Positions 1-64,000 of a DNA stretch of 64,000 bases are shown in pieces. The notes below the pieces were generated by a model. That model saw nothing but the letters and a program-made list of their open reading frames with translations, was not told where the DNA came from and did not search any database. The DNA is from Fibrobacterota bacterium. GTDB lineage: Bacteria; Fibrobacterota; Chitinivibrionia; Chitinivibrionales; FEN-1185. A program made the translations under genes and the position numbers. Every line of letters starts with the position of its first letter. Position 1 is the first letter of the stretch. Where the stretch lies: the NCBI GenBank assembly GCA_003165595.1, contig PLWQ01000003.1, positions 41,960 through 105,959 on the forward strand. The letters run 5' to 3'.

Positions 1-145
1 CTTCGTGCGTGCCCCCCAACTAGCGATTGGATTCTTGCAGACAGCCCCACTTGGGGGTCACGCGGCTCAGCCATCCAGATGCATTTGGATTGCATTTACA
101 TGTTGCCGCGCGGACCCTCTCTGTGGTGAATCTTGTCGTCTTGCT

Positions 146-718
146 CTACACCGACTTGATCACAAATCGTACGATATACTCGTGCACGACCCCGTCGATT
201 TCAATGGGAATAATCGCCCTGGCGGTCTTGCCCAGATCGGGATTCGAGAAAAGCGGAAGCATGGACCAGCCGCCGCTGCCGTATAAATACACGTTGACAT
301 TTTCGGACGGCAGCAGATACTCGGAGAGCGTTTCACCTTTGCCAACCAGACTCGGACGCTGGAATACTTCTTTCTGCGCAAAAATGATCCCCTTGTGGAT
401 CACTCTCTTCCGCGCGCCGCGAGTATTGACATACGCGGCCTTTTCCCAGTCCACCCGGAGCGTGCGGCCGGTTTTGTTCCTGAGCGTGAACTCGATCTGA
501 TACGTTGTGATGAACAGACGGATGTCCACCAGGCTGTCGGACAGCCGGTAGCGGGTTGCGGTTGTGTCCGGCTCCCGGGCCGCGGCAACCGGGCTCGAAC
601 TTTCGGGCGCGGAGCAATGGCGCTGCACGTCGAGCACGGAGAAATCGTAGCAGTAGGGGATAAAGCCGCACGAAACGAACAGCACGAGCGCCAACGGGAA
701 AAGGATTGTTTTCTTCAT
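146..718 (-). CDS. Putative lipoprotein of unknown function
   Basis: 190 aa. The N-terminus is a short lysine-led hydrophobic signal ending in a lipobox (LFVSCG), so the mature protein should start at Cys17 and be membrane anchored. The rest is soluble and beta-rich; the segment 'YQIEFTLRNKTGRTLRVDWE' resembles proteins with an Ig-like or DUF-type beta sandwich, but I do not recognise the family. A good ribosome site (CAGGAG) lies upstream of the ATG. It follows a broken histidine kinase on the same strand, with about 130 bp between them. Function unknown. Confidence 0.7.
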   Translation of the reverse strand: MKKTILFPLALVLFVSCGFIPYCYDFSVLDVQRHCSAPESSSPVAAAREPDTTATRYRLSDSLVDIRLFITTYQIEFTLRNKTGRTLRVDWEKAAYVNTRGARKRVIHKGIIFAQKEVFQRPSLVGKGETLSEYLLPSENVNVYLYGSGGWSMLPLFSNPDLGKTARAIIPIEIDGVVHEYIVRFVIKSV

Positions 719-850
719 CCGGCATCTCCTGAGGTGGTGAGATGGGAAAATAGATTCCTGCGTAAGCGCCGGGAACGCAAAGTAACTCGGAAATACCGAA
801 GACGCCCGTGGCGGGAACCCGCGCGTCCGGAGAATTGAAAATCCCTCCGG

Positions 851-3269
851 TCAGATGCGGGCCGGTTCATTACCTGATGCGAATGATTTTATCCGCTCTA
901 TGAAACCGTAGGGAGAGAAGGGCTTGGAGATGAAGTTGACCGGCGTTATGAGGTCTGCCAGCGAAGCGGGAACCGCTGCTCCGCTCATCCACATAATCTT
1001 GAGCCGGTCGTCGATTTTGGAGCACAGGTGTGCGAATGCCCGGTGTTCCATTCCCGGCAGGTAAATATCGGAGAGCACAAACCATGCCTTGCTCTTGTTC
1101 TCGGAAAGCCATTTGATGGTGGTATCCACGCTTGAGAACGTGACCACCTCGTACCCGTAGTGCTGCAACACCTCGCTGCAGAAAGCGCGCATTCCCGGTT
1201 CGTCATCGAGCACGGCAATGATCCCCTGGTGAGGCGGCTGCGCCGCCGGCGCCTGCGGCGAGGGGGCCAGCGGCAATTCTATGGTAAAGGTTGCGCCCTG
1301 CCCCGGACGCGAGTCCAGGGTGATTTTCCCCCGGTGTGTCTTGACAATACCGTACACAACCGACAAGCCCAGACCGGTGCCGCCGCGATCCTTCTTTGTG
1401 GTGAAGAACGGGTCAAAAATCTTTTCGATGAGATGCGGCGGGATGCCCGGGCCGTTGTCTTCCACTTCGATCAAGGCTTTCTCCCGCGTCGCCCGAGACG
1501 TACAAGGGCTCGTCCGGAACGCTGATGCCGACCTTCACGGAGCTCGATATTGCGCCGAGGACAAGCCTGCCGGCCTCGTTAACAACGGAGCAAAGATTGA
1601 CATTGGCAAATTTAGACTCCCCGGTATCGCCCCTGCTGAACGACAGCAGTTTCCTGATGAGCTCGTCGGCGCGAACGGTCCCGTCGAGGATGACGCTCAC
1701 CATCTTCCTGGTCTTCTCCTCGCCGGTCCTTACCCGTATCAACTCCGCAAATCCGCTGATGGACGCGAGGATGTTCCTGAAATCGTGCGCGAGCCCCCCG
1801 GCGAGCTGGCCCAAAAGTTCCATGCGCTGGGCCTTGATGATCTGTTCGTTGAGCCGCTGCGTTTCCGTAATATCAACACCTATGCCCGCGAGTCCGGCCA
1901 GGTTGCCGTCCTCGTCCTGCAGGGGATAGGTGCTCATGGTGACCGCCTTCCACTGCCCGTTCTTGGTGCGGAAGTGGACCTCCAGCAGGCCTGCCCCACT
2001 TTCGATCCGGTCGGTGTAGACTTTCCGGAGATCGATGCCGGAATCGGGCGCAAGAAGGTCCACAAAATCCATGGTCTTGAGTTCTTCCTCGGTAAACCCG
2101 GTGCTGTCGACCATGGCCCGGTTGGCATAGATGATCTTGCCGATGGTGTTGAGCCCGACAATGAGCGCGGGCGAGTTCTCGTAGAGCGACCGATAGCGGT
2201 TTTCGGCAAGGGAAAGCTGCTTTGCGGCGATCCGGCTCCGGGTGACGTCGCGAATGACAATGAGAAAGCCCGCTTTGCGCGTTCCTTGCGGCACGAACAG
2301 AACGGTCGCCTCTCCGATGATCTGCTTTCTTCCGTTTTGCTTAAAGGCGATTTCGATTATGTGGGGCTTCCGGTGGCCCTCGCCCGGTCCGCCGAATATC
2401 TCCCGGACATTGGGCCAGGACAGGCCCGGAATATCTTCCAGTTTCTTCCCGATCATGTCCGCATCCGGCTGGCCGGTCATTTTTGAGAAACCGGGATTGC
2501 AGAACGCGATCGAGCCGTTTGTTTCGCACCACAGCACGGCTTCGTCCATGTTCGCCATTACGTGTGAATAGAATTCCTGGAGCGATTTGAGTTCTTCGTG
2601 TTTCACATGAAGCTGCTGGTGGGCGGATTCCATGTGGGAAAGAATTTGTTTTTGAGACTTGAACCTGAAGAAAGCCCACGATTTTACGGTCTCAAGCGGG
2701 ACGAACGAGGAATCCCACGTGAATTCATGCACGCATATCGGCGAATCCGAAAGTGCGGCGCAGGCGGTCTCGGTAAACCGGATATTCTTGTAGCCTTTGG
2801 CAATGAGGGTTCCCAGTGCACAGCCTTTGTTGTATGCGCACATAGGGAGCGAGTATCTATCCCGGGATTTGGGCCGTGTGATGAGCTGCGCCCTGCCTCT
2901 GCCAAGGACCTTAACCTGCAGCGAAAACGATTTCGCGATACTCGATTCGGTGAGCTGCTCGATCTTCCGGGCTATGAGGGACAACGGTGATATCTTGAGA
3001 AACAGCAGTTGAAAGTTGGTGAATTGCCCAAGAGTAATTTCGGTTCCGGCGCGCGTGAGCACGTCCATGTCGTTGCCGCAGGCGCGCACGTAGTTGTCAA
3101 GCATTTGGATCACAACGCGCGCATTCATCCATTCGAGGGGATCAAGGAGCCGTTGACGGTGCTGTTCGATACCCTTGAAGAGCGCTGCTTCCGGTACGCC
3201 GGACGAGACTGCATGTTTTGCAATGAGCGCGGTGGTATACGCCGAAATATCCCGGTCGCTATCGTCCAT
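851..3269 (-). pseudogene. Hybrid sensor histidine kinase broken by deletion/frameshift
   Basis: The upstream frame (1413-3269) encodes an uncharacterised Cys-containing N-terminal sensor region, two PAS domains and a HisKA dimerisation domain with the phospho-acceptor motif LAHDFRN. It runs out of frame just after 'VSGDA', where the ATPase domain should begin its N-box. A second frame (to 851) resumes at 'IEVEDNGPGIP' (G1 box), has the GTGLGLS box, then a C-terminal receiver domain (DDE, then LSDIYLPG as the phospho-Asp region, and a KPF lysine). The roughly 40-50 residues holding the N-box (NLxxNAxDA) are absent at about position 1465, so this is a deletion plus frame change rather than a single-base slip. 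The kinase should be dead. An assembly error could look the same. Confidence 0.8.
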
Positions 3270-3355
3270 CGGAGAATCCGTTTCTACAGGGGGGCTATTT
3301 GTTAATTGTAAGATGTCCGTCGCTGAAAATCAATACCGGAGGGATAATTTAATGG

Positions 3356-3386
3356 AAAAGCGAGAATGCCCGATTGGCATCCTCGC
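3356..3386 (-). terminator. Probable Rho-independent terminator
   Basis: On the minus strand GCGAGGATGCC and GGCATTCTCGC form an 11-bp stem with one mismatch and a 5-nt loop, followed by TTTTCC. It lies downstream of the radical SAM gene and upstream of the kinase, where it would end the acyltransferase/radical SAM transcript. The T-run is short, so strength is uncertain. The rest of 3270-3552 holds no gene that I can see. Confidence 0.5.
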
Positions 3387-3552
3387 TTGCAGGCAGAGTG
3401 TTTTTGAGGTTGATTGAAAAACCCCGCTGCGCCGTGATTACGACCGCATGCAACTCTACGGGAGTAACCGCGACAGCGAGCCTTTGGGGACCGCGCGATT
3501 ACAACAGGATTTTCACTCCTGTGAGCAGCCTGTAATGCGCAAACTTCGGAAT

Positions 3553-5067
3553 CTAGCCCGCTTGCCGGCTGCTGGCCTGCGGACAATCCTGTTGCACCAG
3601 GGTGTTCTTTCTGAAAATATCGTCGAGCATGGAAATCTCCCGATGGCCGATTTTGTTGTCCCGGATATTCTGAAAAAACAGGGCCACGTCGTTTCGGGAA
3701 TGACCCCGGGCCGTCAGAAAGAGCGCCACCAGCTCACCCATGGGGATGAGGCAGGAGAATTCGACTTTCTGCAGTATTTCGTTGATGCACCCGAGAGCCT
3801 GCGAACTGTTCATGGTGGAATGTTCCCATGCAAGCCTGCTTCCCTTGAGCCCGAACTGGGACGCAATTTGTGAGATGAGCGTGTTGGGCGCGTAGTCGAA
3901 GAGCATGCAGTGGTAGGTATCCGGCCTGGCTGCATTGAGGACATTGATTGTGTTGGTTACGCTCTCCCGGGTTTCGCCGGGAAAGCCGACCACGACGTTG
4001 CAGTGGGTAAATATGCCCGCGGACGTCGCATTTGCAACCGCCTGCCGTATCATCTCCGGGGAATAGTCTTTTCGCATATTGTTAAGCACTTGCTGGTCGC
4101 CGGACTCCATGCCGATGTCCAGCGCCACGCATCCGGACTCATTCATCAACGTTAGCAATTCCTTCTTCTGCAGGTTGTTGACACGGGCAAACGAGGACCA
4201 TCTGATTGTGCCCTGGTCGCCGAATTTCGCGATGAGCGCGCGGCAAACTTGCTCGCAGCGCGCTTCCGGAGCGGAAAAACACGAATCGGCGATGCGGAAT
4301 GAGTTTACACCGTGAACGTCTATATTCGTCTCGATTTCCGCAAGGATTTGAGGTATGGTCTTAAACCTCACCGGCTTTCCCCAATAGCTTGTTTCGGAAC
4401 AGAACGCGCACAAATAGGAACATCCCCGGGCGGTCTCAACGGGCAATACGCGAATCCTTTTGCTCCGGTCAACAAGGCTCCAATCCGGGGTCGGGATGGC
4501 GGCCGCCGGAATTTTTCCCCTGATTTTTTCCGCTTCGCTCCGTTTGTCGTTGCGATAAAGCACTCCGGGAATATGATACAGCCTGTCGCCGCAACCGTTG
4601 TTCACGCACTCCAAAAACTCCGCAACTGTTTCCTCGCCTTCGCCGAAGACGGTGAAATCGAGGTCCGGCACCTGCGAAAGGATGTAATCCGGGGAATACG
4701 ACCAACTGAGCGGTCCGCCGAGGACCACAATGCAGTGCGGGTTGCCCTGCTTGGCGGCCTGAGCGATCCCTGCAACATCGTCCATGCCGAAGTTGGCGCC
4801 CGAAATGCCCACAACATCCGCTGTTGAAAAATTGATCTTATCAAGGTACCAATCTCCCACGCTTACAGGGTAACCAAGATTTGCAATAACGGTTGCGATA
4901 AGGGCGGCGCCGAGGGAAGGCATTGTAATGTGAAGGGAAGCGCGGGCATCCTCGTCCAGTTTGTACAGCGCCGGAGTAAGGAGAACGCCCAGGGTCTCCA
5001 ACTCCTTCAAATGGACAGGCGGGATGCCGGTGACGACAAGGACCTGTTTCTTGCAGTTCTGTTTCAT
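3553..5067 (-). CDS. B12-binding-domain radical SAM protein
   Basis: 504 aa. The N-terminal ~160 residues form a cobalamin-binding-type Rossmann domain (SLGAALIATVIANLGYPVSVGD, then ADVVGISG and VLGGPLSWSYSP), with no obvious DxHxxG B12 ligand motif. The radical SAM barrel follows, with the cluster motif CSYLCAFC (CxxxCxxC) near residue 215, the GMESGDQQVLNNM segment, and 'VGFPGETRESV' typical of this family. These enzymes use a 4Fe-4S cluster and S-adenosylmethionine for radical methylation or rearrangement; the substrate cannot be read from sequence. It follows the FeeM-like acyltransferase gene on the same strand with only 57 bp between them, so the two are likely co-transcribed and may modify the same small molecule. 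Confidence 0.85.
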   Translation of the reverse strand: MKQNCKKQVLVVTGIPPVHLKELETLGVLLTPALYKLDEDARASLHITMPSLGAALIATVIANLGYPVSVGDWYLDKINFSTADVVGISGANFGMDDVAGIAQAAKQGNPHCIVVLGGPLSWSYSPDYILSQVPDLDFTVFGEGEETVAEFLECVNNGCGDRLYHIPGVLYRNDKRSEAEKIRGKIPAAAIPTPDWSLVDRSKRIRVLPVETARGCSYLCAFCSETSYWGKPVRFKTIPQILAEIETNIDVHGVNSFRIADSCFSAPEARCEQVCRALIAKFGDQGTIRWSSFARVNNLQKKELLTLMNESGCVALDIGMESGDQQVLNNMRKDYSPEMIRQAVANATSAGIFTHCNVVVGFPGETRESVTNTINVLNAARPDTYHCMLFDYAPNTLISQIASQFGLKGSRLAWEHSTMNSSQALGCINEILQKVEFSCLIPMGELVALFLTARGHSRNDVALFFQNIRDNKIGHREISMLDDIFRKNTLVQQDCPQASSRQAG

Positions 5068-5124
5068 TGCTTCCCGTGATTATTCAAGTAAGGGGGTCTT
5101 TTCGGATCACGAATGTCTCAGAGA

Positions 5125-6063
5125 CTACTCATGAACAAGGTCTGTTTGCGATACCGTCCGAACCGGCCACAGACCCGGCATGCAAAGCAGGCGTGTCACC
5201 CGGCGATACGCCGTTACTGCCGGTCCAAGCAAGAGGTTCTTCCAGCCGGCAGCGGCTCCCGTCCCTATTTCGCGGTATGGCCGGAGCCTCTTCCCGGCAA
5301 GATTTCTGCGACACCATGTCTGGAGAAAAAACCGTTTCTCGCTCAGCGCGGCGAAATTTCTATCGTGGTCGATCCAGTCTTTGGTAAGAAGCTTCCAGCT
5401 CTTGCCGGATTGGCCATATCGCAATTCAAGCTGTGCGTCTTTGAAAGTAAGTTTATTCGTGTACATGTTGCACAGGGCCATTTGGGACGGATCAAAGGAA
5501 ATTACCGAGTGCTGAATACCGCCCTGCACCACGCACAGCCACACTGCCTTGAACAGCATGTTAAGAACGGCGAAATCTCCCTCGTGGTCGCCATTGCCCA
5601 CGCACTTTCTGCACCTGTAGATTTCGGCCAGTTTGCCTTTCCCGGGGAAAAGAGCCGTGGCGCCTTGGGCGGCAAAGAGGCCGTTTGACGTTTGCGACTT
5701 CTCGACGGGCAGCATGACGGATGCGGATTTCTCCAGTACCTGAATGCACCCCTGAATTTCCCCGTCGCCCGTTCTTTCCACAATGAGGGTTCTGGCTGCG
5801 GGCCAATACTGCATGTCTATCGCTATTTCGGCCTCGGGGTCGGCAATTTCGGGGCGCGGATACATGAATGCAAGAATTCTGGCGAGTAAATCCTTGTCGG
5901 CGGTCAAGAGATCGATCTCGCGGAGCCTGCGATTTCCAACGCGGTAATTGATCGGGGTGCCGATCGTGGGCAAGGAGAACGAAGCCAAAAAGACGCTGAA
6001 AATGTTCCAGCAGGCTCGCGGAAGACGCTTGAGGATTTTCCTCACAATGGTTGCAGTTGTCAT
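5125..6063 (-). CDS. FeeM/GNAT-like N-acyltransferase (tentative)
   Basis: About 312 aa from the chosen ATG at 6063, which has a GGGAGG ribosome site 9 nt upstream; an in-frame ATG at 6096 would add 11 residues. The central region (VERTGDGEIQGCIQV, then KLAEIYRCRKCVGN, then VLNMLFKAVWLCVVQGGIQH, then DPSQMALCNMYT) resembles the acyl-homoserine-lactone-synthase-like fold of N-acyl amino acid synthases (FeeM) that take acyl groups from acyl carrier protein. The C-terminal ~80 residues are basic and not recognised. Together with the adjacent radical SAM gene it may make or modify an acylated signal or lipid. The family assignment is by remembered pattern only. Confidence 0.55.
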   Translation of the reverse strand: MTTATIVRKILKRLPRACWNIFSVFLASFSLPTIGTPINYRVGNRRLREIDLLTADKDLLARILAFMYPRPEIADPEAEIAIDMQYWPAARTLIVERTGDGEIQGCIQVLEKSASVMLPVEKSQTSNGLFAAQGATALFPGKGKLAEIYRCRKCVGNGDHEGDFAVLNMLFKAVWLCVVQGGIQHSVISFDPSQMALCNMYTNKLTFKDAQLELRYGQSGKSWKLLTKDWIDHDRNFAALSEKRFFLQTWCRRNLAGKRLRPYREIGTGAAAGWKNLLLGPAVTAYRRVTRLLCMPGLWPVRTVSQTDLVHE

Positions 6064-6557
6064 ACGAATCTGCCTCCCGGACATTGATGTTTTCACCCAT
6101 GCGCAGACAACGAAAGTACTCTTCCCAAACTACACCTTTGTTAACACCTTGTTCGGTTTAGGTTATCTCCTTTCTTGCCGGCGGCAACGCCGGCGGAGCC
6201 TGGTTTGCGCTCATCCGGTTCCGATGCCGCAAGCCCCATAACGCCCGGAAGCACAACCGTACGGGTGGACAGTCTGAACCTTTCTGACTGCGATTCCATG
6301 CAGGAGATTCGGATCTCTTGATCCGCAAGGGGGGTAATGATAATATAAGAAAAAGTCAATTGTCCCGCACGATATTTCTTTTGTTGCAATTATTGATTTT
6401 GGGGGGAATGGTGGGGCATTGGCCTGGTCCATCAAATTTAGGGGACCTCTAATAATTCGAAAACCGTTTCATATGATGTCGTTCCCGGTTTTCATGCATC
6501 ACCTGAGAATTGCAATCACACCAAGACCTAAGCCACCTTTGCCCTGGGAGGTCCCTT
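6064..6557. other. Intergenic region, 494 bp
   Basis: No coding frame here looks real. It separates the divergent acyltransferase and HNH-like genes, so it should hold both promoters, though none is obvious. At 6441-6465 the stretch GGGGACCTCT-AATAATTCG-AAAACC resembles the end of the MITE-like element at 24521 (GAGCACCTCTATAAATTGAA), suggesting an old solo end. Confidence 0.45.
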
Positions 6558-7055
6558 ATGCCGGTCGTTTCCAAATATCCCCTTCCCGGAATTTTGACGG
6601 GGATCTGCGACGCGAAGGCATATCACAAGTGGCTTGACTGCAAGGCCGATGCATTGCAGAAGCGCGACAAGCAGCTTGGGAGGGCGATTGCGTCGAAATT
6701 TTCCCAGGCCCTTTACAAAGAAAAAATCCATGCGGCTGTTCTTGCGAGCGACGGATCGGACCCGTACACGGGCGACGCATTGCGATGGGACCTGATGGGC
6801 AAATGGGACGAGAACAAGAAGCTGCCGGCAATCGGCCTCCTGCGATCGGCCGCCGCGAAAACAAAAAGGAAGCCGTACGGCGCGATGCGGGAGGAATTCT
6901 TTCTTCTGCCTGTTGCGGACCACATTGATCCGGAAAGCGACCTGCTTGAGTTCGAGATCTGTTCCTGGATCGTGAATGAGGGCAAGAGCCAGCAGACGCC
7001 CGAGGAGTATGTGGCGCTGTGCGAGAAAGTGGCGGAGAGGAAGAGTGGAAAATGA
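6558..7055 (+). CDS. HNH-like conserved hypothetical protein
   Basis: 165 aa from ATG 6558, chosen because GGGAGG lies 5 nt upstream; the longer frame from 6510 lacks such a site. The sequence contains 'DPYTGDALRWDLM', then 'LLPVADHIDPESDLLEFEICSWIVNEGKS', then 'PEEYVALCEKV'. The DH...N...K arrangement matches a conserved family of small proteins with an HNH-nuclease-like core but no zinc-binding cysteine pairs. Nuclease activity is inferred, not shown. It stands alone, 34 bp before the repeated unit that starts accessory array 1. Confidence 0.6.
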   Translation: MPVVSKYPLPGILTGICDAKAYHKWLDCKADALQKRDKQLGRAIASKFSQALYKEKIHAAVLASDGSDPYTGDALRWDLMGKWDENKKLPAIGLLRSAAAKTKRKPYGAMREEFFLLPVADHIDPESDLLEFEICSWIVNEGKSQQTPEEYVALCEKVAERKSGK

Positions 7056-7173
7056 ATTCTCTGCGGCAAATATCAATTTAACAACGGTCTAGAGCACGAT
7101 CAAGGATGCTCGTGGCACACGTTTTTTGGATTCCGTCACACAGGGCACCCCATGCGGTTATTAGTTTTCTAGC

Positions 7174-7515
7174 ATGAATAAAGTAAGGCTTACCTTACAT
7201 CCCGGCGACCGCGGAACAACAAGAGAACTTCGTGAGTACGGCGACAAACTGGTTTGCGTGAGATACCGGTACGATGAAACGCTCATGAAACGCTTTAAAA
7301 CCGTTGAACTGATTGTAGATGAAGCACCGTGGAAGCCCGAACCAGCCGACGATGATATTGTTCTCGTTTCGGTCAAGTGGAACGAAAAGACCGTCCAGGA
7401 GCAGGTAAAAAAGGCAGGCGGACGATGGGATAAGGAACGAAACATCTGGAAGCTTCGCTATGGAAAAGTGAAGGAAATGGGACTGACTTCAAGGATTACG
7501 GAAAAGCGATACTAA
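7174..7515 (+). CDS. 113-aa conserved hypothetical protein, DUF5710-like C-terminus (copy 1)
   Basis: The protein begins MNKVRLTLHPGDRGT and has a charged N-terminal half with 'YGDKLVCVRYRYDET', followed by 'VKWNEKTVQEQVKKAGGRWDKERNIWKL'. That last segment matches the short pattern (valine-rich strand, helix, GGRWD, IWKL) of DUF5710-type domains found in mobile-element and DNA-processing proteins. The overall family is widespread and uncharacterised. A paralogue at 31384-31725 is about 85% identical. Its position at the head of both accessory arrays suggests a link to the platform, but no function can be stated. Confidence 0.75.
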   Translation: MNKVRLTLHPGDRGTTRELREYGDKLVCVRYRYDETLMKRFKTVELIVDEAPWKPEPADDDIVLVSVKWNEKTVQEQVKKAGGRWDKERNIWKLRYGKVKEMGLTSRITEKRY

Positions 7516-7616
7516 GGAAATGCATATACAGGTATATACATTGAAAGTATATAACCATAGATGCAAGGATATATTGGTAGATGCTTCTCTATGTTTGTAG
7601 ATGAGGGACGAGAGGA

Positions 7617-7637
7617 CACACAACGGGTAGTTGTAAG
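7617..7637 (+). repeat. Array-head junction site, copy 1
   Basis: ACACAACGGGTAGTTGTAAG contains a small palindrome (ACAAC-GGGTA-GTTGT). It ends in GTTGTAAG followed by AATAAACCGG, the same 3' boundary (GTTGNNG..AATAAA) seen after the attC-like palindromes further on. It is identical at 31827-31847. By position it may serve as the primary insertion point, like an integron attI; that is inference. Confidence 0.6.
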
Positions 7638-7818
7638 AAATAAACCGGAACGATTGAAATTATAGGCGGCGGCAAGACAAAAGATAATGAAGACAGCCCG
7701 TTCAAAGACAAAAGAAGGCGGCGCAGGAGGAAGACAAGAAATTAAGACGGGGGGGGGGCTTGAAGCAGAAAGAACCTCAAGGCAAGAAATGCAAAGGCTA
7801 TTTTAAGAGAGAAACAAT
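7638..7818 (+). promoter_or_regulatory. Conserved cassette leader upstream of brxF
   Basis: A purine-rich non-coding leader: AATAAACC, then GGCGGCGGC, then a run of ten G (7749-7758), AGAAAGAA and GCAAAGGCTATTTTAA (7791-7806). The same order of blocks occurs at 21980-22140 before the Mrr gene, at 42813-42934 before rhuM, and partly at 34761-34838 before the Fic gene. The leader therefore travels with the cassettes and may carry a promoter or a processing signal. No clean -35/-10 pair was identified. Confidence 0.5.
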
Positions 7819-8295
7819 ATGAATCTTGATTTTCTGAATAATTTAGATGGCACAGCCAGGCATAATCTCATTTTATTAAAATGTGATTCAAATACACTAT
7901 ATGAAACCATCGGACAGCTTACGAATGCAGGTGTAAATACGATAAATGTAGGTAAAGAGCTGTCTGCGAAGCTTTTGACGGTTGAAGCCAGCAAATACCT
8001 ATCTATAGAAGCACAAGAATATCTTCATGTGTTGATAGAAAAACAGGCTGCGGCTATTGCGGTTGGCAAGATCAAAATTGTTGGCTTGTATAATTTAGGG
8101 ATACTTCTGGAGCAGTCGCTTAGTCTTAATACTGAAAATCTGCTTAAGGAATTCTCAAAAAACGTTACCATTGTCGTTGTATGGGAACACGATTATTCCA
8201 ATGGCCTCTTGCATTGGGGTGTTCAACAAGAAGAATATCACTTAAACCTGTCCGATATACACGTGGCAGAGGAGAAAGCAGAATATGAAGTATAA
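7819..8295 (+). CDS. brxF: BREX type 3 protein BrxF, degenerate P-loop
   Basis: 158 aa, first gene of the BREX-3 operon, the usual place and size of BrxF, a small predicted P-loop ATPase. Recognisable parts are 'HNLILL' before the expected Walker A, 'INVGKELSAKLL', 'IVGLYNLGILLEQSL' (Walker B/sensor region) and 'VTIVVVWEHDYSNGLLHWG'. At the Walker A position the sequence reads KCDSNTLYETI, with no GxxGxGK[ST], so nucleotide binding is doubtful. It overlaps brxC by 11 bp. The assignment rests on position plus the C-terminal pattern, not on a strong motif. Confidence 0.7.
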   Translation: MNLDFLNNLDGTARHNLILLKCDSNTLYETIGQLTNAGVNTINVGKELSAKLLTVEASKYLSIEAQEYLHVLIEKQAAAIAVGKIKIVGLYNLGILLEQSLSLNTENLLKEFSKNVTIVVVWEHDYSNGLLHWGVQQEEYHLNLSDIHVAEEKAEYEV

Positions 8296-11200
8296 GGAAC
8301 TTATCCATTTTGAGCCTATCACCTCTGTTATTCAGCTAGTAAATGCTGGCGACGTGACTGTCGCCAAAAATCTGGTAAAGACATTCGTGTTTTCTAAGAC
8401 CATAAAAGATGTTGTGAAGGAAGTCATCATTAAAAATCTTTCCCCTAATCCTCCTGCCGAGACAAAAGGGGTGCAGATTGTAGGTAGCTATGGCACGGGT
8501 AAATCTCATTTAATGTCTGTTGTTTCTGCTATTGCTGAAAATGCGGAATTGCTTAAAAACTTAGAATCTGATGATGTAAAAGAGATTCTGAAACCAATTG
8601 CGGGTCAATATAAGGTTCTGAGGTTTGTAATTGGTAATACTCAGCCACTGAAAGATGTTGTCTTTGACCAAATTGAAAAATATACCAGCAAACAAAAGGT
8701 TGATTTTTCATTTGATGAGAAATCATTAGACAGTTGGTCGGATCAAATAAAAAATATGATGGCTGCTTTTGAAGATAAGTTCCCAAAGCACCATTTTCTG
8801 ATTGTTGTTGACGAATTATTGGAATACCTTAAGGGTCGTAAACCCACAGAGTTGAACAACGACCTCATGCTTCTGCGGCAATTAGGAGAAGCCTGCGATA
8901 ATTCCCGGTTCAAATTCATGTTTGGCGTTCAGGAACTTCTCTACAGAGCGCCCGAATTTCAGTTTCAAGCGGAAATGCTCAACAAAATCGAAGACCGCTA
9001 TTCCGATTTGATTATTACCAAAGAAGATGTATCCTTTGTTGTCAAGGAACGTCTTCTCAAGAAAGATATTCACCAGAAGGAAAAGATACGTGAGCATCTG
9101 CTGAAATTCGCGCACATGTTTGAAGGCATAAACACAAATCTGAATGAATTTGTCGATCTGTTTCCAGTACATCCAAATTACATCAGCTACTTTGAGCGCA
9201 TCAAACACGGCAAAAGTCAGCGCGAAATCTTAAAGGTTTTGAGTGGCAAATTTGAAGACCTGCTTGGGCAGGAAGTGCCTGAAAACAACCCTGGCTTGAT
9301 AACATACGATACTTACTGGCCAGACCTTTCACAAAATCCGGCCATGTTGACATTCCCGGATATCCGTGCCGTGAAAGATAAGGTAGAAATTATTAATGAC
9401 CGCATAAAAAGCCATTTTACCAGCGCTAGGGCTAACAGGAAGGAATTAGCGTCCAAAATCGCTAATGCTCTTGCCATTCGAGTATTATGCGACGACCTCG
9501 ATAAGCATAATGGAGCCAATGCGCAGAGTCTGAAAGAAGATCTTTGCACTACCATAACAAGCGCCGATAACCCGGAACTATTGCAAGCCGCCATCGATAG
9601 CACAGCCAAACAATTGGTAACAGCGACATCAGGTCAATATGTCGATCAGGATTCCATAAGCGCCGATTATTATATCCGCACAGAAGGCGGTATCAATATT
9701 CCGCAGCTTATACGTGATTATGCCGAAGATGTCATCAAGCGTGACCCCGACCAGGCAGACCAATACTACTATGACTTTTTGCAGTATGTCCTCAGTATGC
9801 AGCAGAATACATACCGTACCGGATTCAAGATATGGCAGCACAGCTTGGAATGGACTGATAAGAAGAGTTTCCGATTGGGCTACATATTCTTTGGTAATCC
9901 AAACGAGCGGAGCACAACCGAGCCGATTCAGCAATATTACATTTTCTTCTGTCCAATCTTCAACAGTATTAACAGAAATGACGAGGCTGATGAAGTCTAC
10001 TTCGAAATGAACGGCTTAAGTAAAGAGTTTAAGGACACCATTTGTCTTTACGGAGCAGCAAAAGCAAAAGAAGTGTCGGCACCATCCAACCAGAAGCAAC
10101 TATTCCGAAGCCAGATAGATGAGCATTTACGTAAAGCAATAGCCATTTTCGATAAGGAATACACCGACAAAACACAGGTGATTTACAACGGCAAAGAAAA
10201 AGCATTAAAGTCCTATCCCCTTTTAGGCGAAGGCTCAACAAAAGACATGATATTTGCCGATGTGGCAAGCCGTGTTCTTAATAAGCATTTTAATGATAAA
10301 TTTCCCCACTATCCGGCTTTCAAGGATTTATTGCAGCCGTTGTCTAAAGAGAACTTCGATGGCCGCATTAAGAGTGCCCTGAAAAAAATCACTGCTTCAG
10401 GCCAACCTAACAGAGATGGTGAAGCAATTCTAAGCGGCCTCGGGTTATGGAGCGGCCAAAGTATTGACACTCAAAACAGTAAATATGCTGATAGCATCAG
10501 AAAAACCATGAAAGAGCGTGGCCAGGGGTCAGTTCTTAACAGGACTGATATTATCTATGCCCATTGTGCGTCACAAAATCTCTGGTATTCTGTCGATTTT
10601 AACATTGACCACCAGTTGGAATTTCTTGTTCTTTGTGCTCTTGCCTATAAAGGCGATATTGAAATCTGCTGGTCTGGGTCAAAAGCGTTATCTGCTACCA
10701 ATATCGAAACATTGCTCAATCTCAGCGAAGAAGATTTCTTTACCTTCCAGCACATTAAAGAACCGCAAGGGATACCGGTAAAAAACCTGAAAGCTCTGTT
10801 TACAAGTCTTGGCTTACCCGATCTCACATCTGAACTTGAAAAGCCAGAGACTATTACCAGAATCATAACTGAGGCAAAAACCCGTGTTGAAATTGTTGTC
10901 AGAACAAAATCGGTAGTCGCTCAAGGTTTGCGTTGCCGGAATGTGGCATTACTCACCGACGATCAAGCCCAAAAGATAAAAACCGAACTCGACACATTAA
11001 GCACGTTGCTCGACAGCATTCAATCTTACAATACCTACGGCAAACTTAAAGCATTCAAATACACAGAAGATGAGCTAAAGAATGCTTTCAATGCCTGGCC
11101 GCATTGCGAAGCAATCAAGAAGCTCCGTGACCGGGCAGATAAATTTGAAAAGCTGGTCGGTTACCTCTATACTGCGCAATCGTATGTGGTAGAGGTCGAA

Positions 11201-11950
11201 AAGCCGCTTTACGATGATATCGTAAACGCTATAAACAATTTGGGCACTGTTATGTCTGTGGGCAAAGACACCGAAACTAAAAAGTATGAAGCATTGCTCA
11301 ATTCATTAGTTGACAGGTACGCCGACTACTACCTTTCTCATTATACAAAATGCCGTCTTTCGGCTTCTGATGCGCGCGTAAAAGACCGCCTGATGGGCAG
11401 CGAAAACAAAAGGATTTGTGACATTGTAAAGGATTCTGAATTTATTACAGCAACAGAGTACCAGAACTGGATTAACAGCATAACCTCTTTGCGTGAAGCA
11501 GATGTCAACCTTACAAAAGCCCGCGTGAAGGAAGAACCGTATCACGATTTTAATCCTCGCGAGTATTACGGTAAGCCAAACTTTAAAATACAGGAACTCG
11601 AAGAACAGCTTACTGAGATTTTAGACAAATGGATTAACGCCATGCGCTCTGTTTTTAAAGACCCGAGCGTACAGGACAACATGGATCTCCTTAAGCCTGC
11701 CGACAAGAAGATTGTTGAAGACTTCAGGAACAATAAGGTTGAATTAACTGCTGACAATGCAACCAAGCTGCGGAATCTTATCAGCCAATTGGCACAAGGC
11801 ATCGACAAAGTTGAGATTACCTTGGAAGATTTTCGGAAGCAACTCAACAAACCGCTCAGCCCGCAGGAAGCGATTGATACACTTACAGAATATATCAATA
11901 ACCTTTGCGTTGGTAAAGAACGTGCGAAAGTTAGAATCGTTATTAAATAA
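8285..11950 (+). CDS. brxC: BREX system P-loop protein BrxC (DUF6079-like)
   Basis: 1221 aa, a large STAND-like AAA+ ATPase essential for BREX defence. Walker A is GSYGTGKS at residues 67-74, with a candidate Walker B 'FLIVVDELLEYL' near residue 173. The following ~1000 residues are helical and rich in charged repeats, as usual for the family, whose members are about 1100-1300 aa. In BREX, BrxC works with PglX and PglZ, probably assembling on DNA to direct methylation and to block phage replication. It overlaps brxF and is followed 11 bp later by pglXI, preceded by a GGGGAAAT ribosome site, so all genes are co-translated. The frame is intact. Confidence 0.9.
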   Translation: MKYKELIHFEPITSVIQLVNAGDVTVAKNLVKTFVFSKTIKDVVKEVIIKNLSPNPPAETKGVQIVGSYGTGKSHLMSVVSAIAENAELLKNLESDDVKEILKPIAGQYKVLRFVIGNTQPLKDVVFDQIEKYTSKQKVDFSFDEKSLDSWSDQIKNMMAAFEDKFPKHHFLIVVDELLEYLKGRKPTELNNDLMLLRQLGEACDNSRFKFMFGVQELLYRAPEFQFQAEMLNKIEDRYSDLIITKEDVSFVVKERLLKKDIHQKEKIREHLLKFAHMFEGINTNLNEFVDLFPVHPNYISYFERIKHGKSQREILKVLSGKFEDLLGQEVPENNPGLITYDTYWPDLSQNPAMLTFPDIRAVKDKVEIINDRIKSHFTSARANRKELASKIANALAIRVLCDDLDKHNGANAQSLKEDLCTTITSADNPELLQAAIDSTAKQLVTATSGQYVDQDSISADYYIRTEGGINIPQLIRDYAEDVIKRDPDQADQYYYDFLQYVLSMQQNTYRTGFKIWQHSLEWTDKKSFRLGYIFFGNPNERSTTEPIQQYYIFFCPIFNSINRNDEADEVYFEMNGLSKEFKDTICLYGAAKAKEVSAPSNQKQLFRSQIDEHLRKAIAIFDKEYTDKTQVIYNGKEKALKSYPLLGEGSTKDMIFADVASRVLNKHFNDKFPHYPAFKDLLQPLSKENFDGRIKSALKKITASGQPNRDGEAILSGLGLWSGQSIDTQNSKYADSIRKTMKERGQGSVLNRTDIIYAHCASQNLWYSVDFNIDHQLEFLVLCALAYKGDIEICWSGSKALSATNIETLLNLSEEDFFTFQHIKEPQGIPVKNLKALFTSLGLPDLTSELEKPETITRIITEAKTRVEIVVRTKSVVAQGLRCRNVALLTDDQAQKIKTELDTLSTLLDSIQSYNTYGKLKAFKYTEDELKNAFNAWPHCEAIKKLRDRADKFEKLVGYLYTAQSYVVEVEKPLYDDIVNAINNLGTVMSVGKDTETKKYEALLNSLVDRYADYYLSHYTKCRLSASDARVKDRLMGSENKRICDIVKDSEFITATEYQNWINSITSLREADVNLTKARVKEEPYHDFNPREYYGKPNFKIQELEEQLTEILDKWINAMRSVFKDPSVQDNMDLLKPADKKIVEDFRNNKVELTADNATKLRNLISQLAQGIDKVEITLEDFRKQLNKPLSPQEAIDTLTEYINNLCVGKERAKVRIVIK

Positions 11951-11960
11951 GGGGAAATAG

Positions 11961-14585
11961 ATGTCCAAAAATGAAGAGATAAAATGTTTGGGAAAATCTT
12001 TCGCCAGCGAAGACGAACGCCGGGACTATTTCCGCAAAGAACTGCGAAAGAAACTACCGGAGCTGAAAAAGGTTGAAGGGTTTCCTATTGGGGAAGATGA
12101 GGATATTTTAAATTTGAGCGATCCGCCCTATTACACAGCTTGCCCGAATCCTTGGTTGAATGAGTTTATTGAGGAGTGGGAGGAGGAGAAGGATGGGGTG
12201 CCGGGGAGGAAGAAAGGGTTTAAGGTTGATGAACCTTATGCCGGTGACGTAAGTGAAGGTAAGTATGATCCGATATACCTATACCACCCCTATCCAACAA
12301 AAGTACCACACAAAGCTATAATGCGGTACATAATGCATTATACGCAACCAGGTGACATTGTTTTTGACGGGTTTTCAGGAACCGGAATGACCGGGGTTGC
12401 AGCACAGCAGTGTTACAACCCAGACGGTGAAAACAAACTGAAAATTGAGAATGATTTCCGTAAATTGGGCTTTTCTCCACCTAATTGGGGTAAACGCAGA
12501 GCTATTTGCGGTGATCTCAGTCCGCTTGCCAGCTTCATTTCATTCAATTACAACACGCCTGGCACAACAGATTTATTTGTAGAGGAAGCAAAAGGCATAA
12601 TCGAAAAGGTTGAAAATAATTGCGGTTGGATGTTCGAAACACACCATACAAATGGGAAACCTGGGCGCATAAACTACACAACTTGGAGTGATGTTTTTTC
12701 ATGTCCAGATTGCAATGGCGAAATCATTTTTTGGGAAGCCGCGGTTGACAAAGCTGCCGGCAAAGTCAAAGAAACATTCAAATGCCCGCATTGCAAATCC
12801 AGCAAATCCAAGAGTGATCTAGATAAAGCATTCGAGACTATTTATGACGAAACTCTCAAGCAATCGATAAAACGCGCAAAAACAGTTCCGGTCCTTATAA
12901 ATTATTCTTTTGCGGGTAAACGGTTCGAGAAAAAACCAGATGCTAATGATCTTGCCTTAATAACAAAGATCAGTGAAACAAAGATACCGTACTGGTTTCC
13001 GCATGATCGAATGCCTGATGGCGATGAATCTAGGAGGAACGATAATATTGGAGTTACACATGTTCACCATTTCTATTCTATTCGCAATCTACATACGCTC
13101 GCAAAACTAAAGGAACTATGCCTTAACACAAAGTACAATATACTGATTACAAAAGTTGCTTTTCAGATTACAAAACTCTATCGATTGACATATCAAAACG
13201 GGGTATGGGGTGCTGGTGGTGGGCCACTCTCAGGCACATTATACGTACCATCCTTGATTAAAGAACTCAACGTGCTTAATCAATTGTCCGATGCGATCGA
13301 AAGCAAAAAGAGGATTCGAATATCTGCTTTGCAAGGTTCAAACCTGACAACCGTTTCTTCGAATACTCTAATAAAGCAACTATTGGACAACACGATTGAT
13401 TACATATTTACAGACCCGCCTTTTGGTGCAAACCTAATGTACTCTGAATTGAATTATCTTGCGGAATCTTGGTTGAAAGTGCGCACGAACAACATACCGG
13501 AGGCGATAGAAAACAAGACACAAAACAAATCACATTTGGTTTATCAGGAGTTGATGACAGCATGTTTTAGTGAAAATTTTCGTATCCTTAAACCTGGCAA
13601 ATGGATGACTGTTGAATTTAGCAACACAAGCGCAGCAGTATGGAATGGTATTCAAACTGCACTGCAACGAGCAGGTTTTATAATTGCCAATGTCGCGGCT
13701 TTGGATAAACAGAAGATTACTTTTAAGGCAGTTACAACACCAACAGCGGTAAAACAAGATCTCGTAATTAGTTGCTACAAACCTAATTTAGACTTTCAGA
13801 ATAAGTGGCAGCACCAGCCGATTGAAATGAGCATTTGGGATTTTATTCAAGAGCACTTAAAGCATTTGCCCATTATCGCCCACCAAGAACAAGCTAACAG
13901 TGCAATTATTGAGCGTGCACCCAAGATATTGTATGATCGTCTGATTTCGTTCTATTTAATGCGGGGTATGTCAATCCCGTTGGATGCTACTGATTTTCAG
14001 ATTGGACTAAAACAGAAATTTGTTGAGAGAGACGGAATGTACTTTACGCACGAGCAGGTTGTTCTTTATGACGAACAAAAGGCTAAACAAGGTAAAGTTG
14101 GCCAACTGTCTTTAATTTTTGATACTATTTACTCCGAAACAGACGCTGTTTTATGGCTGAAAGACCGGTTAGGCAAAGAAGCGCAAACCTACCAAGATAT
14201 CATGACTGATTTTCGCAAGGCAAATGTTGCAACCCGCAAAGGTGAACGTGAGATTGAGCTAAAAACTGTATTGGAGGAAAACTTCATACAAGATGCAGGG
14301 GCTCTGTGGCGCCTACCCAATATGAACGAAGCCAAAGATCGTGAACGCTTGCGAATTAAAGGCCTACTAAAAGAATTTGACCGCTATGTTACCGAAATTA
14401 CCAATCCCAAAACAAAGAAACTCAAAGAAGTTAGAGTAGAAGCCCTCCGCGCCGGCTTCCGCTCCTGTTTCGACAAAAAAGACTTCCAAACCATTGTCAC
14501 CTTGGGCGATAAAATCCCTCAGAATCTATTGCTTGAGGATGAACAGTTGCTGATGTTTTATGATATTGCAAAGGATAGGATTTAA
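11961..14585 (+). CDS. pglXI: BREX-3 adenine-specific DNA methyltransferase PglXI (DUF1156-type)
   Basis: 874 aa. The SAM-binding motif I is 'VFDGFSGTGMTG' near residue 133, and the catalytic motif IV is 'FTDPPFG' near residue 484, giving an N6-adenine methyltransferase of the order I-IV. A zinc-ribbon insert (CPDC...CPHC) lies at about residues 247-278, as in DUF1156 proteins. The enzyme would methylate a non-palindromic host site, marking self DNA for BREX. Two bp separate it from the nuclease-like gene that follows. Both key motifs are intact, so it should be active. Confidence 0.88.
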   Translation: MSKNEEIKCLGKSFASEDERRDYFRKELRKKLPELKKVEGFPIGEDEDILNLSDPPYYTACPNPWLNEFIEEWEEEKDGVPGRKKGFKVDEPYAGDVSEGKYDPIYLYHPYPTKVPHKAIMRYIMHYTQPGDIVFDGFSGTGMTGVAAQQCYNPDGENKLKIENDFRKLGFSPPNWGKRRAICGDLSPLASFISFNYNTPGTTDLFVEEAKGIIEKVENNCGWMFETHHTNGKPGRINYTTWSDVFSCPDCNGEIIFWEAAVDKAAGKVKETFKCPHCKSSKSKSDLDKAFETIYDETLKQSIKRAKTVPVLINYSFAGKRFEKKPDANDLALITKISETKIPYWFPHDRMPDGDESRRNDNIGVTHVHHFYSIRNLHTLAKLKELCLNTKYNILITKVAFQITKLYRLTYQNGVWGAGGGPLSGTLYVPSLIKELNVLNQLSDAIESKKRIRISALQGSNLTTVSSNTLIKQLLDNTIDYIFTDPPFGANLMYSELNYLAESWLKVRTNNIPEAIENKTQNKSHLVYQELMTACFSENFRILKPGKWMTVEFSNTSAAVWNGIQTALQRAGFIIANVAALDKQKITFKAVTTPTAVKQDLVISCYKPNLDFQNKWQHQPIEMSIWDFIQEHLKHLPIIAHQEQANSAIIERAPKILYDRLISFYLMRGMSIPLDATDFQIGLKQKFVERDGMYFTHEQVVLYDEQKAKQGKVGQLSLIFDTIYSETDAVLWLKDRLGKEAQTYQDIMTDFRKANVATRKGEREIELKTVLEENFIQDAGALWRLPNMNEAKDRERLRIKGLLKEFDRYVTEITNPKTKKLKEVRVEALRAGFRSCFDKKDFQTIVTLGDKIPQNLLLEDEQLLMFYDIAKDRI

Positions 14586-14587
14586 AC

Positions 14588-16252
14588 ATGAAAGCAACTG
14601 CCTTAAACCTCGCAGCAACTTTTAATGATGCTGAAGTCGATTTCTATACAATCCCGCAATACCAGCGTCCTTATACCTGGGACACTGAGCATTACGAAAC
14701 ATTATGGGAAGATTTGAATGATGCCTATTGTGAATACCAAATAGCAAAAACTAACGGCGCTCAGCCCGAATACTATTTCCTTGGGCCCGTTGTTTTTGTT
14801 AAGAATAAAGAGCATAAATCATACGATATTATTGACGGGCAACAGCGCACAACGACTTTCCATATCTTGCTCTGGTATTTATACCGCACGCTATCGGATG
14901 AAACCGAAAAAGCTCGCCTTTTGAATATCCTTACGTTTTTGGGTAAAGCGCCTAAGCTTAAGGTATCTGCCAAGGATGCAGCTACTTTCCTCAAAATCCG
15001 TGAATCAAATGATGAAATAATCGGCACATCAAAAATGGCAATATGCGCTAACTATTTCAGGGGTAAACTAAGCGGATTTTCTAATGCAGATGTGTTTTCT
15101 GAATTCTTGCGGGAATACATTCAATTCATCGTAATTGTTGCAGACGATTATAATAGAGCATGGGATTTATTTATCGGGATTAACGGCAAAGGGGAACCTC
15201 TAAACCCAACTGATTTAGTAAAGGCATTTGTTTGTGGTCGCTCTGATGTTGGCGATACGGTTGGCACAATATGGGAAGAGAAGATACTACCGCTTAAAGA
15301 CGCTTCAACTGCGTACCTGCTATTCCTCGCGCGGTTCCGTGGAAGGAAATTTGTTACCGAAAACGCGCTGTTCAAAGAGATTACGAAACAATTCCCCGCA
15401 ACAATGCGGACAGTCGATATTTCAGAATACAGCGAGCTTTTTTATAGGTTCTGGTTGAAAAACATTGATGAAATACCAGCAGATTTCCAAGGTGGCTTGA
15501 ACTTCCCATTAGAAGCAAACAAAGCACTTCGTGTACTTAGAGATTTGGGAAGAAGAGATTTCACCACCATTCTCTTCCAATATGCAGAAGCATTCGGACA
15601 AAAAAGTGTATTTGAGCCTGATCTTCTTCAACTATTTGCCTCCTACCAGATACGAATGGCTGTTGCACGGAAGAGATCACGAGAGCGCAAATTTGTAACC
15701 GAATTTAAGGATTACCAGTTTATTTCAGAAGCCGTTCCCGGTGATACTCGCAGCCCGGCAGAGAAACAAGCCGCCGATAAGGCTGCTGCCTTGGACAAAA
15801 TCCGTTCGTTTATGAAAGCGGATGCGCCCGATGATACTACATTCGAACAACTCATCAAACTTGCCGACTATGGAAATTATCCAGCGAGAATAGTTTTAAG
15901 ACACCACGAAGAAGGCGAACGTGGTAATAAAATCATCACAGAATATCAGTTAGAGCATTTAATGCCACAAACCGCAACCGACTATTGGTATACAGCAGCC
16001 GGTACTACAGATAAAGATGTTTATGCGAAGATAGTCAATAATATCGGGAACCTTTTTGTAATTGACCCAAAAACAAACAATGAGGTTAAGAACAAGGAAT
16101 TCTCAGTAAAGAATGCTTTTTATCAAAAGCACTTGAAAGACTGGTCTATTGCCAGAATTTCTGCTAGTAAATCGGCTTGGACTCCTACAGACATTGCCAC
16201 ACGGGTGCAAGAAATTGCAGCTTGGGCAGTAAAATATTGGAGTATGGCTTGA
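14588..16252 (+). CDS. GmrSD-like DUF262/DUF1524 nuclease inside the BREX operon
   Basis: 554 aa. The N-terminal DUF262 domain has 'IPQYQRPYTW' and the ParB-like NTP-binding motif 'IIDGQQRTTTF' near residue 80. The C-terminal DUF1524 domain carries the HNH-like motif 'YQLEHLMPQ' near residue 455, then 'NNIGNLFVI' and 'NAFYQKH'. Fused proteins of this type (GmrSD, BrxU) are type IV restriction enzymes that cut modified phage DNA in an NTP-dependent way. It sits between pglXI and brxHII, 2 bp after the former and overlapping the latter, so it is translated with the operon. It would cover phages whose modified DNA escapes BREX. Confidence 0.88.
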   Translation: MKATALNLAATFNDAEVDFYTIPQYQRPYTWDTEHYETLWEDLNDAYCEYQIAKTNGAQPEYYFLGPVVFVKNKEHKSYDIIDGQQRTTTFHILLWYLYRTLSDETEKARLLNILTFLGKAPKLKVSAKDAATFLKIRESNDEIIGTSKMAICANYFRGKLSGFSNADVFSEFLREYIQFIVIVADDYNRAWDLFIGINGKGEPLNPTDLVKAFVCGRSDVGDTVGTIWEEKILPLKDASTAYLLFLARFRGRKFVTENALFKEITKQFPATMRTVDISEYSELFYRFWLKNIDEIPADFQGGLNFPLEANKALRVLRDLGRRDFTTILFQYAEAFGQKSVFEPDLLQLFASYQIRMAVARKRSRERKFVTEFKDYQFISEAVPGDTRSPAEKQAADKAAALDKIRSFMKADAPDDTTFEQLIKLADYGNYPARIVLRHHEEGERGNKIITEYQLEHLMPQTATDYWYTAAGTTDKDVYAKIVNNIGNLFVIDPKTNNEVKNKEFSVKNAFYQKHLKDWSIARISASKSAWTPTDIATRVQEIAAWAVKYWSMA

Positions 16253-19050
16253 AATACCAAGGCCAGGAAGTCGAGATCCTCTCCAAACGCACCATCTTCG
16301 GCAAAACTGTAGCCGAAGTACGCATTTTAGCAACTGGCCAAATTGCGGATGTACCATTCGCTGATCTTGAAGAAGCCTCTCAAACCATTTCTACCCATGA
16401 AATTGCCTTCAAGGCAATTGCCGCCAAGATTCGCAACGAAGTATTCATGCAGAACATGCTGGCACCTATTGAGAGCAACATTCTTCCCCTGCCGCACCAG
16501 ATTCTTGCCTTGGAAAAAATCATGGCAGGCCAGTTTATCCGGTTTCTAATTGCCGATGAAGTAGGGATGGGAAAAACAATTGAAACTGGGCTTGTTCTTA
16601 AGGAGCTTAAGCTTCGGGGCATTGTAAAGCGGGCTCTGGTTATCGTTTCCAAGACTGCGATGCTGCAATGGAAACAGGAAATGAAACAGCATTTTAATGA
16701 AACATTTCATATCTACGATACCGATTATATCAATACTCTCACACGGACATTTTCCCGTTTGGAAGCAGACAACGATATCAACATCTGGGCGCAGCACAAT
16801 CAGCTTATTGTTTCGATGGATGCGCTGAAGCCTATTGAAAACCGTCAAGGATGGAACAAGCAAAAAGTCGAAGAATACAACCGGTACCGTATTCAAAGCG
16901 TACTGGAAGCTGATTTTGATTTGTTGGTCATAGATGAATGTCATAAGGTGGGGGGCAGCACCCAATTAGTCGGTCGCTATCAAATGGCTGATATCCTTTG
17001 CAATGCCATCCCGAATGTCTTGTTGCTTTCCGCAACACCACATCGTGGTAAAAGTGACCATTTCCGCAGAGTACTCCAGTTGCTGGATGCAGATGCATTC
17101 TCTGGCGAAGGCATGCCTAAAATTCAGGAGCTTGAACCGTATGTGGTTCGTACCGAAAAACGGCAAGCAATTGATTATAATGGCAAGCAATTGTTCAACA
17201 AGCGCAAAACCCAAAAGATTGAAGTTTCTTACGATGCTGCTAAACACAGCAAGCAGCAAAAACTTTATGAATCGGTTACCGAATATGTTGTGAATGGTTT
17301 CAATCTGGCACAGCAGACAAAGAACACCTCATACGGTTTTGTCATGTTGTTGTTTCAGCGGATGATAAGCAGTTCGACCCAGGCAATTTTAGATGCTATG
17401 CAGCGCCGGGCTGAAAGGCTTTCAACTGAACGCAAGGATGTTACAAAAGAAAATGTTATTCAGAACATTGAAGAATATGGCTTTGATGGTCAATATGAAC
17501 TTGATTTTGAACAAAAGATATTCTCGTTTGTATCGGAGACGCAGGCAAATTATGATACAGAATTAAGTATCCTGCAAGGACTGATAAAGAACGCAAAAGA
17601 TTGCTTAAGCACAGAGACAGATGCAAAAGTTGAATATCTATTAGACAAATTAACGGCCATCAAGGCAGAAGAAGATAATCCTGATGTTAAGGTGCTTCTA
17701 TTTACTGAATTTACAAGCACACAGTTTATGCTTAAGAAAGTATTGGAAGAACGCGGCGGTTATATCTGTGAAGCTATAAATGGCTCTATGGATTTTGATC
17801 AACGAATGAATGCTCTTAGAAACTTCAAAGAAAATGCACAAATACTTATCGCGACCGATGCTGCCGGTGAATCCCTGAATATGCAGTTTGCCTATATTGT
17901 CATCAACTATGATATGCCATGGAACCCAATGGTTGTTGAGCAGCGCATTGGCCGTGTTGACAGAATTGGCCAGGCGCATATTGTGCAAGCGTTTAACATT
18001 CTTCTTGATAATTCGATTGACAAAAGAGTTTATGAGGTTATTGAAACCAAGCTTAATCAAATAATGGCTGAGTTAGGTATTGATAAGACTTCTGATGTGC
18101 TCGATAGCACATTGGAGCGCGACGGAATCAGTAAATTGTACCTAACATCATTATTGAATCCAGCCAGATTTGAGCAGGAAAGCAAAAGTTGGCTTGAGGA
18201 TATAAAGCAAAAGCTGAAGGATTACCATAGCACAGAAGGATCCCTTCCTTCCATGGTTTCATCCGATATAAAGGCCAGTAAAGTAGATGCTCTTAAGCAC
18301 AGTCCAATTCCAAAGTGGCTTGAAAGCCTGACAAAAACTTACTTGCAGACAAAAAACCTGCCCTGCCAATCAACATTGTACGGCTTGAAATTCAAGCTCC
18401 CCGGTTTTAAGGAAAGTATTTACACTTTCAACATCAAAGAAAGCGTAAATAATCCTATCCCCGAACCATTGTCTTTGCAGCATGAAATAGTTCAAAAGAT
18501 GCTATCTGATGCTATTCCTTTTACTAATTCACAAATCATCCCAATTGTAAGGCTTAAGAACGGTAAAACAGCCACCGGTATTTGGTCGATCTGGCATTTG
18601 GATGTAAAAAGCCAATTCGAAGCGCACCATGTTATTCAGCCCGTTTTTATCTCCGATGACGGTGATTCCTTTCCTGCTTTCGCTCAAGATATATGGACAA
18701 AGCTTGTACAGGAAGAAGACATTTTTGAAAGCGCAGGAACGTTGCCAATAGCGGAATCTAAGGATTGTCTCGCAGCCCTCTCTACAAAAGTTGAAGGCAT
18801 TCTATTCACTAAATATTCTGAGATTGAAGCCAAAATCAACACAAATACCAGCAGAATTAGACAGAACAAGGAAAAAGCTTTTGTTTTTCGTGAAAAGCAA
18901 ATGCAAAAGATCGGCATCGAGAATATTCGTCAATCTCGTCTAAATCGTTTATTCAAAGAAAAAGAGCTCTGGGAAACAAACTTTGACGTTTCCAAACAGG
19001 CTGTACCAAACTTAATACCACTCGTGATTGTGAAGATTATTAATGGCTAA
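16249..19050 (+). CDS. brxHII: BREX-3 helicase BrxHII
   Basis: About 933 aa from a TTG at 16249 that overlaps the previous stop (TTGA), with GGAG 6 nt upstream; an ATG at 16177 would overlap the upstream gene by 76 bp and add unconserved residues. It is an SNF2-like superfamily 2 helicase: motif I 'ADEVGMGKT' near residue 101, motif II 'DECH' near 228, 'LLSATPHRGK' (motif III), and motif VI 'EQRIGRVDRIGQ' near 563. The C-terminal ~350 residues are helical and family-specific. BrxHII replaces BrxL or other effectors in type 3 BREX. It overlaps pglZ by 8 bp. Confidence 0.88.
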   Translation: MKYQGQEVEILSKRTIFGKTVAEVRILATGQIADVPFADLEEASQTISTHEIAFKAIAAKIRNEVFMQNMLAPIESNILPLPHQILALEKIMAGQFIRFLIADEVGMGKTIETGLVLKELKLRGIVKRALVIVSKTAMLQWKQEMKQHFNETFHIYDTDYINTLTRTFSRLEADNDINIWAQHNQLIVSMDALKPIENRQGWNKQKVEEYNRYRIQSVLEADFDLLVIDECHKVGGSTQLVGRYQMADILCNAIPNVLLLSATPHRGKSDHFRRVLQLLDADAFSGEGMPKIQELEPYVVRTEKRQAIDYNGKQLFNKRKTQKIEVSYDAAKHSKQQKLYESVTEYVVNGFNLAQQTKNTSYGFVMLLFQRMISSSTQAILDAMQRRAERLSTERKDVTKENVIQNIEEYGFDGQYELDFEQKIFSFVSETQANYDTELSILQGLIKNAKDCLSTETDAKVEYLLDKLTAIKAEEDNPDVKVLLFTEFTSTQFMLKKVLEERGGYICEAINGSMDFDQRMNALRNFKENAQILIATDAAGESLNMQFAYIVINYDMPWNPMVVEQRIGRVDRIGQAHIVQAFNILLDNSIDKRVYEVIETKLNQIMAELGIDKTSDVLDSTLERDGISKLYLTSLLNPARFEQESKSWLEDIKQKLKDYHSTEGSLPSMVSSDIKASKVDALKHSPIPKWLESLTKTYLQTKNLPCQSTLYGLKFKLPGFKESIYTFNIKESVNNPIPEPLSLQHEIVQKMLSDAIPFTNSQIIPIVRLKNGKTATGIWSIWHLDVKSQFEAHHVIQPVFISDDGDSFPAFAQDIWTKLVQEEDIFESAGTLPIAESKDCLAALSTKVEGILFTKYSEIEAKINTNTSRIRQNKEKAFVFREKQMQKIGIENIRQSRLNRLFKEKELWETNFDVSKQAVPNLIPLVIVKIING

Positions 19051-20881
19051 CTGGATTGATAAATACCAAAAGCTAATCGCTTCAAGCCATAAGAAGCATA
19101 TCATCGTTGCTGATATTGACCGTCTATTTGAATATGCCGAATTGCAGCAGGCCGTTACTGACAATGATTTCACAATTATCAACGCTGTGACCCCACTTGA
19201 TGTTCGTATTCGTTTTGAATTGGATGTCAGGAATAGCAGCAAGTCGTTTATCATAGTAACAAGTGGCTCTTATCTTCCACCACCTGATATGGGCATAGCA
19301 GTACATTTTCAGTCTATTGGCCTCAAGGATATTTTCCCATTTCTTGATTCAAAAGCAATCCAGGGGCTAAGTTTCAATGCGCTTTGCCTTCTGAGTAATA
19401 TTAAACCATACGAAGAACTAAGCCATGAGAAAACACTAAAGTTTCTTTTGGAAAATCTATACAATGTAGATTTCGACACCCTGACAGGCGTTAAACAGAA
19501 AGAAAGAATCCTGCATGCTCTCATCACTGTATTACTGGAGAAGAATGCAATCAATCCGCCATTATCTTCTTTCTTGAAAAGACTTGCCAAACCATATTTC
19601 CCTACATTATTTGCCGCAGATTTCAACAAAGATATTCTTATACAGTATTTGTATGAACAGTGGTCTGCATACATAAACACTGGTTCTTGCGAAGTTGACT
19701 TTGAAGATACTGTTCTCAATAAGAGCCTCGGTTTTCTGTTCGTTTTTGACTATATCAAAAAGATAAGAGTAACCGCTGAACGATTTCGTACTATTCCTAG
19801 ACCCTTAACTGTCGGCGTATACATAGACGAGAATGAGAGTAATGATGCTGACCTTTCCGCGCTACTCTCTTATCTGGAGCAGCAACAAAACACCGTCGAA
19901 GATTTATATAGCCAATGGTTCGATATCGTTAAAATATTGGCCAAAGCCAAAATCAAAGAACTTGCTACGGCAGACCAAAGCCTAAAGGAAAGATCACAAA
20001 AGGTTACTACCGCGCTTAATCAGCGATTCCAGCGATTTATTGACAACGTATATGCCAGTCTATTTTCTCTCAGTGGTGTTAGGGCGCCGGTTGTCATTAG
20101 CCGTATGCTGGAGTATATCAAAGCCCAACCTGATAAACGCAAGGCGTTATTGGTACTCGACGGTATGAATTATTGGCAATGGCGAATAATTGAAAACAAT
20201 TTGCGCGATGCAGGCCTTGGGATTTTAACAAAAACAAGCATGGCATATATCCCAACAATCACCGCATGGTCGCGACAAGCTTTGTTTAGTGGTTGCAAGC
20301 CTAACCTTGACGAAACCAACGTCAAAGAAGCACGATATTTTGCGGCATATTGGGGCAAGTTCGGTTACGGTAGTCACCAAATTGATTTCCTCAACTACAG
20401 TCATAATAAACCTTTGGCAGTAAATTCGATATCTGAAGACATTTCTATCCTCGGGATCGTCTGCAATGACCTCGACGATATTTTGCATGGTGCTGTTTTA
20501 GGCGATCAACAACTGCTGACTGCGACGCAACAATGGCTTCAAACAAGCAAGATTATTGAATATGTTCTTGGCCTCCGTGATAAAGGGTTCAAAGTATTTA
20601 TTACAACCGACCATGGCAATGTGGAAGCAATTGGAATAAAGAACCTCAAACAGAAAGAAAAGGTAGGCTCGCTCTCAAGAGGCAGCAGATTTATTCAATT
20701 TAGCAACGAAACCATGCTCAATAATTTCAAAGAACAAAACCCGGATATATCAATAGGTATTCGAGACAATTCGGTTTTTCTAAAGCAAGAAGATGCTTTT
20801 GCAGAACAGGATGTCAAAATTGTTACCCATGGCGGTTCACATCTGTGGGAAGTACTGATTCCCTTTGGAGAAATCCAATGA
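19043..20881 (+). CDS. pglZ: BREX-3 alkaline-phosphatase-superfamily protein PglZ
   Basis: 612 aa. Metal-binding motifs of the PglZ branch are visible in the C-terminal half: 'LLVLDGMNYWQW', 'ITTDHGNVEAIG' and the terminal 'THGGSHLWEVLIPF'. PglZ is the hallmark protein of BREX/Pgl systems; related members show nuclease activity, and the protein contacts PglX. The N-terminal ~330 residues are less conserved and would mediate interactions. The start overlaps the brxHII stop by 8 bp and its stop overlaps the brxA start (ATGA), showing tight translational coupling. Confidence 0.9.
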   Translation: MANWIDKYQKLIASSHKKHIIVADIDRLFEYAELQQAVTDNDFTIINAVTPLDVRIRFELDVRNSSKSFIIVTSGSYLPPPDMGIAVHFQSIGLKDIFPFLDSKAIQGLSFNALCLLSNIKPYEELSHEKTLKFLLENLYNVDFDTLTGVKQKERILHALITVLLEKNAINPPLSSFLKRLAKPYFPTLFAADFNKDILIQYLYEQWSAYINTGSCEVDFEDTVLNKSLGFLFVFDYIKKIRVTAERFRTIPRPLTVGVYIDENESNDADLSALLSYLEQQQNTVEDLYSQWFDIVKILAKAKIKELATADQSLKERSQKVTTALNQRFQRFIDNVYASLFSLSGVRAPVVISRMLEYIKAQPDKRKALLVLDGMNYWQWRIIENNLRDAGLGILTKTSMAYIPTITAWSRQALFSGCKPNLDETNVKEARYFAAYWGKFGYGSHQIDFLNYSHNKPLAVNSISEDISILGIVCNDLDDILHGAVLGDQQLLTATQQWLQTSKIIEYVLGLRDKGFKVFITTDHGNVEAIGIKNLKQKEKVGSLSRGSRFIQFSNETMLNNFKEQNPDISIGIRDNSVFLKQEDAFAEQDVKIVTHGGSHLWEVLIPFGEIQ

Positions 20882-21609
20882 CCGCTACCGGCAAATATAT
20901 CGGAATCAATCAGCGAATACCATTTGATGTTCTTGATGCAGCTTTGTACCGCTTATTGCGAGATAAGAATATGGACAAGAATTCTATTTTATCTCATTTG
21001 AAAGAATTTACTAAGGGCGAGAACAGGGCTAACAAAGCAGCGCAATATGCCGTTCAAATATTATCGCGCCAGGAAAACTGCATTAACGAACTAAACAAAA
21101 CAATTACAGCACCAGCCTACTTGAAACTACCCATTACAGACCGGAAAGCAATTGTCTTGGCTCTTGCCGCTTTAACATATCCAATAATTTATGACCTACT
21201 AATCGCATTAGCCACAGGTTTCAAAGTTCAGTCACAAATCAATCGGCAATTTATCAATTTAAAAATGGCTTCGATATATGGCAGCAATAGGACGTTAGAC
21301 ATTGCCTTGGACGCTTTAATGCCTATGATAATTGAACTGAATACAATAGAACGCGTTAAAATCAGCCTTTATGCTTTAACTCAAAAAAGCATTATTAGCT
21401 ATCCCGCAATAATTGAACTTTTGATTTACACAGATATAAAACTATCTGGTTCAAAATCAATTTTGGTTGATGATCTCCAATACCGGCCATGGTATATGTT
21501 TTTTGAAGTGACACTTAACAAAAAGAATTCTTACACTTTATTCAAGTATGATGAAAGCAGGATTGGACAGGGGTATCTAACAATCAACGGCATTGAGAAC
21601 AAATCATAG
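20878..21609 (+). CDS. brxA: BREX protein BrxA (DUF1819-like)
   Basis: 243 aa from ATG 20878, which overlaps the pglZ stop; a start at 20845 would lie inside pglZ. It is helical throughout, with segments 'LPITDRKAIVLALAALTYPIIYDLL' and 'QINRQFINLKMASIYGSNRTLDIALDALM' matching the small DUF1819/BrxA family, which has a NusB-like helical fold and binds DNA. In type 3 BREX, brxA is normally the last gene, as here. The downstream 180 bp to the attC-like site are purine-rich and non-coding. Confidence 0.82.
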   Translation: MTATGKYIGINQRIPFDVLDAALYRLLRDKNMDKNSILSHLKEFTKGENRANKAAQYAVQILSRQENCINELNKTITAPAYLKLPITDRKAIVLALAALTYPIIYDLLIALATGFKVQSQINRQFINLKMASIYGSNRTLDIALDALMPMIIELNTIERVKISLYALTQKSIISYPAIIELLIYTDIKLSGSKSILVDDLQYRPWYMFFEVTLNKKNSYTLFKYDESRIGQGYLTINGIENKS

Positions 21610-21787
21610 AATTGCAAGCAATAAGAAAGGAATGAAGAAAGCCCCCCCCCAAGAAAAAGGCAAGAGACAAAAGGCAATTAAAGACATGCGCCGCCGGACA
21701 GAAGAGAACGGGCTGAAAGACAAAGAAGAAAAGACGAAGAGCCGCCGCAGAAAGACATTACACTATGGTAGCGTTCCGGTTTACATC

Positions 21788-21979
21788 TTACAACAAACGC
21801 ATGGCGGTTGCGGGCTCAAAGCAGCCCTCCACCCAAATGCCCGCTTGGACTAGGGGTAGCGCTTACGTGTCCGTTCCGTAAAGCTCCGTGTCCACTCCCT
21901 TCGGTCGGGCACTCCGCTTTACTGCACGGCACTTCAGCGATATTATAGGCGGGCACTTCGCCATGTGTCAACGTTGTGC
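21788..21979 (+). repeat. attC-like palindromic site after BREX
   Basis: 192 bp. Left end TTACAAC-AAACGCATGGCG, right end CGCCATGTGTCAACGTTGTGC, so ACAAC pairs with GTTGT and CATGGCG with CGCCATG around a long variable centre. It is preceded by GCCGCCGCAGAAAGACATTA...ATGGTAGCG and followed by AAATAAACCAGG, blocks shared with the other sites. The layout matches an integron attC (R''-L''-spacer-L'-R'), with the boundary inside GTTGTGC. It closes the 14.3-kb interval holding BREX. Confidence 0.62.
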
Positions 21980-22209
21980 AAAATAAACCAGGTAAGAATG
22001 AATTATAGGCGCGCGCGAAGAATAAAGACATAAAAATTATTTCGGACGGCGGCGCAGGACAAAGCCAAAGAAATTCAGGGGGGTGCCAGAATGAAGAAAG
22101 AATTTAAAGCCCTTAAACCCAAAGGCTATTTTAATAAAAGCCGTGCCCCAAAATAAGCCCGGTCCTCCTAACCGGGCGAAGAAAACAAGAAATTCCTTAA
22201 GGAGATTTT
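21980..22209 (+). promoter_or_regulatory. Conserved cassette leader and hairpin upstream of mrr
   Basis: Repeats the leader blocks seen before brxF: AAATAAACC, GGCGGCGCAGG, GGGGGGTGC, AAGAAAGAATT and AAAGGCTATTTTAA (22121-22134). A hairpin GCCCGGT-CCTCCTA-ACCGGGC lies at 22157-22177, followed by the ribosome site TTAAGGAGATTTT just before the Mrr-type start codon. The hairpin may influence translation or act as a transcript end. Confidence 0.45.
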
Positions 22210-22850
22210 ATGCCTGAAATGTGGATGGTAAGAGCTGGTGGTGGGGCGTTTTTAATCGAAGAATTTCTGAAAAATGGTTATGTTGCAATAGGCTGGATAG
22301 AAATGGACAACCTAACAAGAATTAAGGATAAAAGTGACATTGAAAAATTATACGATAAAAGTTACCCCGACGGTAAACCTGGCCATAAGCGCTCAAATCA
22401 CGGGCATTTGAATTTATAAAGGATAAGATTCAGAAGCTTGATTGGGACGAAGTTCAGGAACTCCTTGCTGGTATTTTGCAGGGAATGGGTTACAAAGCGC
22501 GCGTTTCGCCCCCAGGGCCGGACAGGGGCGCCGATGTTATTGCATCGCCCGATGGCTTAGGTTTGGAACAACCCCGTATACGCGCAGAAGTAAAGCACAG
22601 GTCGGGAACTATTGGCGCATCCGAGTTGAGAAGCTTCATTGGCGGCCTGCGGGCAAGCGACCGCGGACTCTATGTCTCAACGGGCGGATTTACTCGCGAA
22701 GCACGATATGAAGCGGAACGCTCCACTGTTCCTGTAACCTTAATTGACATTGATGAACTTGCGGTCTTGCTCATTGATAATTATGACCGTCTGGATTCGA
22801 ATTCCCGTTCAATGATTCCATTGGTCAAAATTTATTGGCCTTCGGAGTAA
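22210..22850 (+). pseudogene. Mrr-family restriction endonuclease, deleted and frameshifted
   Basis: The first frame (22210-22419) gives the normal N-terminus of the family (MPEMWMVRAGGGAFLIEEF...). It then shifts, and a different frame continues from ~22401 as 'FIKDKIQKLDWDEVQELLAGILQGMGYKARV', followed by the catalytic domain with 'GPDRGADVIASP' and 'AEVKHR' (D and ExK of the PD-(D/E)xK fold) and the conserved end 'PLVKIYWPSE'. Intact relatives are about 300 aa; here ~100 residues between the two parts are missing. The nuclease domain could only be made from an internal start (TTG 22476). It probably was a restriction enzyme of modified or foreign DNA. Confidence 0.82.
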
Positions 22851-22968
22851 CACAATTTTAATAGCGCAAACAATCTTTTCCTATATATTTCAACCACGAA
22901 TGACAGGAGCCCTTGATGATAGCTCAGGCACATAGGCAAATGGGAACTTTTATTTGGAAGAGGAACAA

Positions 22969-24084
22969 ATGAGCCTGACCAAAATTCCTTCCAAAGATTC
23001 CTTTGGCACCCTTGTTAAAAATATTCGAAGTATTATCCTCACTGCCCGCCAAACAGCAGTACGACAAATTGATTTTCTGCAGGTTGTTACTAGTTTTGAA
23101 ATCGGCAGGCAGATTGTAGAATATGAACAGCAGGGTGCAGACCGAGCGAAGTATGGCGCAAAGGTGCTTTTCAACCTTTCGGTAAAATTGTCAGGTGAAT
23201 TCGGAAACGGTTTCTCTTCCACGAACTTAAAACTGATGCGGCAATTTTTTCTCCAGTATAGAACCCGCATTGGTCAGACGCTGTCTGACCAATTACTTCC
23301 CGGAACAAAAGGCCAGACACTGCCTGACCAATCCCGAAAAACCCAACCGGCACGAGCACGGATTAACCTTAGCTGGTCCCATTATGTCTTCCTGTTGGGC
23401 ATAAAGGATTCCGAGGAAAGGAATTTCTACGAGATAGAAGCAACTCAAGAGAATTGGTCATTGCGAGAATTGAAGCGCCAGTTTAATTCCGGGCTATATG
23501 AGCGTCTGGCTTTGAGCCGCAATAAAACCGGCATACGGAAACTTGCGCTGGAAGGCCAAAAAGTCGAAAAACCCGAAGATCTGATTAAAAACCCCTACAT
23601 CCTCGAATTCCTGGGACTCGACGAAAAATCGGAATATTCGGAATCCGATCTTGAAAGCGCAATTATTGATAAAATAGAGCATTTTCTTCTTGAACTCGGC
23701 AAAGGATTTTTGTTTGAAGCACGACAAAAGCGATTCACCTTTGACGACGATCATTTCTTCGTTGACCTTGTTTTCTATAACCGCCAGCTCCGCTGTTATG
23801 TGCTCATTGACCTAAAAATCGGCAAGCTCACACATCAAGACCTTGGGCAAATGCAAATGTACGTGAATTACTTTGACCGATTTGTAAAGCGACAAGATGA
23901 AAACCCTACCGTCGGTATTATTCTCTGCCGAAAGAAGCATGACGCATTGGTTGAAATAACTCTGCCTAAAAAAGCAAATATCCATGCGGCTGAATACCAG
24001 CTTTACCTTCCGACTAAAGAGGTGCTCAAGAGAAAACTGCTTGATTGGACGAAGGATGAAGATGTTGGGGTGCGCAGGCAGTAG
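22969..24084 (+). CDS. DUF1016 (YhcG-like) PD-(D/E)xK nuclease
   Basis: 371 aa from ATG 22969, preceded by AGAGGA. The N-terminal DUF1016_N part contains 'FEIGRQIVEYEQQG', 'GNGFSSTNLKLMRQFF' and a repeated 'GQTLSDQ/GQTLPDQ' linker. The C-terminal nuclease domain has 'FVDLVFYNRQLRCYVLIDLK', where the usual ELK is DLK, followed by 'LGQMQMYVNYFDRF' and 'PTVGIILCRKKHDALVE'. The family is often found with restriction-modification and toxin genes. It lies in the same cassette as the broken Mrr gene. A shortened relative occurs at 54509. Confidence 0.85.
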   Translation: MSLTKIPSKDSFGTLVKNIRSIILTARQTAVRQIDFLQVVTSFEIGRQIVEYEQQGADRAKYGAKVLFNLSVKLSGEFGNGFSSTNLKLMRQFFLQYRTRIGQTLSDQLLPGTKGQTLPDQSRKTQPARARINLSWSHYVFLLGIKDSEERNFYEIEATQENWSLRELKRQFNSGLYERLALSRNKTGIRKLALEGQKVEKPEDLIKNPYILEFLGLDEKSEYSESDLESAIIDKIEHFLLELGKGFLFEARQKRFTFDDDHFFVDLVFYNRQLRCYVLIDLKIGKLTHQDLGQMQMYVNYFDRFVKRQDENPTVGIILCRKKHDALVEITLPKKANIHAAEYQLYLPTKEVLKRKLLDWTKDEDVGVRRQ

Positions 24085-24239
24085 AAGGCGTGGCAAGACG
24101 ATAGAAGAAAGATGCTCCCCCTTACAAATCAATCACAAACATGCGCCGCCAGAAAAAGAAACCGGGCTGAAGGGCAAATAAGAAAAGTCGAAGAGCCGCC
24201 GCAGAAAGAAATTACACTATGGTAGGTTTAAATTTACAG

Positions 24240-24386
24240 CCTGCAACAAACAAAGCAAGCATCGGGCGGAAAGCCGCCCTCGGCCTCCGGCACATAGCCG
24301 GTTTGATGCCTCCCTCACCGTCTTCGCTTCGCTCGCGGTGTGACGTCGGCAATCCTGCTACGTCTTGCGTTTGGCAACGTTGCAGC
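24240..24386 (+). repeat. attC-like palindromic site after the DUF1016 gene
   Basis: 147 bp. CCTGCAAC at the left end is perfectly complementary over 7 nt to GTTGCAG at the right end. Inside, AAACAAAGCAAG faces CTTGCGTTTGG. The upstream flank GCCGCCGCAGAAAGAAATTA-CACTATGGTAGG is almost the same as at 21740-21775. The downstream side reads CAATGAATTT, a weaker version of the AATAAA boundary. It ends accessory array 1; GC-rich host-like DNA follows. Confidence 0.6.
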
Positions 24387-24520
24387 AATGAATTTCAGAT
24401 CAATTTTTCACCGTATTGTACTGCAAGACGGTTTCCTCTGTTGCTCATTGATCACTCGGTTGCAGTGCGGTCTCCACACATGGGACGTTGAAACCCAATA
24501 AGCCCGCATGATGAAATTAT

Positions 24521-24755
24521 GAGCACCTCTATAAATTGAAAAACCCCGGAGCAAGCTCCGAGGAATGCGCTCGCTGTGGGATTCAGTTATCGCTGCTTTG
24601 CGTGTCATTCCCGCGAAAGCGGGACCGCGACTTCCACTGCCTTTATTGCTGATGGAGCAGCGGCTCCTGCCAATCCATTTTCCCTATAGAGAACAAATGG
24701 ATCTCCGATCAGGTCGGGGATGACAAGACTCTTTATCGAACAAATAGAGGTGCTC
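24521..24755. mobile_element. Nested MITE-like inverted-repeat element
   Basis: GAGCACCTCTAT at 24521 and ATAGAGGTGCTC at 24744 are perfect 12-bp inverted ends. Inside, a second element runs from 24603 (TGTCATTCCCGCGAAAGCGGG) to 24725 (CCGATCAGGTCGGGGATGACA), also with inverted ends, and a small palindrome CGGAGCAAGCTCCG lies at 24546. There is no coding frame, so these are non-autonomous. The rest of 24387-24799 shows no gene. Confidence 0.55.
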
Positions 24756-24799
24756 TTTCGATCTTCAGCTTGCTATTACGCACCCAACGCGATTTGCAA

Positions 24800-24906
24800 T
24801 CAATCCCGTACCATAATGTCCTGCATCTTGACATCCGGATGGTGATAGCGGGTGCGCCCCGCTGTTTTTTTCCCATACTGGATGGCTGCCTGGGGACACC
24901 ATCAAT
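24800..24906 (-). pseudogene. 3' fragment of an EFR1-type ferredoxin gene
   Basis: The minus strand reads WCPQAAIQYGKKTAGRTRYH, then HPDVKMQDIMVRD and a stop. This closely matches the last ~33 residues of the EFR1 protein at 52597-53379 (WCPVEAIQYGKKTIGRKRYR). Only the end of the second Fe-S motif survives. It abuts the 3' end of the AAA/DUF4143 gene, so a rearrangement joined the two. Confidence 0.75.
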
Positions 24907-26140
24907 ACATAAACCCGAACAGCCACAGCGGGATCTTGTTTCCCGCTCCCGTCTCAATATCGTCGGACGCGACAAATGAATTCCCGATGTTTCTGATCTG
25001 CGAAAAACCCTTGTCCTTGCCGCCGACCTCGAATACGAAAATGCGGTCCACCAGGAAATCACCGTGCTCGGGCACCGATACGCTGTGGCCCGCATTTATC
25101 ATGGCGTCGGCCAGAAACGTCTCACGGATTGTTCCCCGGGACACAACACCCGATTGCTGCAGCGCGTACATGTAATTCGGATTATCCAAGTAGATCTTCT
25201 CGGGTTTTTCGAGCTGCCTGTATTGGCTCTTGCCCTTTGCGATGCAATGAATGAGGCCGCCGTCTTCAAAGTACTTCAGATAGGTCTTGAGAGTCCTTTC
25301 GTCGCCGACATCAAGCATTCTCTTCACCTTTTGCAAATCCGGCGTGAACGGCGCGGATTGCGCGATGACGGTCATCAATTTCTTCATTTTCCTCACACTG
25401 TTGCCGGTGAGCGACGGATAAATGGCCATAAGGTCGTTTTCGAGGGTCGTGTGGATTGTTTGCTCGAGAATGAGTGAGGTCCCGGTTTTGTCCTTCATGT
25501 CGGCGAACACAGGATAATACCCGTAGGTTAGATATTTCTTGAAGAGCGCAAGGATCTTTTCGCCTTTCGCTTCGATGAGATTGATCGTTGCGAGGCCGGC
25601 TTCGGTGTGGTGTTTGAGCACGTGGGCGAGTTCGTACACCGGAAGCCGAATACCCAAGCTCAGCTCGATGAATTCCCGGAACGACAGCACGTTCATCGGG
25701 AAGACCATTGCCCTTCTGCTCAGGTCATAAGCGCCCTTCCTGATTTCCAGGGCCGAGCTTCCCGATGCAAGCACCGTGAGCTTCGGGAAGGTGTCCGTTA
25801 TGCTCTTGAGTTCCCGCGACCACTGAGGGTATTTATGAATTTCATCCAAGGCCAGGAGGAGCCCGCCATGCCCGGTGAATTCCTCGGCAATATCATACAA
25901 GGTGGTTTCTCCCACCAGCAGGTGATCGCAGGGCACGTACAGTGTTTTCTCGCTTGTAATCGCGTCTTTGTCGAAGGTGAGGAGAAACTGGATCATGGCC
26001 GTGGTTTTTCCGACGCCCCGCTGGCCGGTGATGACGGCAAGACGGTTGTCGAGCACTTTCTTCTGCAGGAAATACCGCTTGTATGGTCTGGCGTGCGACT
26101 GTATGTAGCGACGGCTCAGTCCGAATATGGTTTCCAGCAT
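24902..26140 (-). CDS. AAA_14/DUF4143 ATP-binding protein
   Basis: 412 aa. Walker A is 'GQRGVGKTT' near residue 40, Walker B 'GGLLLALDEIHKY' near 95, and sensor 1 'LTVLASGSSALEI' near 125. The C-terminal half is the DUF4143 domain, with 'MYALQQSGVVSRGTIRETFLADAMINAGHSV' followed by a PD-(D/E)xK-like 'DRIFVFEVGGKDKG'. Such ATPases are common, often multi-copy and of unknown role; some are linked to mobile DNA or toxin-like functions. The 3' end may be abnormal because a foreign EFR1 fragment follows at once. A piece of a second copy lies at 31098-31212. Confidence 0.85.
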   Translation of the reverse strand: MLETIFGLSRRYIQSHARPYKRYFLQKKVLDNRLAVITGQRGVGKTTAMIQFLLTFDKDAITSEKTLYVPCDHLLVGETTLYDIAEEFTGHGGLLLALDEIHKYPQWSRELKSITDTFPKLTVLASGSSALEIRKGAYDLSRRAMVFPMNVLSFREFIELSLGIRLPVYELAHVLKHHTEAGLATINLIEAKGEKILALFKKYLTYGYYPVFADMKDKTGTSLILEQTIHTTLENDLMAIYPSLTGNSVRKMKKLMTVIAQSAPFTPDLQKVKRMLDVGDERTLKTYLKYFEDGGLIHCIAKGKSQYRQLEKPEKIYLDNPNYMYALQQSGVVSRGTIRETFLADAMINAGHSVSVPEHGDFLVDRIFVFEVGGKDKGFSQIRNIGNSFVASDDIETGAGNKIPLWLFGFMY

Positions 26141-26160
26141 GCTCGCCCTTTCGTTGAATA

Positions 26161-26208
26161 GGATTGCATTACTAATATAGCATTCATTTGTTAGGAATGC
26201 AATACTAA
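26161..26208. promoter_or_regulatory. Direct-repeat promoter element of the AAA/DUF4143 gene
   Basis: Two 15-mers, GGATTGCATTACTAA (26161) and GGAATGCAATACTAA (26194), start 33 bp apart, about three helical turns, directly upstream of the ATPase start codon. The AT-rich middle (TATAGCATTC) could hold the -10 region. Binding of the gene's own product or of another regulator is inference. Confidence 0.45.
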
Positions 26209-26305
26209 CGATTGTACCTATTGCCCGGTATGGTAATGGTGCTTCGCACCGCGTTCAACTGCTACGGCGACCCGTCGACCCGGGTTTCGATTGGGCAGCG
26301 GAGTC

Positions 26306-27037
26306 TCAATTGAGCGTAAAATTAACCCGGTAGTCGTACTTGATTTTGACTGGTTTGCCGCTTATTCGCGGAGGGGGGAAACGCCACCGCCTTATCACCT
26401 TGGCCGTTTCATCACCAAATGCCGGATGACCCCATACCTTTACAATGGCAAACGATTCGATGGTGCCGGCGGGCGTCACCACGAGTTCGACGTCGACGTA
26501 GCCCTGGATATTGGCCGATAGCGCAATGGCGGGGTACGCGGGTTTCGGGTTGAATATGGGCGCAAAGCTCGTATTGTCGAGGACGGATACCGATGCGACG
26601 GCAACTGGTTGCCCGATGTCTCCCGCGTTGCCGGCGCTGCCCGCAGCCGGACCGCCGTTGCCTGCGGAGGCGGCAGGAGGGGCGGATGAAGGTTCTGCGG
26701 CCGGGACAGGGTTCTTCTCCGCAACGTCGGGCGCCGCCTCCTGCACCGCGGATTGGCTCTCGGGCGCGGGCGCCGACGCTTCCGGCGCCGCCTGCCGTGC
26801 CGTCGCGCGTTGTACCTGTTCCCGTGGGGCCGGGGTTTCGGGAGCAGGGGGCAAAAAATTTACAAGCGTGAACGTGGGCGGCCGCCGGAATTCCTCCGAC
26901 CGGTAGAACACGTGGGAAAGAAGAAGCGCAAGCGCGATTGCGCCGGCGTGGAGGGCAAAGGAGACGACAATGCCCCGCGACCGAGCCTGATCGTGCTCTT
27001 CCACGGCAACCGGCGGCGCGCCGTACTGCGGGGCCAT
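26306..27037 (-). CDS. TonB-family energy transducer
   Basis: 243 aa. A cytoplasmic start is followed by a membrane helix at about residues 25-45 (IVVSFALHAGAIALALLLSHV), a long Ala/Pro-rich periplasmic linker (~60-150), and a C-terminal TonB domain 'YPAIALSANIQGYVDVELVV...RRWRFPPPRISGKPVKIKYDYRVNFTLN'. It would pass proton-motive force energy to the outer-membrane receptor encoded 15 bp upstream in the same operon. ExbB/ExbD partners are not in the window. Confidence 0.9.
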   Translation of the reverse strand: MAPQYGAPPVAVEEHDQARSRGIVVSFALHAGAIALALLLSHVFYRSEEFRRPPTFTLVNFLPPAPETPAPREQVQRATARQAAPEASAPAPESQSAVQEAAPDVAEKNPVPAAEPSSAPPAASAGNGGPAAGSAGNAGDIGQPVAVASVSVLDNTSFAPIFNPKPAYPAIALSANIQGYVDVELVVTPAGTIESFAIVKVWGHPAFGDETAKVIRRWRFPPPRISGKPVKIKYDYRVNFTLN

Positions 27038-27052
27038 GGAGAAATGCTCCTT

Positions 27053-30000
27053 TTACTTAAGTGAAAAGTTGAGCCCGATGAACAGGACCGTGATCGGAAT
27101 GTTGAAGTCGAACATTTTTATTTCCTGTGTCCGGCTGTCCCGCAACAGCGAATTCGGGGAATTGAACGCGTTCCAGGCTTCAACATAGAAGTTGCCGCGC
27201 GAGGAAAACAGGTTGAACCCTTTGGAAATGCGGAAATCGAGCCGTTGATAATAGTCGTACCTGGCGGCGTTGGATGCACCCACATACAGGCCGTTGTCGT
27301 AGCTGACATCCGTGTACGGCAGGCCGGACATGAGCCGGTATTTTACGGCCACCTCGTATTTCCTCGGCAGGCGGTAGTAATTGACAAGGGAAATGAGCAG
27401 GGGCCTGTCGAGCGAGAAGGGATACCATCGCCATCCCGGATGCCGCTGTCGCAACGAGGTTCCCAGCGAGAAGGAAAGCCAGCCGTACCAGAACGATGTG
27501 GGATCGTACCGCAGGAAATTCTCAAAACCCAGCGAATACCCGGACCCGTCGTTGGTATAATGCGATTCGTACTCCGCCCCGCTCAGCATATATGCGGTGG
27601 CAAGGTTGTCGTAGGTGCCCGCCCGTTGCATGGAGTCTATGTAGGCGTTGCCAAAATGGGCCCGAAGCGATGAATCCATAAAAGCCGCGTAACGGTCGGA
27701 GGTCACGCCGAGCGGCGTCACCTCTTCGGAGATGAGGTCGTAGTAGTATTTGCCGTAGACATCCACCTTGTCGGTGAGCCAGGGTAAAAGCCGCAGCTCT
27801 GTTCCGACGCTTGCGTGCCATACTTTTTCGGGCTTGAGGCTGTTTGAAAGCGCCAGCGCCGCAATTTCGTAATTGTTCTGCGTGTAATGGCCGACGGCCC
27901 CGAGCAGTTCAATATTGTCTTGTAAACTGTATTTGACATCGACCCGAGGGGAAAAGGTGATGGACGTGTCGGCCAGTGACGCTTCGATCCGGGCGCCGTA
28001 GTCGATGGTGAGCCGCGGTGAAACGGTCCATTCGTCCTGGCCGAAAATACCGCCCGAGCCATAGTTCCGGTACCCGTTGTATTGGACCAGGAGACGGGAC
28101 ATGATGCTGCTTGCGTTGAGGTAATTGGAACCGGTATCGGCCACCCTGATGCCGGAATCGCCCGTAACCGGCCCCCAGAAGTCTTCGAAATTGGTGCTGC
28201 CTTCGGTGATGAGCTGGTGGAGAATGCGCGGCACAAAAACATTGTATTTCGCTTTTGTATAATCGATGTTAAGGCCCGCCTTGACGACATGGTTCTGCGC
28301 GCCGGTGTACAGCCAGCTGCCGCTCAGATTGTACTGGTCGATGGAGACATCGTACCGTGACGTGGGAAAAAGATCCGAGAACACGCGCGGAAAGGTCAGG
28401 TGCCACCACCGTTTCTGCCAGGCTGCGGTCACGGTAAAGACCTGGTCGTTTGCCGGCAGATATTTGAACGTACCGTACAGATTGTTATAGTACGATTTGT
28501 ATTCCATGATGGTATCGACGGTGACCCCTTTGCCCGCGGACCAGGACGTGTCCCAGCCGGTATCGGGAAACCGATCGTTCTCCCCGCTGCCGATGTAGAA
28601 ATTCGGGTCTGCCGGCCATGACCGGGTACCGGTTTCCCGGGCGCCGCCCGGATACCCGTATACCGTGGTTTCAACGCTGTCTCTGGTTGTAAAGTTGACC
28701 CAGTCGGTGTTGTACACTTCATTTACAAAGAGCGACAGCTTGTCGCCGGGCTTGATTTGCAAGCCCAGCGAGAGATCCTGATAGTCGGGCAGGGAAACGG
28801 TGTTGATGTATTCGTTCACCCCGTCCTTCATGGATGCGTTGCCCGACAGGTAGGATACGCCTTTCATGAGGGCCTTGGTCATGAAATCCTCATATGACCC
28901 CTGGGCGGAAGCGCAGATGCCCACCGGCTTGTCTTTGCCGATGGGAATGCCGAGGTACGCGCTGTACTGCAGCAAGTTCACGTCGAAGTCGAGCGACAGC
29001 GGTTCGTCGCAGGGCATCCTGCTTGCCGCCGCGATGATTGCCGACTGCGCATTCGGAAACTCGGCCGGGAATCCCGATTTGTAAATTGTGATGTTCGAAA
29101 GCGCCGACTGGTTGAGGGTCGACCGTATGCCGCCGTAGTGATACGGCTCTAGAAGGGTGACGCCGTCGAGGAATGCCCGGGACTCCAGCACGTCGCCCCC
29201 GCGCACGATGGGCCGGGCCGACGCGTCGCTTTCCGTTGCGACGCTGGGCAGGGTCGCAAGCGCCTGTATGGGATCGCCTGTTGTCGCGGCGGTGCCCTTG
29301 AGTTCGTCCCGGGAGATTTTGGTTTCGGCCACGGTTGCCGTCACGTGAAGGGGCTGCCGTTTTGCCGAAACCGTAATTTCGCGCCGCGTGACCTCGTCGC
29401 GGAGTCTGGTGGTGTGGATGACGACGAACGGGTCGGGGTCGTTGACGGACAGGATTACGTTCTGATATATTTCGTGGTACCCCGGAATGGTGAGATGGAA
29501 GGTGTGGGCGCCGCCGGTTTTCGTCTCAACCTGAAATGATCCCTTCCTGGAGAGCGGCACGGGGCGCTCGTCGAATTGGAGCCGCGCGCTGTCCGATTTT
29601 ATGGCAAGGTCCAGACGTGAATCCGCAATGCATCCCGCTATGGTCCAACCGGGACCGGCAAATTGGGGAGCCGGGGGTTGCGGCGGTTGGGCCGCGGCTT
29701 TTTCCAACGCGCACGTGACGAAATAATTGCTTTTTGCCGGATCGGCGGCAACCGTGGCGGCAAACGGCGAATATCCCCGCGCGTCCACTCTCACAACATG
29801 ATACTGCCCCCGGAGTACATGCGCGGCGAATGAACCCGTTGAATCGAGGGCCACGGCCTGCGAGTCGACAAAGACCCGCGCGTGCGCCTGCGCCGGACAT
29901 TCGCCGGATTCCCTGTCGATAACCAGGCCGCCGATCGCGACGCTGTCCGGCTGATTGACTACTGCAAAGACCGAATCGCCGGCTGATGCAGTACCGGAAT

Positions 30001-30103
30001 CGGCGGGCTGGGCAAGGGCCGCCGCCGCGAGCAGCGTGGCGAGAAGGGCGGCTGCAAAGGCGGCCGCGGCCCTCGTTGCATGGAGTGCGACGTTAAAACC
30101 CAT
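27053..30103 (-). CDS. TonB-dependent outer-membrane receptor
   Basis: 1016 aa. A signal peptide (~1-31, ending ALAQP) is followed by two carboxypeptidase-regulatory-like beta domains (~55-240), a plug domain ('ISRDELKGTAATTGDPIQALATLPSVA', 'RPIVRGGDVLESRAFLDGV', ~265-370), and a large C-terminal beta-barrel ending 'VLFIGLNFSLK' with a closing aromatic strand pattern. No ligand-specific feature is seen. It is flanked by a lipoprotein gene upstream, overlapping by 11 bp, and tonB downstream, forming a dedicated uptake operon. High GC marks it as host-like DNA. Confidence 0.9.
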   Translation of the reverse strand: MGFNVALHATRAAAAFAAALLATLLAAAALAQPADSGTASAGDSVFAVVNQPDSVAIGGLVIDRESGECPAQAHARVFVDSQAVALDSTGSFAAHVLRGQYHVVRVDARGYSPFAATVAADPAKSNYFVTCALEKAAAQPPQPPAPQFAGPGWTIAGCIADSRLDLAIKSDSARLQFDERPVPLSRKGSFQVETKTGGAHTFHLTIPGYHEIYQNVILSVNDPDPFVVIHTTRLRDEVTRREITVSAKRQPLHVTATVAETKISRDELKGTAATTGDPIQALATLPSVATESDASARPIVRGGDVLESRAFLDGVTLLEPYHYGGIRSTLNQSALSNITIYKSGFPAEFPNAQSAIIAAASRMPCDEPLSLDFDVNLLQYSAYLGIPIGKDKPVGICASAQGSYEDFMTKALMKGVSYLSGNASMKDGVNEYINTVSLPDYQDLSLGLQIKPGDKLSLFVNEVYNTDWVNFTTRDSVETTVYGYPGGARETGTRSWPADPNFYIGSGENDRFPDTGWDTSWSAGKGVTVDTIMEYKSYYNNLYGTFKYLPANDQVFTVTAAWQKRWWHLTFPRVFSDLFPTSRYDVSIDQYNLSGSWLYTGAQNHVVKAGLNIDYTKAKYNVFVPRILHQLITEGSTNFEDFWGPVTGDSGIRVADTGSNYLNASSIMSRLLVQYNGYRNYGSGGIFGQDEWTVSPRLTIDYGARIEASLADTSITFSPRVDVKYSLQDNIELLGAVGHYTQNNYEIAALALSNSLKPEKVWHASVGTELRLLPWLTDKVDVYGKYYYDLISEEVTPLGVTSDRYAAFMDSSLRAHFGNAYIDSMQRAGTYDNLATAYMLSGAEYESHYTNDGSGYSLGFENFLRYDPTSFWYGWLSFSLGTSLRQRHPGWRWYPFSLDRPLLISLVNYYRLPRKYEVAVKYRLMSGLPYTDVSYDNGLYVGASNAARYDYYQRLDFRISKGFNLFSSRGNFYVEAWNAFNSPNSLLRDSRTQEIKMFDFNIPITVLFIGLNFSLK

Positions 30104-30932
30104 TGAGCCACCGCAGTCCGATGTGATAGGTAAAGCCGACAGGCTGGAGCCTGTTGTAGTTGGGATAGCCGAGCGTCACCTCGGGAACGACATAGTCGGG
30201 CAGCACAGGCAGGCGCGGTATTTTGATTGCGCAGCCCAGGCACTGGCGTATGTTCCACCATTGGGAATGCGTTGTAAGGATATCGCCTGCAAAATTGAAA
30301 TTTTCCCCGGTTACGTCGGTCGGCGTGCACAGGACACGGATATTGGCATAGGGAATCAGGTGTTTGTATTCCAGTCCGGCGGCATATTCGGCAAACCACC
30401 CGTTGTCAACCCACATGCCTACGGTCCATCCGAGCCCGATATCGTGGTGGAATACGGCGTTTTTGGTGACTGCCGGCGGCAGGCCGCTCCTGAGGTCGAC
30501 CTCAAGAAGCAGGGAACCGCCGCCATCGGTGGGAACCGGGGCTTCCAGATGAAAGCCGAACTCCAGCCCCTTGCCGAAAGGATATTTGTCGAGAATGCCC
30601 AGGCGGTAGTCGTAGCAATACGACCATTCCTGCGGAGCGGGTTTCCTTAATTTTACGGACCGCTGCCCGGCATCGTACAAACCGTTGCCCGAGTCGACAA
30701 ACGCTTCGTAGGAGCTGTCGGTAACGGTGTACCACGGCTGGCGGCCCACGCCAAGCGTTGAAATGGATTCTCCCGGATTGAGCAGCTTGCCCATGTTGTA
30801 GGATTGCGTGGTAAAATTGCAGCTCGCAAGCAGCAGGGAAAGCGCCGGTACGGCGCAGCGGTTGGCGCATGCGATAACGAAAGCGCGGCAGGAGCGCCGA
30901 AACGGCCGGCGTGAGGGGGAAACGTGAAACAC
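30093..30932 (-). CDS. Outer-membrane-associated lipoprotein of the TonB operon
   Basis: 279 aa. A basic N-terminus and hydrophobic stretch end in a lipobox (LSLLLASC, Cys ~38). The mature part contains alternating strands and a C-terminal 'VGFTYHIGLRWLNGF', suggesting a small beta-barrel or barrel-like fold. I do not recognise the family. It overlaps the receptor gene by 11 bp and is the first gene of the operon, so it probably serves the same uptake pathway, for example as a surface binding partner. Confidence 0.65.
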   Translation of the reverse strand: MFHVSPSRRPFRRSCRAFVIACANRCAVPALSLLLASCNFTTQSYNMGKLLNPGESISTLGVGRQPWYTVTDSSYEAFVDSGNGLYDAGQRSVKLRKPAPQEWSYCYDYRLGILDKYPFGKGLEFGFHLEAPVPTDGGGSLLLEVDLRSGLPPAVTKNAVFHHDIGLGWTVGMWVDNGWFAEYAAGLEYKHLIPYANIRVLCTPTDVTGENFNFAGDILTTHSQWWNIRQCLGCAIKIPRLPVLPDYVVPEVTLGYPNYNRLQPVGFTYHIGLRWLNGF

Positions 30933-31097
30933 GGTGGTTTACATTCCTGAAAACACGGGATGCGGCGCACTGGCCTGTGTTGAAAATAGCCTCTGCTCTG
31001 TTAATAGACAACAGCTACTGTCTCGCATGCAACAAACAGGAATATAAATACGCGCCGGTAAAACGGATATTGAAGGCGAAGCGCTGCACCCCGCATA

Positions 31098-31212
31098 GTC
31101 CAATCAATTCCCGGAACGACAGCACGTTCACCGGGAAGACCATCTCCCTTCCGCTCAAGTGATAGGCGCTTTCCCTGATTTCCAGGGCCGAACTTCCCGA
31201 TGCAAGCATCGT
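31098..31212 (-). pseudogene. Fragment of an AAA_14/DUF4143 gene
   Basis: The minus-strand frame reads LASGSSALEIRESAYHLS, then GREMVFPVNVLSFRELIGL. It matches the sensor-1 segment of the intact ATPase at 24902-26140 with high DNA identity, but both sides are missing. The remaining sequence in 30933-31311 shows no gene. It lies ~100 bp before the second array-head unit. Confidence 0.8.
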
Positions 31213-31383
31213 GGAAGATCAATCCCGGGCATCGGAGAACCGGAACAATATATAATGATCGAGAAGAGTTGACTTATGGCACGGGTAATGATATAGTATG
31301 TCAACGACGGTCAAGGGTGATCGTGGCATATGTTTTTTGGATTCCGTCACACAGGGCAGCCGTGCGGTTATTAGTTTTCCAGC

Positions 31384-31725
31384 ATGAATAAAGTAAGGCT
31401 TACATTACATCCAGGCCACAAGGGAACCTCAAAGGAAATGCGCCAATACGGCGATAAACTCGTTTGCGTGAGATACCGGTATGATGAAACACTTCAGAAA
31501 CGGTTCAAAACCATTGAATTGGTTGTGGATGAAGCACCGTGGAAGCCGGAACCTGCCAATGATCATATTGTTTTCATTACGGTAAAATGGAACGAAAAGA
31601 CTGTCCAGGAGCAGGTAAAAAAGGCAGGCGGACGATGGGACAAAGGGAAGAGAATCTGGAAGCTTCGCTATGGGAAAGTAAAGGAACTGGGGCTGACTAC
31701 AAGGATAACGGAAAAAGATGGGTAA
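31384..31725 (+). CDS. 113-aa conserved hypothetical protein, DUF5710-like C-terminus (copy 2)
   Basis: Paralogue of the protein at 7174-7515; differences are conservative (for example GDRGTTRELRE versus GHKGTSKEMRQ, and DDDIVLVSVKW versus NDHIVFITVKW). The core 'VQEQVKKAGGRWDK' and 'IWKLRYGKVKE' is unchanged. Conservation of protein over DNA indicates that both copies are under selection. Function unknown; it heads array 2 just as its twin heads array 1. Confidence 0.75.
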   Translation: MNKVRLTLHPGHKGTSKEMRQYGDKLVCVRYRYDETLQKRFKTIELVVDEAPWKPEPANDHIVFITVKWNEKTVQEQVKKAGGRWDKGKRIWKLRYGKVKELGLTTRITEKDG

Positions 31726-31826
31726 GCAAATGCATATACAGGTATATACATCAAGAGCATATATTCATAGATGCAAGGATATATTAATAGATGCTTTTTT
31801 ATATTGGTAGATGAGGGGTGGGAGTA

Positions 31827-31847
31827 CACACAACGGGTAGTTGTAAG
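31827..31847 (+). repeat. Array-head junction site, copy 2
   Basis: Identical to 7617-7637 (ACACAACGGGTAGTTGTAAG) and followed by CAATAAATTTG, the cassette-boundary pattern. The next cassette carries the sigma4/HARE/AlbA_2 gene. No large palindrome precedes it, unlike the later sites. Confidence 0.6.
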
Positions 31848-31900
31848 CAATAAATTTGCACCATCGAATTGATGAGCCGCCGCCAGAAAAGAGAAACTAT

Positions 31901-34507
31901 ATGGGTCTTCCTAATGCTTTCCCTAATAATGATCTAGTTCTAGAAAATCTTTCGATTCGCGCAATTAATGCGTGCAAAATGGCTGGCCTTGACTCGACAG
32001 GCAAAATTCTTGAATATTACCGTTTGCACGGAACATTTCTGACACTGAAGAATTGTGGTATTGGCACAGAAAAAGAATTAGTCGACTTATGTTCGAAGTA
32101 TGGTCAGGAACCTTCGCCCCAGAATACTCCTTCTCCTTCTGAAGCTCTGCAACCTTTTCGCCAATATCGCCTCGAATACCTGAAGCCCTACGTTTCACAT
32201 GCCCTCTTCAAAACGCTACTTTCCAATGGCATTGCAACAATCGGCGATTTTTATGATATGAATTTCCGTGATTTTTCCTCTCGACATAGCTTACTGCCGA
32301 AGTTGGTTGAACGTCTTAGGTTAGTTAAGACTACAATTCACAGCCGGCCAGAAAGAATTATAAAGGTAATAGAAGCACATAAATCAGAAATCCTACTTCC
32401 AACTGCTTCGAATAAAAACGACAATGTGCTCCCAAAAGGTTTTATAGATGCATTTGACCAAATTCTTTTATCGTTTATTTCTATTTGCCCTGACAAAAGA
32501 GCAGGTGACCTAATCAATAAGCGGTTCGGACTTGACGGAACACGCTTTACTCTTGAAGAAATCGGACTTTACTTTAGCAAATCACGTGAATGGGCAAGAC
32601 AATTTGAAAATAAGTATGTATCTCAAATTAAGCAACTGATTGCAGGAAATGTTCTTCGAAGGCCCTTCTGTAGTTGTGAGCCACTGTATGTCTCTTGCGT
32701 AAACCAAGGGCGCGCCATAATCACCCCTATACTTGTTAGTGATAAAACCTCTTTAATTTCAAGAATCGAAACAGCAATTGCTACAAATTTTACTCCACGT
32801 CATATAGCATTGCTGGAGTTTCTTTTGTACATTTGGGAAATTGAGACTTTTACTTTTAAAGACCAGTCGTATCTGCTTGATCACAATTTACCAGCACCGC
32901 TTTTTGAATCAATAGCGGTGGCTGCAATAGATACTTTGGAGGCCAAGGTTATTCCATGTGACCTTTTCGAACTTACCGTTTCTGTAAGACGTTCCTTAGG
33001 TAGTAAGAACGTAACCAACGATATGGTTGAGGGGGTTATATCTGTCCTACCACAAATCGTAAAACTAGAAGGCAATAGATTCGAGTTAGCCTTTCACCTC
33101 CTAAATATAAAGGACAAGGCTTATCGGATACTTTACGAAAAACAAGATGCTCTACCGTATAAAGAAATCTGGCGGGAAATTACCCATAGAATTGTTCAAA
33201 GAGGTGTGAAACCAGGCCAAAACATTCTGGGACTCACAAACCAGATGACGCAAGACCCTCGTTTCGTAGCAGTTGGGAAATCCGGTGTTTGGGCTTTGTC
33301 AGAATGGAATTTTAACACGGATACCCTTTTTGAACTCATTTGTTCATTCTTGCAATCAAAAAACTCTCCAGCAACGGCAATTGAAATTGCAAATTATGTT
33401 AAGAGTGTACGTCCAATGACTGAGAAGCAATCCATACAAGGGCTTCTAGGCCTTTATTCCTCAAAATTCGCAAGAACATCCGATGGTCGATTTATTCTAA
33501 AAGAATGGGCTGAATCATATGACACCAACTACAAAAGTCCCATTCCAAAAGCCATTGACGAACCTCAGCTTTTTAATACAATAAAGGGAATTTTTGAAGC
33601 GCACAATTTCAATTCTCTTCCAACCGGAGAGCTTCTGAAAGCTCTAAATGGAAATAATATTTCTTGGTGTGCCGCAACCTTTGAAAACCGCATAAACCGA
33701 TGTAGCTACATTTCGAAACAGGTAAGAGATGGAAAGAACTTCTATTCATTTATAATGGGCTCAAATGCTCCTGCGCCTCGCGAAACGAATGCAAAGGCCA
33801 ATGCCATCAGAAAGGATATTAAGGAAGTTTTATCTGTACAAACCCAGCCCTTGGCTCTATCAAATATTATGAGAATTCTTGTCAAAAAAGGACACAACAA
33901 GGGAACCGCATACCGTGTAATTTCAGACTCGCACGAATTTGCTAAAACCTCATCAGACGGTATCAATCTATTCCTTTCGCTTTCAACATCTCAGGTGCCA
34001 AGCAAAATAGCCCTTTCTTCCAAATTGACTTCATTGCTTGATAAAATACAAGCAGGCGAATCTGGCACCGTTGAATTCAAATCCTCTCTAAGATGGGACT
34101 ATAAACGCAGTTGTCAAAATCACGATTTGGAATTTACCGTGGCCAAAGCCATTACAGGTTTCCTCAATACAAGGCAAGGCACTTTGTTTATAGGGATTAA
34201 TGATTCTGGTAGCACTTTGGGGTTGGACGCTGATTATCGTACTCTTAAAAAGGCCAACAGAGATGGTTTTCTATTACACTTAAATAACATTGTTACAAAA
34301 TATCTTTCTAAAAAGGTATTTAGCAGCGTTCTTCCTGAAATTGAAATCCTGGACAGCAAAGAAATTTGTGTAATTAACATCATGAAGTCGCCAGAACCAA
34401 TTTACCTGTTCAATGATTCCAATTCCGAGTTCTACATTAGAGCAGGTAATTCCACACATAAACTTGATTTACCAGATGCTGTTTCATATATAAAGGCAAA
34501 TTGGTAA
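31901..34507 (+). CDS. RpoA-CTD-like / sigma4-like / HARE-HTH / AlbA_2 (Schlafen-type) fusion protein
   Basis: 868 aa from ATG 31901; the frame opens at 31856. Residues ~12-70 resemble the helix-hairpin of RNA polymerase alpha C-terminal domains (SIRAINACKMAGL...LKNCGIGTEKELVDLC). Residues ~205-245 resemble sigma-70 region 4 (FTLEEIGLYFSKSREWARQFENK). Residues ~405-470 resemble a HARE-HTH domain (LPYKEIWREI...DPRFVAVGKSGVWALSEW). The last ~150 residues are an AlbA_2/Schlafen domain (ESGTVEFKSSL, FLNTRQGTLFIGINDSG). The first three are DNA- or polymerase-related; AlbA_2 domains bind or cut nucleic acid. It is the only gene of its cassette. A defence role is inferred from context. Confidence 0.7.
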   Translation: MGLPNAFPNNDLVLENLSIRAINACKMAGLDSTGKILEYYRLHGTFLTLKNCGIGTEKELVDLCSKYGQEPSPQNTPSPSEALQPFRQYRLEYLKPYVSHALFKTLLSNGIATIGDFYDMNFRDFSSRHSLLPKLVERLRLVKTTIHSRPERIIKVIEAHKSEILLPTASNKNDNVLPKGFIDAFDQILLSFISICPDKRAGDLINKRFGLDGTRFTLEEIGLYFSKSREWARQFENKYVSQIKQLIAGNVLRRPFCSCEPLYVSCVNQGRAIITPILVSDKTSLISRIETAIATNFTPRHIALLEFLLYIWEIETFTFKDQSYLLDHNLPAPLFESIAVAAIDTLEAKVIPCDLFELTVSVRRSLGSKNVTNDMVEGVISVLPQIVKLEGNRFELAFHLLNIKDKAYRILYEKQDALPYKEIWREITHRIVQRGVKPGQNILGLTNQMTQDPRFVAVGKSGVWALSEWNFNTDTLFELICSFLQSKNSPATAIEIANYVKSVRPMTEKQSIQGLLGLYSSKFARTSDGRFILKEWAESYDTNYKSPIPKAIDEPQLFNTIKGIFEAHNFNSLPTGELLKALNGNNISWCAATFENRINRCSYISKQVRDGKNFYSFIMGSNAPAPRETNAKANAIRKDIKEVLSVQTQPLALSNIMRILVKKGHNKGTAYRVISDSHEFAKTSSDGINLFLSLSTSQVPSKIALSSKLTSLLDKIQAGESGTVEFKSSLRWDYKRSCQNHDLEFTVAKAITGFLNTRQGTLFIGINDSGSTLGLDADYRTLKKANRDGFLLHLNNIVTKYLSKKVFSSVLPEIEILDSKEICVINIMKSPEPIYLFNDSNSEFYIRAGNSTHKLDLPDAVSYIKANW

Positions 34508-34607
34508 ACGAAAAGGGTCCCAACAACCTTACGGAGTGCAAATAAATAGTAAACCGAATGGCGGCAGCTGGAAAATTTCAAGACATAGTAGGGTGCAAAT
34601 TTAAAGC

Positions 34608-34760
34608 TTACAACACACGCAGCCGCGCCATGCCCGCTTGACATGACGGTTTCGCCACCCGTCATGTCAGCCAAGTCATGTCGCAAAATGCTCCGTCGTG
34701 GCTGCCGTCGGGCGGCGAGATTTTAGGCGGGCACGGCGGGCAGTGCGTGGAACGTTGTGG
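34608..34760 (+). repeat. attC-like palindromic site after the Schlafen-type gene
   Basis: 153 bp. Left TTACAAC-ACACGCAGCCGCG, right GGGCAGTGCGTGGAACGTTGTGG. A nested stem TGACATGACGG/CCGTCATGTCA lies in the centre. Almost identical to 38652-38804. The preceding flank has GCGGCAGCTGGAAAA, the following flank AATAAATTGGAACGA, then AGCCGCCGCTGAAGAAAG, part of the shared leader. The leader continues to the Fic start at 34906, with AAAATCTATTTTAA at 34825. Confidence 0.62.
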
Positions 34761-34905
34761 TCAATAAATTGGAACGATTAAGACAAATAGCCGCCGCTGA
34801 AGAAAGTTCAAGATTGGAGCCGGGAAAATCTATTTTAATTGTATGAAGATGCAGCGCCCCGAGGACATAATTCGTGCCAAAATGAATAAGAAAGATTTGT
34901 AACCA

Positions 34906-35988
34906 ATGCCTTTTGATCCAAGATTTTCAATTACACCCAAGATCAATAAGACCCTTATTGAAATTGAAAGAGTCAGGGGTTTTCTGGATGCTATCAAACT
35001 AAAGGATGATTGGCTTGCAGATTTACAGAAGAAAGCGCTTATTTTAGAAACCCATTATTCCACCCACATTGAAGGCACAACACTAACCCTTGAGCAGGCT
35101 CAAGGCATTCTAGAGGGAAAAAGGCTTCCGGGAATAAATCGGGATGATGAAAAAGAGCTGCTGAATTATAAAAAAGCAATGGATTTTATTTCAACGTATT
35201 TGGGCAAGGAAGACCCGATCACTGAAGCCCTGATTCGCGAGCTGCACAAAATCACGGTCGAAAATGTCCGCGGTGAAAAAGCCGATCCTGGAAATTACCG
35301 AAGAATTCAAAATTTCATCATAAATTCAAAAACGCAGAAGATCGTTTACACACCGCCGGGGCCCTTTGATGTTCCGCCATTGATGAAGGATTTTGTTGAT
35401 TGGATAAATAAAGCGGATGATCTCTCCCCAATTCTTATTTCCGGAATCGCCCAATTTCAATTTGTCCATATTCACCCATTTGTTGATGGCAATGGTCGGA
35501 CAGCTCGGCTTTTGTCCACCCTCATTTTATACAAAACCGGTTACGATTTCAAACGTCTTTTCAGCATTTCCGAGTTTTACGATAAAGACAGACCGAGTTA
35601 TTACGACGCAATTCAATCCGTCAGAAAAAACAACATGAATATGACGGGATGGTTGGAGTACTTCGCAAACGGGCTTCGAAGCCAAATGAAAGAAATTCAG
35701 GAAAAAGGCAAAAAAGTCATTATCTCGGAAAATATCATGAAAGATCTCGCAGCTTTTCATCTGAATGGTCGACAGGGAAGAATTGTTCGTTTTCTTTTTC
35801 TTAATGAACGCATTGATAATGAGCAATGCCAAGTTTTGTGCAAGAGTATTAAAAGAACCGCCACTCGGGATTTGACCAGCCTTGTTGAGAAATCAATACT
35901 GCAAAAACATGGAGAGAAAAAAGGAACATACTACATTCTTGCTCCAGATATCAAGAATAGGATAAGGGACATTAAGGGACATGCTTAA
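34906..35988 (+). CDS. Fic-family protein (AMP-transferase type)
   Basis: 360 aa. The Fic core motif 'HPFVDGNGRTARLL' is complete near residue 192, with the catalytic His and the anion-binding GNGR. An N-terminal inhibitory helix motif 'STHIEGTTLT' ([S/T]xxxE[G/N]) near residue 53 makes it a class II, self-inhibited enzyme. A winged-helix-like C-terminus (~275-350) follows. Fic proteins transfer AMP to target proteins and can act as toxins or stress regulators. It is the single gene of its cassette. Confidence 0.92.
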   Translation: MPFDPRFSITPKINKTLIEIERVRGFLDAIKLKDDWLADLQKKALILETHYSTHIEGTTLTLEQAQGILEGKRLPGINRDDEKELLNYKKAMDFISTYLGKEDPITEALIRELHKITVENVRGEKADPGNYRRIQNFIINSKTQKIVYTPPGPFDVPPLMKDFVDWINKADDLSPILISGIAQFQFVHIHPFVDGNGRTARLLSTLILYKTGYDFKRLFSISEFYDKDRPSYYDAIQSVRKNNMNMTGWLEYFANGLRSQMKEIQEKGKKVIISENIMKDLAAFHLNGRQGRIVRFLFLNERIDNEQCQVLCKSIKRTATRDLTSLVEKSILQKHGEKKGTYYILAPDIKNRIRDIKGHA

Positions 35989-36152
35989 GGGACAATGAGG
36001 GTCATTTTTAAGGGACATGATTGAGGAAATTCGCTCATCCGCTCCGGCGCTGGAAATAAACACAAAGAGGGGCGCTGCAAGAAAAAGACATAAGAAATAA
36101 AGAAGCGGCGGCGGAAAGACATTAAATCATGGTAGCGTTCCAATTTACGTGC

Positions 36153-36287
36153 CCACAACACACGCATGCCGGGCGCAGAGCTGCCTTAAATTGCCGCAGT
36201 TTACATTGGAAAAGGCTCGTGTCCGCGCTTCGCTGGCACGAGCCTAAATTATATGCGGCAACTTCGGCATTGCGTGAGACGTTGCAG
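36153..36287 (+). repeat. attC-like palindromic site after the Fic gene
   Basis: 135 bp. Left CCACAAC-ACACGCATGCCG, right CGGCATTGCGTGAGACGTTGCAG. The L-type arms pair over 11 bp with one bulged A, the feature that sets strand choice in integron attC sites. The centre folds as GGCTCGTG/CACGAGCC. Flanks: GCGGCGGCGGAAAGACATTA before; GCAATAAACCAGG and ATGCCGCCGTAAAAGG after. Confidence 0.66.
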
Positions 36288-36399
36288 GCAATAAACCAGG
36301 CCGTAAAGCAAAAATGCCGCCGTAAAAGGGATTGAACAATTTATCTGATAAAGAAATAAAGACGGAAAATCTTCCGCATGATTTTCAAAGGAGGCCAGC

Positions 36400-38565
36400 A
36401 TGAATGGTTACCCTTTTAACATATTCGCTTTATTTCTATTGTTTTTCCCAATTCAAATGGCAAATGCTCAGTGGAAGGAATTGAATAGACCGCCGGGCGG
36501 AGAAATCGCAGCTCTTGCCAAAAGCAATAATACTATCTTTGTCGGAACGCGGGGCTCCGGAATGTTCCGTTCCACCGATAATGGAACAAACTGGGAAGTT
36601 TGTAATAGCGGCATTGGGGCAAATGATAGGACTATCCTATATATCTCAGTAACCGGCAGCAAAATCTTTGCTGTAGGAAATAATGAAGTTTACCTTTCCA
36701 CCGACAACGGGACGAACTGGAGTACCTTTTTCTCTAGAAGTAACTTTTCAATTTCAGCTTTTTCGGTGAAAGATAGTACGACATATTTTGTGGGAGGGAG
36801 CCCGGGAATTATCAGCTATTCCACTGACAACGGCGCAAGCTGGTGGAATTCAAATTCAGGGCTTCCGAGCCTTTACTATGCTACCGCTATTGTAAGTTGT
36901 GGTGATACGATTATTGCAGGATTAGACTATAGTGGTATTTACATGTCCATCGATAATGGAGCAACATGGAGACAGCCGGTGACTACCGGACTTCCGACAA
37001 ATTCATATATATTTTTCTTCCTGAAGGCCGACAGTTGTATCTATGCAAATACGGTTGGAGGCCTTTACATTTCCGACGATAATGGGTTTCATTGGAAATC
37101 GGTGCAAACGGGTAATCTTCCCGTCGTTCGGAGCCTTGCATACAATAATAATAAAGCTCTATTTGCCGGAACCGATTCAGGCGTGTTTCTTTCCACCGAT
37201 AAGGGAACAAGCTGGATTGCCGCCTCACGATTTCCCTATAGCTCAATTTTTGGTTTCAATCAGGTTGATGCTATCGCCTTAACCGACAGTACCATCTTTG
37301 CCGGGACTGAAGGCGGAGGCGTGTTTCTTTCCACCGATAACGGGACGAGTTGGTCTAATACCGGATTCGGTTTCTCGGCCCAAGCAGTTTCATCGCTAAC
37401 AACAATCGGCGACATTCTCGTCTTAGGAACCTCTAACTACGGGATTTTTCGGTCCCTTGACAATGGTTTGCATTGGACTCCTACTGATTCCGGTCTTCCA
37501 CGTTGTCGTGTCAATACAATGAAGACAATTGGAACGACGCTTCTTACCGGAATTTCTTACTTTAACGACACGGTCGGAGGGATATTCATTTCAAATGATA
37601 GTGGGAAAACCTGGTCCTCCCCTCCTTCCAGTACCCCTAAAAGGCCTGTTTGGGCATTTGCCGAAAGTGGAAACACAATTTTTACTGGAACGGATAACGG
37701 GGTCTTTACTTCCAACGATACCGGAAAGACCTGGACGGTGTCCGGCCTCGTAATCAATGATCGATTCAACATACAAATTCATGCAATATCAACAAAAGGA
37801 AATACTGTCTTTGCGGCGAACAAAATTTATACAAATCACAAGGATAGCGTGATTTTCCGTTCTACCGATATGGGCATGAACTGGACACCTTTACACTCAG
37901 GTTTCACGGATTGCACTGTTGCTTATTCTCTCGCAACGATAGACAGCACGATCTTTGCTGGAACCGGATGTGCGCCCGGAACGCCGAATAATGGCGTTTT
38001 CCGGTCTGCGGATAATGGAGACACCTGGACGGCAGTCGGTTTACAGAATTCTATTATTCACGATTTCGCCGTAAGTGGCGGCAACCTGTTCGTCGGGACT
38101 GACAGCGGAGTTTATGTATCCGGTGATTTGGGAAACTCCTGGACGTCTGTTGATTCCGGATTGACCGATATCGTCTCCTCATTTCTCGTACGATACAATG
38201 ATTTGTATGCGGTGACTGGCATAACCTCGAGCAACGGCATATGGCGAAGGGCGATTTCAGAAATGACCGGGGTGAATTCTAAATCGAAGCCGAGAACTCA
38301 AGAACAGTCTGGTGAAATAGCGGTTACTTCGAGACGCTTCGGCTCCCGTATAACTGTTGAACTGACGTTATCTTCCCCAGGTAAGATAGCCGCAGATATC
38401 GTCGACTTATCAGGACATATCGTTGTTCATCTTGTGGATACTAAGCTTTGTCAGGGCCAATACCGCTATCGATGGAATGCAGGGAACGTGGCCAACGGCT
38501 GTTATTTTTTACATGTGCAAACGGAATCTGGCTCCAAGGTGAGGAGCATATTGATTCTGCGATGA
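36400..38565 (+). CDS. Secreted beta-propeller (BNR/Ycf48-like) protein with C-terminal sorting-like domain
   Basis: 721 aa. A signal peptide (~1-24, ending MANAQ) is followed by about a dozen repeats of the type 'GVFLSTDKGTSWIAAS' (Asp-box-like S/T-x-D-x-G-x-x-W), forming one or two propellers. The last ~90 residues ('AADIVDLSGHIVVHL...GQYRYRWNAGNVANGCYFLHVQTESGSKVRSILIL') match the beta-sandwich sorting domain of type IX-like secreted proteins or FlgD-like domains. It probably binds a surface ligand or glycan; no catalytic residues are evident. It is the lone gene of its cassette. Confidence 0.8.
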   Translation: MNGYPFNIFALFLLFFPIQMANAQWKELNRPPGGEIAALAKSNNTIFVGTRGSGMFRSTDNGTNWEVCNSGIGANDRTILYISVTGSKIFAVGNNEVYLSTDNGTNWSTFFSRSNFSISAFSVKDSTTYFVGGSPGIISYSTDNGASWWNSNSGLPSLYYATAIVSCGDTIIAGLDYSGIYMSIDNGATWRQPVTTGLPTNSYIFFFLKADSCIYANTVGGLYISDDNGFHWKSVQTGNLPVVRSLAYNNNKALFAGTDSGVFLSTDKGTSWIAASRFPYSSIFGFNQVDAIALTDSTIFAGTEGGGVFLSTDNGTSWSNTGFGFSAQAVSSLTTIGDILVLGTSNYGIFRSLDNGLHWTPTDSGLPRCRVNTMKTIGTTLLTGISYFNDTVGGIFISNDSGKTWSSPPSSTPKRPVWAFAESGNTIFTGTDNGVFTSNDTGKTWTVSGLVINDRFNIQIHAISTKGNTVFAANKIYTNHKDSVIFRSTDMGMNWTPLHSGFTDCTVAYSLATIDSTIFAGTGCAPGTPNNGVFRSADNGDTWTAVGLQNSIIHDFAVSGGNLFVGTDSGVYVSGDLGNSWTSVDSGLTDIVSSFLVRYNDLYAVTGITSSNGIWRRAISEMTGVNSKSKPRTQEQSGEIAVTSRRFGSRITVELTLSSPGKIAADIVDLSGHIVVHLVDTKLCQGQYRYRWNAGNVANGCYFLHVQTESGSKVRSILILR

Positions 38566-38651
38566 TGGTACTCTTTTTCGGTTCTATGCTGCTTGAAATA
38601 GTGATCAAAATTGCGGCGGCGGAAAGAAAAAGACATGGGCCGGTTTAAAGC

Positions 38652-38804
38652 CTGCAACACACGCAGCCGCGCCATGCCCGCATGACATGACGGTTTCGCC
38701 ACCCGTCATGTCAGCCAAGTCATGTCGCAAAATGCTCCGTCGTGGCTTCCGTCGGGTGGCGAGATATTAGGCGGGCACGGCGGGCTGTGCGTTGAACGTT
38801 GTTG
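38652..38804 (+). repeat. attC-like palindromic site after the propeller gene
   Basis: 153 bp, differing from 34608-34760 by only a few bases across the interior. Left CTGCAAC-ACACGCAGCCGCG, right GGGCTGTGCGTTGAACGTTGTTG. Preceded by GGCGGCGGAAAGAAAAAGAC, followed by GTGGTAAATTTGTGC and AACGCCGCGGG. Near-identity with a site two cassettes away points to a common source. Confidence 0.62.
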
Positions 38805-39035
38805 TGGTAAATTTGTGCACCCCAAGAACGCCGCGGGAAAAATTAAAGTTAGATAAAAATTGAAGCGGGCGTGAGCAAAAAACAATAGCCAAGAATTGCG
38901 GCACAAAGAACAAAGACAATCTTGCGCAGGCGTAATACCCCGCTCACGGTGAATGTTTTGTTCTTTTTTGTTCGGCGAAAAGCATTTTTATGTATACGGT
39001 TAATCGCGAAGGGCAAATTAGTAGGCGTAAAGGCT

Positions 39036-39416
39036 ATGGTAAATATCGAAAAACAGATCGACTATTGGCGCAAGGGCGCGGAAGAAGACATGCCCGTAGG
39101 TGTCAAGCTTGTTAAAGAAGGCAGCCTTCGTCAGGGCCTTTTTTTCATTCATCTTGCATTTGAGAAAATCCTGAAGGCTCACGTCTGCCGGAAGACCGGT
39201 GAGCTTTCCCCCCGGTCTCATAATATTTTTAGACTGTTAGAGCTGTCGGGTTTGCAACATTCAAGGGAAGATGCGCTTTTTCTTGCAAATTTGAACAAAT
39301 ACAATATCGAAGGACGTTACCCGGATTCTTATGAGGATTTGCCTGATACCTCTGAGGTTAATGATATTATCAATACGGGCGGAAGGGTTTTTAAATGGCT
39401 ATGCGATCAGTTATAG
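39036..39416 (+). CDS. HEPN-domain toxin of a HEPN-MNT pair
   Basis: 126 aa from ATG 39036. 'EKQIDYWRKGAEEDMPVGVKLVKEGSLRQGLFFIHLAFEKILKAHVCRKTG' is the usual first half of small HEPN proteins; an 'RSHNIFRLLE' helix follows. Active HEPN RNases carry RxxxxH; here the region reads SPRSHN, so activity is uncertain. The downstream gene overlaps by 22 bp and encodes the nucleotidyltransferase partner, which in known pairs AMPylates the HEPN toxin. Confidence 0.85.
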   Translation: MVNIEKQIDYWRKGAEEDMPVGVKLVKEGSLRQGLFFIHLAFEKILKAHVCRKTGELSPRSHNIFRLLELSGLQHSREDALFLANLNKYNIEGRYPDSYEDLPDTSEVNDIINTGGRVFKWLCDQL

Positions 39417-39718
39417 ACTCGGTGCGACTATATCTTCGGAAGGTAAACGACAATGGAATACCGGTTGCATTTGGTGTTCTTTTCGGCTCGCAAGCACATG
39501 GAACCTCTGACGATCAAAGTGATATCGACCTTCTCGTCGTTTCTCAGCATTTCGACGGAAAAAAAGACAAGCGTGAAACTTCATTATTATGGCAACTGAC
39601 CGTAGATACGGATAGCCGGGTTGAGCCCATTCCTGTTGGTGAACGCGAGTGGCTGGAAGATGACTCGCGCGCTATTGTCGAAATTGCCCGTAAGGAAGGC
39701 CAAGTCGTCAAGGTTTGA
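39395..39718 (+). CDS. MNT-domain nucleotidyltransferase antitoxin
   Basis: 107 aa. The motif 'GSQAHGTSDDQSDIDLLVV' is the GSx10DxD signature of minimal nucleotidyltransferases. Next to a HEPN gene it should act as antitoxin by adding AMP to the toxin. The start overlaps the toxin end by 22 bp (ATG at 39395 or 39401). The pair forms a single cassette between two attC-like sites. Confidence 0.87.
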   Translation: MAMRSVIDSVRLYLRKVNDNGIPVAFGVLFGSQAHGTSDDQSDIDLLVVSQHFDGKKDKRETSLLWQLTVDTDSRVEPIPVGEREWLEDDSRAIVEIARKEGQVVKV

Positions 39719-39869
39719 ATTCACTGGGCAACTGAAAATCGGCGCAAGAATCAAGAATTTAAGGCCCGTGCCGCAAGAGAATTTCAATACAAAGCCCCCG
39801 CCCGAAAATCATTTTAAGTCCATAAAGACAAGAAGAAGCGCGGCGTAAAGACGGGGGTGCGCAAACATC

Positions 39870-40003
39870 CCACAACACACGCTTGCCGGGCGGCCAAAGC
39901 GCCGCCGCAAATTGCCGCTTTGATGCCTCCGTCGGCGTTTTCGCTGCGCTCGCAGCCGTCATGTCGCCAATGCGTAAACTTCAGCAAGCGTGAAACGTTG
40001 GGC
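39870..40003 (+). repeat. attC-like palindromic site after HEPN-MNT
   Basis: 134 bp. Left CCACAAC-ACACGCTTGCCGGG, right CAGCAAGCGTGAAACGTTGGGC. ACGCTTGC pairs perfectly with GCAAGCGT, and the terminal GTTGGGC fits the integron core consensus GTTRRRY exactly. Followed by GAAATAAACTG. Among the large sites this is closest to a standard attC. Confidence 0.7.
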
Positions 40004-40182
40004 GAAATAAACTGCCCGTAAAGACAGGCTTAAGCTGCTGCCGAAAGGCAACGAAAGAGGAAGAGCTACGCGCCTAAGAACGCCGCATAAATGCGGCGAA
40101 GAAGAGAGCCACAAAATGACAGAGGCATCGAGTGAAAGGAACTTTATGTACGCTTTATTCCGCTTCGCGACAGATCAGCCCA
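40004..40182. other. Cassette leader region with perfect hairpin
   Basis: Non-coding start of the next cassette. CGCCGCATAAATGCGGCG (40081-40098) is a perfect 8-bp stem with a 2-nt loop. The convergent flavoprotein gene ends at 40183, so this hairpin may also serve as its terminator. Confidence 0.45.
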
Positions 40183-40590
40183 TTACGCAATTTGTTTACC
40201 AGCTTCTGCTCCAAGCGATTGATCAAAAATAGATTCAACTACAATTTTCACCACATATTTGGCTTTGGGGAAATTGGCAACTTTGTTCTTGATTCCCTCC
40301 ACTGTCTGCTCGTAAAGAGGCCCCTCCGTAATCAACTCAGCATGACCTTTTAAACTGTACCCTTTGCGCGCCTCCCCGTCATAAACCATAATCGCTACTT
40401 GCGGATTCTCCTCCAAATTTGTCCTTGTCTTCACAGAAAACAAATCTGCAAACATTATGTGCTCATCATCCAAAACGGCCAGACTGCCTTTAATTGCGAC
40501 ATTCGGCATGCCATCTTTTGACGCTGTAGCAACCCACCCGGGTTTTCCGGTCATAAATAGTTTAACTTCTTCTGGAATTTTTGTTGCCAT
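40183..40590 (-). CDS. Pyridoxamine 5'-phosphate oxidase-family flavoprotein
   Basis: 135 aa from ATG 40590, chosen for a GGAGG five bases upstream. Pattern 'KPGWVATASKDGMPNVAIKGSLAVLDDEHIMFAD', 'TRTNLEENPQVAIMVYD' and 'GYSLKGHAELIT' is the split-barrel FMN-binding fold of PNPOx-like proteins. Members reduce or oxidise small compounds with FMN or F420; the substrate is unknown. It is the last gene of a three-gene minus-strand module with an SDR enzyme and a TetR regulator. Confidence 0.88.
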   Translation of the reverse strand: MATKIPEEVKLFMTGKPGWVATASKDGMPNVAIKGSLAVLDDEHIMFADLFSVKTRTNLEENPQVAIMVYDGEARKGYSLKGHAELITEGPLYEQTVEGIKNKVANFPKAKYVVKIVVESIFDQSLGAEAGKQIA

Positions 40591-40646
40591 CGCATCCTCC
40601 ATTTGAAAGGGTTTTATTATTATTGACACAAGCAATGCTGAAAACC

Positions 40647-41591
40647 TCAGGCGTCAACGCCAGATACCTTTACAACCGCCCGCCAAAGGGCGTCCTGATT
40701 CGCGCGGTCATGGAGGTGTTCATGGCGCATGATCTCAATGGGCCCCGTCATCTTTTTAGGGGCCGAGCAAAAGAACTTGCCAGAAACATCGACGCCAAAC
40801 TTCGAGGCGTCGAGATATCTTTTGGCTCCGTCATCGACGGAATGTGACATTCCAGGAATAAGTTTCGAAATCCGCACAAATACGTTCTTCATAACAAAAC
40901 CTAGATTGCGAGGCGCCAGGGTATCTGGAGCGGCTCCGGGTGAAACTGCGTATACGGCCATGTCCGCAGGAAGCTTTCGAGCAAGGGCCGCGACCCACCA
41001 CGCGACAAATACTTTAGCATCAGAGTAAGCCGTGCTGCCCTTGTATTTTACATTCGGGGAGCTGCGCAAAATCGCTTCCACGGCTGAAACCCGGTCGCCT
41101 TTGTACTCTTTCGCAGCGAATGCCGCCAAGTCGGTAAATCGAAACATGGGTACATCACCTCGTGCAGGTTCCGCACCGGCAATAACGATACGAGCATCCG
41201 GCGCAAGAAGTCCGGCCCCTAAAAGTCCCATCGTTAACTGGTGGTGGCCGATCAGCGGCGCTTGCGACGACTCAATGTTCTCACTTGTCACAACACGTTC
41301 TTTGCCTGGCATCATACCAGCGTTAAGAAGGAGAAAATCTATGGGTACGCCTCGCTTTACTAGCTCGGCGACAGCCTTCTTCACGCTGGCAAAGGAATCA
41401 AGGTCTAGGGCGATACCAGTAATATTTTGCATTCCGGTTTCTGTCTTTAATCTATTAACGGCTTCATCCACCCGTGACTGGCTACGTCCAGTGACTATAA
41501 CGTGACTCCAACCATCCTGCACAAGTTGCCTGGCTGCCGAATATCCTAGACCAGACGTAGTGCCGCTCACGAGTGCTAGATTTTTTTTCAT
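40647..41591 (-). CDS. Short-chain dehydrogenase/reductase
   Basis: 314 aa. The NAD(P)-binding motif 'SGTTSGLGYSAARQL' lies near residue 9, 'LLLNAGMMPG' near 90, and the catalytic 'YSDAK' (YxxxK) near 190, followed by 'VSPGAAPDTL'. All catalytic elements are present. It is similar to retinol-dehydrogenase/protochlorophyllide-reductase-like SDRs. Together with the FMN protein it may detoxify a reactive compound sensed by the adjacent TetR protein. Confidence 0.9.
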   Translation of the reverse strand: MKKNLALVSGTTSGLGYSAARQLVQDGWSHVIVTGRSQSRVDEAVNRLKTETGMQNITGIALDLDSFASVKKAVAELVKRGVPIDFLLLNAGMMPGKERVVTSENIESSQAPLIGHHQLTMGLLGAGLLAPDARIVIAGAEPARGDVPMFRFTDLAAFAAKEYKGDRVSAVEAILRSSPNVKYKGSTAYSDAKVFVAWWVAALARKLPADMAVYAVSPGAAPDTLAPRNLGFVMKNVFVRISKLIPGMSHSVDDGAKRYLDASKFGVDVSGKFFCSAPKKMTGPIEIMRHEHLHDRANQDALWRAVVKVSGVDA

Positions 41592-41624
41592 ATGTCCTCT
41601 TCTTTGAAGTTTGTTTTTGTTACA

Positions 41625-42212
41625 TTAACCAAAAATAGAATTCATGGTTGTTTCGACCATTTGCTCCAGCGTTCGAACATCTTGCATATTCACTCTCGCC
41701 ATCACGTTCATGCCCATCGATGTGCCTATGATCCCGGAGGCCAAAGCCGAAGCGTCTTTTACCCGAGGTATTTCCCCAGCTTTCTGGCCTTTTTGAATTT
41801 GAGAGAGAAAAAGTGCCCGCATTTGCTCCACTGACTTCCGTATTTTTTTTGCCAACGGAGGAGGTACATTATTAAGGGTGATGGCAGTGTTAACCAGAAA
41901 GCATCCACCGGGGAACTTCCCGTCAGTACAACAGCGAATTTGCTCAGCAAAAAAAGCCTGAAAGCCCACTTTTACTGAACTCGCATTAAGCAGCTTTTCA
42001 ACCTTTGAAAAGGCGACCTCTTTTATGTAAAGATCGATTGCCTCTTCAAAAAGTTTGTTTTTGTCGCCAAAGGTCTCGTAGAGGCTCGACTTACTTAGTC
42101 CCATCGCTTCTAAAAGTTCCAGGAGATTCGTTGAATCAAACCCACGAGTCCAAAACACTTCAATGGCCTTACGCAATACTATTGTGCGGTCAAATTCGCG
42201 GGTTCTTGCCAT
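41625..42212 (-). CDS. TetR-family transcriptional regulator
   Basis: 195 aa from ATG 42212. The N-terminal helix-turn-helix is 'VLRKAIEVFWTRGFDSTNLLELLEAMGLSKSSLYETFGDKNKLFEEAI'; the C-terminal ligand domain contains 'GGCFLVNTAITLN', a feature of the AcuR/NemR-like branch that often senses electrophiles through cysteine. Its own promoter region holds a 26-bp palindrome. It leads an SDR and an FMN-protein gene, forming a classic self-regulated detoxification module. Confidence 0.92.
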   Translation of the reverse strand: MARTREFDRTIVLRKAIEVFWTRGFDSTNLLELLEAMGLSKSSLYETFGDKNKLFEEAIDLYIKEVAFSKVEKLLNASSVKVGFQAFFAEQIRCCTDGKFPGGCFLVNTAITLNNVPPPLAKKIRKSVEQMRALFLSQIQKGQKAGEIPRVKDASALASGIIGTSMGMNVMARVNMQDVRTLEQMVETTMNSIFG

Positions 42213-42226
42213 TTTTACAATATACC

Positions 42227-42252
42227 TAATCCGGACCACTTAGTCCAGATTA
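42227..42252. promoter_or_regulatory. Probable TetR operator palindrome
   Basis: TAATCCGGAC and GTCCAGATTA form 10-bp inverted arms with one mismatch around a 6-bp centre (CACTTA), starting 15 bp upstream of the tetR start codon. Position and symmetry fit an autoregulatory operator; binding is inference. Confidence 0.7.
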
Positions 42253-42385
42253 ATTTTTACAGGCGCCGTGCTCCTGCTTACCGTTGTAAAAAACAAATCA
42301 ATTTTCAAGGAGAATACAATTATGAGCGATCGTCTAGACCAAAACAAATTATTTATGTTCATAAAAAGCTTTTGTTCATTTGTAA

Positions 42386-42440
42386 GCCTAACAAAAGAAC
42401 GCAGCCGACGCTTTCAGCGCGGCTGATTCAAACGTTATCG
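42386..42440 (+). repeat. Short canonical attC-like site
   Basis: 55 bp. GCCTAAC at the left end and GTT(ATCG) at the right end; arms CAGCCGACGC and GCGCGGCTG pair over nine bases with one bulged A; short loop TTTCA. This length and layout match textbook integron attC sites. It closes the cassette carrying the SDR/FMN/TetR genes, which are reversed relative to the site. Confidence 0.72.
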
Positions 42441-42575
42441 AGAATCTGTGTCTGTCACTTTTCAATACGTCCGCCGGCGCAGTTCCATACGCCGGCGAAT
42501 CAATACGAAGAGGCGCGTAGCAAGAAAAAAACAAAGAACGGCAGCAGCAAAACCGAAGAGCGGGCAGTTTACATC

Positions 42576-42812
42576 GCCCAACACGCTAAGGCAGCTGCGG
42601 GCTTTGAGCATTTCTTGGATTTGAGCACGCCCTTGCCCCTCGGCGGGGTCAAGTTCGGGGATTTGGTTCGATCGACGGGGCAAATAACCGTTGCGGCTTC
42701 GTCGGGCACGGCGCAAACCAGCGAGACAAGGTTGTGCGTCCGCGCCCGTCTTGTCGCCGCAACTCGGGCAGCATCGCTGCCCGTTACTTCTGCCGTTTGC
42801 GGAACGTTGGTG
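42576..42812 (+). repeat. Large attC-like site following an empty cassette
   Basis: 237 bp. Left GCCCAACACGCTAAGGCAG, right CTGCCGTTTGCGGAACGTTGG; CCAAC, CGC and GGCAG elements pair. Followed by GGGAAATAAACCAGAACGA, then GCGGCGGCGAAGG and the shared leader with GCAAAGTCTATTCTAA at 42919. The ~370 bp between the previous site and this one hold no convincing gene, so the cassette appears empty. Confidence 0.58.
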
Positions 42813-43013
42813 GGAAATAAACCAGAACGAATGAAATAGTATGCGGCGGCGAAGGAGAAAACACAAGGATATTCAGATGGGGGTGCATGAAAAAAGAAAG
42901 AAATTAAACTCCTTAAATGCAAAGTCTATTCTAAGAAAAGCGCATACGCCCACGGATTGCCCCAAGAAATGCCCGTTCATTGTGAGTTTGTGAAATTTGT
43001 GCGAAGGGAAAAC

Positions 43014-43274
43014 ATGAATTCTAAACTTCCTACAAAAAAGTCCGACTTCCTTCTTTATACCGCCGCAGCCGGTAAAATAAAGATTGACGTTTTTGTTCAA
43101 GACGAAACTGTCTGGCTTACACAGAAGGCAATGGCAGAGCTGTTCGGAGTGAAAACCCCGGCTGTGAGCAAGCATTTAGCCAATATTTTTGAAACCGGCG
43201 AACTAAAGAAAGGCCCAACTATTTCCATTTTGGAAACAGTTCAAGCTGAGGGCAACCGAAAGGTCAGCAGGAAG
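43014..43274 (+). pseudogene. RhuM-family gene, truncated
   Basis: About 87 codons remain: 'SDFLLYTAAAGKIKIDVFVQDETVWLTQKAMAELFGVKTPAVSKHLANIFETGEL', the N-terminal DNA-binding-like domain of RhuM proteins, ending at 'EGNRKVSRK'. Full-length relatives are ~330 aa. The sequence switches to an IS5-like transposase fragment on the opposite strand at ~43275. Its start follows the conserved cassette leader. Confidence 0.85.
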
Positions 43275-43615
43275 GCGCGATCTGACTTTGGATTTCTTCC
43301 GGTTTTGTGCCAGTTGCGCTTCCGTCAATGGTGCGCCACGAGTCCCTTTAGCAAATATTTTGCTTCTGTACCAGAGATAATCAAGCCGTTGTTCCGCCTT
43401 TTCAGAATGATACGCGCTGTCGGCAAACACATCCGCGTTCGTGTTCTCAGGATTAAGGAGAGGTTCAAGCATGTTGGAATCGTGCACCTCTGCCGATGTC
43501 GCCACATAGTCTCGAATGATTTTATGCTTTGCATCTACCGATGCGTGATTCTTATAGCCGAAAAAGGTCTCATCGTTCTTCTTCGTCCACCGTGCATCAA
43601 CATCCTTTTGGCGAA
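43275..43615 (-). mobile_element. IS5-family transposase fragment
   Basis: Minus-strand frame 'RQKDVDARWTKKNDETFFGYKNH', 'YVATSAEVHDSNMLEPLL', 'NADVFADSAYHS' and 'NRKKSKVRSR' is the central-to-late part of IS5/IS1182-like DDE transposases. The N-terminal region and the final 'RVEHVFG' segment with the catalytic Glu are missing, so it is inactive. It ends inside rhuM. The sequence from 43616 to 43989 has no recognisable gene. Confidence 0.85.
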
Positions 43616-43989
43616 GTTTCGCCGGATGCTTCTGTCTGCCACTAACACAATCAAAACACGATTCAAATACCGGGCAAACGGTAATGAGGTTTTTTGAGGG
43701 GTAAAACCGCAATAATCATAATAGGATTCTTCCTGATTTCTTTCACCTATCGGCAAGAAGGCAATCTTTCTGTCTAGTTAAAGGGAGGAAACCGTGAGCC
43801 GCCCGAGACAACCACGCAAAGTTCCGTGCATCACCGTGCATCAGCAATCAGATTCCTCCACGAATTTCTTAAGGATTGCTGGATACCATAGCGGCCGCGG
43901 TTTTGTCTCTCTTCATAATGATGTGGCGTATACGGATTGAAGCGTTTTCTATATTACAGACATTCGACTCAATAAGGGGGAACTATTCT

Positions 43990-44499
43990 ATGCGAGGCAA
44001 AAAGGCTACTGATGTTGACGAGTATATCAAGTTGTTTACCTCAGACATACAAAGGAAACTAAGACAGATAAGAGGAATAATAGAGAAAGCGGCTCCGGCC
44101 TCAGAGGAAAAGATAAGTCACAAAATGCCCATGGTGCACTCGAGTGGAGTTCTGGTCTATTTTGCCGCATTCAAGAACCATATCGGGTTCTTTCCCACTG
44201 CGAGCGGTATCCATGAATTCAAATCGGAGTTGCGGGAATACAAGATTGCAAAAGGAACAATACAGCTTCCATACGACAAGCCAATTCCTGTTGAATTGAT
44301 ACGGAGAATAGTAGCATTTCGAGTGGAGGAAAATCGGAAAAGAATGAAATCAGAATCGCTCCCGTCTGGAACGAAGCCTCTTGGGTGCCTTCCTGAAAGA
44401 CATTGCAAACAATGCGGAATACTTTTTACTCCCCATAGTAGGAAACAGGAATATTGCAGCACGAAGTGCAGATCTGTTCATAGCATCAGGAGAAGATAA
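43990..44499 (+). CDS. DUF1801 (YdhG-like) protein with C-terminal zinc-ribbon
   Basis: 169 aa from ATG 43990, with AAGGGGGA upstream. The N-terminal ~110 residues ('VDEYIKLFTSDIQRKLRQIRGIIEKAAPASEEKISHKMPMV...YFAAFKNHIGFFPTASGIHEF') are a DUF1801 domain, proposed to be frataxin-like/iron-binding. The C-terminal tail 'HCKQCGILFTPHSRKQEYCSTKCRSVHS' is a CxxC-CxxxC zinc ribbon not usually present in this family, suggesting a fusion. Confidence 0.85.
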   Translation: MRGKKATDVDEYIKLFTSDIQRKLRQIRGIIEKAAPASEEKISHKMPMVHSSGVLVYFAAFKNHIGFFPTASGIHEFKSELREYKIAKGTIQLPYDKPIPVELIRRIVAFRVEENRKRMKSESLPSGTKPLGCLPERHCKQCGILFTPHSRKQEYCSTKCRSVHSIRRR

Positions 44500-44648
44500 T
44501 GATCGATTTGAGTATAAGCTAGGTAGGCTTAGCTGCCATCGTTTGTCATTCGAGGAAATGCCCCCACAAGATTGCGCCTCAGGCACAGAGTCAGAACGGC
44601 CACCCCGGCTGAATTGCGGAAACTAGAGGCCGGAAAATAGGCTGGAAC

Positions 44649-44987
44649 TTAAGTTTGAGCAACAGGATATTCTTTCGGTTCCATTGATTTAGATAATTTT
44701 GCTCTTGTAGCCACCAATTCCCTTTTGCCGTTAGGAAACCGTTTTAGTTCGCATTCTACCAGGGTTCCCGTATCAAATTCCCATTCCTCATGTTCAACTT
44801 CTCTTTGAGTTAGGATTCTGTAATAACCTGCTTCTCGAACAGCGTATACAGGAGTCCAGAAATCAATAGACCGATTTGTAACTTTGACATAGACTTGTTC
44901 ATACCTTATCACTCTCGGGCGGCTCCGCACATAATCATCTAGCTCAGTCCAACCGGTCGCCACGTCAACGGGTGCTTTCCTGTCCAT
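44649..44987 (-). CDS. Hypothetical protein
   Basis: 112 aa with a good ribosome site (GGAGG) before the ATG. Charged and beta-rich ('YVKVTNRSIDFWTPVYAVREAGYYRILTQ'), no membrane segment or known motif. Probably cytosolic. It is oriented with the response-regulator and kinase genes upstream but separated by 143 bp, so shared transcription is uncertain. Confidence 0.6.
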   Translation of the reverse strand: MDRKAPVDVATGWTELDDYVRSRPRVIRYEQVYVKVTNRSIDFWTPVYAVREAGYYRILTQREVEHEEWEFDTGTLVECELKRFPNGKRELVATRAKLSKSMEPKEYPVAQT

Positions 44988-45130
44988 GAGAAGCCTCCAC
45001 TCTTTGCCGGCTTACCTTGCAATATCAAAATTGTTTGGCATGTGACCCCCTGCCTGCAGGAAACAGAAGGTCCTGCCCGAAGAGGTTTGTGCAAAAACCA
45101 TGCCTCAACAAACATTCTTAAGGGTTTAAC

Positions 45131-45484
45131 TCAAGACGCAACGAGTGGCTGAAGCTCTTCAAGAGCAAAGGGTTTCTTGAGAAAGGCAGTCGCACCTTGA
45201 CTCAGCGCTTCATTGATTTTGCGATGGTCCATGTCGCCGCTCATAAGGATAATCGGAATCCTGGGCTGACGCTCGCGCATTGCTCGAATTGCCTCAATGC
45301 CATCCATTTTGGGCATGTTAATATCCATCAAGACCAAATCAAAGCGCTTGACTCGTGTCTGTTCATATGCCCGCGATCCGTTTTCTGCGACCGTGACGTT
45401 ACAACCAAGGCAGGTCAGATATTCCTGAACCATTTCACAAAAAAGTACTTCATCATCGACCAAAAGAATGTTCTTTTCATTCAT
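45131..45484 (-). CDS. Single-domain response regulator (CheY-like)
   Basis: 117 aa receiver domain with acidic pair 'LLVDDE', phospho-acceptor in 'LVLMDINMPKMDG', and conserved 'LKKPF' lysine. No output domain. It follows the CBS-containing hybrid kinase by 24 bp on the same strand and is likely its partner in a phosphorelay. Confidence 0.92.
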   Translation of the reverse strand: MNEKNILLVDDEVLFCEMVQEYLTCLGCNVTVAENGSRAYEQTRVKRFDLVLMDINMPKMDGIEAIRAMRERQPRIPIILMSGDMDHRKINEALSQGATAFLKKPFALEELQPLVAS

Positions 45485-45508
45485 TATGCATTCTCCTTGA
45501 AAAGTGTA

Positions 45509-47062
45509 TCATGGGGCTCCAAGTACTCTTGATATGTTTTCCATCAATTGATCGAAAGAAAAGGGCTTTTTCAGAAAATGGGTACGTTCATGAGAGAGCA
45601 GCTGTTGCATAGTACCATTACTGCTGTACCCCGACATGAATATTGCGCGCATCTGTGGATTTGTCAATAGCAATTCTTGATAGATTTGCTGACCGGACAT
45701 GACCGGCATTATCATGTCAAGCAACACCAGATCTATTGATCGATAGTGTTCAGAGTAATGCCGTATCGCTTGACGGCCGTCGGCAGAGGCAAATACTTTG
45801 CAGCCCTCGTGTTCAAGATATTCACTGATTACTGGAAGGAGATTCGGATCGTCGTCCACCACCAAAATGCTTGCAGACTTGACTTTCTTCGGTGTTTGCC
45901 CACCCTGATCTGCTTCCTCCACACGCTTTGAGCCATTCTCGCCTCGTGGAAGATATATTGTGAAAGCTGTTCCCTTTCCTACTTCGCTCTTTAGCTCGAT
46001 CCTACCTCCGTGGTTTCGCACAATGCCGTAGACCATTGCCAGGCCCATTCCCGTGCCTTTCCCCTTTTCCTTGGTTGAAAAAAATGGCTCAAATACTCTC
46101 TTCTGGTTCTCCAGAGGAATTCCCATTCCCGTATCGCGAACAGTTATCGAAATGCCTCCGTCAAGAAAATTGCCAAGTTGGGTCGCGGCAACTTCGCTTG
46201 AAGCGGAAACATTTTTCGTTGTGACGGTGATGACGCCACCATCGGGCATTGAATCACGAGCGTTTATGAAAAGGTTCATTAAGACTTGCTCGAGTTGCGC
46301 TTTATCTCCGTCCATGGAGCACAAGGAAGAACAAAGATTCTGCTCAAACCCGATAGAGCTGTCAAATGTCTGTCTAAGAATGGAAATAACATGCCGAATC
46401 ACTTCATTCGCGTCCAATGGATGCACCTCGTATTTTCCCCCTCTTGCAAACCCCAGAAGTTGACCCGTCAGATCTGCCGCTCGTTGAACAAGAGTTTCGA
46501 TGTTCACGAGGTACTTGTCAACAGGATTATCTGCGCTGATTCTTAGTTTCATTCTGATAAGTGTCGCGTGACCGGAAATAGATCCAAGGATGTTGTTGAA
46601 ATCATGAGCGATTCCTCCTGCCAACGTGCCAATAGATTCCATTTTCTGTGCTTGTAAAAGCTGTTGTTGGGTGTTAAGGCGGTGATCCTCATACATTTCA
46701 AGAAGTGTAGAGACGCTGAGAAATCCGAAGTACTTGCATTCACGAACAATAATAAATCCTTCCTTGCGTTCCTGGAAGGTAGGGGTTTGAATAAGATCTT
46801 CAAAATTCGTATCGTGCGATACGACCGGGCAGGGGGAGAGAAATTCAGAAATCTTCCGGCGAACTAACAGTTCTTGGCCAAATCTCGTGTAGACAAATTG
46901 TCTAAGCGTTTGTTCCCGAACAATACCGACGGGTTCGCCAAATGTATTAACAACAGGTACAAATGAGCTTTCTTTGTGGGCATGAAACGAGTCCAGCACG
47001 TCGCAAACATTTGCATCGAGCCGAACAGTGTCTAGCGCTTGAACATAAGGTGTAATTTTCAT
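45509..47062 (-). CDS. CBS-domain hybrid sensor histidine kinase
   Basis: 517 aa from ATG 47062 with AAGGA upstream. The N-terminus holds a CBS-like pair ('VCDVLDSFHAHKESSFVPVVNTFGEPVGIV', 'LIQTPTFQERKEGFIIV'). HisKA follows ('GIAHDFNNILGSISG'), then HATPase with N-box 'VLMNLFINARDSMP', 'DTGMGIP' and 'GTGMGLAMVYGIV'. The C-terminal receiver domain has 'LVLLDMIMP' and 'FLKKPF'. All catalytic elements are present, in contrast to the broken kinase at 851-3269. CBS domains may sense adenine nucleotides. Confidence 0.92.
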   Translation of the reverse strand: MKITPYVQALDTVRLDANVCDVLDSFHAHKESSFVPVVNTFGEPVGIVREQTLRQFVYTRFGQELLVRRKISEFLSPCPVVSHDTNFEDLIQTPTFQERKEGFIIVRECKYFGFLSVSTLLEMYEDHRLNTQQQLLQAQKMESIGTLAGGIAHDFNNILGSISGHATLIRMKLRISADNPVDKYLVNIETLVQRAADLTGQLLGFARGGKYEVHPLDANEVIRHVISILRQTFDSSIGFEQNLCSSLCSMDGDKAQLEQVLMNLFINARDSMPDGGVITVTTKNVSASSEVAATQLGNFLDGGISITVRDTGMGIPLENQKRVFEPFFSTKEKGKGTGMGLAMVYGIVRNHGGRIELKSEVGKGTAFTIYLPRGENGSKRVEEADQGGQTPKKVKSASILVVDDDPNLLPVISEYLEHEGCKVFASADGRQAIRHYSEHYRSIDLVLLDMIMPVMSGQQIYQELLLTNPQMRAIFMSGYSSNGTMQQLLSHERTHFLKKPFSFDQLMENISRVLGAP

Positions 47063-47407
47063 GAAAGGTTCCTTCATGCGAGTATCAATGAAGATTCTTT
47101 CCATTCAAACGAAAGAATTTATGCGCTTAATGAAATTGTTGCCTGCAGCCTTTTGGAGCGTGAGGACGTAAATTCGTTCTTGCCTTACCACTTGCAAATT
47201 GTACGATGGATTTGTCCGAGGTAATTATCCTACAAACTGTCAAGACTTTCAAGTCATGAAGTGTTAGATCTTTGTTATGATCCGGGAAGTGTCAACTTGC
47301 TAATCTTACCTGGCCTCCATGCGGTTTTCACGTCAAACCGTTCGCACAATTGTTGGCCTAACCCGTTCCTAGCGCATTTCTAACAATTCCTGGTTATTTT
47401 CTTGACA

Positions 47408-47638
47408 ATGCGCATCAATCTGTCAATAAGACATAAGCAAACAATTCTGATTGGCATTTTCTTCCTCATCACTTTTGCGCTTACTTTCTGGTATTCCCTG
47501 CTTGCCGTAAATGGAATATTATACAGCGAGCGTGAGAATACATATCGAGATCGCATTGCAAATCTGATCACCATTCTTGAAAATGGGAACAGCTCCTGCA
47601 GCGCCAGAATGACTTGCAATCGCCAAACGTGGAAATGA
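47408..47638 (+). pseudogene. Truncated membrane sensor/chemoreceptor N-terminus
   Basis: 'MRINLSIRHKQTILIGIFFLITFALTFWYSLLAVNGILYSERENTYRDRIANLITILEN' is a typical signal-anchor and first periplasmic helix of a methyl-accepting or sensor protein. It then breaks into unrelated residues and a stop. The promoter region 47105-47407 shared with the divergent kinase holds nothing else visible. Confidence 0.6.
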
Positions 47639-47690
47639 ATATGGCGGTTCAAGAAGACGCTTGGCGATTTAGCAAAGGATTGAAAAAAAC

Positions 47691-48812
47691 ATGACCAGGA
47701 AGATCGGCATTCTTACAAGCGGCGGCGACTGCCCGGGACTCAACGCCGCGATCCGGGCGGTTGGGAAGGCGGGTCAGGACACTTATGCCATGCGGTTTAT
47801 AGGGTTTCTTGACGGGTTCCGCGGGCTAGTGCTTGACAAGACAATAGTTCTAGAGAGCAAAATGCTTTCCAATATTCTCACAATCGGCGGAACAATACTC
47901 GGCACAAGCCGTGACAAGCCACACAGGATGGTAATTGACGGACGGGAACGCGACATGACCGGTGCGGCGATAAAGACCTACAAGCGCCACGGTCTGGAGG
48001 CGCTGGTTTGCATCGGAGGTGGCGGCACGCAGAAAAATGCTTTGAGGCTGAAAAGGGCCGGGCTTAATATAATAACCCTTCCCAAGACCATTGATAACGA
48101 TGTTCCCATGACGGATATATCATTCGGTTTCGACACTGCCATGGGCATCGTCACCGAGGCGGTAGACAGGCTGCATTCGACTGCCATGAGCCATCGACGC
48201 ATCATCGTGGTAGAAGTCATGGGACACCGAGCCGGATGGCTCGCCTTAGGCGGCGGAATGGCTGGCGGCGCTGACGTGATCATGTTGCCAGAGATTGCCT
48301 ATGATGTCAACCGAGTCGCAGACACCGTGCGAATGCGTTCAAAGGCGGGCAAGAAATTCAGCATCATTGTCGTGGCCGAAGGAGCGATGTCATGCCGTCA
48401 GGCGACTCAGGTCAAACAGCTTGTTGCTGGAAAAGACGCCGCAGAAGGCCGGAAGGAAAAGGAAAAGGCGTCTCGCCGGCTTGCGAAATTCCATGCGGAG
48501 CACCTCAATCACACAATGGAATTTACGAAACAGCTCGAAGAACTCACGGGCCTTGAATCACGGCTCTCCATTCTGGGCCATTTGCAGCGTGGTGGATCGC
48601 CTTCCTGCTCAGATCGCCTGCTCGCAACCAAGCTCGGCTCTGCATGCGCAGAACTACTAGATAGGCGTAAGTATGGAATCATGGTCGGCGCAAAGGGTGA
48701 CGGCGTGGAACCTGTTTCTTTAGAAAAGGTCGCGGGCAGAAAGAAACTCGTGCCCTTGGACCATTGCTGGATAAAAGCCGCCCGCAGCGTAGGGACATCG
48801 TTCGGAGATTGA
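47691..48812 (+). CDS. 6-phosphofructokinase
   Basis: 373 aa. '[17 protein letters not shown]' is the phosphate-binding start, '[14 protein letters not shown]' the nucleotide-binding loop, 'LPKTIDNDV' the catalytic region and '[16 protein letters not shown]' the fructose-6-phosphate site. The loop reads GGGGT where E. coli has GGDGS; Gly at position 104 together with Lys at 124 fits the ATP-using members of the mixed group III. It catalyses fructose-6-phosphate to fructose-1,6-bisphosphate. It stands alone, with a 53-bp gap after the sensor remnant. Confidence 0.92.
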
Positions 48813-49101
48813 CCGAATTTTTACCCGTCGAAACAATAACATTGAACCTAACCAATTATTGCAGAATTCTTCATTAAGCAAGTGCCGTTCTGCACAAACC
48901 TGGTCTCTGTAAGACTTAGAGTCGGACTGAATCAGCTAATGAACAGGGCGGGGGTGTAGCCAACCATTGTTCGGCCCCGTGTGTGGATCAAGATGCCTTT
49001 GCATCCGCTGAAAAGGTATATTGTGTGCATGATTCCTCCACATGTGGAAATTCTTAAAGGGTGTTCGGAATACAACATTAACCAGAAGGAGTATCTTTTT
49101 A

Positions 49102-49326
49102 ATGGCAAACCCGACGATTCAGGAAAAACAAGTCCAGACCTTGGATGCAAAGCTTGTTCAGGTCTTGAAAACATTTGAAGAAAGCGCAACAACGATTACA
49201 AAGGAATATGCCGCGATAGCAAAGAAAGGTGATCCCGATTTAAAGAAGAAGATTCAGAAACGTACTGACAAATTGGACAAGATGTGTGAGAAGGGCGAAG
49301 CCCTTATAGCAAAACTGGAAGACTAG
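49102..49326 (+). CDS. Small coiled-coil hypothetical protein
   Basis: 74 aa from ATG 49102 (AAGGAG upstream). Strongly helical with heptad character ('LDAKLVQVLKTFEESATTITKEYAAI', 'DPDLKKKIQKRTDKLDKMCEKGEALIAKLED'). No known domain. The start at 49042 is less likely, as it lacks a ribosome site. Confidence 0.6.
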   Translation: MANPTIQEKQVQTLDAKLVQVLKTFEESATTITKEYAAIAKKGDPDLKKKIQKRTDKLDKMCEKGEALIAKLED

Positions 49327-49570
49327 AAAGCAATTGCCAAATTACAGGACAGCTTCATGGCAGCCGTTTCTCTAGAAGCGACTGCCATCCTTTTGCCAGC
49401 ACTGTGCGGCGAGGAACGAATCAACCAATTGTCTCAGTGGCTTAGCGTGACATACCTCAGGCCAAATAATGTAAGCCCAATGTCTGGACATCAAATTTCG
49501 GAGAAGTATCTGACTTGAGACTGACCCTTCTTCGACCTGAATTGTGCTACTCAAGGACAAGGAGAATAGA

Positions 49571-50188
49571 TTGAAAATTAGGATCATGTTGGTCTTTGCG
49601 ACCTTGTTTTTCCTGCAATGTGGTAAAAACAATTCCAATTTAAGCATTAACCATGACAGCAAGTGGACCAATTCGATTCTCTTGGTAATTGATATGCAAA
49701 AGGGACTACTGGACACAAATAGCTCTCAACATGTCGAAAGTGGTATGGTGGACAACTTAATCAGGAATGTCAATGACAATATCACTAAAGCCAGGAAGAT
49801 GGGAATGCCAATCGTTTATATTCGAAACGAATGGTCGAATCCGCTCATTAATCTATTTACAAAGAATGTTTGCAAACAGGGAACGAAACAGGTTGCGCTA
49901 GATGGAAGAATCCGGGTGGAAAGCAATTTGGTGTTTGTGAAGAGTGTTCCGAGTACGTTCAGTAACAAGTCGTTTTGCAAATACGTAATAGACAACAAAG
50001 TAGGAACCATTTATATCGAAGGAATAATGGCGCAGGCCTGTGTTTTTGCAACAGGGAAAGCTGGAATGAAAAACAACATGAGGATAGTAATGTTGGAAGA
50101 CGGAATCGGATCAACCTCAAGCAAAACAAAGAGCAAGATGCTCAAAAAGTACCTAGGCAATAACATGATTCTACAGAAACAACTTTGA
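49571..50188 (+). CDS. Lipoprotein-anchored isochorismatase-family hydrolase
   Basis: 205 aa from a TTG at 49571, with AAGGAG 6 nt upstream. The start encodes a lipoprotein signal (MLVFATLFFLQCGKN). The catalytic triad pattern of cysteine hydrolases is visible: Asp in 'LLVIDMQKGLL', Lys in 'VKSVPSTFSN', Cys in 'IEGIMAQACVFATGKAG'. Such enzymes cleave amides or vinyl ethers (nicotinamidase, isochorismatase). Export as a lipoprotein is unusual for this family. Confidence 0.82.
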   Translation: MKIRIMLVFATLFFLQCGKNNSNLSINHDSKWTNSILLVIDMQKGLLDTNSSQHVESGMVDNLIRNVNDNITKARKMGMPIVYIRNEWSNPLINLFTKNVCKQGTKQVALDGRIRVESNLVFVKSVPSTFSNKSFCKYVIDNKVGTIYIEGIMAQACVFATGKAGMKNNMRIVMLEDGIGSTSSKTKSKMLKKYLGNNMILQKQL

Positions 50189-50316
50189 CACAACTGTAAA
50201 GGTTCTCTGGCAGATGGTCAATTTTGACTCGTGTGCGTTGTTGATGGGATACTTGGCGTGTTTTTGTTTTGGATTCGGAATCTGAACGGAGAATGCATGG
50301 AAGCAAGTGATGAAAT

Positions 50317-50529
50317 ATGAAAAGTGACCCCAATACAATTGGGCAACCGCAAAAACCGTTTATGGCCCACCTGCTGCCTTCAGCTTTTCTGATCTTCATT
50401 GGACTTCTCATCTGGATACCAGGCTCAATAAATCATTCGTCCTTCAGTATTGCGGGTATGGTATTGTCTGGAGCTGGGCTGATTTGGTGCGCCATTATCC
50501 TGGTTCTGACAAAGTGGAAGCATGGTTAA
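50317..50529 (+). CDS. Small two-helix membrane protein
   Basis: 70 aa with two hydrophobic helices (~18-35 'LLPSAFLIFIGLLIWIPG' and ~44-64 'SIAGMVLSGAGLIWCAIILVL') and a basic C-terminus. No family recognised. An upstream ribosome site is not obvious (GTGATGAAAT only). Confidence 0.5.
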   Translation: MKSDPNTIGQPQKPFMAHLLPSAFLIFIGLLIWIPGSINHSSFSIAGMVLSGAGLIWCAIILVLTKWKHG

Positions 50530-50619
50530 TCTTTGATAAGCATATTGGGACATCGGTGGAAATGTTGCGCCATGTGGAATGAATTGTGCTATATGTAGTC
50601 GTTATTTGTCTTATGCAAA

Positions 50620-50820
50620 CAATTTTAGCTCCTGCTCGAATTCCGCGAGGGAGGCGAATATTCCAAACACCGGTTTCTTCTTGCCTTTGTTGTGTTGATC
50701 TCCGCACCCATGCCGGACAGCACCCGCAGCCCGATTCCCCAGTTATTCAGATCATGGACCTTGTCGACCAGGTTCTTCAGGCTACGGCCGAGGCGGTCCA
50801 GCTTCCACACGACGACGCAT
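50620..50820 (-). pseudogene. Serine recombinase (resolvase) remnant, N-terminal catalytic part
   Basis: The minus strand reads 'VVVWKLDRLGRSLKNLVDKV' and 'INTTKA', then in another frame 'FASLAEFEQELKL', the diagnostic LDRLGRS and LAEFE(R/Q)xL motifs of Tn3-type resolvases. The catalytic Ser region is absent and the frame is broken. Confidence 0.82.
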
Positions 50821-51074
50821 ACGAAATACTGCGACCCTCGGAAGCACATGAAGGGGCAAAGCCAAAGGACTGATCTTTTCAGATTTGACAATTGTGGGCG
50901 GAAATGCCTATATTTTCTTTTGAAGTCGTTCAAGATGCGGACGGCGGAAGCGGGAAAACGGGTATAAGTGAGCGTCTGCAAAGGAACTCTCTTTATACGC
51001 CCACCCATGCGCAAAAAAAACTTCCTATCAGTTAAGACGGGTGCTCTGTAGTTACACGAATAAAGGAGCCGCCC

Positions 51075-52205
51075 ATGAAAACGTTCTTCGCTTCCCCCGA
51101 ACGGATTGACGAACTAAAACTCCGGAAGAGCATCAGCCAGGCGGGCACAAACGAGGTCATCACCGGCCTGCTGCAGGCAAGCGCCGGCATCCTTGCCGTC
51201 CTCAATGAGCAGCGTCAGGTCCTTGCTGTAAACGACGCCTTTCTCAGAGAATTTGGCATCCACGACGCCGGCCATGTTCTCGGGCTGCGGCCCGGAGAGG
51301 CCGTTGGATGCGTTCACGCCTGGGACATGGAAGCCGGATGCGGAACGTCGCAGTGGTGCGCCACGTGCGGCGCGGCAATCGCGATTGTTGCGGCTCTTGC
51401 CCAGAAAAAGCCGCAACAGCGCAAATGCGTTCTCGAACTCATGTCGAAGAAAACCGCAACCACCCTGTGCCTTGCGGTCCACTCATCCCTCATTTCGGTC
51501 GGCAAAGCCAACTATGTCGTGCTGTTTCTGCAGGATATCTCCGATCCGGAGCGCCGCGCAGCCCTTGAACGGATTTTTCTTCACGACCTCAAGAACCTCG
51601 CAATGGGCATCCGGTTCGCCGCCGACCTCATGAATGACAAGAACAACGCGAGTCTTCCGGAAATCGCGGCGATGATGAACACCATTTCCGCCCGCCTCAC
51701 CTCCGAACTATCGGTTCAAACCACGATTGCGCATGCCGGCGGGCGCGCATACAAGCCGGAACGGACAAAGGTTTTACTTGCCGACATTCTGCGTGACGTG
51801 CAGCACGCGTTTCTCAACCACGGAATATCGCGGCGCAAGCTGTTTACGGTTGCGAACGATCTTGCCGCTGTCACCCTCGTCACCGACGCAACGCTCGTGG
51901 TGCGCGTGCTCACCAACATGGTCACCAACGCTTTCGAGGCAACCGCCGAGGACGGGCAGATCAAACTGTGGGTGCAACGGGAGCCACGCTTAATCACGTT
52001 CTGCGTGTGGAACAAAGGCTGCATCCCGGGGGAGACATCGCTGCGCGTATTTCAACAGTATTTTTCCACCAAGGAAGGCCCGGGCAGGGGATTCGGCACG
52101 TACAGCATGAAGCTTCTGGGTGAACAGTTCCTCGGCGGGAAGGTTTCCTTTACATCATCGGAAGAGGAAGGAACAGTATTTAGGTTTTCGGTGCCCGCGG
52201 CGTAA
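51075..52205 (+). CDS. PAS-domain sensor histidine kinase
   Basis: 376 aa. The PAS region is at ~30-150 with 'AGILAVLNEQRQVLAVNDAFLREFGI' and a Cys-rich insert 'GCGTSQWCATCG', a pattern seen in redox- or cluster-sensing PAS domains. The phospho-acceptor 'FLHDLKN' near residue 172 is followed by an N-box 'VLTNMVTNAFEA' and 'GRGFGTYSMKLLGE'. No membrane segment; cytosolic. No response regulator adjoins it. Confidence 0.87.
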   Translation: MKTFFASPERIDELKLRKSISQAGTNEVITGLLQASAGILAVLNEQRQVLAVNDAFLREFGIHDAGHVLGLRPGEAVGCVHAWDMEAGCGTSQWCATCGAAIAIVAALAQKKPQQRKCVLELMSKKTATTLCLAVHSSLISVGKANYVVLFLQDISDPERRAALERIFLHDLKNLAMGIRFAADLMNDKNNASLPEIAAMMNTISARLTSELSVQTTIAHAGGRAYKPERTKVLLADILRDVQHAFLNHGISRRKLFTVANDLAAVTLVTDATLVVRVLTNMVTNAFEATAEDGQIKLWVQREPRLITFCVWNKGCIPGETSLRVFQQYFSTKEGPGRGFGTYSMKLLGEQFLGGKVSFTSSEEEGTVFRFSVPAA

Positions 52206-52596
52206 GGCGGCGCCCACCAAAACGGCTGCCCCACGCCGCCCTTATGGGCACGATCCCTACGGGGGCGACGGTCACTGGGCCACCCAATTCGGGGTCCTCT
52301 CGCTAACTCGACGTTTTCGTCCTCAGCTGTCTTTGCAAAGGCAGGTGACGAATGATGTAGCAAAGATTTTCATTTCAGAAAAAGCCAAAGAAACAGTCTT
52401 CCTGTTGCCCTTGCCTTCATTTCGAGTCCCTTTCCTTACGCATTGAACATCGCCCGTCGAAGAAAGCGCCTTGAGCAATCATCACTTCCTTTGATTCCGC
52501 ATCACCGACAGAGTTCCAGTCGCTTCAAAATCGAGTCACCCCGGCCAAAAGCTATAGGTTTCGCCACCCCGGTTCTTCAGACCGCAGCCCCATATT
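52206..52596. other. Intergenic region, 391 bp
   Basis: Lies between convergent kinase and EFR1 genes. No coding frame, repeat or hairpin with a T-run was recognised. Confidence 0.4.
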
Positions 52597-53379
52597 CTAA
52601 CGGGCAAGCATCGTTTTCACCCCGACTTCGGGATGCCTGTAGCGCTTTCGGCCGATGGTCTTCTTTCCATATTGTATTGCCTCGACGGGGCACCATTGAA
52701 GGCACGCCAAGCACCCTTCGCAATGGTGTTGCCATTGGGGCCTTCCCTCGACAAGCTTTATGTTTTCAACAGGGCATATCTTGGCACAGATTCCGCACTT
52801 GGTGCAGGTTGGTTGCCAAAAGAATTTCTTGTCCGATACGGGTATCCTGCCGATTCCGAGATTGTAAATCAATCCCGAAAGAACCGCGTTGATTAACCAG
52901 TTGCCCTTTTCGATTCTTCCTTGAGCCCCTCGCTTAACGGTTTCCGCTATTTCCGCGATTTTTCCTTTTGAGTCATTGAAGATTTCCTGCTGTTTGTCAC
53001 TCTCCAACGCGCCGTACATTGGCACGTAATTTCCAGGCATCCTCATGCCGAACCCAGCCGAGAGTTTCATGCCGCCTTTCACAAGTACTCCCGACAGCAT
53101 ATGAAGGGTTGCGGCCGGGAATCCGCCGTAGGTCGTTACGGCAAATATGTATTTGCCGGCCCCGGCTCCCAATTTCGCGGCAAATTCTTTGACCGCACCG
53201 GGAAGGCCCCACATGTATACGGGGAATACGATTCCGATTCTATCGGCGGATACATCCGGATGTTTCGGAAACGGCTTCTGTATGCGGACAAGGAAGGTGC
53301 TGTCCAGCTTGGCGGCGATCTGTTGCGCCACCGCGAGAGAATTACCTGTTCCTGAAAAGTAAAAAATTGTCGTCTTCAT
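52597..53379 (-). CDS. EFR1-family flavodoxin-ferredoxin protein
   Basis: 260 aa. The N-terminal flavodoxin-like fold has 'IFYFSGTGNSLAVA' (FMN phosphate loop), 'VFPVYMWGLPG' and 'VTTYGGFP'. The C-terminal double 4Fe-4S motif is 'CTKCGICAKICP' near residue 192 and 'CEGCLACLQWCP' near 220. It carries electrons in anaerobic metabolism; partner unknown. A fragment of a second copy is at 24800-24906. Confidence 0.92.
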   Translation of the reverse strand: MKTTIFYFSGTGNSLAVAQQIAAKLDSTFLVRIQKPFPKHPDVSADRIGIVFPVYMWGLPGAVKEFAAKLGAGAGKYIFAVTTYGGFPAATLHMLSGVLVKGGMKLSAGFGMRMPGNYVPMYGALESDKQQEIFNDSKGKIAEIAETVKRGAQGRIEKGNWLINAVLSGLIYNLGIGRIPVSDKKFFWQPTCTKCGICAKICPVENIKLVEGRPQWQHHCEGCLACLQWCPVEAIQYGKKTIGRKRYRHPEVGVKTMLAR

Positions 53380-53530
53380 AGATTTAACTCCATTCTGGTT
53401 GGCATGCTACGAGCTGCTTTATAAAATCAATTCATGTGAATTGTTCAAGCAAGGACAAAAAGGAAAGCGCAGGGAATGCCTTGGCTGACTCTGATGTGGG
53501 AACTCGCCACTTTCCGGACGCATTCGCCCC

Positions 53531-53665
53531 GACATACCTGTGAAGTGTCGCCCGAGCAATGCCCAGTTCATTGCAAAGATGCGAAACGATGGTCTCCCTT
53601 TTCCCCATCGCCGATTGGGCCAGTCTGATCTTTGGTTTTGTCGACTTGGGACGACGGGATCTTCT
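53531..53665 (-). pseudogene. Serine recombinase remnant, C-terminal HTH
   Basis: 'RRPKSTKPKIRLAQSAMG' followed by 'VSHLCNELGIARATLHRYVG' matches the C-terminal helix-turn-helix of Tn3-type resolvases. No catalytic domain adjoins it. With the remnant at 50620-50820 it brackets the kinase/EFR1 block, though order shows they were not one gene interrupted in place. Confidence 0.75.
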
Positions 53666-53868
53666 TCTTGTCTGATTTTCGATCAGATTTGAAAAGCGAT
53701 GTCTTAACTCATGCTTGGCTGTGCTTCGGGTTGGCTGAAGGTGGCTGGTGAAGCATAGGTGGAGAACTGGCGAAGATTTGCTTTTAGCGGCAGACAAATG
53801 TGATTTTGATGGTAAACTAAGAAGGGTTGAGCATCCTCTCTTTTTCCTCAACGAGAAAGGACACACCT

Positions 53869-54342
53869 GTGGAGACAATTGCCACGCCTTCAACAAGTTC
53901 TCTTGCTAACGAAGGTTGGGATAGGTTTGTTGACACCGTGCAAGAAGCCAACCGTGAATTCGCCAGAGGAGTATTAGGTGACGCAACAAGAACGGTTTGG
54001 TCGCACGATGATGATGTCACACTTTTCGGCGGGTATGGCGGCCTGGTTGAGCCTGGATGGAAAAGCGTTGAATCCCGTTTGACATTGGCGGCCCAGCAGT
54101 CTTCGAAAGATGGTACGTATATGTCCGAGGAGATCAAACATGCTATCAGCGGAAATTTTGCATATTTATTGCAGGTTGAACGGTATGTGTTTCCTGGAAA
54201 ACCTCCAATAGATTTTCGTGTGACAATTATCTGTAGGCTGGAATCTGATAGATGGAAGATCATTCATCGTCATGGTGATGTTATCAAAATGCAGCAAGGG
54301 CCAGCCCACATTCACACTATGGAAATTGGCTTGGGTCAGTAA
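53869..54342 (+). CDS. SnoaL/NTF2-like protein
   Basis: 157 aa from GTG 53869, preceded by GAAAGG; an upstream TTG at 53827 is possible. 'WDRFVDTVQEANREFARGVLGDATRTVWSHDDDVTLFGGYGG' is the typical opening of SnoaL-like proteins, a cone-shaped fold used for small-ligand binding or isomerisation. Ends with 'DFRVTIICRLESDRWKIIHRHGD', also typical. Substrate unknown. Confidence 0.8.
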   Translation: METIATPSTSSLANEGWDRFVDTVQEANREFARGVLGDATRTVWSHDDDVTLFGGYGGLVEPGWKSVESRLTLAAQQSSKDGTYMSEEIKHAISGNFAYLLQVERYVFPGKPPIDFRVTIICRLESDRWKIIHRHGDVIKMQQGPAHIHTMEIGLGQ

Positions 54343-54510
54343 GATTTTCGAGTTTTCCCTCATTGATTGTGTTGACGGTATTAAGACTGTCCCAATAGGA
54401 GTACCACGTTGTGCCGGAATAATATAGAGCGACATAGGTGATATTGCCGGAAGGATAGTAGCCGATATCTTTCGTCGAGCCGACAGGCAGACTCACGGCC
54501 GAAGAATCAT
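54320..54510 (-). pseudogene. Possible C-terminal remnant of a secreted protein
   Basis: The minus-strand frame 'SLPVGSTKDIGYYPSG' through 'YYSGTTWYSYWDSLNTVN' to a stop at ~54317 has the composition of a secreted beta protein end. No upstream part exists, since the DUF1016 short gene starts on the opposite strand. Weak evidence. Confidence 0.35.
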
Positions 54511-55105
54511 GGATAAGAAAGCGGTAATGAAAGCAAATTCCGCAATGGTTGCTCTCTACTATGATGTTGGAAGCGTTATTCTTGATCGACAAATTCAGGA
54601 AGGCTGGGGTGCACGCGTTATTGATCGCCTGTCGTTGGGCCTCAGAAAAACCTTTCCTGATATGAAAGGTTTTTCTCCTCGGAATCTCAAATACATGCGC
54701 GCCTTTGCGGCGGCGTGGCCAGATCGATCAATAGTGCAAGAGGATTTCTACATTGATCTTCTTTTCTATCACCTTAAGTTAAGATGCTATGTTGTGATTG
54801 AACTGAAGGCTGTACCTTTTGATGCTTCATTCCTTGGAAAGCTGAATTTTTATCTTTCCGCTGTAGACGATCTTCTGCGGCATCCTGATGACAAGCCAAC
54901 TATCGGGTTATTACTGTGCAAATCCAAGAACAAAGTCCTTGTTGATTATGCATTGCGAGGTTTCAACAGACCAATCGGAATTTCAAATTGGGAAACCGAA
55001 ATCGTCAAAACGCTTCCGCAAGAATTAAAAGGAAGTTTGCCTTCGATTGAAGAATTAGAAAATGAACTGTCTAAAAATAGCAAGCGCAAAGTATCTGCTC
55101 GGTAA
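54509..55105 (+). CDS. Shortened DUF1016 nuclease (internal deletion, frame kept)
   Basis: 198 aa. Begins within DUF1016_N ('ALYYDVGSVILDRQIQEGWGARVIDRLS', 'GFSPRNLKYMRAFAAAWPD'), then jumps directly to the nuclease core 'EDFYIDLLFYHLKLRCYVVIELKA' with intact D and ExK, then 'TIGLLLCKSKNKVLVDYAL'. Intact relatives are ~350 aa, such as that at 22969, so ~130 residues of linker are missing without a frame change. It may still fold as a nuclease, or be a decaying copy. Confidence 0.8.
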   Translation: MDKKAVMKANSAMVALYYDVGSVILDRQIQEGWGARVIDRLSLGLRKTFPDMKGFSPRNLKYMRAFAAAWPDRSIVQEDFYIDLLFYHLKLRCYVVIELKAVPFDASFLGKLNFYLSAVDDLLRHPDDKPTIGLLLCKSKNKVLVDYALRGFNRPIGISNWETEIVKTLPQELKGSLPSIEELENELSKNSKRKVSAR

Positions 55106-55110
55106 CGCAC

Positions 55111-55206
55111 CACCAACAGCCGCAGCACAAAAACGTGGCAGACTTATAGGATTGTTGAGTGTACTTGATATGCCGCGCCTTCGAGCGAGTGCGGCGCACG
55201 TTGTGG
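55111..55206 (+). repeat. attC-like site after the shortened DUF1016 gene
   Basis: About 96 bp. Left CACCAACAGCCGCAGCAC, right GTGCGGCGCACGTTGTGG; CCAAC/GTTG and GCCGCA/TGCGGC pair with bulges. Smaller and less regular than the sites in array 2. It begins the interval that carries vapBC. Confidence 0.5.
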
Positions 55207-55308
55207 TTCAATGCTTTAACCGCAAATCATTATCATAAAAGACCGGCATGCTAAATTATATACACAAGAGCATTGAATTTCTGAATAAATATTGGCGCTT
55301 CGGTGATT

Positions 55309-55491
55309 TGTGTGGGTCCTGCCAGGGTGCGCCCCTTTCGGCCCTTGCTAGGCGAAAATGCACCCCGTCCATACAGGAGCTTGTGAGAGACACAACACCC
55401 TTTACGAAAAGCGCTTGCGCGAAGTACCGCTCCTGTGTGGACGGGTCGCTTGCACAAGGGCCTTCCGGGGCATCACCCTGTCACCCACACA
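55309..55491. repeat. Long imperfect hairpin element upstream of vapBC
   Basis: Left arm 55309-55380 starts TGTGTGGGT and ends GTCCATACAGGAGC; right arm 55429-55491 starts GCTCCTGTGTGGAC and ends ACCCACACA. The arms pair along most of their 60-70 nt, with CAGGGTG/CACCCTG and GGCCCTTG/CAAGGGCC inside, around a 48-nt loop. It could be a MITE or a structured RNA; no coding frame. Confidence 0.65.
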
Positions 55492-55569
55492 AAACCCCGA
55501 TGACCCTAAATATTATTGCCTTTTCTATTTATTTTGGTATATATTATGGTATAACCATAAGGAGGAATT

Positions 55570-55803
55570 ATGACTACAGCAAAGTTATTCAAAAATGGCA
55601 GAAGCCAAGCAGTTAGACTTCCAAAGGAGTATCGCTTTGACAGTGACGAAGGCGAGGTGGTCATTAAAAGACTTGGCAAGGCTGTCGTATTAATTTCAAA
55701 ATCTGAGCTAAAGAATGTTTTTTTGGGTTCCCTGTCGAAATTTCCGGACGATTTTGAAATTGAAAGGAATAAGTCAGCATCGAGACGAGAAATCTGCCTA
55801 TGA
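55570..55803 (+). CDS. vapB: VapB-type antitoxin (AbrB/SpoVT fold)
   Basis: 77 aa. 'TTAKLFKNGRSQAVRLPKEYRFD' is the swapped-hairpin DNA-binding domain of VapB/MazE-type antitoxins; the tail 'SELKNVFLGSLSKFPDDFEIER' would wrap the toxin. GGAGGAA precedes the ATG. Its stop overlaps the vapC start (ATGA). It probably represses its own promoter together with VapC. Confidence 0.92.
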   Translation: MTTAKLFKNGRSQAVRLPKEYRFDSDEGEVVIKRLGKAVVLISKSELKNVFLGSLSKFPDDFEIERNKSASRREICL

Positions 55804-56201
55804 AATATCTTTTGGACACAAATATATGTATCTATTTGATAAAGAAACAATATCCAGAAATTCTTTCCAAATTGTTAAGAGTGGGGTTTGACAAAATCGG
55901 GATTTCTACAATTACTTTAGCTGAATTGGAATATGGCGTCGCAAATAGTAACCGTTCTTTCGAAGCTCAAACAGCGCTGCTGGAATTTATCCTTCCTTTT
56001 GAAATCCTCGATTTTAATTATACTGCTGCTTCATTTTACGGAAAAATCCGTAAAGAATTAAAGGACAAAGGCCAGCCAATTAGTGACATGGATATGCTGA
56101 TAGCATCAATTGCCATGGCAAATGAACTCATTGTTGTAACAAATAATGAGAAAGAATTCAAACGGATATCAGAACTGAAAATTGAAAATTGGAAGAACTG
56201 A
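55800..56201 (+). CDS. vapC: VapC-type PIN-domain toxin
   Basis: 133 aa. Acidic PIN residues are present: 'LLDTNICIYLI' (Asp5), 'STITLAELEYG' (Glu), 'PISDMDMLIASIAM' (Asp pair) and 'VVTNNEKEFKRI'. Known VapC toxins cut tRNA or rRNA. Translationally coupled to vapB by a 4-bp overlap. Confidence 0.94.
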   Translation: MKYLLDTNICIYLIKKQYPEILSKLLRVGFDKIGISTITLAELEYGVANSNRSFEAQTALLEFILPFEILDFNYTAASFYGKIRKELKDKGQPISDMDMLIASIAMANELIVVTNNEKEFKRISELKIENWKN

Positions 56202-56269
56202 CATCTATTCTGAAATCTGAATTCAAACAACTGAGCACGCCGGAAAATAAAATAAGCGGTTAAAGCACT

Positions 56270-56300
56270 GCCCGCAACAGCCGCAGCACGAAACGCGGCT
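56270..56300 (+). repeat. Left half of an attC-like site (remnant)
   Basis: GCCCGCAACAGCCGCAGCAC repeats the left arm found at 55111, but no ACGTTG right end follows within 200 bp. The cassette with vapBC would have ended here. The remaining sequence to 56518 shows no gene. Confidence 0.4.
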
Positions 56301-56518
56301 AATGTATTGATATTATGCGTCTGCGCCGCCATGTGGCTTTTGATCGTCTTCTTGCTCGTCTATTTTCCGGTCACACGAAAGACCTGATAGTCAAAGGCGG
56401 GTACGAGCGGACTCCCGGGCGATCTGCATTCAGCAATTGAAAGAATTCGGCAATTTTACAGAACGATAGTAGTAGCATGACAGATAATCTATTGAAAATC
56501 TTTTCCATAAGGATGGCT

Positions 56519-56785
56519 ATGAATTTTAGGACTTCGCTGGTGCTTGGAGTAAGTGGACTGTGCCTAATTCTTTCGGTACAGTCATGTGATAGAGCAAATC
56601 CCCTTAACCATCAAGATTTAAATACCATTACCGATATTGACGGTAATCTTTATCATACAATTGAAATAGGCAGGCGGCACCGAGGCATTTGGCCGGGCCC
56701 GGAGGGAGACCGGCCCGAGCGCAGCGAGGGAAACGCCCAAATCCGAAATGAACAACTGCAAGAAGAATCCTTGCCCTATATATGA
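56519..56785 (+). pseudogene. FISUMP-type lipoprotein, truncated
   Basis: From ATG 56519 (AAGGA upstream): lipoprotein signal 'LVLGVSGLCLILSVQSCD', then 'NTITDIDGNLYHTIEIG', the opening of the Fibrobacter succinogenes major paralogous domain. After this the sequence becomes unrelated (GRRHRGIWPGPEG). Full-length members are ~200+ aa. It supports an FCB-type host. Confidence 0.75.
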
Positions 56786-56849
56786 CAAACGGGAAAAGAG
56801 CGTCTATCCTCACTCCTTCCCCGTTTGAAACTCAACAAGCGGCCCGATC

Positions 56850-57317
56850 TCAGGCGACGTCGTCGATAGCCTGCACCTCGTCGGTCTCGGCCTCAGTCTC
56901 CCTGCCCGAATTGGGATCGAGTTCCATCATTTCGCTTTCCTTCATCATCTGCTCGATAAGGTCTTCCCTGCCGATTTGACGCAGATGCCGGATTCTCTTA
57001 TATTCATTCCGGTGTTCCGGGCAATACTTGGGATAGATGTACTGCCGCGGATAGATCTTGACCTCAAACTGGTTGTCGCACCCTTCGAGCGCGCAATTGA
57101 GCACCATGGTGATCACCTCGGTGTAATTGTGCTTGAAGGTCTGATTCTTGATGTTCACGTCTTCGGGCTTGGTGCGTTTGCGAATTCTGTATCTGTCCTG
57201 CCGGTGTTCGGGGCAGTATTTGGAGATGTGAATCCCGAAAAAGATCTTGCCGCACCCCGGGTACTGACACTTCTTTTCACGGAGTTTCTGGCGACGTCTG
57301 GACTTGGGTAACTGCAT
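56850..57317 (-). CDS. Duplicated zinc-ribbon protein
   Basis: 155 aa. Two similar modules: 'CQYPGCGKIFFGIHISKYCPEH' near residue 17 and 'CALEGCDNQFEVKIYPRQYIYPKYCPEH' near residue 75, each with C-x4-C and CxxH ligands for zinc. Basic linkers follow, then an acidic tail. Probably binds nucleic acid; function unknown. High GC, host-like. Confidence 0.7.
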   Translation of the reverse strand: MQLPKSRRRQKLREKKCQYPGCGKIFFGIHISKYCPEHRQDRYRIRKRTKPEDVNIKNQTFKHNYTEVITMVLNCALEGCDNQFEVKIYPRQYIYPKYCPEHRNEYKRIRHLRQIGREDLIEQMMKESEMMELDPNSGRETEAETDEVQAIDDVA

Positions 57318-57738
57318 AGACGTTTCGCATCCTTTCCTGGTTCGGGCGTATATGTATCGCTAAGACTTATATTCCCTTAAGAACCGGCCCTTGCCCTAAA
57401 CAGCCATCCAAATATATCGCGCAAAGGCAAAAAAAACAACAACTATCTGGTATTATTTTGGGCTCGGATGAACGGAAAACGGGTTTTACCGTGATTCGTA
57501 ATACGCTGATTTGCAACACGATGCGTATGCTTTTTCAAGCAAATTCCGCAAAATTTACAGCATGCTAATATGCCCGGTTTTGCTTGACAAGACGGTTGAA
57601 CATTGTGTCAAGTGAAGCGCCGCGGACCCGAGTCCGGCACTGCACCGCAGGGCTGCGCGCGTAGCGGCGAGCGAGCCGGAAGAGCCGTCGCGGTGACGTT
57701 GTTCCGGGCGCACGGATTGTTCCAAAAGGGTGGGTCGC
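57318..57738. other. Promoter region of the mla operon, 421 bp
   Basis: No gene. CTTGACA...TGTCAAG at about 57588-57613 is an inverted pair with 7-bp arms, which could be an operator or include a -35 box (TTGACA). No clear -10 is seen at standard spacing. Confidence 0.4.
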
Positions 57739-58800
57739 ATGGCGCCTGTGTTTGAATTGCCGGCATCGGTGAACAGGGAGTGGGTCGAGCACGAGGGCCG
57801 TTCCCTCTTGTCATTGCGGACCGCGGATGCGCCCGTGCTTGACGCATCGAAAACGGTTCTTGTAGACTCCGCCGGCATTTCTCTCCTCACCTACGTTGCC
57901 GGGCAACACGCGAAAACCGGCCGCAAGCTTGTGCTGCGCAACGCTTCCGGCGCCCTTCTTTCCGCGCTCGGCCAGGGCGCCAAATCTCATGAGCCCGCGC
58001 CTCTCCGCGCCGTGCAAGGGGAAAATTTCTTTGGCCGTGTCGGCGAATTTGCCTTGTCTCTTTACAACTCGCTTGTTCTCGCTTTGTCGATGCTGGCCGA
58101 AATCCTGTATTGGAGCTCGCTGGGGTTGCTCAAGCGGCGGGACTTCCGCAAGGGAGCAATTGAGCAGCAGATGTACCAGATGGGGTACAAGGCGGTGGGA
58201 ATAGTGGGCCTGCTGTCGTTTCTCATAGGCGATGTGCTGGCGCTGCAGGCCGCCATGCAGCTCGAACATTTCGGCGCGGGGATCTTTCTTGCTCCCATGA
58301 TAGTGATTTCCATGATCAAGGAAATCGGGCCGCTCATGACGGCAATTATCCTCACCGGCCGCAACGGCAGCGCCATAACCGCCGAGATCGCAACCATGGT
58401 TGTGGGAGAGGAGATCGACGCCTTGCGCACCATGGGCATTCACCCGGTGCAATTCGTGATCGTACCCAAGTTTTTTGCGCTCTCCCTCACCATGCCCCTG
58501 CTTTCGATAACCGGTTCGATTGTGGGACTTGTCGGCGGCTATCTGGTTGCGGTTTTCTACCTGGATATCTCGTCGGGACTCTTTATCCGCGAGATGATGA
58601 AGAACATCGTATTTGCCGACGTGGTGGCCAATATCGTGAAGTCGGTGGTATTTTCCTGGCTCATAATATGGATAGGCGCGTTCCACGGGTTTAGGGTGCG
58701 GGGCGGCGCAGAGGCTGTCGGCAAGGAGACCACGGCCAGCGTGGTAATGGGCATTTTTGCGATCATCATAGCGGATGCGGCGTTTTCGTTTATTTTCTGA
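57739..58800 (+). CDS. mlaE: MlaE-family lipid ABC transporter permease with N-terminal STAS domain
   Basis: 353 aa from ATG 57739 (AAAGGG upstream). Residues ~1-95 are a STAS-like domain ('TVLVDSAGISLLTYVAGQHAKTGRKLVLRN'), normally the separate MlaB, fused here. Residues ~110-353 are the MlaE permease with 'IREIG'-type motif 'MIKEIGPLMTAIILTGRNGSAITAEIATM' and five or so helices. It moves phospholipids between the inner and outer membranes with MlaF and MlaD. A 277-bp gap with a MITE separates it from mlaF. Confidence 0.92.
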   Translation: MAPVFELPASVNREWVEHEGRSLLSLRTADAPVLDASKTVLVDSAGISLLTYVAGQHAKTGRKLVLRNASGALLSALGQGAKSHEPAPLRAVQGENFFGRVGEFALSLYNSLVLALSMLAEILYWSSLGLLKRRDFRKGAIEQQMYQMGYKAVGIVGLLSFLIGDVLALQAAMQLEHFGAGIFLAPMIVISMIKEIGPLMTAIILTGRNGSAITAEIATMVVGEEIDALRTMGIHPVQFVIVPKFFALSLTMPLLSITGSIVGLVGGYLVAVFYLDISSGLFIREMMKNIVFADVVANIVKSVVFSWLIIWIGAFHGFRVRGGAEAVGKETTASVVMGIFAIIIADAAFSFIF

Positions 58801-58807
58801 GAAGAAA

Positions 58808-58947
58808 AAGATTCACCACAGAGACACAGAGGACACGGAGAAAAAATGGATTAAAGATTGAAAATTAAAGATTACAAATTTTTAATCTTGAATTCTAATT
58901 TTTAATTTCTTCATCTCTGTGTTCTCTGTGTCTCTGTGGTGAGTCTT
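58808..58947. mobile_element. MITE-like hairpin between mlaE and mlaF
   Basis: Ends AAGATTCACCACAGAGACAC and GTGTCTCTGTGGTGAGTCTT are inverted, and the AT-rich interior (AATTAAAGATT/AATCTT) also pairs. No coding capacity. Such CACAGAG-type palindromes are dispersed in several bacterial phyla. It splits an otherwise compact operon. Confidence 0.7.
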
Positions 58948-59077
58948 CTTGTTTCCCGTTGTTTCTTGCCAGGAAAGCATCTCAAGTTGTATACTGTAAA
59001 AGCCGCCGCCCCAATGCCTTTGAAGCATACGGCAAGGCACGGGAGAGTTCGGTAATCGTCGCACTGGTCAACAAACT

Positions 59078-59887
59078 ATGGCAAGCAACGAATCTTCACC
59101 CATCATAGAAGTGCGCAACGTGACCGTCCGCTACGGAAACCGGACCGTGCTCGACAACGTGAGCCTCTCGGTTGTGCCCCGCGAGATACGGGTGATTCTG
59201 GGGCCGTCCGGATGCGGCAAGACCACGCTGCTCAAGACGATTTTGGGCCTGCTCGTTCCGGCAAGCGGCAGCGTTTGGCTGTTCGGCACGCAGGTCGGCG
59301 ACCTTGACTCACAGGAAACCATGTCGCTGCTCAAGCGCGCCGGCATCCTGTTCCAGAACGGCGCGCTGCTCGGTTCCCTCACCGTGGAGGAAAACGTGGC
59401 CCTGCCGCTGCAGATGCACACGAAACTGCCGCCGGCGCTGGTGCGGGAGATCGTGCATTTGAAACTGTCGCAGGTAGGGCTCGGTCAAGCCGCTCCCCTG
59501 CTTCCGGAAGAGTTGTCGGGCGGCATGCGCAAGCGCGCAGCGCTGGCGCGCGCCCTGGTGCTCGACCCGCCGGTACTGTTCTGCGACGAGCCGTCGGCCG
59601 GGCTCGACCCGGTGACCGCGGCAGGGCTCGACGAGCTCCTGCTGTCGCTGCGGTCGTCCCTGTCGATAACCATCCTGGTGGTGACGCACGAGCTTGCGTC
59701 CATAGAGGCGATCGCGGACAACATCGTGTTTCTTTACAAAGGGGGCGTCTTGTACGAAGGTCCGCTCTCGGGGGCAAAACTCCTCGCCGAGGGCCCGGTG
59801 TTCGACTTCTTCATGCGCAAGGACAGCGCGCCGGGCCGCACGCAGGCGGCCTCGGAATTTCCGTTTCTCGTGGAGCAGACCGCATGA
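59078..59887 (+). CDS. mlaF: MlaF-type ABC transporter ATPase
   Basis: 269 aa. Walker A 'GPSGCGKTT' near residue 43, signature 'LSGGMRKRAALARAL' near 146, Walker B 'VLFCDEPSAGLDP' near 167, H-loop 'VVTHE'. It powers lipid transport through MlaE. Its stop overlaps the mlaD start (ATGA). Confidence 0.95.
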   Translation: MASNESSPIIEVRNVTVRYGNRTVLDNVSLSVVPREIRVILGPSGCGKTTLLKTILGLLVPASGSVWLFGTQVGDLDSQETMSLLKRAGILFQNGALLGSLTVEENVALPLQMHTKLPPALVREIVHLKLSQVGLGQAAPLLPEELSGGMRKRAALARALVLDPPVLFCDEPSAGLDPVTAAGLDELLLSLRSSLSITILVVTHELASIEAIADNIVFLYKGGVLYEGPLSGAKLLAEGPVFDFFMRKDSAPGRTQAASEFPFLVEQTA

Positions 59888-60801
59888 GCGCACTCACCGC
59901 AGCCCAGCGCGGACGCCTCGGCGTTTTTATCGCCGTGGTGTGCGGTCTTATCTTTGTGCTGGTCGCCATTCCGCTCGGCCTGCGGCTGTCGCACAAGGAA
60001 AAGACCTACTATGCCTATTTTGCCGGCGAGTCGATGAGCGGGCTCGAACAGGGGTCGACGGTCAAGTTCCACGGCGTTCTTATCGGTAAAGTTTCGTCCA
60101 TAGCATACGACCCCAAGGATCTGTCGCGGGTCCGCGTGGTTTTCCGGGTGCAAAATGATTTTCCCATGAAGAAGGACATGTACGCGCAGTCGTGGTCGAT
60201 GGGCATCACGGGCCTCAACTATCTCGACATCATGGGCGGCACCAACGCCTCCCCGGAGCTGCCGCCCAATTCGGAAATTCCCACCAAGGTTTCGATGATA
60301 TCGAACCTTACCGGAAAAGTGGACGTGATAGTTAACAAAGTGGAACTCCTGCTCAACCATTTGAACGCGCTGTCGGAACCGGACAGCCTCGCGTCGATCA
60401 AGAAGATCCTCGACAACCTCGTGACGGTGACCGCCGACGCCAAGAGCTTCTTCGGCAGCGCGGGCCCGGATTTCAAGGATATAGCCCGGACGGCCCGGCA
60501 GGTGATGGGCAAGATAGACAGCATCTCCACCGACGTGCACGGTGTGGCGGGCACGCTCAACAGGAGCCTCTCGGAGCAACAGATCACGCGCATCATCACC
60601 CGCGTGGACTCCACGGCCCTGTCGCTCAAGACTCTTTCGGAAACCCTGGTGATGATGATCAAGCAGAGCAGGGAAGACGTCTCGGTGTCGATGGAAAACC
60701 TGCGCGAAGCGCTCGAAAACGCGAACCAGCTCGCCAAGGAGCTCTCCGAGAATCCGTCGCTCTTGCTCAAAAACGATCAACAGAAAGAGAGAGAACGGTG
60801 A
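59884..60801 (+). CDS. mlaD: MCE-domain lipid-binding protein MlaD
   Basis: 305 aa. An inner-membrane anchor helix at ~10-33 (LGVFIAVVCGLIFVLVAIPLG), then the MCE domain ~38-120 ('YYAYFAGESMSGLEQGSTVKFHGVLIGKVSSI'), then a long helical coil typical of needle-forming MCE proteins. It forms a hexameric channel in the periplasm. Overlaps mlaF and the next gene. Confidence 0.93.
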   Translation: MSALTAAQRGRLGVFIAVVCGLIFVLVAIPLGLRLSHKEKTYYAYFAGESMSGLEQGSTVKFHGVLIGKVSSIAYDPKDLSRVRVVFRVQNDFPMKKDMYAQSWSMGITGLNYLDIMGGTNASPELPPNSEIPTKVSMISNLTGKVDVIVNKVELLLNHLNALSEPDSLASIKKILDNLVTVTADAKSFFGSAGPDFKDIARTARQVMGKIDSISTDVHGVAGTLNRSLSEQQITRIITRVDSTALSLKTLSETLVMMIKQSREDVSVSMENLREALENANQLAKELSENPSLLLKNDQQKERER

Positions 60802-61502
60802 TGAGACCATGCCGTACACGGGTTCTCGTGCTGCTGGGCGCGGCCATGGCCATAGCCGTGTGCTGCGGGACAATTCCTATAAAGCAATACTATGTCCTCA
60901 ACTATGTCCCCCTCTCGACGGCGGGAAGGCTCATTTCCACGCCCTACCCCTTTACCGTGCGGCTCAAGGAGTTCGGCATTGAGGACGCCTACAACCGCTC
61001 GCAGATCGTGTACCGCCAGAGTCCGTTTGAACTGCGGTACTATTTCTACAAACTCTGGGCTGTCAAGCCCAACAAGATGATTACCGACATGGTCCAGAAG
61101 CACCTCGAAGGAATCGGGTTTGTGAGCCACGTTATCCGGCGGTACGACGAAGGGCTCAAACCGGACTACGAGCTGTCGGGGGACATTGAGGCGCTCGAAG
61201 AATACGACAGCGACCAGCTGTGGTACGCGCACCTGGCGCTGCGCATCACCCTCACCAGGCTGTCGGACGGCAGGGTGATGTACTCACGCGAATTTGACAA
61301 CCGCAAACGCGTGTACCAGTATTCGCCCGACAATGTGGTGCGCGAGATGTCGGCGATCCTCGAATTCATCATGAACCAGGCTGTTCACGACATGGACGCC
61401 GTCTTCTCCCGCGAATACGGCGCAAAGAGCGGCGGCACGGGCATTGCCGATTCCAGCAGGCAAAAAGAAATTGACAAATTCCGGGGCGAAGGCGGAGAGT
61501 GA
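60801..61502 (+). CDS. ABC-transport auxiliary lipoprotein (PqiC/ABC_trans_aux)
   Basis: 233 aa from ATG 60801, which overlaps the mlaD stop; a GTG at 60798 is also possible. Lipobox 'AIAVCCG' near residue 21. 'YYVLNYVP...PYPFTVRLKEFGIEDAYNRSQIVYRQSPFELRYYFYKLWAVKP' is the hallmark of this family, which links MCE systems to the outer membrane. Ends in a charged tail. Confidence 0.88.
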   Translation: MRPCRTRVLVLLGAAMAIAVCCGTIPIKQYYVLNYVPLSTAGRLISTPYPFTVRLKEFGIEDAYNRSQIVYRQSPFELRYYFYKLWAVKPNKMITDMVQKHLEGIGFVSHVIRRYDEGLKPDYELSGDIEALEEYDSDQLWYAHLALRITLTRLSDGRVMYSREFDNRKRVYQYSPDNVVREMSAILEFIMNQAVHDMDAVFSREYGAKSGGTGIADSSRQKEIDKFRGEGGE

Positions 61503-61503
61503 T

Positions 61504-63303
61504 ATGCGAGCCGTGCCCCGATGGATCTCCACTGTGTCCCGCGCCTGCGCGGTTCTCCCGCTGTACTCGGTGCTTGCTTTTGCGGAACCACCGCCCACCC
61601 TGCCCGGCGAGGAAATAACCGGCGAATCGAGCGCAACCGTGGTTCGCGACACCGCCGCGACCCGGGCCCCCATTACCTCTCCCTATGCGCCCGAATGGTA
61701 CGTGGAGGCGGTAAAGACATGGGACGCGCCGTCGGTGTCGCAGCAGATGGACGAAGACGAAACGCCTGTTCCTATCGGTAAAGGTGCGGTCTTCGTTCCC
61801 CGGATGTCGGAGCCCGATCTCGAGCCCGACGTGCAGATCGCGGACTCGCTCGGCAAAGTGGTGGTCACCGGCCACCCGGGAAAGAAATTCTGCCTCATTC
61901 CCGGCACCTACAGCGTGCTCATGGGGAACGGCACCACCAAGCAGCGCATTGTGAAATGGGTGGTTGTGGACGAGGGCAGGATCACCCCGGTGTTCCCGAC
62001 ATGGTCGGCCATTCAGGTGGAGGTCGTGAGCGAGAGCAACATCCCGTTCAAGGGAAGTTATGAGATTGTGCGGCTTGACGAATTCGAACCGTTCGGCCGC
62101 GGCTACGGCAGGGACCCGAACCAGGCCCAGCACGTGAAAACCTGGATCCTCAAGCCGGGAATGTACAAAATTTTCGGAGCGGGCGGCAGTTTCAATTCCG
62201 TCTCAAGTTACGTTACCGTGCGGCTGCTGCCGGGCGAACTCACGCAATTCATAGCCGTGGAGGACTCCACCACAGGCAAGATCGTGAGCGGCGGCGTTAC
62301 CAACGTGGCCGGGGCGTCGCGTAAAATCACTACGCACTGGAAATACGGTCTGGATATCGGCGGCAGTGTCCTTTTCAATACCAGCAACGATACCAACAAC
62401 TCTGCAATCGTATTGCTCACGAACCTTAGGGTCAATCACACCAGGAGCAAGGGAGAATGGGACACCAAGTTCTTTTTCGACGAAGAACTCAATTTTTCGA
62501 ATTTCAAGTTCTCTGATATCAACAACACGGCCGATGATTTCCGGATGTATTCGCTGTATATATGGCGGATCATGTCCTGGCTGGGGCCATACGGCAGGAT
62601 GCAGTTCGAAACGAATTTCTTCCCCGTGTACGACCGGTTCGATGAATCGTCGCAACTTCACCTGTTCTTCATCACCCGGCCCGATTCGGCGGTGACGGGT
62701 GTGGACTCGACTTCGAGGTCGAAGAGGCTCAAGCCCTCCTTGTCGCCAACGGACCTGGAACTCGGCGTTGGCGCGAATGTCGATGCGATTACCTCCGGTG
62801 TGTTCGACGCAAAAGTGAGGCTGGGGCTGGGATATTCTCAACGCAATATCTGGGACGAGTATCAAGATGTTCCAGGTGATTCCAACGCGATTAAGACCAG
62901 TGACGAGAACCAGGCGTCGATACTTTCTGCAGACGCACGGCACGCGCTGCTGACGCGTTTCCAGGCAAACTACAAGATTCTGCAAAGATCAAACGATGCC
63001 GTAGTGCTCACCTATGGTCCCGAAACATCGATTGACGCAACGCTTCGGCTCGGTAGGTTTATCACCGCTGAAGGTGAAGTCATCGTCCAATTTCCAATAG
63101 AGCCGATTATCGACATGCATGCCGTTCGTCCCGACTACTGGGTATACTGGGTAAACACGACGGTATCGTGGCGAATATCAAACTCGGTAACGCTAGACTA
63201 CCTGTATACCTACCAATATAGTCAGCCCGTTTCTAACGGACCAAAGATCGATCTTTCCCAGCACCGGGTATGGCTTCGCTATTCTTTCAATACATCCCGT
63301 TAG
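61504..63303 (+). CDS. Predicted outer-membrane barrel protein of the mla operon
   Basis: 599 aa from ATG 61504, one base after the previous stop, with GGAGAG upstream. A signal peptide (~1-27, ending AFAEP), a periplasmic beta-rich part (~50-290) and a C-terminal ~300 residues with alternating strands ending 'HRVWLRYSFNTSR' suggest a barrel. Its operon position suggests a role as outer-membrane end of the lipid pathway. I do not recognise the family. Confidence 0.65.
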   Translation: MRAVPRWISTVSRACAVLPLYSVLAFAEPPPTLPGEEITGESSATVVRDTAATRAPITSPYAPEWYVEAVKTWDAPSVSQQMDEDETPVPIGKGAVFVPRMSEPDLEPDVQIADSLGKVVVTGHPGKKFCLIPGTYSVLMGNGTTKQRIVKWVVVDEGRITPVFPTWSAIQVEVVSESNIPFKGSYEIVRLDEFEPFGRGYGRDPNQAQHVKTWILKPGMYKIFGAGGSFNSVSSYVTVRLLPGELTQFIAVEDSTTGKIVSGGVTNVAGASRKITTHWKYGLDIGGSVLFNTSNDTNNSAIVLLTNLRVNHTRSKGEWDTKFFFDEELNFSNFKFSDINNTADDFRMYSLYIWRIMSWLGPYGRMQFETNFFPVYDRFDESSQLHLFFITRPDSAVTGVDSTSRSKRLKPSLSPTDLELGVGANVDAITSGVFDAKVRLGLGYSQRNIWDEYQDVPGDSNAIKTSDENQASILSADARHALLTRFQANYKILQRSNDAVVLTYGPETSIDATLRLGRFITAEGEVIVQFPIEPIIDMHAVRPDYWVYWVNTTVSWRISNSVTLDYLYTYQYSQPVSNGPKIDLSQHRVWLRYSFNTSR

Positions 63304-63403
63304 GCCGGCGAAAAACTTGTACCTCGTCACCCTTATCAGTTATTTTAGAACCCTACAACATATAGCCCACCTTTCGCGAATTCGATAATGGGTTATACTG
63401 TCT

Positions 63404-63485
63404 GCGAGGATGGCGGAACTGGCAGACGCGCGAGACTTAGAATCTCGTAGGGCGACCTGTGGGGGTTCGACTCCCCCTTCTCGCA
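63404..63485 (+). tRNA. tRNA-Leu (anticodon UAG)
   Basis: Acceptor GCGAGGA pairs with TTCTCGC, with A as discriminator; anticodon arm CGAGA-CTTAGAA-TCTCG gives UAG; a long class II variable arm (GGGCGACCT) and T-arm GGGGG-TTCGACT-CCCCC are present. No encoded CCA. Confidence 0.95.
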
Positions 63486-63515
63486 TTCCAGATTTCACTT
63501 CTTCAGGAGGAATTA

Positions 63516-64000
63516 TTGAAGGCAGCCGTTTCTGAGCCAAAATCGTACATTCGCATTCTCGACATCGAAATCCCAAAGGAGGATGTTGAAAGCGAATACT
63601 GTAGAAAATTGTCGCAGTACAAGAAAGAGATATCCCTTCCGGGGTTCAGGCCCGGCAAGGTTCCTCTCGACCTTGTCAAAAACAGGTTCGGCAAGTCGAT
63701 TTATGCCCAAAACGTGGAGGACATGGTAGAAAAGTCGTTTGAAGAGGCTTGCAAGCAGCACTCGCTTTCCCCAATCAGCAGGGGCAAGATAAGCAACCTC
63801 AAGGCGGACGAGGGCGCGCCGGTTTCATTCACCATCGAATTTGAGATTGACCCGCCAGTGGAAATCAAAGGGTACACCAACCTTAATATCCAAGCCGACC
63901 CGAAGAAAATTAAGGATGCCGACATTGACAAGGCCACGGAGGAGCTGCGCGACCGTCATGCCGAGCTTGTCGACGTGGACCGAGCCGCGAAGAAGGGCGA
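63516..64000 (+). CDS. tig: Trigger factor, 5' part (runs off the window)
   Basis: 161 codons to the window edge from TTG 63516, with AGGAGG 5 nt upstream. 'SEPKSYIRILDIEIPKEDVESEYCRKL' and the ribosome-binding signature 'LPGFRPGKVPLDLVKNRFG' identify the N-terminal domain; the start of the PPIase-domain linker follows. Trigger factor is the ribosome-bound chaperone, commonly followed by clpP/clpX. The frame is open to the end. Confidence 0.94.
   Translation, partial: MKAAVSEPKSYIRILDIEIPKEDVESEYCRKLSQYKKEISLPGFRPGKVPLDLVKNRFGKSIYAQNVEDMVEKSFEEACKQHSLSPISRGKISNLKADEGAPVSFTIEFEIDPPVEIKGYTNLNIQADPKKIKDADIDKATEELRDRHAELVDVDRAAKKG

Follow-up and report, generated by a model that had tools for sequence, protein, structure and literature searches.

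Integrons act as reservoirs of defence genes, and the chromosomal integrons of Vibrio carry defence cassettes (PMC12409362). Schlafen RNases accompany BREX systems, the BREX-linked bacterial kind having a wHTH and a minimal histidine-kinase domain as fusion partners (PMC12839542). The HARE-HTH domain, which has been proposed to recognise modified DNA, occurs together with Dnd and BREX nucleases (PMC10853773, PMC12839542, PMC11037411). The HARE-HTH–nuclease fusions from defence contexts (Aravind and Iyer 2012, as cited in PMC10853773 and PMC12839542) carry an REase domain (PD-(D/E)XK), and both HARE–nuclease and Schlafen–wHTH fusions are already described (PMC12839542, PMC10853773). A description of the CxC-DndE (PbeABCD) system is given in PMC6459918, and PMC10853773 offers a reinterpretation.

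The gene analysed here is located at positions 31901..34507 (+) of a 64,000-nt stretch of the Fibrobacterota contig PLWQ01000003.1 (GCA_003165595.1), referred to below as the window. Its reading frame is open over 868 codons and encodes a protein of 868 aa; the longest stop-free run obtained in mononucleotide shuffles of the same ORF was 156 codons. The GC content of the cassette carrying the gene was 0.41, compared with 0.585 in the flank at 26–31 kb. According to the sequence-only reading, one protein combines an alpha-CTD-like hairpin, a sigma region 4-like HTH, a HARE-HTH and an AlbA_2 domain, and profile, PDB, homologue and fold matches confirmed this architecture. The protein is similar to the described HARE-HTH–nuclease fusions in joining the same kind of sensor to a nuclease, but it carries a Schlafen RNase instead, as well as alpha-CTD and sigma-4 modules. 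Alpha-CTD, sigma-4, HARE and AlbA_2 were found together neither in the literature searched nor in the collections searched (genome contigs, one phylum, phages, plasmids). The protein is a fusion, not seen before, of modules each of which is already known, and it was rare in what could be searched. Judging from its sequence, it is most likely a DNA- or transcription-sensing Schlafen RNase with predicted activity.

The first module, an alpha-CTD-like helix-hairpin-helix, occupies aa 12–68 (31934..32104, +), and its top matches in the PDB were RNA polymerase (RNAP) alpha chains (E 0.009 and 0.11). The target alone gave a weak Pfam match (0.061), and the homologue L011/L036 scored above the Pfam cut-off for RNA_pol_A_CTD (3e-7). 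A second helical hairpin region was tentatively placed at aa 86–150 (32156..32350, +) on the basis of its alignment with the alpha-CTD of the homologue; the Pfam search gave no match for it. Sigma-70 region 4 was assigned to aa 200–253 (32498..32659, +), with matches to RpoD_Cterm (1e-5) and to sigmaA region 4 structures (1.6e-4) and a weak match in Pfam (0.054), the Sigma70_r4 cut-off of which was passed by both closest homologues (L011/L036 and L012/L035). Pfam, NCBIfam and PDB searches revealed no match in the target to sigma regions 2 and 3, which serve -10 binding and the contact with core RNAP, and because only region 4 was matched, its identification as a sigma factor was rejected. The sigma-4 region also matched the NCBIfam model of the MzaA C-terminus (1.6e-6), the likeness extending over about 45 residues only. 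A role as an MZA component was rejected, as the score was 27 bits against a cut-off of 800 for full-length MzaA and the single-gene cassette, in contrast to MZA, contains no partner genes.

The HARE-HTH domain, similar to RNAP delta, was located at aa 403–471 (33107..33313, +). The Pfam match (3.1e-5) reached 24.7 bits for the whole protein and 25.8 bits for the fragment against a cut-off of 25.9, the NCBIfam model of RNAP delta matched at 2.5e-9, which is under the model's own cut-off, and the five best PDB matches were all RNAP delta, each of them weak. The AlphaFold2 model of aa 395–700 had a pLDDT of 70.6, with much of the HARE unit at 81–88. Foldseek confronted with this model returned RNAP-delta structures at a probability of 0.97–1.00 for the HARE part and no E-value below 0.001, so the predicted fold supports the HARE assignment, with weak E-values. 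In the same model, the secondary structure H-H-H-E-E was repeated in three further winged-helix units at about aa 476–533, 554–618 and 630–695 (33326..33985, +; pLDDT mostly 60–88). In a search of viral folds, no match was convincing. The full-length AlphaFold2 model, built from three sequences, had a pLDDT of 43 and was unusable, hence the sigma-4 and alpha-CTD assignments rest on sequence.

The likeness to RNAP delta (RpoE), sigma region 4 and alpha-CTD is one of sequence and, for HARE, also of predicted fold, but the target has no other RNAP or sigma parts and is fused to a nuclease. Phage proteins are able to seize RNAP surfaces, as T4 AsiA does on sigma-4 and Alt/ModA on alpha-CTD. The protein might be an integrated decoy: with its alpha-CTD, sigma-4 and delta-like modules it would imitate RNAP surfaces of the host, and phage binding or modification would release the Schlafen RNase. 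This would explain the presence of alpha, sigma and delta pieces fused to a nuclease without sigma regions 2 and 3. However, the three winged helices of the tail are not RNAP surfaces and the core also exists in homologues without the nuclease, where it must have another use, and such a decoy was considered quite unlikely.

The C-terminal part, aa 720–855 (34058..34465, +), is an SLFN_AlbA_2 domain (Pfam E 2.9e-18, 67 bits against the curated cut-off of 25.3). A profile of its AlbA_2 subfamily matched solved structures of human SLFN12 (7e-7), SLFN11 (3e-5) and SLFN14 (4e-5) as well as 9ylu, deposited as CbCash (5e-6). The target shares the AlbA_2 fold family and the E-x4-E ... D acids with the Schlafen RNases, both human (SLFN11/12/13/14) and bacterial, and differs from them in having a single AlbA_2 placed C-terminally to a sensor built of RNAP modules. 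In the alignment with SLFN11, PES..IEFK fell on GES..VEFK and the aspartate of GVDD on GIND. On this basis and on that of the relatives' alignment, E720, E725 and D768 (34058..34204, +) are the predicted catalytic acids and correspond to the known Schlafen active-site acids; the equivalent acids are catalytic in SLFN11/13. Both glutamates were kept in every aligned AlbA_2 sequence spanning them and the aspartate in 7/7, with one row spanning the aspartate only. Due to the presence of these three acids, the domain would be expected to be an active RNase, and by analogy with other Schlafens its substrate is likely RNA rather than DNA.

The same residues bear on the reading of the protein as a transcription regulator of the array or of host genes, with an AlbA_2 that has no nuclease activity and serves in DNA binding or dimerisation. 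AlbA_2 proteins are often annotated as regulators, nearly all N-terminal modules of the target are transcription-type DNA-binding folds, and one of the core homologues, L012, lies among housekeeping genes. The acidic triad is nevertheless conserved in the target and in all six relatives covering it, and DNA binding alone would not need it; a regulator of this type seems unlikely. Outside the target, the same AlbA_2 subfamily was detected as a C-terminal add-on on a GmrSD/DUF262 protein (L043, Sinorhizobium) and on an Eco57I methylase in a relative (L013), both partners being of defence types, and this arrangement fits what is expected of an effector. The Eco57I-type methylase (L013:1033-4512, −), at least 1160 aa long, may be a restriction-type protein with a Schlafen RNase as its effector. 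Small AlbA_2 relatives L044 and L045 are stand-alone proteins with hydrophobic N-termini and adjoin non-defence genes.

No full-length orthologue of the target was identified among 168 Fibrobacterota genomes; in the protein search, two of them had the core and several had only AlbA_2. Three homologues of the core without the nuclease were found in these genomes: L011/L036 (614 aa), L012/L035 (534 aa) and L039 (852 aa), the last being a distant relative added by the profile search, whose homology spans HARE and the winged helices of the tail (hhalign E 3e-7). The genome contigs searched yielded nothing but the two homologues of the protein search again and two genes for RNAP delta, the phages and viral contigs searched contained no orthologue, and the plasmids searched gave nothing beyond AlbA_2 or sigma-4 matches.

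Judged by its neighbours, L039 clearly appears to be the last gene of a CxC-ATPase/DndE (PbeABCD-type) anti-phage operon. Upstream of it, closely spaced and on one strand, are a gene for a PbeC-like CxC-ATPase (PADLOC 4e-30; CICGNC motif) and a 141-aa ORF, the size and position of which fit DndE/PbeD (assigned by eye), and it is followed by DNA-methylase and restriction-like genes. In contrast to L039, an operon partner in such a system, the target has no CxC ATPase or DndE in its cassette, and its membership in a Pbe system was rejected. L011 adjoins recC/recB-like genes, also assigned by eye, and only housekeeping genes were present around L012. The expectation that homologues would be associated with defence held clearly for L039, weakly for L011 with its recBCD-like neighbours and not for L012, that is, for one clear and one weak case of the three.

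The operon of L039, together with the role proposed for HARE-HTH and its company of Dnd/BREX nucleases (PMC10853773, PMC12839542, PMC11037411), would also suit a modification-dependent, type-IV-like sensor, in which modified or phosphorothioated DNA would be recognised by HARE and the winged helices and the Schlafen RNase would thereby be set free. In Rhizobium plasmids, an operon of the L039 type begins with a sigma-4-like protein, though these proteins have only sigma-4 in common with the target. The HARE domain of the target is, however, closest to RNAP delta, which to our knowledge is not a modification reader, and no modification genes are present in the cassette; this sensor, too, is improbable. 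The Dnd-linked 'sigma factor-like' proteins of Rhizobium were rejected as homologues on account of the single common module. In the two plasmids concerned (L041:7644-14520 and L042:7572-14495), dnd genes adjoin the CxC-ATPase (Pbe-like) operon, which starts with the sigma-4-like protein and is preceded by a RelA/SpoT-domain gene.

The target had been described as the sole gene of a cassette, which was borne out by an integron gene cassette of 2,914 bp (31840..34753, +) with complementary ends and no other gene. The ends of an integron cassette are complementary because its first bases derive from its own attC. The start of the cassette (31840–31862) was complementary to 34592–34614 at 21 of 23 nt (91%), with GTTGTAAGC at 31840 matching GCTTACAAC within the cassette's own attC. 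In a cross-test of cassette starts against attC arms, the best match was the own cassette in five of six cases, the HEPN/MNT cassette being the exception. The attC closing the target cassette (34606..34760, +) lies within a 162-nt repeat (34600–34761), whose bottom strand folds into an attC hairpin; the repeat recurs at 38644–38805 (94%). Further attC sites of the array were located at 36151–36288, 38650–38804, 39868–40003 and 42575–42813. The target cassette, with its attC hairpin, R'/R'' complementarity and gene in array orientation, is the first of this array. No intI was detected beside the array on this contig, and the two IntI above the curated cut-off in the genome are on other contigs only; the array is integrase-less and not a complete integron. 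As in the Vibrio integrons, a defence-like gene is carried in an attC-bounded cassette, but the phylum is different, the cassette is large and no integrase lies beside the array.

The other cassettes of the array encode Fic, beta-propeller, HEPN/MNT and oxidase-like/SDR/TetR proteins. The cassette at 36400–38565 codes for an apparently secreted beta-propeller of 721 aa with repeated STDNGTNW motifs. All three genes of the cassette at 39997–42806 (oxidase-like, SDR, TetR) are on the strand opposite to the array, an orientation unusual for cassettes. Elsewhere in the window, two DUF1016/PDDEXK-type genes (22954–24385 and 54509–55206) are each followed by an attC-like site, and the former matches PADLOC PDC-S02.

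The architecture, the single-gene cassette and the Schlafen catalytic acids make it reasonable to propose that the protein binds DNA and then cuts nucleic acid, and a one-gene defence is plausible from its predicted domains. The favoured reading, held tentatively and at somewhat less than an even chance, takes the protein for a candidate defence acting on its own and disseminated in an integron cassette, with a DNA-binding sensor of RNAP modules, a C-terminal Schlafen RNase and an abortive outcome. The sensor, composed of the alpha-CTD-like hairpin, sigma region 4, the delta-type HARE and three more winged helices, would bind DNA and keep the RNase inactive until it engages invading DNA or transcription from it. 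The released RNase (E720/E725/D768) would cleave RNA, the most likely targets being tRNA or rRNA, the substrates of animal Schlafens, so that translation would be stopped and the infection aborted. Since the results fit a sensor of promoters, of any DNA, of modified DNA, of RNAP or of phage proteins alike, several readings were kept with modest confidence; the sigma-4, alpha-CTD and HARE modules could just as well recognise DNA, with or without modification, as RNA polymerase or the phage proteins that bind these modules. It is doubtful that the first cassette of this integrase-less array encodes a one-gene defence in which the alpha-CTD, sigma-4 and delta pieces serve as a sensor or decoy for phage RNAP takeover and switch on the Schlafen RNase. 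If true, a defence of this kind would tie transcription-machinery mimicry directly to an RNase effector, provide a compact testable model for noticing foreign transcription and give the prokaryotic Schlafen family a new sensor. The locus is further evidence that, outside Vibrio too, large and unusual defence-like proteins are encoded in integron cassettes.

The cassette is preceded by a leader, which consists of a small DUF5710-like gene (31384..31725, +; outside the cassette), AT-rich repeats and a GGGTA^GTTG site and which heads three cassette arrays in the genome with no integrase nearby. All three leaders end with the same attI-like insertion point, GAGTACACACAACGGGTA^GTTGTAAGC (31822..31848, +, at the target). 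Leader copies and relatives were found at 7155–7650 and 31304–31848 of the window, L060:7330–7858 (−) and L057:1–563 (−), and the leader relative in genome G023 is followed by the canonical GTTAGGC. The site GAGTACANNANNCGGGTAGTTG, with up to two mismatches allowed, was present at the three leaders only (control 0), which suggests an attI-like platform marked by the small DUF5710-like gene and not by an integrase. The leader is possibly an integrase-less attI platform. Searches of plasmids and viral contigs did not turn up its gene.

The second copy of the leader (7.16–7.63 kb), 84% identical, is followed by a complete BREX III operon of seven genes: BrxF, BrxC, PglXI, an extra DUF262 protein, BrxH, PglZ and BrxA. 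The region 7630–21979 of the window starts with GTTGTAAGAAATAAACCGGAACG, 91% complementary to 21772–21794, and contains an attC at 21788–21979, hence the operon looks like one 14.3-kb integron cassette. No paper linking BREX with integron cassettes was found in the literature searched. The placement of the target among defence genes held in part: the adjacent cassettes are not canonical phage defences, and BREX III, the one certain defence system, lies 10 kb upstream, but in a different cassette array. The target was rejected as a BREX component or accessory, as BREX III ends at 21609 in that other array. The first cassettes of the three leader-headed arrays carry BREX III, the target and a helicase pair. 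The last of these, preceded by the third leader on contig C29 of the same genome (G000), is a two-gene cassette (L060:3717-7350, −) with 9/9-complementary ends, encoding a protein of 291 aa and a UvrD-like helicase of 791 aa with weak similarity to GajB, and it is another candidate defence cassette.
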